A stretch of DNA of 35,685 nucleotides from Candidatus Lindowbacteria bacterium RIFCSPLOWO2_12_FULL_62_27 (GTDB lineage Bacteria > Lindowbacteria > 2-12-FULL-62-27). The stretch's first letter is position 1; each line of letters opens with the position of its first letter. The stretch is from assembly GCA_001784175.1 (NCBI GenBank), contig MFPR01000037.1:87959-123643 (forward strand), written 5' to 3'. Position numbers and translations under genes: made by a program. Below are positions 1-35,685 of the stretch, piece after piece. The notes under the pieces are model-generated. The model made no database searches, had not been told where the DNA came from, and saw only the letters and a list, made by a program, of their open reading frames with translations.

Positions 1-1
1 G

Positions 2-166
2 GCCACATTCATTGTGGATCCCGAGGGAGTCATCCGCTGGGTCAGCGTGAATGATCTGAACGTGGGCCGAAACATCAACGAGGTGTTGCGCATCCTGGAC
101 GCCCTGCAGACCGGCGAACTCTGCCCGTGCAATTGGGAAAAGGGCCGGCCGACGCTGAAGGTGTGA
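2..166 (+). CDS. ahpC: Peroxiredoxin AhpC-type, C-terminal part (5' end outside window)
   Basis: This is the last 54 codons of a typical 2-Cys peroxiredoxin of the AhpC/Prx1 class, which reduces peroxides in the cytoplasm using thioredoxin or AhpF. Visible are the conserved strand FIVDPEGVIRW, the VGRNINEVLR helix and the resolving-cysteine segment LCPCNWEKG close to the C-terminus, which is diagnostic of AhpC. The gene enters from the left edge, so the peroxidatic cysteine and the start are not visible. It ends 56 bp before the stop of the convergent membrane glycosyltransferase gene. Confidence 0.93.
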   Translation, partial: ATFIVDPEGVIRWVSVNDLNVGRNINEVLRILDALQTGELCPCNWEKGRPTLKV

Positions 167-199
167 ACCGCCGGGCTATCGGGACACGGTCTGCATGGT

Positions 200-222
200 C
201 GCCGCCCAAAAATAGAGCGGCG
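200..222. terminator. Possible weak hairpin between convergent genes
   Basis: A 6-bp stem (cgccgc at 200-205, gcggcg at 217-222) with an 11-nt A-rich loop lies between the ahpC stop and the convergent glycosyltransferase stop. There is only a poor T-stretch on either side, so terminator function is uncertain. Confidence 0.25.
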
Positions 223-1866
223 CTATTTCAAGCGGTAAAGGTAAAAGGGCGGGAACGCGATTGTAATCTGCCCGGCCTGATCCAGCGTCCGCCGGATCTC
301 GGCTTCGCGTCCTGGCGGCAGGCTCATGCCTTCCACGAGGAGAAAATACCGTTCCGGCAGATCCGAAACAGTTTTCCATGAGTCGTAGGGCTGGATGTCC
401 TCAAATCGGTAGATGGCCTGCCGGCGCGGCTCGTTCCCCATTTCCTCCAGCGTCTTGCCGTCCATGTATCGCATCTCGTAGCAAGGAGCATCCGGGTCGG
501 ATTCGACGACTTTCAGCATGAACTCATAGAAATGGACGTTGCCCAGGTTGTATTCGAGTCCGGCGTATTCGGCCGGTTGTTTGAATCGATCGAGGCGTTC
601 GCGGATGCGGTCCGGCGTCAAAAACAGCCGCCCTTTCCACACGTCGCCGCTCATCGCGGCGATCGACTCGCCTCGCGGTAAATTCCTTCGAACCCAGACA
701 ATCATATCATGCGCGGGCGCCTTCGCGGTGAAGTAATATGCGGCTTGTTCATACAGCGGCGTGTAACCTGACAGAAAAAATGTGGAGGACACGATCCCGA
801 TCGCGCCCAAGGCCGGCCCGGCCATGCGGTGAAGGTTCGCGCTGATCCAGACCACGCCAGCCGCCGCCAACGCGATCAACATGGGCCAGATGGCCATCGC
901 ATAGAGCGGCCCGATGCCCCAGCCGTGGCCGAGCACGGCCAGAAAACCCACGATGGGGCAAACCGCCAGCGGCCAGAGGCGGCGCCGAACCTCAGGCGGC
1001 GAGAAAATCCCCAGAATCGCCGGCAACGCCACAAGATACCCGAGCATCTGGCCAAAGATCATGTGGAGGGTCGTCCACAGCCCCTGCCGTTCGGTGGCGC
1101 TTTGACGAAGTTCGACATCGCGCGTGAAGGATGCCAGCGAAAGCTGGAGGTTCGAAAAGACGTACGGGTTCATCCCCGCGTAACAAACGCTGAATACGAC
1201 GACCGCCAGTCCCGCGCGGCGCCATTCCCGGCCGGCCAGAAGAACGGCCAGAACAGCTACCAGCGCCAGTCCCCCCGGGATCTTCGAGGACGCCGCAAGG
1301 GCCGAACACAGGCACGCGAGGAGCAGGTCCTTCAATTGCCTTGAATCCTGATACAGCGTCATGCGATCCAACGTCAGAATGACAAACAGGACGGCCAGCA
1401 TATCCTCCGACGCGTGCCGGCTGATTTCGGCGTGAACGGCCGAAAACACGCCGAAGGCCAGAGCCCAGAAACCACCGGCGTCCCCCAGCCACCGCCGGCA
1501 GAGTCGGAAAAGAAGCCAGAGCGACAGCACCGCAAGGATCATCTGGCCGATCCGGTCGATCAGATAGAGTTCCGTATGGTCGAGAAAAAAATCCCTGGCA
1601 AAATCAAAGGACGATTCGTACCGGCCGATCGCCCGGCCGACGAGATAATAAATTCCGAATTCCGCCAAGAGCACGTACCAGATCACGCCCTTGCCGATCT
1701 GCTGCGGATTGAGGTCCCGCGCGGCGGCCATTTTCAGCGCCGTGTTGACGTTTCGCTGTTCCTTTTCCGACTGCGAAAACGGCAGTCCGTAGGTGATGCT
1801 GGTGGCGCGAATGCCGAACGCGACAAGAAGCAGCAGCGCCAGCCCGATCCATGATGCCCTTGTCAT
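223..1866 (-). CDS. Integral-membrane glycosyltransferase, GT39/ArnT-like (PMT_2)
   Basis: The 547-residue protein has a first transmembrane helix at about residues 6-25, roughly ten more hydrophobic helices to about residue 370, and a soluble C-terminal domain of about 170 residues. This is the architecture of polyprenyl-phosphate-sugar-dependent glycosyltransferases (PMT/ArnT/GT39). An acidic first external loop (SEKEQ near residue 33) and a conserved-looking segment with AEISRHASED support this; the loop usually carries the catalytic acidic residue. The acceptor is unknown; lipid A, glycans or proteins are all possible. It is transcribed divergently from dinB. A TATGAT hexamer ends 7 nt before the ATG and there is no Shine-Dalgarno, so the mRNA is probably leaderless. 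Family assignment is from overall topology, not from a decisive motif. Confidence 0.75.
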   Translation of the reverse strand: MTRASWIGLALLLLVAFGIRATSITYGLPFSQSEKEQRNVNTALKMAAARDLNPQQIGKGVIWYVLLAEFGIYYLVGRAIGRYESSFDFARDFFLDHTELYLIDRIGQMILAVLSLWLLFRLCRRWLGDAGGFWALAFGVFSAVHAEISRHASEDMLAVLFVILTLDRMTLYQDSRQLKDLLLACLCSALAASSKIPGGLALVAVLAVLLAGREWRRAGLAVVVFSVCYAGMNPYVFSNLQLSLASFTRDVELRQSATERQGLWTTLHMIFGQMLGYLVALPAILGIFSPPEVRRRLWPLAVCPIVGFLAVLGHGWGIGPLYAMAIWPMLIALAAAGVVWISANLHRMAGPALGAIGIVSSTFFLSGYTPLYEQAAYYFTAKAPAHDMIVWVRRNLPRGESIAAMSGDVWKGRLFLTPDRIRERLDRFKQPAEYAGLEYNLGNVHFYEFMLKVVESDPDAPCYEMRYMDGKTLEEMGNEPRRQAIYRFEDIQPYDSWKTVSDLPERYFLLVEGMSLPPGREAEIRRTLDQAGQITIAFPPFYLYRLK

Positions 1867-1872
1867 TGGATC

Positions 1873-1878
1873 ATCATA
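1873..1878 (-). promoter_or_regulatory. -10 element of the GT39-like gene
   Basis: On the minus strand the hexamer TATGAT (5/6 to consensus) ends 7 nt before the ATG at 1866, which places +1 on or next to the A of the start codon. No convincing -35 is seen. Confidence 0.5.
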
Positions 1879-1896
1879 TCCTGCGGCGGTTGCGGC

Positions 1897-1925
1897 TTGA
1901 CAGACCTACAAATGTAGGTTATCCC
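1897..1925 (+). promoter_or_regulatory. dinB promoter with a palindromic operator filling the spacer
   Basis: A perfect -35 TTGACA (1897-1902) is followed by exactly 17 bp and a weak -10 TATCCC (1920-1925). The spacer contains the perfect palindrome ACCTACAAATGTAGGT (1904-1919, 7-bp arms, 2-bp centre). Its core TACA-nn-TGTA is the form known for BlaI/MecI/CopY-family winged-helix repressors. The gene context (a Y-family polymerase) suggests an SOS-type repressor instead, since LexA boxes differ between phyla. A repressor bound here would block polymerase. The predicted +1 falls on the dinB start codon at 1932. Confidence 0.65.
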
Positions 1926-1931
1926 GCCGGC

Positions 1932-3194
1932 ATGGGGAACAGGGTTATTGCCCTCATGGACGCGGATGCGTTTTTCGCGGCGTGCGAGCGGACAGTCGAT
2001 CCGCGCCTGGCGGGCCGGGCGGTGGTGGTGGTGGCGGACGCGAAGCGGCGCAGCGTGGTGCTGGCGGCCAGTTACGAGGCGCGGCCCCATGGCGTGCGGA
2101 CGGGGATGGTGCTGCACGAGGCCAGAAAGCTCTGCCCGCAATTGGCGGTGGTGGAAAGCCATCCGCCTCTGTATCTGCATCTCTCCGCGGAGATAGAAAA
2201 AATTCTGCGGGATTTCAGCGACCGGGTTGAAATGGCGTCGGTCGATGAGGCGTATCTGGATCTCACCGGCGTCTTGGATTACTTTCGTCTTTCCGCCCTT
2301 GATCTTTGCCGGATGGCCCAGCTTCGCATCCAGCGGGAGCTGGGCCTGCCCGTCACGTTCGGCGTCGGGCCCAACAAACTGCTCGCAAAACTTCTGGCGG
2401 ATCTCGCCAAACCCGAAGGCATCCGCGAAATCCGGACCGTGCCGGACGCCTCCGGCGATCCGTCGCCCGTGGAGGCGCTCCTGGAAACGATGCCGGTCGA
2501 AAAACTTTGCGGCATCGGTTCGCGATTGAGGGAGGCGCTGGCGGAGATGGGCGTCCGAACGGCGGGAGAGCTTGGCCGCGCCCCGCTTCAGGCGCTGACC
2601 GCCCGGTTCGGCGTGATCGGCTGGACATTGAAGCGCATGGGGCAGGGATTGGACGACCGCCCGGTTCTTGCGTGCGCATCCGGCCCGGAGGAAGTCAAAT
2701 CGGTCGGGCATGCGCACACGCTCGCAGCCGACACATCGAACCCGTTGGTCGTCCGCTCATTTTTGTTTTTTCTGTCCGAAAAAGTGGCGGCGCGTCTTCG
2801 CCGGTACGGCCTTGCCGGGCGGGTGGCGCACGTCACGATCCGGACCGCCGGCTTTGAAACGTTCGGCCGGCAGAGGAAGATGAGCGTGCCGGCGTCCAGC
2901 GGCCCGCAGATTTACGGCGTGGCGCGCGGCCTTCTGGACGAGCTCTGGCCGTGCCCGCGAACGCCGCTCCGGCTGATCGGCGTTTCGGTTTCTGACCTTT
3001 CTGCCCGCTCCGCCCAGCCGCCGCTTTTGGCGGCTGAGCGCCGGCGGCTTGAGCTGGACGACGTCGTGGATCAAATCAACGCCCGGTTCGGCCGCTGGAC
3101 GATCCGACCCGCGGCGCAAATTCCGGCCGAACGGTTCGGCATTCTCACGCCGCCCGTCCCGCCGAAACTCGGACCCCTACACAGAACGCTTTGA
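1932..3194 (+). CDS. dinB: DNA polymerase IV (Y-family translesion polymerase)
   Basis: The 420-residue protein performs error-prone lesion bypass. The N-terminal catalytic motif MDADAFFAACE (residues 9-19) and SVDEAYLDL (D105, E106) carry the metal-binding acidic residues. The steric-gate region and the fingers segment ASYEARPHGVRTGM follow. Then come the helix-hairpin-helix (KLCGIGSRLREALAEMG) and the little-finger domain. Length is slightly above the usual 350-400. The ATG at 1932 is preferred over an in-frame ATG at 1851, because the latter would overlap the divergent gene and precede the promoter. No Shine-Dalgarno is present and the promoter predicts a leaderless transcript. The amidohydrolase gene starts 22 bp after the stop, so the two may be cotranscribed. 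Confidence 0.93.
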   Translation: MGNRVIALMDADAFFAACERTVDPRLAGRAVVVVADAKRRSVVLAASYEARPHGVRTGMVLHEARKLCPQLAVVESHPPLYLHLSAEIEKILRDFSDRVEMASVDEAYLDLTGVLDYFRLSALDLCRMAQLRIQRELGLPVTFGVGPNKLLAKLLADLAKPEGIREIRTVPDASGDPSPVEALLETMPVEKLCGIGSRLREALAEMGVRTAGELGRAPLQALTARFGVIGWTLKRMGQGLDDRPVLACASGPEEVKSVGHAHTLAADTSNPLVVRSFLFFLSEKVAARLRRYGLAGRVAHVTIRTAGFETFGRQRKMSVPASSGPQIYGVARGLLDELWPCPRTPLRLIGVSVSDLSARSAQPPLLAAERRRLELDDVVDQINARFGRWTIRPAAQIPAERFGILTPPVPPKLGPLHRTL

Positions 3195-3216
3195 CGATAG
3201 TACGATCCGCCCCGTG

Positions 3217-4440
3217 ATGGATTCATTGGCGATCAAAGCTGGCCGGGCGCTGGATGTGCGGTCGGGAAAGATGATGGAGGACGTAACCATCCTTGTGGAG
3301 CAAGGCCGGATTGCCGGCATCGGGCCTGGCGTGGGCATTCCGAAAGGAACGCCCGTTGTGGATGCGGGCGGGCTCACGCTCATTCCGGGCCTCCATGACA
3401 ATCACTGCCATCTCATGCTGGAGCCTCGCAATTTTGACGAACTCATTTACAAGCGCGCCTCGGCCGCGATGGCGCTGGATGCGTGGATCAACGCCTCCAA
3501 GGCGCTTCAGTCGGGATTCACGACGGTGCGCGATCCGGGGGACTGTGACCGCGAATACGGGCTGGTGGATCTTCGGAAGGCGATCGATCAGGGGAAACTG
3601 CCGGGCCCGCGCGTGATCGTCGCGCCGCATTTTCTGTCGCCGACCGGCGGCCATGGCGACGCGAACGATTTTGCCCACGACCTGCGCATGGCCGGCATCG
3701 GCCGGATCGTGGACGGGCCGGACGGGATGCGGAAGGCGGTGCGGGAGGAGATCAAGTACGGCGCGGAGTGGATCAAAGTTTTCGTCAGCGGCGGCGTATT
3801 GTCCAAGGGCGACAATCCCGCGCATTCGACCTACACGATCGAAGAGGTCCGCGCGGCCGCGGAGGAGGCGCACCGGCTCGGCCGGAAAATCACCGCGCAC
3901 GCGCACGGCGCCCAGGCCATCCGGTACTGCGTCGAGGCCGGGTTCGACGGCGTCGAGCATTGCACGATGGTGGATGACGACACGATCGGCCTCATGAAAC
4001 GGAGCGGCACGTTCTGCGTTCCCACGCTCTACGTGCTCGATTTTCTGGTGAAGGAGGACAACGGCCTGGACCTGACGCCGGATCTGGTCGAAAAGGCCCG
4101 CGTGATGCGAAACGTCCAGCGCGAGCGGTTCCGCAAAGTGGTGGAGGCCGGCGTGCCGGTCGCGTACGGCACCGACATCGGCGTGTTTCCGCACGGCGAA
4201 AACTGGCGCGATTTTTCCGTGATGGTCGAGTGCGGCATGACGCCGCTGGAGGCCATCCGAACCGCCACGCTGAACTCCGCGCGGATGAATGGCATCGACC
4301 ACGAAGTCGGGACGCTGGAGATGGGCCGGAAGGCCGACATCATCGGCGTCGACGGAAACCCTGTCGACGACGTTTCGAGTCTCCGCCGGGTGCGGCTCGT
4401 CATGCGGGATGGAAGAATTTTCAAAACGCCGGCCGAATGA
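3217..4440 (+). CDS. Metal-dependent amidohydrolase (prolidase / imidazolonepropionase-like)
   Basis: The 407-residue protein belongs to the amidohydrolase superfamily, the branch containing Xaa-Pro-type dipeptidases and related cyclic-imide or dipeptide hydrolases. Metal ligands are visible: HxH at 63-65 (DNHCHL), Lys186 (EWIKVFVSGG) as the likely carboxylated bridging lysine, His227/229 (TAHAHG), His247 (VEHCT) and Asp319 (YGTDIG). Both halves of the beta-sandwich are present, so it looks complete. The ATG at 3217 gives the standard N-terminus; an in-frame GTG lies just upstream at 3214. There is no signal peptide. The substrate cannot be read from the sequence. The GC-rich repeat around its stop (4430-4446) could form a hairpin. 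Confidence 0.85.
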   Translation: MDSLAIKAGRALDVRSGKMMEDVTILVEQGRIAGIGPGVGIPKGTPVVDAGGLTLIPGLHDNHCHLMLEPRNFDELIYKRASAAMALDAWINASKALQSGFTTVRDPGDCDREYGLVDLRKAIDQGKLPGPRVIVAPHFLSPTGGHGDANDFAHDLRMAGIGRIVDGPDGMRKAVREEIKYGAEWIKVFVSGGVLSKGDNPAHSTYTIEEVRAAAEEAHRLGRKITAHAHGAQAIRYCVEAGFDGVEHCTMVDDDTIGLMKRSGTFCVPTLYVLDFLVKEDNGLDLTPDLVEKARVMRNVQRERFRKVVEAGVPVAYGTDIGVFPHGENWRDFSVMVECGMTPLEAIRTATLNSARMNGIDHEVGTLEMGRKADIIGVDGNPVDDVSSLRRVRLVMRDGRIFKTPAE

Positions 4441-4476
4441 GCCGGCCGGACAATTCAAACGGGAGGTGAGAGTGAC

Positions 4477-4947
4477 GTGATCCGCCGCATATCCAGTCGG
4501 TTTCTTTTCACATCTTTGGCTGTCGGACTGCTCTTTGCCGCGTGCCGGGAAGGTGCCGATCGGGGTGAGTCTTCTCCGAAACCGGAGGGGAAACCCGTTC
4601 AGGTGATCACAACACGAAGCGGAATGAAATATCAGATATTGAAAGCCGGCGCCGGAGCGGAGGCCCGGCCGGGCCAGACCGTCACCGTTCATTACACGGG
4701 CTGGCTCATGAACGGGAAGGAGTTCGACAGTTCCCGGGGACACGAACCCTTCGTGTTCCCGCTGGGCGCGGGCCAGGTGATCAAGGGATGGGACGAGGGC
4801 GTGGCCGGAATGAAGGTCGGCGAGACGCGGCACCTCACGATCCCGCCGGAACTGGGATATGGCGCGCGCGGCGCGGGCGGAGTGATTCCTCCCAACGCGA
4901 CATTGATTTTTGAAGTGGAACTTTTGTCCATAAAGGAGCAACCATGA
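4477..4947 (+). CDS. FKBP-type peptidyl-prolyl cis-trans isomerase, lipoprotein
   Basis: The 156-residue protein has an N-terminal signal with a lipobox-like LFAAC at Cys23, a short charged linker and one complete FKBP domain (about 47-153). FKBP landmarks are present: [16 protein letters not shown], the [12 protein letters not shown] segment and the [19 protein letters not shown] loop. It should catalyse proline isomerisation in the periplasm, tethered to a membrane. The start is GTG, chosen because gggaggtgag (4461-4470) is a strong Shine-Dalgarno at correct spacing. The phenylalanine at lipobox -3 is less common, so lipidation is likely but not certain. Its stop overlaps the next gene by 4 bp (ATGA), so the two are translationally coupled. 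Confidence 0.92.
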
Positions 4948-5954
4948 GCAAAAACGATTTTCCCCGTGTGGCGATCTATCTTCAGGACAAGCATTCCCTG
5001 CAGGATGGGATGGACTACGTGAAGTATGCGGAATCGCGCGGATTCGAAGCGGTATGGCAGGCCGAGTCGCGGCTGGTGCGCGACGCGATCGTGCCGATGG
5101 CCGCGTTCGCGGCGGTCACGCGGAAACTCAAGGTCGGCTCCGGCGTCATCAACAACTGGACCCGCAACATCGGGCTCCTCGCGTCGACGTTTCTCACGCT
5201 CGACGATCTGGCGCCGAACCGCGTGATCTGCGGCATCGGGGCCTGGTGGGATCCGCTGGCGGCCAATGTCGGCATCAAACGCCACAAGCACCTTCTGGCC
5301 ATGCGGGAGACCGTGACGGTCCTCCGCCGCCTGTTAAATATGGAGAAGGTCACCTTCGAGGGGGAGTTTCATCAAGTCAAGGGGATTGAACTCGACGTGG
5401 TCCACGGCCGGCGCGAGCCGCGCAGCGTCCCGATCATGATCGGCGCGACGGGGCCGAACATGATGGAGCTGACCGGAGAGATCGCCGACGGCGCCGTACT
5501 CAACTATTGCGTTGCGCCGGAATACAACGACGAGGCGATGGAGCTTCTGGAAAAAGGCGCCCGCAGAGCCGGCCGGAAGATCGAAGACATCGACCGGCCC
5601 CAGCTCGTCGTCTGTGCGGTCGACCGCGACGAGAACAAGGCCCGCAACGACGCCAAGTGGCTTCTCACCCAGTACCTCGCCCAGCAGCCGCACATCGCCA
5701 AGGCCAGCAACACGCCGCAGCACATCGTTGACAAAATCCAGTCCATTCTCGGCTGGCCGGCCACGAAGGAACAGATTTCAAAAGCCATGCAGTACGTGCC
5801 CGATGACCTGGTGGACCGCATCACCGCGAGCGGAACGCCGGACCAGGCGCGGGCCAAGGTCCAACAGTATGTCAAGCGCGGCGCGACCTGTCCGATCCTC
5901 TACCCGATGTCCGACGACGTCAAACTGATGATCGATACCTTTGCGGTTGTGTAG
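4944..5954 (+). CDS. LLM-class flavin-dependent oxidoreductase (luciferase-like, F420/FMN)
   Basis: The 336-residue protein has a luciferase-like monooxygenase TIM barrel. Typical features are the N-terminal strand, [11 protein letters not shown], the [20 protein letters not shown] segment, [16 protein letters not shown], and the [20 protein letters not shown] cofactor-phosphate region. The closest subfamily looks like methylenetetrahydromethanopterin-reductase-like or F420-dependent enzymes, but cofactor choice (F420 or FMN) is an inference. Translation is coupled to the upstream FKBP gene by an ATGA overlap, and an aaggag Shine-Dalgarno lies inside the FKBP gene. It ends 15 bp from the stop of the convergent cinA gene. 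The substrate is unknown. Confidence 0.88.
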
Positions 5955-5969
5955 AGGCGCGCTTCGGAT

Positions 5970-7181
5970 TTACGCAAGCAAGCGGATCAAACGCGAGATC
6001 GCATAGGCGACAGACCGTTCCCGGACCGCCTCACGGTCGCCGACGAACCGCTGGCGCTCGGTCTGAACGGCATTCCCCCGCACGGCGAACCCAAACCACA
6101 CGGTGCCGGCCGGTTTCCCGCGCGTGCCTCTGGTGGGTCCGGCGATTCCGGTGATCGAAACGGCGATGTCGCCGCCCAACTTTTTCAGCGCGCCCGATGC
6201 CATTTCTTTCGCACACTCACGGCTGACCGCCCCGGCCCGGGCCAGCGTGTCCGGCCGCACTCCCAGGAATTTCCGTTTCAGCGCGTTGCTGTACGCGACC
6301 ACACCGCCGATGAGGACGCGGCTGGCGCCGGGGACATTCGTGATCGTCGCCGCGAGAAGTCCCGCCGTGCAGGATTCGGCCAGCGCGAGCCGGCGGCGGC
6401 GCCTCCGAAGGAGCCGCACAAGTTTCTCTTCCGGCGCGGCATCGCCTTCGACCACCAGAAATTTTTCGAGATGGGCCCGGACCGTTTTTCGAAACTCCGT
6501 GCGATCCCTCCCTTGGTCCGTTCGAAGGATGACGTCCACGCCCCGGAGTTTGGGGTAGATGCCGTACCGGGTTCTCAAATGAACGGGCAGTCGCTCCTGC
6601 AGGATCGTGTCGAGGGTTGATTCGGGAACGCCGGTGAACTGATAGACGTCGGCGTATTCCGCGCGTGCGGCCGACCGTTTCGGCCGGCGGCCGCCCCTTG
6701 CCACGTGGCGCGTGACCATCGCGCGAAATTCCTTTGGAACGCCCGGGAAAAAGTAGTACCGGGTTTTCGCCCGGCGCACCGTAAATCCGACGGCGCCGCC
6801 GACCGGGTTGTCCAGCGGCGCGGCGGCGGCCGGATACAGCGCCTGGGCCGCATTGTTGGGCGTGATGTCTTTAATGCCGGCGCGGTGAAGTTTTCCCGTG
6901 AACTTGCGCAGCGTCGGCCGGTGCTGTTGGACGCCGCATCGAAGCCACCGGCATGCAAAGTCGCGCGTGAGGTCATCGACCGTCGGGCCAAGCCCGCCTG
7001 AGACCACGACCACGCGGCACCGGCTTAAAAATCGCAGCGCCGGCAAAACTTCCGCCGCGTCGTCCCCCACGGCCATCGCGATCGTGCGGCCGAATTGCCG
7101 GCCGAACCACCGCGCATTGTCGTTGTCGACCCGGCCCTCGGCCACCTCGTTGCCGATGGCGAGCATGCCGAACGGTATCAC
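5970..7181 (-). CDS. cinA: CinA family protein: molybdopterin-binding-like domain plus nicotinamide-nucleotide amidase
   Basis: The 403-residue, two-domain CinA protein has an N-terminal MoaB/MogA-like domain (about 1-170, with SGGLGPTVDDLT at 61-72; in CinA this acts as an ADP-ribose pyrophosphatase). The C-terminal PncC domain (about 250-403) deamidates NMN for NAD recycling. The PncC catalytic serine motif AESCTAG (Ser270), Tyr297 and Lys302 (VAYSNALKRKF) and TGIAGPTRGTRGKPAGTVW are present. The central linker is rich in arginine. Length is near the usual ~413. The GTG start at 7181 directly follows the ettA stop; the ATG at 7166 would be an alternative giving MLAIGNE. It is likely cotranscribed with ettA. 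Confidence 0.9.
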   Translation of the reverse strand: MIPFGMLAIGNEVAEGRVDNDNARWFGRQFGRTIAMAVGDDAAEVLPALRFLSRCRVVVVSGGLGPTVDDLTRDFACRWLRCGVQQHRPTLRKFTGKLHRAGIKDITPNNAAQALYPAAAAPLDNPVGGAVGFTVRRAKTRYYFFPGVPKEFRAMVTRHVARGGRRPKRSAARAEYADVYQFTGVPESTLDTILQERLPVHLRTRYGIYPKLRGVDVILRTDQGRDRTEFRKTVRAHLEKFLVVEGDAAPEEKLVRLLRRRRRRLALAESCTAGLLAATITNVPGASRVLIGGVVAYSNALKRKFLGVRPDTLARAGAVSRECAKEMASGALKKLGGDIAVSITGIAGPTRGTRGKPAGTVWFGFAVRGNAVQTERQRFVGDREAVRERSVAYAISRLIRLLA

Positions 7182-8861
7182 TTAACTGCGGATGAGTTTC
7201 CGGTATCGGATCCGGTGGGGCTGGTCGGCCTCGCCGCCGAGACGCTTCCGGCGGTCCTTCTCGTAGTCGGAATAATTTCCATCGAACCACACGCACCGGC
7301 TGTTGCCTTCGAACGCCAGAATGTGCGTCGCGACGCGGTCCAGGAACCAGCGGTCATGGCTGACGATCACCGCGCACCCGGCGAACTGTTCCAGCGCCTC
7401 CTCCAGCGCCCGCACGGCGTTGACGTCCAGATCGTTCGTCGGCTCGTCCAGCAAAAGAACATTGGCGCCGGATTTGAGCATCTTCGCAAGGTGGACCCGG
7501 TTTCGCTCGCCGCCGGACAGCGTGCCGACGGGTTTCTGCTGGCCGGGCCCGACAAAATTAAAATGCGCGACGTAGGACCGGGAGTTCATCTGGACGGCGC
7601 CGAGGTTCAGAATCTCCTCGCCGCCTGAAATCTCCTCCCACACGGATTTGCGGCCGTCGAGCGCGTCGCGGCTCTGGTCCACGTAGCCCGGCTTGACGGT
7701 GTCCCCGATCTCGATTTTTCCGCCGTCCGGCCTTTCCTGGCCGACGATCATGCGGAACAGCGTCGTCTTGCCGGCGCCGTTCGGGCCGATCACGCCGACG
7801 ATCCCGCCGCGGGGAAGCTTGAACGAGAGGGATTCGAAGAGAAGGTTGTCGCCGTAGGATTTCGACACGCCCTCAAAATCGATCACCGTGTCGCCCAGCC
7901 GGGGACCGGGCGGGATGTAGATCTCGAGTTCCTGCAATTTTTCCTTCTGGGTCTGGCCGTACAGGTCCTGATAGGCGCTGAGCCGGGCCTTGCTTTTGGT
8001 CCGCCGGGCCTGCGGCGTGGTCCGGATCCATTCGAGTTCCCGCGCCAGGACCCTCCGGCGCTTGCTCTCGGATTTTTCCTCGACCCGGAGCCGTTCCTGT
8101 TTCTGCTCGAGCCACGACGTGTAATTGCCCTTCCAGGGGATGCCTTCGCCGCGGTCGAGTTCCAGAATCCAGCCGGCGACGTTGTCGAGGAAATACCGGT
8201 CGTGCGTGACGGCGATGACGGTGCCCTGGTATTGCTTGAGATGTCTCTCGAGCCACTGGACCGATTCGGCGTCCAGGTGGTTGGTCGGCTCGTCGAGGAG
8301 AAGGATATCGGGTTGCTGAAGCAACAGCCGGCACAGCGCCACGCGCCGGCGCTCTCCGCCAGAAATGACCTTCACCGGCAGATCGCCGGGCGGGCACCGC
8401 AGTGCCTCCATCGCCATCTCGAGGCGGCTGTCGAGGTCCCACGCGTTCAGGCGGTCGATTTTTTCCTGAAGCTCGCTCTGCCGGTTGATGAGTTTGTCCA
8501 TCTCGTCGGCCGAGAGATCCTCGCCGAGCCGCGCGCTGACGTCTTCGAATTCCTTGACGAGATCGACCAGCGGCTGCACACCCTCCTGCACGATCTCCTT
8601 GACCGTCCTGCCGGAATCGAGAAGCGGCTCCTGCTCGAGAAAGCCGACCGAGTATCCCTTCAAAAGGTTGAACTGCCCGTCGAAATCCTTCTCGACGCCG
8701 GCCATGATCCGCAAGAGCGTGCTCTTGCCGGAGCCGTTCAGCCCCAGCACGCCGATCTTCGCGCCGTAAAAATACGACAGCGAAATGTCTTTCAGCACCG
8801 CCTGGTTCGGCGGATAGGTCTTGCCGACCCGGAGCATCGAACAAATGATCTGTTCAGCCAT
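7182..8861 (-). CDS. ettA: Energy-dependent translational throttle protein EttA (ABC-F ATPase)
   Basis: The 559-residue ABC-F protein has two ATP-binding domains and no membrane segments. ABC-F proteins bind the ribosomal E site; EttA gates translation according to ATP/ADP ratio. Domain 1 has Walker A GLNGSGKST (about 40-48), ISGGERRR and LLLDEPTNHLD. The charged linker follows, then domain 2 with GPNGAGKTT, LSGGERNRVHLAKML and LLLDEPTNDLD. Length and the arm-containing first domain match EttA (about 555) rather than Uup or YheS. It is the first gene of a minus-strand unit with cinA. No Shine-Dalgarno is seen; an extended -10 lies directly upstream. Confidence 0.95.
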   Translation of the reverse strand: MAEQIICSMLRVGKTYPPNQAVLKDISLSYFYGAKIGVLGLNGSGKSTLLRIMAGVEKDFDGQFNLLKGYSVGFLEQEPLLDSGRTVKEIVQEGVQPLVDLVKEFEDVSARLGEDLSADEMDKLINRQSELQEKIDRLNAWDLDSRLEMAMEALRCPPGDLPVKVISGGERRRVALCRLLLQQPDILLLDEPTNHLDAESVQWLERHLKQYQGTVIAVTHDRYFLDNVAGWILELDRGEGIPWKGNYTSWLEQKQERLRVEEKSESKRRRVLARELEWIRTTPQARRTKSKARLSAYQDLYGQTQKEKLQELEIYIPPGPRLGDTVIDFEGVSKSYGDNLLFESLSFKLPRGGIVGVIGPNGAGKTTLFRMIVGQERPDGGKIEIGDTVKPGYVDQSRDALDGRKSVWEEISGGEEILNLGAVQMNSRSYVAHFNFVGPGQQKPVGTLSGGERNRVHLAKMLKSGANVLLLDEPTNDLDVNAVRALEEALEQFAGCAVIVSHDRWFLDRVATHILAFEGNSRCVWFDGNYSDYEKDRRKRLGGEADQPHRIRYRKLIRS

Positions 8862-8867
8862 GCCGAC

Positions 8868-8876
8868 CTTGTACCA
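8868..8876 (-). promoter_or_regulatory. Extended -10 of ettA
   Basis: Minus-strand TGG-TACAAG is an extended -10 (TGn plus a 4/6 hexamer) ending 7 nt before the ettA ATG at 8861. No good -35 is present. It predicts a leaderless mRNA. Confidence 0.45.
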
Positions 8877-8908
8877 TAAGTCCGCGCGGTTGTGGACAGG
8901 GGGTCATT

Positions 8909-8927
8909 CGCCCCGCGTCACGGGGCG
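8909..8927 (-). terminator. Hairpin with the stop codon of the unknown secreted protein in its loop
   Basis: A perfect 7-bp GC stem (cgccccg / cggggcg) with a 5-nt loop whose first three bases on the minus strand are the TGA stop codon at 8918-8920. No U-tract follows, so classical intrinsic termination is doubtful. Confidence 0.35.
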
Positions 8928-9982
8928 TAACCGTATTTTTTTGCCGTCTCCTTCTCCATGAACGGAACGCCCCAAGTATTGGCGCGTTCTTCAATCGGAT
9001 GCGTGTTCCGGGTTGCAGGGCCGGGCGCCGGGGGGCCGGCTCCACTCCGCGGCGTGAATTTGACGCGGGCAATCTCTTCCTCCGTGGGCCCTATTTTTTC
9101 GCCCAACGTCTCCTCTGTCGCCTTGAGCATCTCGGCCTCCAGGGCCGGCGCCTTTGCGCCGTTTCGTTCATAGGCAACGATCGAGGCTGCCGCCCGCCTG
9201 GCGCGGCCCCGCATGACCTCCTCCATTTCGTCGGCCACGTCGTCCTTGCCTTCCTTCCTCAAGGATTCTATCCACTTCATCTCACCCGCGATCATTTCCT
9301 TCGGCCCTTCATAGGCGCCGCTGAACCCGCGGGCCACCACGTCCGTTTTCTCCGCGCGTGCCCTGTAGCCGCGGTTGGACGCCCCCAGCACGTCGATTTT
9401 CTCATCGTGCCGGTCGTATGCATAAGGCTTGCCGCCGGGACTCCCGAAATTCAGAACTTTGTCCGGATCAACGCCCAGACGGTCCATTTCCTCGATGCTC
9501 TCGCTCATGCCCGGCAATTTCTTGAAATTTTTCTGAAAATGCTCTTGGATGGCCTGGTTGGCCAGACGCTCCGCCTTTTCCGGTTCCTTCTCGACATCCA
9601 CCCCCTTGAGGGCGTCCCGGATGGCCGCTTCGCTGCTTTCAACATACGCCTGCATCTGCGCGTCATAATTTTCAGCGGCCTTGGCTTGCCGTTTCGAGGA
9701 TTCATAGCCCCGGTCGAACTGGCTGAGAACGTCATCCAGCGGCATCATAAAATCCGCCGCGGAAACCGCGCCGCCTCCGCATCCGGCGGCTGCGAACTCC
9801 GCGATCCGGCTGGTGATGAATTCATGCTCTGTGCCGTCCGATTCCGAATATTCGACGCCGAAGGAGGCGATGGGTGCCAAAGCAAATGCCAGCACGGCGC
9901 AGGATGTCGAAAATAGAATGCAAGCTGTGCGCGGCACATGCCCCGGCCCCGGGTTTGTTTCCGATCTTTTCATTGACGGCAT
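8918..9982 (-). CDS. Secreted protein of unknown function, alpha-helical and charged
   Basis: I do not recognise this 354-residue protein. A positively charged N-terminus and hydrophobic stretch (about 19-41, ACILFSTSCAVLAFALAP) look like a signal peptide. The mature part is strongly charged, rich in E, K, A and R, and predicted to be mostly helical with coiled-coil-like heptads (for example around 95-160 and 235-300). It ends with a proline/glycine-rich patch and a short conserved-looking tail. A cysteine in AAAGCGGGAV sits near mature residue 25 but is too far in for a lipobox. A promoter with perfect TTGACA ends 6 nt before the ATG. It stands alone between ettA and the DUF1573 gene. Confidence 0.7.
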   Translation of the reverse strand: MPSMKRSETNPGPGHVPRTACILFSTSCAVLAFALAPIASFGVEYSESDGTEHEFITSRIAEFAAAGCGGGAVSAADFMMPLDDVLSQFDRGYESSKRQAKAAENYDAQMQAYVESSEAAIRDALKGVDVEKEPEKAERLANQAIQEHFQKNFKKLPGMSESIEEMDRLGVDPDKVLNFGSPGGKPYAYDRHDEKIDVLGASNRGYRARAEKTDVVARGFSGAYEGPKEMIAGEMKWIESLRKEGKDDVADEMEEVMRGRARRAAASIVAYERNGAKAPALEAEMLKATEETLGEKIGPTEEEIARVKFTPRSGAGPPAPGPATRNTHPIEERANTWGVPFMEKETAKKYGYAP

Positions 9983-9987
9983 GCCTT

Positions 9988-10017
9988 AGTGTATTGGCAC
10001 TGATCATACAATGTCAA
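9988..10017 (-). promoter_or_regulatory. Promoter of the unknown secreted protein gene
   Basis: Minus strand: TTGACA (10012-10017), 18-bp spacer, TACACT (9988-9993, 4/6). The hexamer ends 6 nt before the ATG at 9982, so +1 coincides with the start codon and the mRNA is predicted to be leaderless. Confidence 0.6.
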
Positions 10018-10026
10018 GATCATTTT

Positions 10027-10668
10027 TCAGGGTCGCGGCGGCGGCCGGACCGTGAGGAATGCGCCCAGAATGTCGAGGAGGCCCGAGTCGATGCCGGGCA
10101 CGCGCGTGAGGTCGGCCAGTCGCGTGAACGCCCCGCGCCGGCGCCGCATGGCGACGATGGCGCGCGCACGGTCGGCCCCCACGTAGGGGGCGGCGGCGAG
10201 TTCCGTTTCGGAGGCGGCGTTGACGTCGATCCAGAACGTGTCGAATCCGATCTGGGCGGCGGCCGGCATCCCGGTATCGCCGGGCTGGACGCGGCCGGTC
10301 AGTTCGAAGAGCAGGGGCATGGCGGAATCGTGGCTGGAATAGACGGTGACGTATTTGTGGGCCTCGCCGGGGAATCCGGCCGTCCGGAACGCCACGTCGA
10401 CCGTCGCGGTTTCGCCCGGCCGCAACCGGCTGTCCGACACGGAGGCCGATGAACAGCCGCAGGATCCGACGACGCGATAGAAATCGACGGTATCGGCGCC
10501 GGTGTTGTGGATCGGAAATGATACTCTGACCACGTCGCCTTCCTTGGCCGTGCCGAAATCGAGCGCGCGGGTTTCGGTTTCAATCGTGGATTTCGCAGAA
10601 ACCGGCCCTGGAAAGATCGCGGCCCACATGAGCAATATCCAGCCGGCAAGCGAGCGTGAGCGAGTCAT
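10027..10668 (-). CDS. Secreted DUF1573 domain fused to a ComEA-like helix-hairpin-helix
   Basis: The 213-residue protein has a signal peptide (1-25, ending VSA). A DUF1573 Ig-like domain spans about 28-130: LDFGTAKEGDVV, FPIHNTGADTVDF, the conserved VGSCGCSS cysteines and the VTVYSSHDSAMP strand. A C-terminal helix-hairpin-helix pair spans about 148-208: VNAASETELAAAPYVGADRA, RRRGAFTRLADLTRVPGID. HhH repeats of this form occur in ComEA, the periplasmic DNA receptor for natural transformation. DUF1573 has no settled biochemical role. The ATG at 10668 is chosen because taggat lies 8 nt upstream; an ATG at 10677 is possible. The tRNA-Leu gene lies 30 bp upstream on the same strand. DNA binding outside the cytoplasm is an inference. 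Confidence 0.8.
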   Translation of the reverse strand: MTRSRSLAGWILLMWAAIFPGPVSAKSTIETETRALDFGTAKEGDVVRVSFPIHNTGADTVDFYRVVGSCGCSSASVSDSRLRPGETATVDVAFRTAGFPGEAHKYVTVYSSHDSAMPLLFELTGRVQPGDTGMPAAAQIGFDTFWIDVNAASETELAAAPYVGADRARAIVAMRRRRGAFTRLADLTRVPGIDSGLLDILGAFLTVRPPPRP

Positions 10669-10698
10669 CGCGGACATCCTACCATACGAGAAGCGTCG

Positions 10699-10784
10699 TG
10701 CCGGGGGCGGGAGTTGAACCCGCACGGCCCTTTCGGGCCACAGGATTTTAAGTCCTGAGCGTCTGCCAATTTCGCCACCCCGGC
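10699..10784 (-). tRNA. tRNA-Leu (anticodon UAA)
   Basis: The 86-nt minus-strand cloverleaf has acceptor gccgggg/ccccggc, anticodon loop CTTAAAA on a 5-bp stem (UAA), a long variable arm typical of class II tRNAs (gtggcccgaaagggccgt), and the T-arm ggttcaactcc. The 3' CCA is not encoded. Confidence 0.96.
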
Positions 10785-10794
10785 CTGCTTTGAG

Positions 10795-10827
10795 AAAAAA
10801 ACAGTCCCGACGAGTTTGTCGGGACTG
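10795..10827 (-). terminator. Intrinsic terminator after the cold-shock gene
   Basis: Minus strand: a perfect 10-bp stem (cagtcccgac/gtcgggactg) with a 6-nt loop followed directly by seven U residues. It lies 33 bp after the csp stop and only 10 bp before the 5' end of tRNA-Leu. Unless tRNA-Leu has a promoter inside this element, it may depend on partial read-through. Confidence 0.92.
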
Positions 10828-10859
10828 CGGTTGTTCGTTGGTGAAGATCAGCTTGAACC

Positions 10860-11069
10860 TCAGGCCATCACTTTCTGGACATTCAACGCCTGCTTGCCTT
10901 TTTTGCCTTCGCCAATTTCAAACTGGACTTTCTGGCCTTCTTCGAGGTTCTTGAATCCCTCGCCGGCAATGCTGGTGAAGTGGACAAAAATGTCTCCGGC
11001 TCCGCCTTCGAGCTCGATGAATCCATAGCCCTTTTTGGAGTCAAACCATTTGACTTTGCCCTGCGCCAT
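10860..11069 (-). CDS. Cold-shock protein (CspA family)
   Basis: The 69-residue single cold-shock domain binds single-stranded nucleic acids as an RNA chaperone. RNP1 (KGYGFIEL) and RNP2 (DIFVHFT) are intact, with the usual N-terminal [10 protein letters not shown]. The ATG at 11069 is chosen over an upstream in-frame start because aggaggtgg sits 6 nt before it and it gives the canonical MAQGKVKWF start. It has an exceptionally strong Shine-Dalgarno, a long predicted leader and a strong terminator, so it is a monocistronic unit. Which csp paralogue it is cannot be told. Confidence 0.97.
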
Positions 11070-11257
11070 CTGCTCCACCTCCTTCTCAATGTTCAGCCTC
11101 AATCAGGAACGCCTTTCATTTTCCGCTTCTCACTGTTATCGGCTGACGCACTCGCGTGGAGAACACTTACCGGCACAGCTTACGGGACAATCCTGGCTTC
11201 CTCACCCGCGTCGATGTCCATGCATCTGGCGGGCCAAGGCATTATGAACCAACGCTC

Positions 11258-11286
11258 ATATCACATTATAATCTTCCACCTGTCAA
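11258..11286 (-). promoter_or_regulatory. Predicted csp promoter with a long 5' leader
   Basis: Minus strand: perfect TTGACA (11281-11286), 17-bp spacer, TGATAT (11258-11263, 3/6). A start near 11251 would give a leader of about 180 nt before the csp ATG. Long leaders are known for cold-inducible csp mRNAs, where they act as thermosensors. The 11103-11250 stretch contains no gene that I can see and is assigned to this leader. Confidence 0.45.
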
Positions 11287-11370
11287 TCTCAGCGCTCAAA
11301 TTTAATCGCGGCGTCGGCCTGCGGCCCGTCGATGGCGTCCCTCCCTGCCTGTTTGTCCGGAAATGTTGGA

Positions 11371-11444
11371 AGGCGGCGACCGGATTTGAACCGGTGAGTC
11401 GCGGTTTTGCAGACCGCTCCCTTGGGCCTCTTGGGTACGCCGCC
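11371..11444 (-). tRNA. tRNA-Cys (anticodon GCA)
   Basis: The 74-nt minus-strand cloverleaf has acceptor ggcggcg/cgccgcc, anticodon stem gcggt/accgc around CTGCAAA (GCA), and T-arm ggttcaaatcc. The D-arm form acccaagaggcccaagg is common for bacterial tRNA-Cys. CCA is not encoded. Confidence 0.95.
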
Positions 11445-11474
11445 GAACACATGGATGTGTCCGAAGTTACATGA

Positions 11475-11909
11475 CTACCACCGAATGTTGATATAATTCT
11501 CCAGTTGCTCAATTACGAATTTCTGGTCCTCGATGATCGCCTTCACCAGGTCCCCGATCGAAACGAACCCGACGGGCTTGCCGCTTTCGAGGACCGGAAG
11601 ATGCCGGATCCGCTTGTCGGTCATGAGCGCCAGCGCCTCCGCAACCTTGATGTCGGGCTGAACGAAGAGAACGCGGTCCGTCATGATGTCCTTGACCGGC
11701 GTGTCCTTCGAGCTGCGGCCCTTCAGAATCACCTTCCGCGCGTAGTCCCGCTCGGACAGAATGCCCACCACCTCATCGCCCTTCATCACGAGGAGCGCGC
11801 CGACATTCTTCTGGGCCATGTAGTGCAGCGCGTCCAACACCGGCGCGTCCGGACCCACGACCCATACCTCCGGTCCCTTTTTGGCCAGAATATCGCGTAT
11901 CGTTTTCAT
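11475..11909 (-). CDS. CBS-domain pair protein
   Basis: The 144-residue stand-alone protein has two CBS motifs (about 10-68 and 75-132), each with the typical ending: GILSERDYARKV and GFVSIGDLVKAI. Such pairs bind adenosyl ligands (AMP, ATP, SAM) and regulate partner proteins. There is no catalytic domain, signal or membrane segment. The gene lies between tRNA-Thr (26 bp upstream) and tRNA-Cys (30 bp downstream) on the same strand, so it may be cotranscribed with tRNAs. A ggaaagg Shine-Dalgarno-like stretch lies about 10 nt before the ATG. The partner is unknown. Confidence 0.9.
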   Translation of the reverse strand: MKTIRDILAKKGPEVWVVGPDAPVLDALHYMAQKNVGALLVMKGDEVVGILSERDYARKVILKGRSSKDTPVKDIMTDRVLFVQPDIKVAEALALMTDKRIRHLPVLESGKPVGFVSIGDLVKAIIEDQKFVIEQLENYINIRW

Positions 11910-11935
11910 CGGCCCATGCCTTTCCTTGATAAAAA

Positions 11936-12008
11936 AGCCGAGGATCGGAATTGAACCGACGACCTACTCCTTACCATGGAGTTGCTCTACCGACTGAGCT
12001 ACCTCGGC
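11936..12008 (-). tRNA. tRNA-Thr (anticodon GGU)
   Basis: The 73-nt minus-strand cloverleaf has acceptor gccgagg/cctcggc, the standard D-arm tagctcagtcggtagagca, anticodon loop ATGGTAA (GGU) on an actcc/ggagt stem, and T-arm cggttcaattccg. CCA is not encoded. Confidence 0.96.
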
Positions 12009-12021
12009 AGATCGGATGCCA

Positions 12022-12050
12022 ATATTACATCCGTCTGTTTCGATAAACAA
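12022..12050 (-). promoter_or_regulatory. tRNA-Thr promoter
   Basis: Minus strand: TTGTTT (12045-12050), 17-bp spacer, TAATAT (12022-12027). The predicted start is near 12015, 7 nt before the mature tRNA. Confidence 0.55.
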
Positions 12051-12074
12051 CAACGCGCCGAAAATCATTCGGCG
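12045..12074 (-). terminator. Terminator hairpin at the stop codon of the TPR gene
   Basis: A perfect 7-bp stem (12056-12062 with 12068-12074) has a 5-nt loop that begins, on the minus strand, with the TGA stop codon. It is followed by the T-rich run gttgttgttt, which also forms the -35 region of tRNA-Thr. Confidence 0.5.
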
Positions 12075-14161
12075 TTCACAGGCGCGCTCCTATTGCGCGT
12101 CTGTTTGGATCGGATTTTTTCGGCGCGGGACCTGTAATATTCGGCCGAGAGGTTGCCGGTTTTTCGGTAGAGTTTGGCGAGGTTTTCCAAAATGGCGAGC
12201 AAATCGGGATGCTCCGGTCCAAGGAGGGTTTCTTTAATCTCCAGCGCCCGGCGAATCAAGGGTTCGGCGTCGGCATACCGGCGCTGGCTGTAATAGACGG
12301 CGGACAGATTCACCAGCGTCGTCGCCAATTCACCGTCGGTTTTCCCCCGCGCCCCTTCCTGGATGGCCGCCAGGCGTTTGAACACCACCTCGGCATCCGG
12401 ATGGCGGCGCAGATTCAGGTACAAATCTCCCAAATTGGCCAGGACATTTTCCATCAGCGGATGATTCGAACCCAGTGATTTCTCTCTGATCGCCAATGCC
12501 TGCTTGTAAACGTCTTCGGCCTCTGCGGAGCGTCCCTGATGGGCGTACATCCATCCCAGATTACTGAGCGCCGAAGCGATCTCGACATACTCGGGGCCGT
12601 GGGCCTTCTCCCACATTCTCGCCGCCCGCTTGAACATGACTTCGGCTTGCACGTACTGTGTGCGATCCCGATGGATCACGCCGAGGTTGTTCAACCTGCG
12701 CGCGGTGTCCCGCTCGTGCCCCGGCGGCCAATGGGCCGACATCTCGACCAATCTTCCGTAGACGGCTTCCGCTTCCTTGTTTCTGCCCGGTTTGCTGTAG
12801 ATGACCTCCAAATTTTGCAGGATCATTAATATATCCGGATCATTCGGATCGGGCCTGCGGTCTTTCTCCTTGACCTCCAACGCGCGCCTGTACAGGATTT
12901 CCGCGTCGTCCTGCCGTCCCTGTTTCATATGGAGACTTGCCAGGTTCAAGAGACACGCGACCCGCCGGTCCGGCCGGCCCGGGAAGCGTTCCTGGATGGC
13001 CAGCGCCCGCTGGGAGAAGGACAACGCCCGGTCGAAACGATTCTGGTTCATGTAAAAGCCGGAGATGTCGAGAAGGAGCGGCGTGAGGGCCGGGCTGTCC
13101 GGACCGGACAGGCCCTCTGACATTTGCAAAGCTTCCGCGTAAAGCAACTCGGCGCGGCCCGGGTCCCGGGTGGTGTACAGTCCCGCCAGCGCGACCATGC
13201 TCTCCATCACCAAGGGGTGGGCGGGTCCGAGCGACTTCTTTCTGAGTTCCAGCGCCCGCGACAGATGTTGATGCGCGTCTGAATAGCGTTCCATTGAAAC
13301 ATCCGTTCGTCCAAGTCGATCGAGGGCGTCCGCGTCGTCCGTCGCGGCCGACGCGCGGGTGACTGTGTCCCCCGGCCTCTTTTTCCGTGTTTGCGGCGCG
13401 GGGACAGACTTGTCCGTGACAATCCACGTGTCCGACGTGAACTGCAAATCATACGACACGCTCGAATGGGCTTTGAGGACCAGTTGCAATCCCCTGTTTG
13501 CATGGTTGGGCGGATAAACGCCGTCCTCCAGGCGGAATATTCTTTCGTACGGGACACCGGTGTCAAAGATCGCGGCGATTTCATGTTCCCCCGTCCGCCT
13601 GTGGCGGATCGTGACCCGCCGGAGGGTCGCGACCGGATTCGATGGGATCCAGTACGAGTTCAGTTTTTGAAGCCACCCTGTATCATTCCTGTAAAAGAGA
13701 ACCTCGTTTGTGCCGTCGCCGTGCCGCAGAAATCGAATCACATAGCCCGTCCGGTCGCCCGTCCGCTTGTTGGCTCTGGGACCGTAGGGGAATGGGGTCA
13801 GCAAAAAGCCGCGGCCCGGGCCCGCCGCATAGCAGACAAATGCGCTGTTCGACACGTCCGCTCCGCCGCCCATGAAGTTCATCTCGATATCCCGCTCGTC
13901 CGGAATGGCGGATGTGGCCGGCAGGGCGCACTCGAGGCCCACGGGTTCGCTGTTGGGGGCGGTCGTGTAATGGAACACGATCCGGCCATTTTCGATTCGA
14001 TGGTTCGAGAAGTCGGACCGATAGAGGTCCTTGTTCAGCGGATGATCCGTGTCGAAATCTTCCCGGAAAATGACGCCCGCTCCCGCCCGGCTCGCGAAGA
14101 AAAGAATGCCGCATACAAGAACCAGGCAAGGGATGTGACGAAAGAGACCCAGTTGATGCAC
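12065..14161 (-). CDS. Secreted tetratricopeptide (kinesin-light-chain-type) repeat protein
   Basis: The 698-residue protein has a signal peptide (about 1-28, ending SRAGAG). A beta-rich N-terminal domain of about 230 residues follows (EDFDTDHPLNKDLY..., LamG-like in style but not assignable). From about 275 to 670 there are roughly nine 42-residue TPRs of the kinesin-light-chain form, such as RRALEIKETLLGPEHPDL. TPR arrays mediate protein-protein contacts, and this one would act outside the inner membrane. The start is GTG, with an extended -10 7 nt upstream and no Shine-Dalgarno. It is divergent from the barrel-like gene at 14234. No enzyme domain is seen. Confidence 0.85.
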   Translation of the reverse strand: MHQLGLFRHIPCLVLVCGILFFASRAGAGVIFREDFDTDHPLNKDLYRSDFSNHRIENGRIVFHYTTAPNSEPVGLECALPATSAIPDERDIEMNFMGGGADVSNSAFVCYAAGPGRGFLLTPFPYGPRANKRTGDRTGYVIRFLRHGDGTNEVLFYRNDTGWLQKLNSYWIPSNPVATLRRVTIRHRRTGEHEIAAIFDTGVPYERIFRLEDGVYPPNHANRGLQLVLKAHSSVSYDLQFTSDTWIVTDKSVPAPQTRKKRPGDTVTRASAATDDADALDRLGRTDVSMERYSDAHQHLSRALELRKKSLGPAHPLVMESMVALAGLYTTRDPGRAELLYAEALQMSEGLSGPDSPALTPLLLDISGFYMNQNRFDRALSFSQRALAIQERFPGRPDRRVACLLNLASLHMKQGRQDDAEILYRRALEVKEKDRRPDPNDPDILMILQNLEVIYSKPGRNKEAEAVYGRLVEMSAHWPPGHERDTARRLNNLGVIHRDRTQYVQAEVMFKRAARMWEKAHGPEYVEIASALSNLGWMYAHQGRSAEAEDVYKQALAIREKSLGSNHPLMENVLANLGDLYLNLRRHPDAEVVFKRLAAIQEGARGKTDGELATTLVNLSAVYYSQRRYADAEPLIRRALEIKETLLGPEHPDLLAILENLAKLYRKTGNLSAEYYRSRAEKIRSKQTRNRSAPVNAE

Positions 14162-14167
14162 GCGCGC

Positions 14168-14194
14168 ATCCTAGCATGAACCGCGGAACGCCAA
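14168..14194 (-). promoter_or_regulatory. Extended -10 promoter of the TPR gene
   Basis: Minus strand: TTGGCG (14189-14194), short 15-bp spacer, extended -10 TGC-TAGGAT (14168-14176). The hexamer ends 7 nt before the GTG start at 14161, predicting a leaderless mRNA. Confidence 0.45.
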
Positions 14195-14233
14195 TAGAAG
14201 CTGCGAACGGAATGTGGTACGAAGGGGGCGCAG

Positions 14234-15148
14234 ATGAAGAAGCGCATTGTTTGCGCCGCATGTATATGGATTTTAGCGTGGTCCGTCGTGGTCGAGTCAG
14301 GACGGGTCCGGGCTGACGACGAAGGCCAGCTCCGGCGGGTCGAGGACAAGGCCAACCGCCCGAAGGAGACGTCGCCGGAAGAGGCGGCGCGGCAGGCCGC
14401 GGCCGAACGCAAGGAACTGGAACGGCAGCGGCGCCGGGAAGAGGAGCGGGAACGGTGGCGGCGCGCGCATCCGGGCGAGCGGACGCCGGAGGGGGTGGGG
14501 GGCGACGGGTCCGACTGGATCTGGAGCGACCTCGCCATGATCGGGCTGATCGCGCCTTTTGCCGGGCCTTATTATCTGCTGGACGACCGTTACGATGAGC
14601 CGGTAGGGTTCGAAGCCTATCCGTTCGCCGATGACGCGGAAGGGTGTACCCGCCGGGACGGCCGCGACTGGCTGATGCAGACCCATCTTTCGATCCAGAG
14701 CGTTTCCGGAAACATTCTGGCGACGCGCGCCGACGGGTCTCTGAATTTCTGGCAGCGGCTGGCCCTCGAGGGCGCGTACAGCCGGTATGAGGAGCGGCTG
14801 AAAAATCACACGGAGATTCTGCGCCTCCGCGAGGCGCTCGTGACGTTCATGTTCGCGCAAAACGAGTTTCTGGATTTTCGTGCCGGCGTCGGATCCCAAG
14901 CCATCGATGGCCGGAATTTGAACACGGGCGTCAAGTGGGTTTACCGGATCCGGTGGTTTCACCGGCCGTTTCAATTCAATCTTGACCTTGGCGTCACGAC
15001 GAATCTGGGGGCGTCGACGCTGTCCGAAATCTCACCGGGCGTGGGCTGGCACGTAGGCCGCTTCGAGTCGCGCCTGAGTTACCGGCGCCTCAAAATCTCC
15101 GGCGACCGGCTCGCCGGGCCTGAACTGTCGGTCCGGGTCTGGTTTTAG
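14234..15148 (+). CDS. Putative outer-membrane beta-barrel protein with charged N-terminal region
   Basis: The 304-residue protein is not recognised by name. It has a signal peptide (1-27, ending VRA), then a highly charged, coiled-coil-like segment (about 30-85, rich in E, R and K). The C-terminal half has alternating polar/hydrophobic strands with aromatic girdles and ends in VRVWF, a terminal phenylalanine typical of BAM-inserted barrels. The start is supported by aaggggg 5 nt upstream. It converges on the large TPR-CRTAC1 gene with only 7 bp between the stops. Barrel assignment is inferred from strand pattern and the C-terminal residue. Confidence 0.6.
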   Translation: MKKRIVCAACIWILAWSVVVESGRVRADDEGQLRRVEDKANRPKETSPEEAARQAAAERKELERQRRREEERERWRRAHPGERTPEGVGGDGSDWIWSDLAMIGLIAPFAGPYYLLDDRYDEPVGFEAYPFADDAEGCTRRDGRDWLMQTHLSIQSVSGNILATRADGSLNFWQRLALEGAYSRYEERLKNHTEILRLREALVTFMFAQNEFLDFRAGVGSQAIDGRNLNTGVKWVYRIRWFHRPFQFNLDLGVTTNLGASTLSEISPGVGWHVGRFESRLSYRRLKISGDRLAGPELSVRVWF

Positions 15149-15155
15149 CGCAAGC

Positions 15156-18100
15156 CTACTCCAGATTCGACACGTGTCGCGTGTGCCAGACGCGATCGTC
15201 GTGTTTCCGCCGGGCGCCGTCGGGTGGCCGGGGAGGCGGATAGGCCGTCATGTTGTGATACGGCATGGGATCGACGGAATCCGGGAAGGCTGTATATAGG
15301 TCCATATCCTTGCAGTATCCGTCGGAATGCAGGACGAACGTGCGTGTCCAACCCGGCGGAATCGCCGGAAGGCCCGCCGCGTCAAAGGACAGAACGATTT
15401 CCTCGCCGCGCCCCATGATCACAAACCGGTCGTCCACGTCTTTCAGCAGGTCGCGCACGTCGCCGAACCGGGTGAATCGTCCTTCCATGTTTTTGAACGG
15501 CACGCCCTGATCGATTCTGTCATAATCGTACAACGTAGGGTCGTCGCCGTCGGGAGAATACTCGCGCGGATAGCCCAGATATCTGAGATCGGCGGAAACG
15601 GGCCGGAGAACGCGCCGCCGAATGGCTGCGGCGGGGGTTTCCGTCCCGACGAATATCTGGTCCCAGTAAATCTCCATGTTCGTGTGGATGCGCATCCGCG
15701 CGTCTGCGCGGAACGGAAGGGCTGTGATGTCGAACGTCATCATTCGCGGCAGGCCCGCGGGGAACCCCATATCGGCCACGGCCGTTTTCCAGCCGCCTTT
15801 CCCGTCCGGTATTTCGATCCTCGGCGGTGACATCGCAAGGCCCGCCTGATGGGCGGCGTAGTTGACATGCGAGTAGGTGTACTCGACCCATCCATGGAGA
15901 CAGAGCACCAGCGTGTCTGCTGGAGACAGGCGCCGCAGTTCATCGCCGAAATTCACTTCGATCCAGTGGTCGTGGGCGTATCCGACGAACCGGCTGTCTT
16001 TTGGAGGCTCGGCATAGCGGCGGTCAACGGAACGAATCCTGTCAAGGACATCCCCGCCGCCTGACGCTCGCGCAGAGACGGGAAAGATTCGCCGGGACAA
16101 CAGAATCGGCCGGCCGGTCGGCGCGGGTTCCACGCCGCCGAACCGTTCATCCGGGAAAATCTCAATGTTTTCCGGATGGTCGTAGGCGATCAAATAGAGC
16201 TGATCCATCCAAGTGACTTCTTCGAGAGGTTCTGCGACTCGCAGAAGATACCGGCCGTCCCGCGGGGCGATCATATCTCGCGGAATGAGCACCCGCTCCG
16301 TGGGATCAGGTGGGCCGTAGACGCCGGGAGACAGGAAGAATCCGACGCCGCCCACGCCGAGGAAATCGGTGACGAACGAAAATCGAGCGCCATCCCACGC
16401 GAAGAGAATCGGGCAGGACGAAGGTTTTCGATGGATCTTGACGATGCCCCACCGCTGGTTCGCCGGCACCTCCAGCTCGCTTTGAATGACCCCGTCCGGC
16501 CACGCGAGCCGCACGTAATCGGCCTTGACGCGCGCCCCCAGCCCGAAATGAACCTGAGGCGGCGGCGATCCGAGATAGCCGGCCGACTGCGTCACCTGGG
16601 CCGCTTGAATCGACCTGCCGGTTTTGATCTCGACTCCGAGCCCGGCCACGCCTGCATCCGGACAGCGCACATCGTCTTCCGAGGATTTCAACGGCACCAC
16701 CGTCAGCCAGTGCCCGTCCGGTTTGGTTTGCGCACGCCATATCTCAGGGCGCATGCCGGCGCGGGCCGTGACGATTTCGAGTACGCCGTCGCCGTTCAGA
16801 TCCAATGCGAGCGCTCCGCGCGCCGTGGGCGTCGCGCGGGTTGATCCCAATCGCGCCGGCGGCGCGAATTGGCCCATCCCCGCATTCATGAGAATGCGGT
16901 GGGCGTAACTTCTCTTCGAGCCGGCGTCGAGCAATACGATGTCCGCATCGCCATCGAGATCAAGATCAGCGGCCATGGCGCCTGCCGATCCGCCGAGTTC
17001 CGCCGCCCGTTCAGCAAACACCCTGTCTTCGACGAACCGTCCACGGTCCACATTCAAGAACAATCGCGGAGGCGCCGGGCCTCGGATCAAAAGGATGTCC
17101 AGCCGCCCGTTTTGATCGACGTCGGCTGTGACCGCGCCCATGGACGGCGCGGCGTCGGACAAATCAGGGAAACGGTCTGTCGCATCGGTGTACTGGCCGA
17201 CGCGATCGTTCAGATAAATGCGGTTGGGGGAGCCGGAATTGAGGAGGCAAATATCCAGGTCCCGATCGTCGTCCATATCGAAAAACAAAACGCCCACCGT
17301 CACCGCCTGCCCGCCCTCGAGGCGCGCCTCGGGGGCAACGTCCGTGAATGTGCCGTCGCCGTTGTTTCTCCAGAGCGTGTTGGGAGCGCCGGCAGACAAT
17401 CCGGCCGCGGAACGCGCCGCGGCGTTCGCCACGTACAAATCAAGATCCCCGTCATGGTCGGCGTCGGCCCATGCGGCGCCGACACTGAGGGTCTGTCCGC
17501 CTGCCGTCCGGGTTTGCGCGGTCACGTCCGTGAATCGGCCGGCGTCGGAGACGCCGGCACTTGGGGCGTCGGAGACGCTGACCCGGCCGGCGTCGTTTCG
17601 GTACAACCGGTTGGGGCCATCACAGGTCAGATAGAGGTCGGGATCTCCGTCGCCGTCATAATCTCCGAAAAATGCGCCCACGGCGTTCCTGCCGTCGATT
17701 CCGCTGTTCGGAACAATGGAGAAACGCCCATTTTGAAGACGGTACAACGCGCCTACATGATCGGGGCCCGCGCCGGGAATGTACACCGACAACTCTCCGC
17801 GCCCCTCCAGATCGGATGCTGCGAGACCTGGCCCGAAGGCGGGTGCGTCCATTCGGCTGGATTCCGCAGGCATGCCGGGGACGGCGCCGTTATCAGCATT
17901 CAGTTGCGCATCGGCGGAGATGTCGGCGTAGTCGGGCGGCTCATCCCGTCCCTGCGATGGTTCCGGCGAAAAAGCGCGAAGTATGTCGGCGTACCGGCCC
18001 ATTTCTCCATATTTCATTCCCGCAGCGACGCCGGCCCCGGCCGTCTTGAGCGCCCGAAATCTCTGCATAAGCTCACGGGCCCTCTCGATTTCTCCGGCTT

Positions 18101-18686
18101 CACGGAGAAGGGTGACGAGGCGGTAGCAGGCGGATTCGTGGTGCGGCGCCTGGTCGAGAGTTTGCTCAAAGTGCCTCCGCGCCGCCGCCGGATCGCGGTC
18201 GGTCATGAGGACGCCCATCTGATAGTGCGCGTCCGCGTCGCCGGAATCCACCGCCAGCACTGCTTCAAACTCCCGCGCGGCCTCGCGCGCCCGGTTCAGA
18301 TGCTTGAAGAGCATGCCGAGAGCGAACCGGGCGTGGGCGTCGGAGGGGTCGATGCCGATGAGCCGGGACAATTCCTGTTCGGCCCTGGCGTAACCGGATT
18401 CTGTCTGGGTGTTGAGAAGCGCGACGCCAAGATTCAATCGCCCGGCACTCCAGTCAGGGGCGATTCGTACGACCTCCTCAAAGGCCTTCACCGCCTCCTG
18501 CGGGCGGTACTGGTCCATCAGCGCGACGCCGCGATTAAAGGGCGAGAAGATGCTGTCGATTTGGGCGGGCGGAATGCCCACAGTGGATGGATCGAGTCTC
18601 CCGGCCGGTTCAGGAGGATGCTCATGTTCGTACGAGGACGGCTCTCCACAGCCCGCCATGGCGATCCCAAAGATCAAGACGATCAT
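15156..18686 (-). CDS. TPR - CRTAC1 (VCBS/ASPIC-UnbV) lipoprotein with a large extra C-terminal region
   Basis: This is a 1176-residue predicted lipoprotein: MIVLIFGIAMAGCGE gives a lipobox at Cys13. In order it has TPRs (about 30-250), a run of VCBS/FG-GAP calcium-loop repeats (about 300-660, for example FGDYDGDGDPDLYLTC and ADADHDGDLDLYVAN), an ASPIC/UnbV domain (about 690-770), and about 400 residues I cannot assign (from SCPILFAWDGARFSF to the end). A frame open further upstream would overlap the preceding gene, so the ATG at 18686, 23 bp after that gene's stop, is used. It is the last gene of the cytochrome/porin cluster. It probably sits on the outer membrane or cell surface as a binding scaffold; the function is inferred only. 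Confidence 0.85.
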   Translation of the reverse strand: MIVLIFGIAMAGCGEPSSYEHEHPPEPAGRLDPSTVGIPPAQIDSIFSPFNRGVALMDQYRPQEAVKAFEEVVRIAPDWSAGRLNLGVALLNTQTESGYARAEQELSRLIGIDPSDAHARFALGMLFKHLNRAREAAREFEAVLAVDSGDADAHYQMGVLMTDRDPAAARRHFEQTLDQAPHHESACYRLVTLLREAGEIERARELMQRFRALKTAGAGVAAGMKYGEMGRYADILRAFSPEPSQGRDEPPDYADISADAQLNADNGAVPGMPAESSRMDAPAFGPGLAASDLEGRGELSVYIPGAGPDHVGALYRLQNGRFSIVPNSGIDGRNAVGAFFGDYDGDGDPDLYLTCDGPNRLYRNDAGRVSVSDAPSAGVSDAGRFTDVTAQTRTAGGQTLSVGAAWADADHDGDLDLYVANAAARSAAGLSAGAPNTLWRNNGDGTFTDVAPEARLEGGQAVTVGVLFFDMDDDRDLDICLLNSGSPNRIYLNDRVGQYTDATDRFPDLSDAAPSMGAVTADVDQNGRLDILLIRGPAPPRLFLNVDRGRFVEDRVFAERAAELGGSAGAMAADLDLDGDADIVLLDAGSKRSYAHRILMNAGMGQFAPPARLGSTRATPTARGALALDLNGDGVLEIVTARAGMRPEIWRAQTKPDGHWLTVVPLKSSEDDVRCPDAGVAGLGVEIKTGRSIQAAQVTQSAGYLGSPPPQVHFGLGARVKADYVRLAWPDGVIQSELEVPANQRWGIVKIHRKPSSCPILFAWDGARFSFVTDFLGVGGVGFFLSPGVYGPPDPTERVLIPRDMIAPRDGRYLLRVAEPLEEVTWMDQLYLIAYDHPENIEIFPDERFGGVEPAPTGRPILLSRRIFPVSARASGGGDVLDRIRSVDRRYAEPPKDSRFVGYAHDHWIEVNFGDELRRLSPADTLVLCLHGWVEYTYSHVNYAAHQAGLAMSPPRIEIPDGKGGWKTAVADMGFPAGLPRMMTFDITALPFRADARMRIHTNMEIYWDQIFVGTETPAAAIRRRVLRPVSADLRYLGYPREYSPDGDDPTLYDYDRIDQGVPFKNMEGRFTRFGDVRDLLKDVDDRFVIMGRGEEIVLSFDAAGLPAIPPGWTRTFVLHSDGYCKDMDLYTAFPDSVDPMPYHNMTAYPPPRPPDGARRKHDDRVWHTRHVSNLE

Positions 18687-18709
18687 CGCCGAAGTTTCAT
18701 TCGACCTGC

Positions 18710-20389
18710 TCAATCCGGTTCCTCCATCACCACCAGCGTGCCGGCCGCCGCCGGAGCCGAAGAGCTTTTGCCCGACGGCCAGATCACGTCGATCGAGGCC
18801 GCGGATTCGTCGGCCCGAAGACCCACATGGACGGTGGGATCGCTCGCGCTCAGATACGAAGCGGCGGTTCTGACTTCGTTGTGAATGGCGCGCGTATCGG
18901 TCCGGACGACCACTTTCGCGCCGATGCCCTGCGTGTTGGGCGCGCGGCCATGCAGTCGGATCTTGAGCCATCGCGCGCCGGCGGGGGTTTCATTACGCAA
19001 AAGTTCCGCCCACGATCCGGAATTGGAGGCCAGGATGTCGATGTCGCCGTCGTTATCATAATCTCCGAAGGCCGCCCCGCGGCCGACGCGTTTGCGCACG
19101 AAACATTCTCCGCAGCGGTCGGCGGCGTTTTCGAAGGTCCCGCGTCCGGTGCCGACAAACATCATCTTTTGCTGCGGATAGGTGATCTCCTGCGAGAATC
19201 CCTCTATGTCATCCACCACATGCCCGTTGGCCACAAAGCAATCCAGGTGGCCGTCGTGATTGAAATCGGCGAATCGCGCGGCCCAGCCCACGTGCCGGTA
19301 GGTGTCCTCATCGAGGCCCAGGGCGCGGGTCAGATCCGCGAAGAACCCGTTGCCCCGGTTCACGTAGAGATTGTTGAATTCAAACACCATGTTCGTGACG
19401 AACAGGTCCTGAAGGCCGTCGCCGTTCACGTCGACGACGTCGACCCCCATCGCCGCCGTGACGACGCCGTCCGGATCGTATGCCACTCCGGCCTCAACGC
19501 CGATTTCCACGAACATGCCTCCCTCATTCCGATACAGGAAGTTGGGCGTGGCGTCGTTCGCGACAAACACGTCCTGGTCACCGTCGTTGTCGAAGTCCAG
19601 CGCCACGGCCGTCAGGCCCTTGCCGTTCGCGGAGAGTCCCGCGGACGCGGACACATCGGTGAACGTCCCATCGCCGTTGTTGCGGTACAGAACATCCTCC
19701 TCGCCCTCAAAATCGCGCGGGCCGGGGAAGGATCGGAATCCGTATTTTTTGGAGAGCGTTGAGACATGGACGTCCTTGCGGTTGACGAGAAATTTGAGGT
19801 AATTCGAGACATAGAGATCGAGGTCGAGGTCCCCGTCGTAATCGAAGAAGACCGCGCCGGCGCTCCACCGCGGGCAACCTACGCCCGCCCGGTCGGTCAC
19901 GTCCTCAAACGTCCCGTCGCCGCGGTTGCGGTAGAGGGTATTGCGGCCGAAGTTCGTGATGTAGAGATCGACGAATTCGTCGGCGTCGTAGTCGGCCGTC
20001 GCAACGCCCTGCCCGTAGCTGGCCGCCGTGATCCCCGCCGTTTCCGTGACGTTGCGGAAGGTCCCGTTTCGCTCGTTGTGAAACAGGGCGTGAGTCGCGG
20101 CATTCCTGCGGTCCATCAACCCATGTTTGTCGAGTTTCGCGCCGTTGACCAGGAATGCGTCGAGCCGGCCATCGTTGTCGTAATCGAAAAAGGCGCACCC
20201 TGAACCCGTGGTCATAAGGACATTCTCGTTTTGTTCCGCCCCGAAGGTATGCCGGAACACGATCCCGGCCGATCGCGCGATGTCCGTGAATTTCGGCGGC
20301 GGGTCGGCGGCGGCCGTCGCCGCACAAACCGCCGTGATGGCGACCGTCATCCACAGCCATCGAAACCCCGCGATCCTCATTCCTTTCAC
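18710..20389 (-). CDS. Secreted CRTAC1-family protein (VCBS/FG-GAP repeats plus ASPIC/UnbV)
   Basis: The 559-residue protein has a signal peptide (about 1-28, ending ATAAA). VCBS/FG-GAP-like repeats follow from about 35 to 450, each with a D-x-D-x-D-G-x-x-D loop (FFDYDNDGRLDAFLVNG, ATADYDADEFVDLYITN). The C-terminal ASPIC/UnbV domain is at about 475-545 (GAKVVVRTDTR, ASYLSASDP, IDVIWPSGK). Such proteins are predicted calcium-binding beta-propellers outside the cell; no reaction is established. The start overlaps the stop of the porin gene by 4 bp (ATGA), so translation is coupled. An ATG at 20380 is an alternative start. Confidence 0.9.
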   Translation of the reverse strand: MKGMRIAGFRWLWMTVAITAVCAATAAADPPPKFTDIARSAGIVFRHTFGAEQNENVLMTTGSGCAFFDYDNDGRLDAFLVNGAKLDKHGLMDRRNAATHALFHNERNGTFRNVTETAGITAASYGQGVATADYDADEFVDLYITNFGRNTLYRNRGDGTFEDVTDRAGVGCPRWSAGAVFFDYDGDLDLDLYVSNYLKFLVNRKDVHVSTLSKKYGFRSFPGPRDFEGEEDVLYRNNGDGTFTDVSASAGLSANGKGLTAVALDFDNDGDQDVFVANDATPNFLYRNEGGMFVEIGVEAGVAYDPDGVVTAAMGVDVVDVNGDGLQDLFVTNMVFEFNNLYVNRGNGFFADLTRALGLDEDTYRHVGWAARFADFNHDGHLDCFVANGHVVDDIEGFSQEITYPQQKMMFVGTGRGTFENAADRCGECFVRKRVGRGAAFGDYDNDGDIDILASNSGSWAELLRNETPAGARWLKIRLHGRAPNTQGIGAKVVVRTDTRAIHNEVRTAASYLSASDPTVHVGLRADESAASIDVIWPSGKSSSAPAAAGTLVVMEEPD

Positions 20390-21558
20390 CGCCCGTAATA
20401 GACGAACGTGAGATACACCGCGTCGCTCTTCGGCGCCATGACGCGGTTCGCCTCCTCGCGATAGGCCAAAAAAACGCTGACGGCGTTGGTGAACGAGTAA
20501 CTGAATTGATAGAGGGCGGCGGTGTCGTCGGAGTTGTGAGTGGAGGTGTCCCTTCGAACCGATTCAACCTGCCATGAGAGACCGGCATTTTGAAACCGCG
20601 GGATGATCCACTCCAGCGTCGCGCGCACGCCGAGCACGTTCGATCTTTGCCCGCCGGTGACCGCGACATACTGCGCGTCGTCGCCGAATCCGTCCTGTCC
20701 GCAGGCGACTTGGCCGCTCAGGATCAGATAATCTCCGGACCGGCGGAAAAGGTCATACGCGACGCGCCAGCGCGAGATGGACGCAGCGCCGAACACGGAC
20801 GGCCCCATGATGGCCGGCAAATCGCCGACCAGGATCGACAGGCCGTTTTGAATGTCCCAGTAGGTCGGCGCGCCCAGCCGGGCTGTGAGCAGGAAGCTCG
20901 TGCGTTCGGAAGCCGTCGACAGGCGCGGCGAGTGCAGCCCTTCGCCCAGACCCAATGTCGCCGCCGCCTCCCAGTCCAATTTTCCGAGCGGGCCTTTGAT
21001 ATTCAGCCCCCAGTCCCATTTCAGCCCGAGGTCGGCGGCCTCGAGCGGCAGAAGAAACCGGTGCCGGGGCGCCGTCATCGGATTCATGCCGTACGGAATG
21101 ACGAACTGTCCGAGCCTCAGGCTCAGCCGCTGCGAGCCGCCCGGATTCCATCGGATCCAGAAATCCTGCGGCGCGAACTTCACGGCGTTCATGCCCCGGT
21201 TGTCCTGCATCCGGTCGTACACGATGCGCGGGTGAAGTGTCATGGCCTCCAGCGGCATCCAGCCGCCGAATATCCGGCGATTGAGGAGTGACTCGGTTGA
21301 GAACGTCCTGACGTAGTCGAGCCCGATGGAATTACCCGGCGGTCGAGGCGACAGCTCAACGTAGTCTTTCGACCGGTCGCCCGGCGGCAGGCCTGTCGCG
21401 CCGTCGAGCGGGAACACGGCTGAGGACACGAATTCAAGGTACAAAAACGATCGACGCACTCCCTCCTCATCCGCCGGAACCGCAGCGCAGGCCGCATGGA
21501 CGACCGCCGCGATCAGAAGAACGGTTGTCACAGGCCGTGCGTGCCGGACTTTCGTCAT
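20386..21558 (-). CDS. Predicted outer-membrane porin
   Basis: The 390-residue protein has a signal peptide (about 1-28) and a repetitive amphipathic beta-strand pattern to the end. The segment SLRLGQFVIPYGMNPM resembles phosphate-selective porin O/P-type barrels, where a conserved GQF-x-P-[FY]-G occurs. Paired strands such as DLGLKWDWGLNIKG and a final strand YLTFVYYGR support a 14-18-stranded barrel. The start overlaps the preceding TPR gene by ATGA and the stop overlaps the next gene. Within the operon it is the only candidate for a channel across the outer membrane. Substrate or electron-conduit use is not shown by sequence. Confidence 0.75.
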   Translation of the reverse strand: MTKVRHARPVTTVLLIAAVVHAACAAVPADEEGVRRSFLYLEFVSSAVFPLDGATGLPPGDRSKDYVELSPRPPGNSIGLDYVRTFSTESLLNRRIFGGWMPLEAMTLHPRIVYDRMQDNRGMNAVKFAPQDFWIRWNPGGSQRLSLRLGQFVIPYGMNPMTAPRHRFLLPLEAADLGLKWDWGLNIKGPLGKLDWEAAATLGLGEGLHSPRLSTASERTSFLLTARLGAPTYWDIQNGLSILVGDLPAIMGPSVFGAASISRWRVAYDLFRRSGDYLILSGQVACGQDGFGDDAQYVAVTGGQRSNVLGVRATLEWIIPRFQNAGLSWQVESVRRDTSTHNSDDTAALYQFSYSFTNAVSVFLAYREEANRVMAPKSDAVYLTFVYYGR

Positions 21559-22394
21559 GGCGCGACTCGGACGGGTTGGCGCTCGCGGATGGAATGCAGA
21601 AACCAGTCGAGCCGCCGGTATTCGTCGTCCACCTTGATTTTTGTGACACCGGTTTCCTCCCAGCTCGATATCCCGGACCAGTACGGCGTCAGGAGACTCA
21701 AGCGGCCGGCGCCTTCGGCCGGAGGCGCGGACTCTCTTCCCGCTTGGATGGCGCGCTTAAGGCGGATTGCAGCCGCAACCGCGTCTCCTTCCAACCAGAA
21801 CAGGTAGCCGGCGAGGTAAAATGCGCCGCCGCATTTGGAATTCGATGCGGCCGCCGCCTCAAGATAACGCCGCGCGCGGGATATGTTTCCGCGCAAAAGG
21901 GCGATCTCCCCGATCCTGAGCACGGCGCCGGACTCCTCCTTGTTGATATCGAGCGCCTTCTCGAATTCCCTTTCCGCCTCCGCCGGCTCGAAGGGCGCGC
22001 CCGCAACGCCGCATGAGAAGAGCGCGCCGAGCTGGGCATGCGCCCTGGCGCTGGACGGATTGATTTCCGCCAGCCGGCGCCATGTCTCCGCCGCCTCGGC
22101 GAATCGCCCGAGTTCGAACAGAACATTGCCGAGGTTATACAGGGAATCTTCGTGCCCGGTGTCCAGCCCCAGCGCGGCGTGGTACGCAGCGTCGGCGCCG
22201 GGCCAGTCGCCTTGCAGCCGAAACCGGGTGGCCTGATCATACAGCTTCCAAAACTGCAGAACTTCCGCCTTTCGGTCCGGCGACCACGCCGGGGAAGGAA
22301 CGGGATCAACTGCGGATGGCCGCATTTTGAGAATGGTCAGAATGATGAATCCCGTGGCAAACCCCAGAGCGAGAAACCCCGCCGCGCGCTTCAC
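21555..22394 (-). CDS. Membrane-anchored tetratricopeptide repeat protein
   Basis: The 279-residue protein has one N-terminal transmembrane anchor (about 3-23, FLALGFATGFIILTIL) and a periplasmic part. Four to five TPRs run between about 50 and 230 (SLYNLGNVLFELGRFAEAAE; ARAHAQLGALF; AVLRIGEIALLRGNISRA). A tail follows with two tryptophans (PYWSGISSWEETG). The start is GTG within a GTGA overlap with the upstream CRTAC1 stop; the open frame extends further upstream but overlaps a gene. TPRs of this kind often tether partner proteins, here perhaps the cytochrome or CRTAC1 proteins (inference). Confidence 0.85.
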   Translation of the reverse strand: MKRAAGFLALGFATGFIILTILKMRPSAVDPVPSPAWSPDRKAEVLQFWKLYDQATRFRLQGDWPGADAAYHAALGLDTGHEDSLYNLGNVLFELGRFAEAAETWRRLAEINPSSARAHAQLGALFSCGVAGAPFEPAEAEREFEKALDINKEESGAVLRIGEIALLRGNISRARRYLEAAAASNSKCGGAFYLAGYLFWLEGDAVAAAIRLKRAIQAGRESAPPAEGAGRLSLLTPYWSGISSWEETGVTKIKVDDEYRRLDWFLHSIRERQPVRVAP

Positions 22395-24250
22395 GGCCCG
22401 TCCATGCCAATCGCCGGCGCTCGGCTGCCCGGCTCCGTGATCGTCACGATCTGATCGGCGCTGACCCATTCCAGCGTCTGCGTCCGTCCGCTTGGCCATG
22501 CGACGTCGATCGCGTCGACGCGGTCCGCCGAACCCAGCCCGACCAGCACCTCTCTCGCGGCATTCTGAGAGCAGTACGAGGATCCGGCGCCAGATTCGCG
22601 GAGGTAGATATGCGTTCCCGCGCGGAACCGCAATTTCGCGCCGACGCCGTCCCTGTTTCCCTCCGTTCCTCGCAGACGGACTTTGATCCAATGATTGCGG
22701 TCCCCCCCATCATTTCGGAGAAGAATCGGGGCGTCACCGTGGACAACGATGAAGGCGTCCGGGTCGCCGTCATTGTCATAATCTCCGATCGCCAGCCCCC
22801 GGCCCACGCGCCGCGCCCGGAAGATTTCACCCGATACGGAGCCCACCTCATAGTAACCTCTTCCGGCCCCGGCATTCCAGAACAGCAGATTATTCATCGG
22901 CGCAAGCAGGGTGGAGTCGTCTTCGCGCGGAAAGGTGCTGCCATTCACGACCATGAGATCGAGCAGGGCGTCGTTGTCGTAGTCAAGAAACGCCGTGCCC
23001 CAGCCGATGTAATCCAGCGCGATCTGTCCAAGGCCATACTGGTCGGCAACATCCACGAATGCCAGCCCGCGCGATTTGCCCTCCATGCGCAAGTCCGCGT
23101 AATCGGAGGACATGTTGTTGTAGAGCGCGTTTTCCTGGGCAAGCCAGTGGGTGATGAAGATGTCCTGATCTCCGTCTACATCCCAGTCTCCCACCGCCAG
23201 ACCCATCGCGCCGCGGTAGTCGGCCACCCAGGCTCTGTGGCTGATGTCCTCGAAGGTTCCATCACCCCGGTTGCGGTACATCGCGTTGTCGGAAACATCA
23301 TTCGCGACGTAAAGATCAGTCCGGCCGTCATTGTCGAAATCCGCCCAGGACGCCGAAAGACTTCGCCCGGCGGGATTGTCAACGCCGGCGTCCCGGGCCA
23401 CTTCCGTGAATGTGCCGTCGCCGTTGTTGTGGAACAGAAGATTTCGCTCCGGCTTGTAGGTGGAAGGATTGAGAGACGCGGGAAGCACGGCGTCATATTG
23501 CCGGCTCTGCGTGTAGAGGTGCGCCTGCTCGAAACGGTACTGCACGTATCCACAGACGTACAGATCGAGCAGGCCGTCACTGTCATAGTCACCCCACGAC
23601 GCGCCGGTCCAGAAGCCCTCGAAACGGCCGATGCCCGAACGATTCGAGGCGTCGGCGAAGGCGCCGTCACCGTTGTTGTGAAAGAGGAAGGTGTGGCCGT
23701 AGTTTGTCACAACAAGATCGAGCAGACCGTCATTGTCGTAATCGCCCCATGCCGCTCCCTGGCCGACGCTTCGGACATCCAGTCCCGCCCGGAGCGTGAC
23801 ATCCGCGAACGTGCCGTCGCCGTTGTTCCGGTAGAGCGCGTGCCGAGCCGGCGATCGGGCGAACTCTTCCGGCGTCATGGTCAGGCTTCCGGCTTCGTTC
23901 ACGATAAAAAGATCGATCCAGCCGTCGTTGTCAAAATCGCCCCATGCCGCGCCCGATCCCATGTCTTCCGGGAGCTGGGTTGACCGGGTTCCGTGAAAAT
24001 GCCGAAACCGGATGCCCGCCGATTCGGTCACATCCAGGAAGGACACGCGCGGATAATTCGCCGGGGGATCGCGCGAAAGGGAATCGATGAGGCCCTCCAT
24101 TTTTTCGCCCGGCACATACGGTTTCGGCGCAGGTCCCCGCCATATCGCGACGGCGCTCGCGGCGATCGCCAGTCCGCCCAGTACCGCCGTCCGCATCAGA
24201 AGCCGCCGGCGCGGCGTGGGTTCTCCGGGACGCAAGGTCTTCCGAGTCAA
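22391..24250 (-). CDS. Secreted CRTAC1-family protein with possible Tat signal
   Basis: The 619-residue protein starts with a probable TTG that overlaps the cytochrome stop as TTGA. An ATG at 24196 is the alternative. With the TTG start the N-terminus contains TPRRRLLMRTAVLGGLAIAA, a twin-arginine-like stretch and hydrophobic core, hinting at Tat export. VCBS/FG-GAP repeats run from about 55 to 500 (AWGDFDNDGWIDLFIVN, AWGDYDNDGLLDLVVTN, SWADFDNDGRTDLYVAN). An ASPIC/UnbV domain spans about 520-605 (GVGAKLRFRAG, VDAIDVAWPSGR). It is the second gene of the operon, directly after the cytochrome. Calcium binding is suggested by the repeat loops; the role is unknown. Confidence 0.88.
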   Translation of the reverse strand: MTRKTLRPGEPTPRRRLLMRTAVLGGLAIAASAVAIWRGPAPKPYVPGEKMEGLIDSLSRDPPANYPRVSFLDVTESAGIRFRHFHGTRSTQLPEDMGSGAAWGDFDNDGWIDLFIVNEAGSLTMTPEEFARSPARHALYRNNGDGTFADVTLRAGLDVRSVGQGAAWGDYDNDGLLDLVVTNYGHTFLFHNNGDGAFADASNRSGIGRFEGFWTGASWGDYDSDGLLDLYVCGYVQYRFEQAHLYTQSRQYDAVLPASLNPSTYKPERNLLFHNNGDGTFTEVARDAGVDNPAGRSLSASWADFDNDGRTDLYVANDVSDNAMYRNRGDGTFEDISHRAWVADYRGAMGLAVGDWDVDGDQDIFITHWLAQENALYNNMSSDYADLRMEGKSRGLAFVDVADQYGLGQIALDYIGWGTAFLDYDNDALLDLMVVNGSTFPREDDSTLLAPMNNLLFWNAGAGRGYYEVGSVSGEIFRARRVGRGLAIGDYDNDGDPDAFIVVHGDAPILLRNDGGDRNHWIKVRLRGTEGNRDGVGAKLRFRAGTHIYLRESGAGSSYCSQNAAREVLVGLGSADRVDAIDVAWPSGRTQTLEWVSADQIVTITEPGSRAPAIGMDGP

Positions 24251-26268
24251 CGCCTCACGATCAGTATCGTTTTTGTGTCCTCCGCCATCGAACTGACGGT
24301 CGCCGTCAGTCCGGACGTTTCGCCCATGAGAAAATTGAGGAGGAACTGGTCGATCTTGCGGTAGAGCAGTCGGGCGTTCACGTGCATGCGGCCCGGAGAA
24401 TCGGGGGGCGAAGGAAAGCTGTACCCGGCGGCGTCGGCAAATCCGGGGAAGACCGACCGCCTGAACCGCACACCGACCATCTCCCACAGATTGTGCCGGT
24501 CGATCAGGTTTCCGTACTGGTCCACCGCCTCGGCCTTGAAGATGAACGAGCCGGGTTTGATGAAATGCCGGGTGTCCAGATCGCCCGATTTGTACACGAT
24601 CCCGCCGCTGTCGTCCGTCACGGTCAGCTCAACCCACGACTGGATGATGTCGAGCGGGCCGGTCGGAAAATCGTGGCCGACCTTGTTGTTGGTGATCACC
24701 ACCCGGACCGGTGTCTGCTCGCCGGGGGCGACGCGGTCGGGAGCAACCAATTCGATGGGAGTGGCGGGTCCCTCGCGCCATTTATGCGCGATTTCGTTCA
24801 CCGGGATTTCCCCGCGCAGCCAGCGGACCGTGAGGTCGTGGTGCTCGTCGGCGCCCGGGAGGGCAAGGAGTTTCGGCATGAACTGGTTGGCGCCGAGGAA
24901 ACGGTGACTTCGGTGTTTGCCGTCCGACGCCGAGCGGTTGTAGTCGAGATCATCGCCGGCGGCCGGCTCGCGCGAGCCGTCCACCAGGGGCATGTGACAC
25001 TCGCGACATTCGATGGTGCGCGCGGCGTCTTTCCCGTGGTTCCACCGGCTCTTGCGCCAGTTGTCGTACTGGTTCTGGAGCTGGACCCATCCGACGTTGT
25101 TGATTTCAGCGTCAATGAACTGCTTGTGGCATGCTGCGCAGAATTCGGGGCTCTTGAACAGCCGGTGACTCAGGCTCTCCGTGTGCTGCCGCGGATAGGC
25201 GCGAATCAAGAAGTCCCGCAGGAAGCGCGACGCCGTCCCCTGCTTCAATTCATACATATACCGCGGCGGCTGAACGATCACGTAATTCGCGTTGCCCTTG
25301 ATGTCCGTTTTCCGGATGGAATGGCAGACCAGACAGGAGACGCCCTCCTGGTAGCCGGCAAGATTGGTCAGATTTTCCGAAAAGACGTTTTTCGCGCCGG
25401 AAAACAGCGAGATCGGATCGTGACACCCGCCGCAGTAGCGCGTCGATTCCGGACTGTTCTGTTTTCCCATGACAGCTTGCACCGCCTGAAACGCCGGGTC
25501 CATCGCCGAATATCGGTGGGCGCTCGGCTGCCACTCGCGTACGATCTGGTCGTGACAGCGTGCCGTGCCGCACGAGAGAGACCCGGAGATCGAGCGTGCG
25601 TCGAATGCGCCGCTGTCGGAGGTCGTCGCGAGGCTCGGGCCGAACGGGCGGTCCCTGCCGTACTTGTAATTGTAATCCGCCGGAAACTCGTTCTTGAACT
25701 TCACTTCATCGTAACCATAGGTCCATAGCCCGACCAGACATACGCCGGCGGTTGTCACCAGCACAACGCCCTGCCCGAACCGCTTTTGCGATTCACCGAC
25801 CGGCGTCCCATGTCCGGCGCCCCGTGCCTTCCGGTCCCTCGTGATAATCAGCGTGACGTGGGGAACGATGGCGGCGATCAGGGCGAACGTGCTGACCAGG
25901 TGAACGCGGTCCCAGAAGTGGCTGATCCGCGTGAGAAAGAGCGCCTGAATCATCACCACGATACCCGACGCGCCGCAGACGGCCGCGGATGCCAGGGAAA
26001 AGTATCCCGTAAGCTTGAAATGACTCATCAGGGCGGGCTGGTACACCCGCCAGTGCCGGATCTGGTACACGACGTAAAGAACCGCAAACCCGACGCTGGC
26101 GATCGTGTGGACCAGTACGGAGACTTGGGCGACGAAACTGAAGGGCAGAAAGGTGATGGCGAGTCCCGTCAGAGTCTCGAGGAGCAGCAGTCCCGATACG
26201 AGGATCGCAAGAGGCGAATCCCATTCGGCCGCGCGGTCGACGGTTGAAACATACCTTTCATCGTTCAT
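24247..26268 (-). CDS. Fused di-heme cytochrome b-like / multiheme cytochrome c protein
   Basis: The 673-residue protein has five transmembrane helices (about 19-41, 48-68, 89-112, 122-144, 165-184); positive loops put the N-terminus inside and the rest in the periplasm. Helix 2 has His54 and His72, helix 4 His123 and His137 (H-x13-H), fitting two transmembrane b hemes. The periplasmic part has five c-heme motifs: one CX4CH (CGTARCH, 233-239) and four CXXCH (CGGCH 279, CLVCH 312, CAACH 377, CRECH 421). A beta-rich C-terminal domain has VGHDFPTGP (about 530), common in multiheme cytochromes. This resembles in plan Geobacter CbcL, a quinol-oxidising b/c fusion. Start 26268 has ggaag 5 nt upstream; 26280 is an alternative. 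It is the first gene of the operon. Confidence 0.9.
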   Translation of the reverse strand: MNDERYVSTVDRAAEWDSPLAILVSGLLLLETLTGLAITFLPFSFVAQVSVLVHTIASVGFAVLYVVYQIRHWRVYQPALMSHFKLTGYFSLASAAVCGASGIVVMIQALFLTRISHFWDRVHLVSTFALIAAIVPHVTLIITRDRKARGAGHGTPVGESQKRFGQGVVLVTTAGVCLVGLWTYGYDEVKFKNEFPADYNYKYGRDRPFGPSLATTSDSGAFDARSISGSLSCGTARCHDQIVREWQPSAHRYSAMDPAFQAVQAVMGKQNSPESTRYCGGCHDPISLFSGAKNVFSENLTNLAGYQEGVSCLVCHSIRKTDIKGNANYVIVQPPRYMYELKQGTASRFLRDFLIRAYPRQHTESLSHRLFKSPEFCAACHKQFIDAEINNVGWVQLQNQYDNWRKSRWNHGKDAARTIECRECHMPLVDGSREPAAGDDLDYNRSASDGKHRSHRFLGANQFMPKLLALPGADEHHDLTVRWLRGEIPVNEIAHKWREGPATPIELVAPDRVAPGEQTPVRVVITNNKVGHDFPTGPLDIIQSWVELTVTDDSGGIVYKSGDLDTRHFIKPGSFIFKAEAVDQYGNLIDRHNLWEMVGVRFRRSVFPGFADAAGYSFPSPPDSPGRMHVNARLLYRKIDQFLLNFLMGETSGLTATVSSMAEDTKTILIVRR

Positions 26269-26344
26269 GACCGCTTCCATTCGTGACAGATGTTGTCATC
26301 ACGTGCAACGGCGGTAAACGACGTATTTTGCGCATGAAATTCGC

Positions 26345-26350
26345 GTTATA
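26345..26350 (-). promoter_or_regulatory. Possible -10 of the cytochrome/CRTAC1/porin operon
   Basis: Minus-strand TATAAC (5/6) lies about 77 nt before the cytochrome start. No -35 is recognised. The leader contains a short inverted repeat, TGACA-gatgt-TGTCA (26284-26298), just before the start codons. Confidence 0.25.
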
Positions 26351-26394
26351 GGTAGATTTGAAGCGCCCCCTCGCGCAAAGTCAGGATCAAGCCG

Positions 26395-27654
26395 CTAGGT
26401 TAACTCCATCACTTCCCGCCGCTCTGCCTGCGCCATCCGCCGCGCGCGCGCCAGATCGGCGGGGGTGTCGATGCCGATCGAATCATGGGGCGTGACGGCG
26501 ATGGCGATCGATTGTCCGTTTTCGAGGATGCGCAACTGCTCGAGTTTTTCCGCCTGCTCCAACGGCGTCTCGCGCCACTTGGAAAATTCGACCAAAAACG
26601 ACCGGCGAAAGACATAAAGGCCGATGTGTTTGAACCATTTCGCCGCCTTCGACCTCTGCGTGTCGCGGTAGAATGGGACCGGGCTTCTCGAGAAATAGAT
26701 CGCGCGGCCCTTTGAGATCGCCACTTTCGCGACGTTCGGATTTTGCAGATCTTTGACGGGGCACCTCGCCGCCAGCGTCGAGACAGGGCAAGCGGAGGAG
26801 AGGAGCGTTCGGACGGCGAGGCGAATGTTGAATGAGGGCTGAAACGGCTCGTCTCCCTGGAGGTTCACGACCACCGGATACGCCGGAAAATACTGCGCCG
26901 TTTCCGCGCACCGGTCGGACCCGCTCTTGCACGTCCTGGACGTCATGACCGCCGTCGCGCCGAATCCATGGGCCGCCTTGAGGATCCGCCGGTCGTCCGT
27001 GGCCACCACCACCTTCCAGTCCGGCAGGGCCGCCTGGCAGGCTCTTTCGTAGACATGTTGAACGATCGGTTTGCCGTCCAGGGTCGCCAGAGCCTTGCCG
27101 GGGAATCGCGTCGATCCGTATCGGGCCGGAATGACGATGAGCGTTGGCTGCGGCAGGCGGGCTCGCATGGGATAAACCTGCGGGACGGCCCGGACCTTCT
27201 CAATGATGCTCGAGGTGCTTCGCCCCGGTGTGAGCTGCACGCGGACGACTTTCCCGCCATAGGACCGGGCCACATCGGCCCCCACGATGTCTTTTTCGCT
27301 CCAGTCCGCGCCTTTGACGAGGACGTCCGGCCGGATGGCCTGAATGAGTTTGAGCGGTGTGTCCTCCGAAAAGGGAATGATGTAATCGATCATCCGCAGC
27401 GCCGACAGGATCGCCGCGCGATCCGCCAGCGTCGCCACCGGCCGCGCCGGTCCCTTGAGGCGGCGGACGCTGTCATCGGAGTTCAGGCCGAGCACGAGAA
27501 TGTCTCCGCACAGTTTGGCCTTGTTGAGATACTCGACGTGTCCCCGGTGGAGGATGTCGAAACAGCCGTTGGTGAACACGACTTTCTTTCCGGCGCGCTC
27601 GGACTTCAGCCGCCGGGCCAGTTGCGGCAGGTAGTAGAATATTCTCGCGGACAT
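26395..27654 (-). CDS. Fusion: heptose-1-phosphate adenylyltransferase (RfaE2) - CMP-Kdo synthetase (KdsB)
   Basis: The 419-residue protein has two enzymes. Residues 1-158 are an RfaE2/HldE-C nucleotidyltransferase: NGCFDILHRGHVEYL with HxGH at 36-39, and GRSTSSIIEKVR at 144-155. It makes ADP-heptose from D-glycero-beta-D-manno-heptose 1-phosphate. Residues 170-412 are KdsB (CTP:Kdo cytidylyltransferase): VIPARYGSTRFPGKAL, KSGSDRCAE, NLQGDEPF, YFSRSPVPFYRD, FKHIGLYVFRR, EKLEQLRILENG, GIDTPADL. Both halves look intact. The usual partner of RfaE2, the heptose kinase, is the separate gene 23 bp upstream. No Shine-Dalgarno is seen. Both products feed LPS inner-core synthesis in the cytoplasm. Confidence 0.93.
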   Translation of the reverse strand: MSARIFYYLPQLARRLKSERAGKKVVFTNGCFDILHRGHVEYLNKAKLCGDILVLGLNSDDSVRRLKGPARPVATLADRAAILSALRMIDYIIPFSEDTPLKLIQAIRPDVLVKGADWSEKDIVGADVARSYGGKVVRVQLTPGRSTSSIIEKVRAVPQVYPMRARLPQPTLIVIPARYGSTRFPGKALATLDGKPIVQHVYERACQAALPDWKVVVATDDRRILKAAHGFGATAVMTSRTCKSGSDRCAETAQYFPAYPVVVNLQGDEPFQPSFNIRLAVRTLLSSACPVSTLAARCPVKDLQNPNVAKVAISKGRAIYFSRSPVPFYRDTQRSKAAKWFKHIGLYVFRRSFLVEFSKWRETPLEQAEKLEQLRILENGQSIAIAVTPHDSIGIDTPADLARARRMAQAERREVMELT

Positions 27655-27677
27655 TCAGCGGGCGTGGGGCGGGAGGG

Positions 27678-28652
27678 TCAAACCGCCTCGAGGATTTCCT
27701 TCGGCGACGCCACCGCCGTGCCGATTTTCCCGACCACGATGCCGGCCGCGAGGTTCGCGATCTCGAGCCCTGTTCGGAGATCCAGCCCGGCGGCCAGCGC
27801 GAGACCGCAGACGGCGGTGACCGTGTCGCCGGCGCCGGTCACGTCGAACACCTCGCGCGCGCGCGTCTGAATGTGCGTCACGCGGTTGTTCGGCTCAAAA
27901 AGACTCATGCCCTGCTCGCCGCGGGTGATGAGAAGCGCGTGGAGGTTGAGTTTCTTTCGGATGGTTTTTCCGGCCGACTCGATCTCGGCCTGGGTCCGGA
28001 GTTTCCGGCCCAGCGATTCGCCGGCCTCCTTGGTGTTGGGCGTGAGGAGCGTGACCTTCTGATAGGACCAGAAATTCTGGAGCTTGGGATCGGCGACGAC
28101 CGGCAGGTTCAGCCGGCCTGCGTGGCGGATCAATCTATTGAGAACAGGCTGGCAAATGGCGCCCTTGCCGTAATCCGAAATCACGATCGCGTCGGTGCTC
28201 TTCATCGCCTCCACCAGGCTCCGGCACATCGACTCGATCGTTTCCGCTTCCGGCCGGCCCCGCACTTCGCGGTCAATCCGCACCATCTGCTGGCTGCCGG
28301 CGATGACCCGCGTCTTGCGGATCGTCGGCCGATCGAGGGACATGGAGGCGCGAAGAACAATTCCGATCGACTCGCACTGCTTTCGGACTTGATCCGCAAA
28401 GCCATCCTCTCCGAGAACTCCGATCGCGGTGGGCCGGCCGGCCAGCGCGGCGATGTTGGCCGCCACGTTCAGCGCGCCGCCCAGCCGGTACGACTCCTCG
28501 CGAACTTCAACCACGGGCACCGGCGCTTCCGGCGATATGCGCTCCACGCCGCCCCACACGTAATGGTCGAGAATGAAATCGCCGACCACCAGCACGCGGC
28601 GGTTCTGAAACCGGGCCAGAATTTTTGAAACTGCAGTGCGTGTCAATTTCAT
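27678..28652 (-). CDS. rfaE1: D-glycero-beta-D-manno-heptose-7-phosphate kinase (RfaE1 / HldE N-terminal type)
   Basis: The 324-residue PfkB-family sugar kinase phosphorylates heptose 7-phosphate at C1 for ADP-heptose and LPS core synthesis. HldE-type signatures are present: GDFILDHYVWGGVERISPEA, PVPVVEVREESYRLGGALNV, QQMVRIDRE, the ISDYGKGAI loop and the C-terminal DVTGAGDTV with the catalytic aspartate. Length equals the kinase half of E. coli HldE. It is the first gene of a two-gene unit with the RfaE2-KdsB fusion. A TGGACA-18-TACAGT promoter ends 8 nt before the ATG and there is no Shine-Dalgarno. Confidence 0.93.
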   Translation of the reverse strand: MKLTRTAVSKILARFQNRRVLVVGDFILDHYVWGGVERISPEAPVPVVEVREESYRLGGALNVAANIAALAGRPTAIGVLGEDGFADQVRKQCESIGIVLRASMSLDRPTIRKTRVIAGSQQMVRIDREVRGRPEAETIESMCRSLVEAMKSTDAIVISDYGKGAICQPVLNRLIRHAGRLNLPVVADPKLQNFWSYQKVTLLTPNTKEAGESLGRKLRTQAEIESAGKTIRKKLNLHALLITRGEQGMSLFEPNNRVTHIQTRAREVFDVTGAGDTVTAVCGLALAAGLDLRTGLEIANLAAGIVVGKIGTAVASPKEILEAV

Positions 28653-28659
28653 TCGGGGG

Positions 28660-28689
28660 ACTGTAGCACGAAGGTCAAGCGACTGTCCA
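28660..28689 (-). promoter_or_regulatory. Promoter of the heptose kinase / RfaE2-KdsB unit
   Basis: Minus strand: TGGACA (28684-28689, 5/6), 18-bp spacer, extended -10 TGC-TACAGT (28660-28668). The hexamer ends 8 nt before the ATG at 28652, so a leaderless transcript is predicted. It lies downstream of the U-tract of the RNA-like element, so the two are separate units. Confidence 0.6.
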
Positions 28690-28704
28690 TATTCCGCGGC
28701 GCAG

Positions 28705-28811
28705 AAAAAGGGTCGGGAGGCCCACGTTCAAATGTGTGGTGCGGGCAATCGCCCGCGAGAGGGTGGTGTGATCGTAAGGTGGCATAGCACCCACTCGAAC
28801 GTGAGCCTCCC
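28705..28811 (-). ncRNA. Candidate structured small RNA of unknown class
   Basis: On the minus strand a 15-bp helix is formed by 28797-28811 (GGGAGGCTCACGTTC) and 28715-28729. Its only non-Watson-Crick pair is a G-U wobble, which would be a C-A mismatch on the plus strand, so the minus strand is favoured. Inside is an 8-bp helix with one bulge (GTGGGTGC with GCACCaCAC), then a hairpin GGGC-GATT-GCCC. Five U residues follow 5 nt after the outer helix (28705-28709). Transcription could start near 28834 from an AT-rich TATATT stretch, but no -35 is seen. No known class (SRP, 6S, RNase P, tmRNA) was recognised. Confidence 0.4.
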
Positions 28812-29047
28812 GTGCTCGCAAGAGGTCGTATGGATGTCGTAATATAATATAGAATAGCAAATAGCAGTCCCGCCGGAGATGGATTTTCATAACTTCGCTG
28901 TTGCTAACAAGTTAAAAAAATAGGCGGGAAAAGGCTTGCGAGTCGACTGTGTAAAATATGCTGCTGTTACCCACCGAATTGCCCAGTTCAGATTTCTTAC
29001 GCAGGTGAACTTGACCTGCATGATCAAAATAGATAAACATACCGCTT
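28812..29047 (+). other. AT-rich intergenic stretch and rplM leader, with a possible regulatory hairpin at 29001-29019
   Basis: No gene is visible. This is the most AT-rich part of the window. TAAAAT at 28952-28957 could be an rplM -10, giving a leader of about 85 nt. The leader holds a 6-bp hairpin (GCAGGT-gaacttg-ACCTGC, 29001-29019). An alternative pair, TTGACC (29011-29016) and TAAACA (29034-29039) with a 17-bp spacer, would end 9 nt before the rplM ATG. Ribosomal protein leaders are often autoregulatory, but nothing here proves it. Confidence 0.3.
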
Positions 29048-29584
29048 ATGAAGACGTATCTTCCTTCAGGAACAGTCTCTGATATGCGGAACTGGTATGT
29101 GGTGGACGCGGCCGGGCAGGTTCTGGGCCGGCTGGCCACGCGGCTTGCCACGATGCTGATGGGCAAGCACAAGGCGACGTATGTTCCGAACGTGGACATC
29201 GGCGATTACGTGATCGTCGTGAATGCGTCGAAGATTCGCGTGACAGGCCGGAAGGTCCGGCAGAAGATATATTTTCGGCACAGCGGATATCCGGGCGGGC
29301 TCAAAGAGCGGACGTTCGAAGAGCAGATGGCCCGGGACAGCAGGCAGGTGATCCGGCTCGCCGTGAAAAATATGCTTCCCAAAAACGCGCTGGGCCGGAA
29401 ACGGCTCGGCAAGCTCAAGGTCTACGCGCGCGAGGACCATCCTCATGAGGCGCAGTGTCCGAAGCCGCTCGAGATCGGCCGGGCCTGGCCGGTGATGCCG
29501 GCGCCAAGGATGTCGCCGTCCCCGCCGTCCGCGACGCCAAGGATGGCGGAGCCTCAGGCGGGGGCACAGGAGGAGAAGGCATGA
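29048..29584 (+). CDS. rplM: 50S ribosomal protein L13 with C-terminal extension
   Basis: The 178-residue protein has the whole L13 core: MKTYLPSG start, WYVVDAAGQVLGRLATRLA, GKHKATYVPNVDIGDYVIVV, FRHSGYPGGLKERTFEEQMA, NMLPKNALGRKRLGKLKVY. L13 is an early assembly protein of the large subunit. The core ends near residue 143 (CPKPLEI); about 35 further residues rich in P, A, S and M have no counterpart in E. coli L13 (142 residues). No Shine-Dalgarno is visible before the ATG. The stop overlaps rpsI (ATGA). Confidence 0.96.
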   Translation: MKTYLPSGTVSDMRNWYVVDAAGQVLGRLATRLATMLMGKHKATYVPNVDIGDYVIVVNASKIRVTGRKVRQKIYFRHSGYPGGLKERTFEEQMARDSRQVIRLAVKNMLPKNALGRKRLGKLKVYAREDHPHEAQCPKPLEIGRAWPVMPAPRMSPSPPSATPRMAEPQAGAQEEKA

Positions 29585-30153
29585 TGGCGGAAGAGCAGGA
29601 GCCGACGGCGGCGAACGCGCAGACCGGCGTGCCGGCCGGTCCGGCTGCCGCAGAAGTTGTGGCGCCCGCGTCTCCGGCCGCGCCTGCCGACGTGCCTGTC
29701 GACGCGCCTGCCGCCGAGCCGGCTGCGCTGTCCGCGCCGGTCGCGACGTTGCCTCCGCCCGCATCCGGAATTTTTCTGGGGACGGGCCGGCGAAAGACGT
29801 CGATTGCCCGCGTGCGGTTGATCCGGCCGGGCACTGGAAAAATCATGGTGAACGGCAAGCGCCTGGATGAGAGATTCCCGAGGCTCCTGTTGCTTGAGCA
29901 TATCCGGGAGCCCCTCAAAGTGACCCGGCTTGAGAATGCCGTGGATATCGACATCAGTGTCCAGGGCGGCGGTGTCAGCGGTCAGGCCGGAGCGCTCCGG
30001 CACGGGATCGCGCGGGCCCTCCTGGCATTTTCCCCCGACCTTCGGAAGTCCCTTCGCCGGGCAGGATGTCTCACCCGTGATCCGAGAGCTAAAGAGCGAC
30101 GCAAGTGTGGGCTCAAAAAAGCACGCAAAGCTGAGCAGTATTCCAAGCGATAA
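29581..30153 (+). CDS. rpsI: 30S ribosomal protein S9 with long Ala/Pro-rich N-terminal extension
   Basis: The 190-residue protein has an S9 core from about residue 63 (GTGRRKTSIARVRL) through VQGGGVSGQAGALRHGIARA and RRAGCLTRDPRAKERRKCGL to the canonical C-terminal SKR, which reaches the P-site tRNA. The first 62 residues are a low-complexity, acidic, Ala/Pro/Val-rich segment absent from E. coli S9 (130 residues). The ATG at 29581 (or 29584) follows aggaggag with good spacing and overlaps the rplM stop. An ATG further upstream in frame lies deep in rplM and is not used. The argC frame begins inside its 3' end. Confidence 0.94.
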   Translation: MMAEEQEPTAANAQTGVPAGPAAAEVVAPASPAAPADVPVDAPAAEPAALSAPVATLPPPASGIFLGTGRRKTSIARVRLIRPGTGKIMVNGKRLDERFPRLLLLEHIREPLKVTRLENAVDIDISVQGGGVSGQAGALRHGIARALLAFSPDLRKSLRRAGCLTRDPRAKERRKCGLKKARKAEQYSKR

Positions 30154-31180
30154 GCGAATTGCCGTCGGTGTGGTCGGCGCAACCGGCTATACCGGGCAGG
30201 GGTTACTCCGAATTCTCGGCCGGCATCCGCGGGTCCGGCTGGCGGTGGCGACGTCCGTCCGGGAGGCGGGCCGGCCCGTCGCGGAGGTACTGCCGGAATT
30301 TGACGGGCTTTACGATCTGCGGCTGTGTTCGCTCGATGAGGCAAAACGGCGGCCCGTGGACGTACTGTTTCTGGCGGTGGGGCATGGCGAGGCGATCTCA
30401 TTTTTGTCCGACTACCCGTATCTCTCGAAAACACGCGTGATCGACCTTTCGGCGGATTTCCGGTTTCGAGATCCGGCGGTCTATCAGTCGGTATACGGCA
30501 AGGCCGTGCCGGCCGGCCTCAATCGGAAATTCGTCTACGGGCTGACCGAGGTATTCCGAAAACAGATCCGGCGAGCCCGGTTTGTCTCCAATCCCGGCTG
30601 CTACGTAACCAGCGTGCTCCTGCCGCTCTATCCGCTTCTGGCCCGCCGTCTTCTCCGGCCGGACGGCGCGATCGTCGTCACGTCGGCCAGCGGGGTGAGC
30701 GGCGCCGGAGCGACGCCCAAGAGCGAAACGCATTTCTGCGAAGTCGCCGGGGATTATTCTCCGTACAAGCCGCTTCGCGAGCACCGGCACCTGCATGAAA
30801 TCGAGGCGTATCTGTCGCGGTTCGGCGCAAAGCTTGTGTTCACGCCGCACCTTTTGCCGATCAAGCACGGCATCCTGTCGGACATCGCCGTCCGGGTGAA
30901 GGATGCGCCGAAATTGCTGGAAGAGAAAATAATGAGCGCATGGCGGAACGCCTATCGCGGGTGCGCGTTCGTCAAACCCGTTGCGCATCTCGTCCGGGTC
31001 GCGGAAACCGCCGGGACCAACCTCGCGAAATTTGCGGTGCGGGTCGATCCGGAGACGCGGACCGTTCTGATTTTTTCGGCGCTCGACAATCTCCTCAAGG
31101 GCGCGTCGGGCCAGGCCGTTCAGAACCTCAACGTCATGATGGGCTGGCCGGAAGAAACCGGGCTGCTCGGCAGAATCTGA
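30107..31180 (+). CDS. argC: N-acetyl-gamma-glutamyl-phosphate reductase
   Basis: This 357-residue enzyme is the third step of arginine biosynthesis: NADPH-dependent reduction of N-acetylglutamyl phosphate. The Rossmann motif VGVVGATGYTG is at 20-30, the active-site cysteine at 165 (SNPGCYVTS), SGVSGAGATPKSETHFCEV follows, and KHGILSDIAV carries the conserved His. The start is awkward: no ATG lies between the rpsI stop and the Rossmann motif. GTG at 30107, overlapping rpsI by 47 bp, gives a plausible 19-residue lead; ATT at 30158 would be a rare-codon alternative. The gene follows rpsI and precedes argJ, 2 bp before its ATG. Confidence 0.93.
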   Translation: MGSKKHAKLSSIPSDKRIAVGVVGATGYTGQGLLRILGRHPRVRLAVATSVREAGRPVAEVLPEFDGLYDLRLCSLDEAKRRPVDVLFLAVGHGEAISFLSDYPYLSKTRVIDLSADFRFRDPAVYQSVYGKAVPAGLNRKFVYGLTEVFRKQIRRARFVSNPGCYVTSVLLPLYPLLARRLLRPDGAIVVTSASGVSGAGATPKSETHFCEVAGDYSPYKPLREHRHLHEIEAYLSRFGAKLVFTPHLLPIKHGILSDIAVRVKDAPKLLEEKIMSAWRNAYRGCAFVKPVAHLVRVAETAGTNLAKFAVRVDPETRTVLIFSALDNLLKGASGQAVQNLNVMMGWPEETGLLGRI

Positions 31181-31182
31181 CC

Positions 31183-32406
31183 ATGCCGGAAAAAACCATC
31201 GAGGTTCTGCTGTCGCCGAAATTCGGCGATGTGCGGGGCTTCGCCTCCATCGGGATGGCGGTGGGTCTCAAGCGGTCCGGCAAGCCGGACTTGGGAATCA
31301 TTTTTTCCGAACGGGCCTGCTCGGCCGCCGGCGTGTTCACGACCAGCCGCATGGCGGCGGCGCCGGTGGACCACGACCGGGCGGTGCTCAAAAAAAATTC
31401 TTCCGGAATCCGCGCCGTGGTCGTCAACAGCGGCCACGCCAACGCTGCCACCGGCGCCGCCGGCCGGGCGCTGGCGCGGCTCATGTCCGAAACCGCGGAA
31501 CGGAGCCTGCAGGTTCCTCCGAGGTCCGTCCTCGTTTGTTCGACGGGGATCATCGGCGAGCTTCCGAACATCGTTATTCTCCGGCGGGGCATTGAACTGG
31601 CGGCCCGGCGGCTGACGGCGGCCGACCGCGATTTTCAGAAGGCGATCCTGACGACCGACAAGGTCGAAAAAGTGGCCGGCGTGAAAGTGCGGCTGGCGGC
31701 CGGCCGATCGGCGTCGATCGTGGGCGTGGCGAAGGGCAGCGGGATGATCGCGCCGAACATGGCCACGATGCTGGCCTTCATCGTCACCGACGCGGCCGTC
31801 CCGCCCGCCGCCCTCCGCGGCATGCTGCGGGCCGCCGCGGCCGGCACGTTCAACGCCGTGACCGTCGACGGCGACACGTCCACCAACGACACGGTCCTCG
31901 CGCTGGCCAACGGCATGAGCGGGGTTGGAATCTCCGCGCGGGCCCGCCCGATTTTTTTCGAAGGCCTTCGACAGGTCTGCGAGCGCCTCGCGTGGAAACT
32001 GGCGGAGGACGGCGAGGGCGCGACCAAGGTGGTTGAAGTGCTCGTGCGCGGCGCGCGAACCGCGCGGTCGGCCGCGCGCGCGGCGAAGACGGTGGCGGAG
32101 TCGCTCCTGGTCAAGACCGCCATGCACGGCGAGGACCCGAACGTCGGCCGGGTCCTGGCGGCCCTGGGCCGAAGCGGTCTAAAGGAGGTTCAAGCCGACC
32201 GCATCGACGTTTCGTTCAACGGTCTTCGCGCCGTGTCCCGCGGCGTGCTGGACCGGACGCATCCGGCGCCGGCGCTCAAGAACGCGCTGCGGCCCAAACA
32301 GGTCCGGATCGAAATCGATCTTCACGCCGGTCCGGGCGCCGGCCGGTCCGTCACGTGCGATTTGTCGGCCGAGTACGTCCGCATCAATGCGGAGTATCAT
32401 ACGTGA
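31183..32406 (+). CDS. argJ: Bifunctional ornithine acetyltransferase / N-acetylglutamate synthase
   Basis: The 407-residue ArgJ transfers acetyl from N-acetylornithine to glutamate, recycling the acetyl group in arginine synthesis. It is an N-terminal-nucleophile enzyme that cleaves itself; the site is visible in KGSGMIAPNMATMLAF with Thr195 as nucleophile. The oxyanion-hole region STGIIGE, TVDGDTSTNDT, the EGATKVVEV segment and GEDPNVGRVLAALG are present. Length matches the family. The ATG is 2 bp after the argC stop and there is no clear Shine-Dalgarno, so coupled translation is likely. Whether it also uses acetyl-CoA cannot be told. Confidence 0.95.
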   Translation: MPEKTIEVLLSPKFGDVRGFASIGMAVGLKRSGKPDLGIIFSERACSAAGVFTTSRMAAAPVDHDRAVLKKNSSGIRAVVVNSGHANAATGAAGRALARLMSETAERSLQVPPRSVLVCSTGIIGELPNIVILRRGIELAARRLTAADRDFQKAILTTDKVEKVAGVKVRLAAGRSASIVGVAKGSGMIAPNMATMLAFIVTDAAVPPAALRGMLRAAAAGTFNAVTVDGDTSTNDTVLALANGMSGVGISARARPIFFEGLRQVCERLAWKLAEDGEGATKVVEVLVRGARTARSAARAAKTVAESLLVKTAMHGEDPNVGRVLAALGRSGLKEVQADRIDVSFNGLRAVSRGVLDRTHPAPALKNALRPKQVRIEIDLHAGPGAGRSVTCDLSAEYVRINAEYHT

Positions 32407-32412
32407 TGACGC

Positions 32413-33216
32413 ATGGCCCGCCTCCTCGTCCTCATCCTGACGTTTTTTGTCGGATTCATTCCCCGCATCCGTAAGATCGCGCATACCAACCTCCGAATCG
32501 CCTTTGGCCCCGCCGGCCGGCGGATCTACGCGCGGTCCCTCCTCCGGCTGGCCGACAACGTCTGCGCGCTTCTCAGCGCCTGCCGGAAAAATCCAGCGCG
32601 GCAGCCCCCGATCCGATTTGACGCGCAGGCGCTCGCGAATGTGCCGGCCCCGCCGCCGTGGATTTGCGTCACCGGCCATCTGGGACCGATCGACCTGCTT
32701 TCAAAATTTTCCCGGGTCTTCAACAGTCCCATGGCCGTCGTGGTTCGCCCGCCGGACAACTGGATTTTCCGGAAGATCCTGTCGTGGGCTCGCCGGAGGA
32801 TCGGCGTCGAGACCATCGAAAAGCGGGATGTGATCCGGGCGGCGTATCGCGCCGTGAAAGAGGGGAAAACGGTTGCGATCATCGCGGACCACAATGCCGG
32901 CTACCAGGGCGTGTTCCTGCCGTTCCTCGGGTTCCCCGCGTCGACCACGCGCCTGCCGGCGGTCCTCGCGCTGCGGTTCAACAAACCCATGGTCATGGGA
33001 TTCATTCGCAGGGACGGCGCGGAGTTTCTGGCTTGGATCGAAAAGGTCATCGTGCCGGACCCGGACGCGGACCCGAAGGAGGAGGAGCGGCGGCTCCTGA
33101 GCGAAATGAACGCCGTCTTCACCGACGTCATCCGCCGGTATCCCGACGAATGGTTCTGGTTTCACCGCCGCTGGAAGACGCGCCCGGGCGACCGCGAGGC
33201 CAGCATCCTCAGATGA
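32413..33216 (+). CDS. Lysophospholipid/lipid A acyltransferase, LpxL/HtrB family
   Basis: The 267-residue protein has an N-terminal hydrophobic helix (1-17). The catalytic HX4D motif HLGPID is at 89-94; VVVRPPDNWIFRKIL, GKTVAIIADHNAGYQGVFLP and the family-typical end RRYPDEWFWFHRRWKTRP follow. LpxL-type enzymes add secondary acyl chains to Kdo-lipid A at the inner membrane. It is shorter than E. coli LpxL (306), and the motif varies from the commonest NHFGxWE-like context, so the acceptor is uncertain. It starts 6 bp after argJ, and its stop overlaps the next glycosyltransferase gene by ATGA. Confidence 0.9.
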   Translation: MARLLVLILTFFVGFIPRIRKIAHTNLRIAFGPAGRRIYARSLLRLADNVCALLSACRKNPARQPPIRFDAQALANVPAPPPWICVTGHLGPIDLLSKFSRVFNSPMAVVVRPPDNWIFRKILSWARRRIGVETIEKRDVIRAAYRAVKEGKTVAIIADHNAGYQGVFLPFLGFPASTTRLPAVLALRFNKPMVMGFIRRDGAEFLAWIEKVIVPDPDADPKEEERRLLSEMNAVFTDVIRRYPDEWFWFHRRWKTRPGDREASILR

Positions 33217-33938
33217 CCGCGGCCGGCCTCTCGGTGTTCGTGCTCGCCAAAAATGCCGAGCGGGACCTCGCGGACTGTCTGGCCACCGTGCGGGAAATCG
33301 CGGACGATACGGTGATCGTGGTCGACGCCGCCACCCGCGACGCCACCGCCGACGTTGCGCGATCGATGACGCCCAAGGTCTTTGTCCGTCCCTTCGACGG
33401 ATTTTCGGCCATGAAAAGTTTTGCGCTGTCGCAATGCGCCGCCGAATGGGCCCTGAACCTTGACACCGACGAGCGGCCGACGCCGGATTTGACGGCGGAA
33501 ATTCGGCGGGTCAAGGAGGGCGGGGGCCGGTCGGTGAACGGCTACTGGGTCAACCGGCTGCCCTTTTTTTTGGGCAAGCCCATCCGGCATGGCGGCTGGT
33601 TTCCGGACTGGGTGATCCGTCTGGTCCGGCGCGAATTCGCCGCGTATCCTCACCGGTCGGTCCACGAGCGGTTGGAAGTCTCTGGCCGGACGGAGCGGCT
33701 CGGCGGATTTCTGAATCATTATACGGCCGCCACATGGCGCGGGTTTCTCGACAAACAGCGCCGGTTCGCCGGACTTGCGCCGGTGGTGCCGTCGGCCCTG
33801 GCCCGCTGGACGCGCCCACCCGCCGCGTTCCTGAAGAGTCTCGTGTTTCGGATGGGCCTTCTGGACGGCTGGCGCGGGTGGGCGGTCGCGTATGCGCAGG
33901 CGTATCATGTCTATTACAAGTACGGTCCGCGCGGATGA
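33213..33938 (+). CDS. Family 2 glycosyltransferase, WaaE/KdtX-like
   Basis: The 241-residue inverting GT-A enzyme has the nucleotide-sugar fold: LSVFVLAKNAERDLADCL, the TVIVVDAATRDATADVA segment, the DXD motif LDTDERPT (84-86), and the WaaE-like stretch FFLGKPIRHGGWFPDW, RLVRR and HRSVHERLEV. WaaE adds glucose to heptose I of the LPS inner core; that acceptor is inferred from similarity and from the neighbouring lipid A acyltransferase and the heptose genes about 5 kb away. The start overlaps the acyltransferase stop. It is the last gene of the rplM-to-glycosyltransferase run. The 66-bp gap after it is AT-rich and holds the next promoter. Confidence 0.88.
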   Translation: MTAAGLSVFVLAKNAERDLADCLATVREIADDTVIVVDAATRDATADVARSMTPKVFVRPFDGFSAMKSFALSQCAAEWALNLDTDERPTPDLTAEIRRVKEGGGRSVNGYWVNRLPFFLGKPIRHGGWFPDWVIRLVRREFAAYPHRSVHERLEVSGRTERLGGFLNHYTAATWRGFLDKQRRFAGLAPVVPSALARWTRPPAAFLKSLVFRMGLLDGWRGWAVAYAQAYHVYYKYGPRG

Positions 33939-33964
33939 ATATAATTTTTAATTTTGTCTGAAGT

Positions 33965-33993
33965 TTGCCGAAGGGTTATTTGGAGTGTATAAT
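33965..33993 (+). promoter_or_regulatory. Near-consensus sigma70 promoter of the serine hydrolase gene
   Basis: TTGCCG (33965-33970), exactly 17 bp, perfect TATAAT (33988-33993). Predicted +1 is near 34000, only about 5 nt before ATG 34005 and 14 nt before ATG 34014, so the mRNA would be leaderless or nearly so. Confidence 0.75.
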
Positions 33994-34004
33994 TTAAAAT
34001 ATTC

Positions 34005-35087
34005 ATGACAGGCATGGATCGGATTTTGAAACTTCTTAAAATTGCTTCGCTGACCGGCGTGGCGCTGGCGTTGGGATTGATCGTCGGAAAAGGCATCTCC
34101 GCCTACACGGGCGCCTCCGCCACTGTTTCGGCCACGGCCGAACCGGCCGATACGTCCGCCCTGCCGTCGTCCGTCATGGCGGCGCCGGAGTCCCCTGCGC
34201 CGGACACCGCAGCCGCAACGTCGCGCCCGACCATTTCGAGCAAGGATTTCGACCGCATGAGCCAGGACATGCGCCGGGCCGTGCGGACATTTCAGGGCGG
34301 GGTTTCCATCTACGTGAAGAACCTGGAAACCGGCAAGGAATGGGCGTACAACGCGGACGAAAAAATGCCGAGCGCCAGCCTCATCAAACTGCCGATCATG
34401 ATCGGCGTGGTTGAGAAAATCGGCAAGGGAGAACTCAGTTTGGACCACCCGATGGTACTCACCCGGGAAGCCCGCCGGTCCGGTTCGGGCCACATCAAGT
34501 GGCGGCCGAACGGCGAAGTCTTCACGATCGGACAACTTCTCGAAGAGATGATGGCCTACAGCGACAACATCGCGCAGGAGTTGCTCATCCGGGCTGTCGG
34601 GATGAAATATCTCAGGGAGCGTTTTGCCGCGTTCGGCCTGACCGCCACCAACATCACCCGCGAGGGATTGTCGCTGGCCCCGAGGACCCGGATAGAAAAT
34701 TACACAACCGCCCGAGAAATGGGAATGCTCCTGGAACAGATATATCGCGGCCAAAAATTCGGCGGGGACTCCAGCGCGCGGATGATTGAGCTCATGAAGC
34801 ATGCCAAGTACAACGACCGCCTGCCGAGGCAATTGCCGGCGGGCTGGACGATCGCCCACAAGACGGGCCTCCTGCGGCGCGCCTGCCATGATTGCGGCAT
34901 CGTCTATTCCCCCGCGGGCGACTACATCATCTGCGTTCTGACAAGGTCCGGCCGCAGTTACCGGGACGCCAAGCGGTTCATCTCCAAAGTCGCCGCGATC
35001 AGCTACCGGTATTTCGAAACGCCCACCGGCGCCGTCGCCTCCACCTCGGGCTTGCCGTCCCGCGCCGTCTTCAAACCCGCCTCCTGA
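34005..35087 (+). CDS. Serine hydrolase of class A beta-lactamase fold (Beta-lactamase2 family)
   Basis: The 360-residue protein has a membrane anchor or uncleaved signal (about 8-28), an Ala/Ser/Pro/Thr-rich linker (about 35-78) and a serine-hydrolase domain (about 80-335). Active-site motifs of the penicillin-recognising fold are present: S125-LI-K128, S186-D-N188 and K286-T-G288. The omega-loop EPxLN motif with the deacylating glutamate of true class A beta-lactamases is not evident; ENYTTA (231-236) occupies the region. It may therefore be a cell-wall peptidase-like or esterase-like protein rather than a resistance enzyme. It is monocistronic with its own strong promoter, before tRNA-Val. 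Confidence 0.85.
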   Translation: MTGMDRILKLLKIASLTGVALALGLIVGKGISAYTGASATVSATAEPADTSALPSSVMAAPESPAPDTAAATSRPTISSKDFDRMSQDMRRAVRTFQGGVSIYVKNLETGKEWAYNADEKMPSASLIKLPIMIGVVEKIGKGELSLDHPMVLTREARRSGSGHIKWRPNGEVFTIGQLLEEMMAYSDNIAQELLIRAVGMKYLRERFAAFGLTATNITREGLSLAPRTRIENYTTAREMGMLLEQIYRGQKFGGDSSARMIELMKHAKYNDRLPRQLPAGWTIAHKTGLLRRACHDCGIVYSPAGDYIICVLTRSGRSYRDAKRFISKVAAISYRYFETPTGAVASTSGLPSRAVFKPAS

Positions 35088-35093
35088 CCCGCC

Positions 35094-35121
35094 CGCCCGT
35101 TTGACGGGCGTGTGGTTTCTT
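35094..35121 (+). terminator. Weak terminator after the serine hydrolase
   Basis: A 7-bp stem CGCCCGT/ACGGGCG with a 3-nt loop starts 7 bp after the stop codon and is followed by a broken T-tract (tgtggtttctt). It overlaps the -35 of the tRNA-Val promoter. Confidence 0.45.
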
Positions 35122-35129
35122 AGTATATC
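35101..35129 (+). promoter_or_regulatory. tRNA-Val promoter
   Basis: TTGACG (35101-35106), 17-bp spacer, TATATC (35124-35129). Predicted start is about 35136, 12 nt before the mature tRNA. Confidence 0.7.
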
Positions 35130-35147
35130 CGATACGTTCTTCTTTTC

Positions 35148-35221
35148 GGGCGCATAGCTCAGCTGGTTAGAGCGCCTGCTTCACACGCAGGAGGTCCGAG
35201 GTTCGAGTCCTCGTGCGCCCA
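35148..35221 (+). tRNA. tRNA-Val (anticodon CAC)
   Basis: The 74-nt cloverleaf has acceptor gggcgca/tgcgccc, D-arm tagctcagctggttagagc, anticodon stem cctgc/gcagg with loop TTCACAC (CAC), and T-arm aggttcgagtcct. CCA is not encoded. Confidence 0.96.
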
Positions 35222-35245
35222 TTGATTCATACCAACTTACGTTTT

Positions 35246-35285
35246 CCGCTGTTTGCCGCTTTTCGCCGTTTTTGGCCGTTTTTTG
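35246..35285 (+). repeat. Four tandem degenerate 10-bp repeats after tRNA-Val
   Basis: Four consecutive units, ccgctgtttg, ccgcttttcg, ccgtttttgg and ccgttttttg, start 24 bp after the tRNA. The 10-bp period is close to one helical turn. Such arrays are not coding and could be protein-binding sites or a slippage-derived tract. Confidence 0.6.
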
Positions 35286-35293
35286 AACATCCG

Positions 35294-35312
35294 GCTTAGG
35301 CCACGCTTAGGC
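35294..35312 (+). repeat. Direct repeat GCTTAGGC, two copies 11 bp apart
   Basis: The identical octamer occurs at 35294-35301 and 35305-35312, just after the 10-bp repeats. Short direct repeats at helical spacing beside a tRNA 3' end are typical of integrase arm-type sites, but no integrase is in the window. Confidence 0.45.
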
Positions 35313-35685
35313 AAGATTCCCCCAACGGCAATGAATAAAGGCTGGATAACCGGTTGACGGATACCTGGCTGTCAGCTTTCAATTCGTCACCCATTAGTGA
35401 CATGTTGGTCGGAACGCCGATTCTCCACCCGTCGGGTGGGGAATCCGCCGAATTGGCGAGGGCAGGAAAAAGATCATTCCGTGGGTAACCTGACGTCGGC
35501 TGGGAATTCCTACCAATCTATGGGGTTTTCTATCCAGCCTCCATGTTTGTTTGACACATGCTTGTCGTGCGTGAACAGAGTGGATCAACTTTTATGGGTC
35601 TTCCGGTTTTCCTGTGGGTAAAAGAGAGGCATTTTATCGGGAGACGCGCCCCCTCTCCCGAACCCTCTACCCCACATTCCCCCTT
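35313..35685. other. Gene-free right end
   Basis: I see no convincing gene: only short frames without family signatures on either strand. It contains one strong hairpin (ttctccaccc-gtc-gggtggggaa, 35421-35443; 10 bp with one G-T pair) with no T-tract after it. Base composition is more even than in the flanking genes. It may be the edge of an element that continues beyond the window. Confidence 0.4.

Follow-up and report, generated by a model that had tools for sequence, protein, structure and literature searches.

In CbcL, the b/c quinol oxidoreductase of Geobacter, a nine-haem c part stands at the N-terminus and a b part at the C-terminus. No settled function is known to us for the CRTAC1 (ASPIC/UnbV) proteins that are common in bacteria. 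The fold of cytochrome c552 has been grouped with that of Geobacter ExtKL, five-coordinate haems are possible in it, and c552 itself is described as having no clear function so far (PMC11976967). In hydrazine-synthase-like clusters, a CRTAC1-family gene lies beside multihaem redox proteins, some of which have cytochrome c554 domains (PMC12758564). Here, we characterized a six-gene cluster in Candidatus Lindowbacteria bacterium RIFCSPLOWO2_12_FULL_62_27 (GCA_001784175.1) in which a b/c cytochrome, with a c part predicted to be of the c552 type, is followed by CRTAC1 and TPR genes. The window, meaning the whole stretch of 35,685 nt that was analyzed, covers positions 87,959-123,643 of contig MFPR01000037.1, forward strand.

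Layout of the cluster

The cluster occupies 15156-26268 of the window (26280 at the outer limit of the first ORF), with all six genes on the minus strand:

24247..26280, minus strand: CYT, a b/c cytochrome with TM segments, haem motifs and Pfam Cytochrome_C554
22391..24250, minus strand: CRTAC1-A (CRA), with a signal anchor at the N-terminus, an FG-GAP propeller and a UnbV/ASPIC domain
21555..22394, minus strand: the anchored TPR protein, recognized by Pfam TPR
20386..21558, minus strand: POR, a barrel-like (porin-like) protein with a signal peptide and no Pfam family
18710..20389, minus strand: CRTAC1-B (CRB), with an apparently cleavable signal peptide, FG-GAP and UnbV/ASPIC
15156..18686, minus strand: TPC, a TPR-CRTAC1 lipoprotein of 1176 aa with the lipobox MAGC

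A first-pass annotation of this DNA had described six minus-strand genes with four 4-base overlaps and a 23-bp gap, and every ORF and junction was confirmed: TTGA joins CYT to CRTAC1-A, GTGA joins CRTAC1-A to the TPR gene, ATGA joins the TPR gene to POR and again POR to CRTAC1-B, and the 23-bp gap precedes TPC. The placement of the cluster edge and CYT start at 26268 is likewise favoured, since a Met that is nearly invariant among relatives is residue 5 of CYT, so that translation probably begins there rather than at 26280. Scans for promoters (0 promoter-like sites against a shuffle mean of 2.7) and terminators (12 terminator-like sites against 11.9 expected) were uninformative.

Pfam detected Cytochrome_C554 in CYT, TPR in the TPR protein and TPC, and both FG-GAP_3 and UnbV_ASPIC above cut-offs in CRTAC1-A, CRTAC1-B and TPC. 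The genome, 4.39 Mb in size, has seven UnbV_ASPIC domains in all, and three of them fall within these six genes. As the comparisons below show, the block consists of two units, namely a three-gene core (CYT, CRTAC1-A and TPR) and a rarer outer unit (POR, CRTAC1-B and TPC).

Recurrence of the three-gene core

We searched a genome collection with an alignment of four cytochromes as the only seed, obtained 266 relatives, took the best 80 and scored their neighbours by translated search. Loci counted as testable for CRTAC1 when at least 900 bp of contig were left, and for TPR when at least 2.7 kb were left. Among these best 80 of 266 relatives, CRTAC1 was directly downstream of CYT in 76/76 testable loci, the other four ending too soon, and TPR followed CRTAC1 in 63/63. 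Cytochrome homologues that are never near CRTAC1 genes, which the first-pass annotation had named as evidence against a system, are thus not what the search returned. Four-base overlaps by themselves are ordinary in operons; the excess over chance lies in this recurrence of neighbours, to be set against seven UnbV_ASPIC domains in the entire genome. Around the core, only further CRTAC1 or TPC-type genes exceed a few loci as shared families (best 80 of 266).

The best 80 of the 266 relatives come from at least 12 phyla, which by title include Gemmatimonadota, KSB1, Latescibacterota, Bacteroidota, Marinimicrobia, Poribacteria, Planctomycetota, Rhodothermota, Myxococcota, Acidobacteriota, Chloroflexota, Pseudomonadota, Verrucomicrobiota and Actinomycetota, these names being submitters' labels on metagenome bins, some of them possibly wrong. 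Keeping only the best 80 of 266 leaves divergent CYT members under-sampled. In a separate whole-genome sample, CRTAC1 was nearby at 9/13 b/c-cytochrome loci compared with 0/7 soluble c-only relatives, and the four b/c loci without a nearby CRTAC1 belong to distant relatives. Within its own phylum, CYT was present only in the window's genome, out of three genomes examined.

Fusions tie the same three parts together. CRTAC1 and TPR form one ORF in 33 entries and two in another 33, where the split genes frequently overlap by 4 bp as they do in the window. Switches between the two states number 9 on the cytochrome tree and 7 on the CRTAC1 tree. In a distant subfamily, TPR is fused to the C-terminus of the cytochrome instead of to CRTAC1, so that CYT, CRTAC1 and TPR are all linked through fusions. 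Co-evolution had been put forward as a check, and the trees are congruent: the correlation between cytochrome and CRTAC1 patristic distances is r 0.92 (permuted maximum 0.15) and 32/65 splits are common to both, a congruence that is not independent proof of contact, since linked, mostly vertical inheritance also yields it. On the cytochrome tree, phylum labels need 14 changes, compared with 36.9 when shuffled, so the descent of CYT is mostly within phyla. CYT, CRTAC1 and TPR are an invariant, widespread partnership joined by repeated fusions.

The b/c cytochrome and its partners

CYT is ordered as a b membrane part, a periplasmic penta-haem domain and a C-terminal Ig-like domain, with five predicted TM helices (23-44, 49-80, 87-115, 121-153 and 159-189) ahead of the c part. 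Helix 2 carries His 58 and 76 and helix 4 carries His 127 and 141, in H-x17-H / H-x13-H spacing, and all four are invariant in 74-76 sequences of close relatives. Such a pattern of four TM His is the usual arrangement for two b haems, and we infer from it that CYT carries two and exchanges electrons with the quinone pool.

The c part has five invariant c-haem motifs, one CX4CH (haem 1) and four CXXCH. Across the broad alignment, His 255, 366, 459 and 536 are the only invariant His outside the haem motifs and the TM part; with only four such His for five haems, one haem may be without a conserved distal His and leave an open site that could be catalytic. Since His 456 and 596 are conserved in the close group only, this open site is a lead and not a result.

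We then compared predicted structures. The AF2 model of CYT reached middling confidence (pLDDT 75), and VIA-align superposed its c part on Thermochromatium tepidum c552 (PDB 5ze8) with Z 12.6 and rmsd 4.6 over 322 residues. A profile match to c552 (E 2e-6) and an H-x2-PTG stretch of the Ig-like C-terminal domain that also occurs in c552 agree with the model, from which the c part is assigned the penta-haem c552 (PHC) fold. Foldseek alone, run with the CYT and TPC models, gave no match with E < 0.001, and 5ze8 for CYT came from VIA. The first-pass description of CYT as a quinol-linked b/c cytochrome stands in so far as it is a b/c fusion, probably quinone-linked by its invariant TM His and haem motifs. 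Its "CbcL type" label does not: domain order and haem count rule out a CbcL-type reading, the b part being N-terminal and the c part a five-haem domain of the c552 type.

CRTAC1-A begins with basic residues, a TM segment and Y-x-PGE, and has no lipobox. Because nearly all relatives have this start, CRTAC1-A is predicted to be anchored in the inner membrane, on the same face as the CYT c domain. Searched against the PDB, its profile had human CRTAC1 as its sole match (9etn, E 8e-29). The TPR protein of the window also appears to have a hydrophobic N-terminal anchor. A PDB search with the A1 profile was dominated by TPR proteins.

The outer unit and its genomic context

POR belongs to no Pfam family, with a single chance-level match up to E 1, and we call it barrel-like from its signal peptide and a strand pattern read by eye. 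Recurrence of the full six-family block in unrelated lineages, which had been expected of a system, holds for the core and not for the barrel, which is beside the core in 1/80 loci (best 80 of 266). One locus, L074 (titled Planctomycetota ARS63), encodes the barrel (52%), CRTAC1-B (65%) and TPC (55%) in the order of the window, divergently transcribed from its own cytochrome-CRTAC1 pair, which is followed by a TPR match. RpoB of the window and of L074 are 44% alike over a local 715 residues, as for other phyla, compared with 85% within the window's family; the outer block is thus shared between very distantly related lineages, through either transfer or strong constraint. Two Latescibacterota genomes have the barrel and CRTAC1-B adjacent and away from the core, and in one of them a run of genes for cytochrome b561, a 16-haem protein, Rieske, cytochrome b, a 9-haem and an 18-haem protein lies immediately upstream of the pair, and genes for 10- and 11-haem proteins lie farther upstream still. 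Weak barrel matches also occurred in five other genomes (G180, G035, G211, G185 and G227), none of them adjoining CRTAC1.

The C-terminal domain of TPC (about residues 766-1176) is conserved and was near the core in 16/80 loci (best 80 of 266). Its model (pLDDT 86) had CBM32/discoidin-like jelly rolls as best structural matches, with Z 9.1 barely over background, a weak resemblance to carbohydrate-binding jelly rolls that is suggestive. A PDB sequence search with this domain gave no match, and neither did a search of viral contigs with TPC.

The genome encodes haem-copper oxidases, so the organism can probably respire oxygen. The genome also encodes an NrfA-type nitrite reductase, and a different contig carries a 42-haem DmsE-like cytochrome close to a 568-aa protein whose C-terminus is barrel-like; from all of these, the organism probably respires and possesses several multihaem chains. 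The called genes of the window include no haem protein other than CYT and no periplasmic or outer-membrane multihaem partner. A porin-cytochrome conduit within the cluster, a kind of system that the first-pass annotation had brought up, is not supported, for lack of this cytochrome partner, and the rarity of the barrel beside the core also speaks against it.

A proposed quinone-linked periplasmic complex

We favour a reading that we consider fairly probable, in which the core is a quinone-linked redox complex of the inner membrane and periplasm that has CRTAC1 and TPR as obligate subunits and, in this genome, gains outer-membrane parts. The two b haems suggested by the four TM His would exchange electrons with the quinone pool, and the penta-haem c552-type domain, with its motifs and modelled fold, would carry them in the periplasm, where one haem may have an open site and could be catalytic. 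The anchored CRTAC1 propeller and the TPR protein, consistently associated with CYT and predicted on the same face, would keep a substrate or a partner close to the penta-haem domain, or CRTAC1 may just hold the complex together. In this genome and a few others, the barrel, secreted CRTAC1-B and TPC may extend the complex to the outer membrane and capture or admit substrate, TPC bringing the carbohydrate-binding-like domain. We put forward more tentatively that the CRTAC1 propeller is dedicated to binding substrate for, or sharing catalysis with, an open-site penta-haem cytochrome. The complex would then belong to a class of quinone-linked periplasmic enzymes that is widespread, across a dozen phyla, and so far undescribed.

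Three other readings bear on parts of this proposal. The core and the outer unit could be functionally separate, the one for redox chemistry and the other for binding or uptake at the outer membrane, and be mere operon neighbours, as the absence of the outer unit from most core loci (best 80 of 266) and the barrel-CRTAC1-B pairs away from the core in Latescibacterota would suggest. Yet L074, with RpoB as distant as in other phyla, has both units adjacent, though divergently transcribed, and the Latescibacterota outer pair again adjoins quinol-linked cytochromes; we regard full separation as rather unlikely. Those same cytochromes directly upstream of the pair point toward extracellular electron transfer, in which CYT would bring electrons from quinol into the periplasm for the barrel and its CRTAC1 proteins to exchange with an external mineral or partner through multihaem cytochromes encoded elsewhere. 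The 42-haem cytochrome near the barrel-ended protein, and the fold of the CYT c part, that of a family including Geobacter ExtKL (PMC11976967), are consistent with such a route, but the cluster encodes no multihaem protein of the outer membrane or free in the periplasm, the barrel accompanies so few core loci and oxygen respiration is probable from the haem-copper oxidases, which leaves this route unlikely.

It is also conceivable that CRTAC1-A and TPR are not working subunits but assembly or haem-attachment helpers of CYT, like the TPR parts of Ccm/Nrf lyase systems, given the weak TPR_CcmH_CycH matches in TPC-type proteins and the unusual CX4CH motif at haem 1. Against this, TPR and CRTAC1 are kept where haem 1 has a plain CXXCH (L041, L043, L044 and L048), with TPR there fused to the cytochrome, and Pfam found no haem-lyase domain in the cluster; a helper role thus seems quite improbable.

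The proposed periplasmic redox complex of CYT, CRTAC1 and TPR is apparently undescribed: we found no description of a CRTAC1-cytochrome system in the open-access literature, and an earlier one is possible in the subscription literature, which was outside our scope. It would add a respiratory-chain branch that annotation now misses in many uncultured soil, groundwater and marine bacteria. The three-gene partnership spans Acidobacteriota, Gemmatimonadota, Verrucomicrobiota, Planctomycetota, Bacteroidota and others, and through it bacterial CRTAC1 proteins gain a consistent partner and a redox context in which their role becomes testable.

Comparison with known systems

Like CbcL, CYT combines a b membrane part and a multihaem c part in a single chain; unlike CbcL, it has the b part first, five c haems instead of nine and another predicted c fold. 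The cluster resembles MtrCAB/Pcc conduits in having a barrel-like protein near a quinol-linked cytochrome, but is without their periplasmic plug or surface multihaem cytochrome. The hydrazine-synthase-like clusters concern other enzymes, and the accessible part of that study makes no mention of a b/c penta-haem cytochrome or a TPR partner (PMC12758564). CRTAC1-A matches human CRTAC1 (cartilage acidic protein 1) in its FG-GAP propeller and ASPIC/UnbV domain, and differs in its predicted inner-membrane anchor and its cytochrome neighbour. CYT shares its five haems, its predicted fold and its Ig-like C-terminus with T. tepidum c552 and the PHC family (ExtKL, Gsu2801 and the cable-bacteria sPHC/lPHC). 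In CYT, however, the penta-haem domain is fused behind an N-terminal b membrane part, and CRTAC1 and TPR genes are always alongside. A typical PHC is soluble and has a signal peptide, whereas CYT has five predicted TM helices and so appears to be a membrane-fused relative rather than a typical member of that family.

Other genes of the window

Several further features lie outside the six-gene cluster, on the side of its 1176-aa TPR-CRTAC1 lipoprotein gene (TPC) and on the cytochrome side:

10027-10725: DUF1573 and a helix-hairpin-helix domain in one protein
12065-14161: 698-aa protein with many TPR repeats of nephrocystin/TPR_12 type, just past the cluster
14234-15148: barrel-like protein with signal peptide and C-terminal F, convergent with TPC and 7 bp from its end
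26395-27654 and 27678-28652: one protein combining an RfaE2/HldE-type cytidylyltransferase-like domain with a KdsB-type CMP-sugar transferase, and an adjoining PfkB kinase

The barrel-like protein at 14234-15148 had no Pfam match. The RfaE2/HldE-KdsB fusion is unusual, joining heptose- and Kdo-type activation domains.

Other redox and CRTAC1-type loci

In a single genome, the gene of a core cytochrome with 45% identity is immediately preceded by a run (L040:3-8641) that may offer a clue to an electron partner: it includes genes for cytochrome b, a cytochrome with six haems, a molybdopterin oxidoreductase and a 4Fe-4S subunit.

Another contig of the genome that contains the window, C30, encodes at about 122-138 kb (L177, L178) a cytochrome of 1059 residues that has 42 CXXCH motifs and DmsE/decahaem-like repeats. 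Near it are encoded 6-haem and 9-haem proteins, propellers, a protein of 568 residues with C-terminal F, and a B12 radical-SAM protein of BchE-like type. This region likely encodes a separate multihaem chain. Open frames with UnbV_ASPIC domains were also found in this genome, on contigs C6 (about 9114 aa; L185) and C12 (about 3625 aa; L184).

In Latescibacterota (L153, L157, L158), a bc-type multihaem cluster adjoins the barrel and CRTAC1-B, accompanied by tandem lipoprotein beta-propellers, and a CRTAC1-B from these loci carries a CarboxypepD_reg domain.
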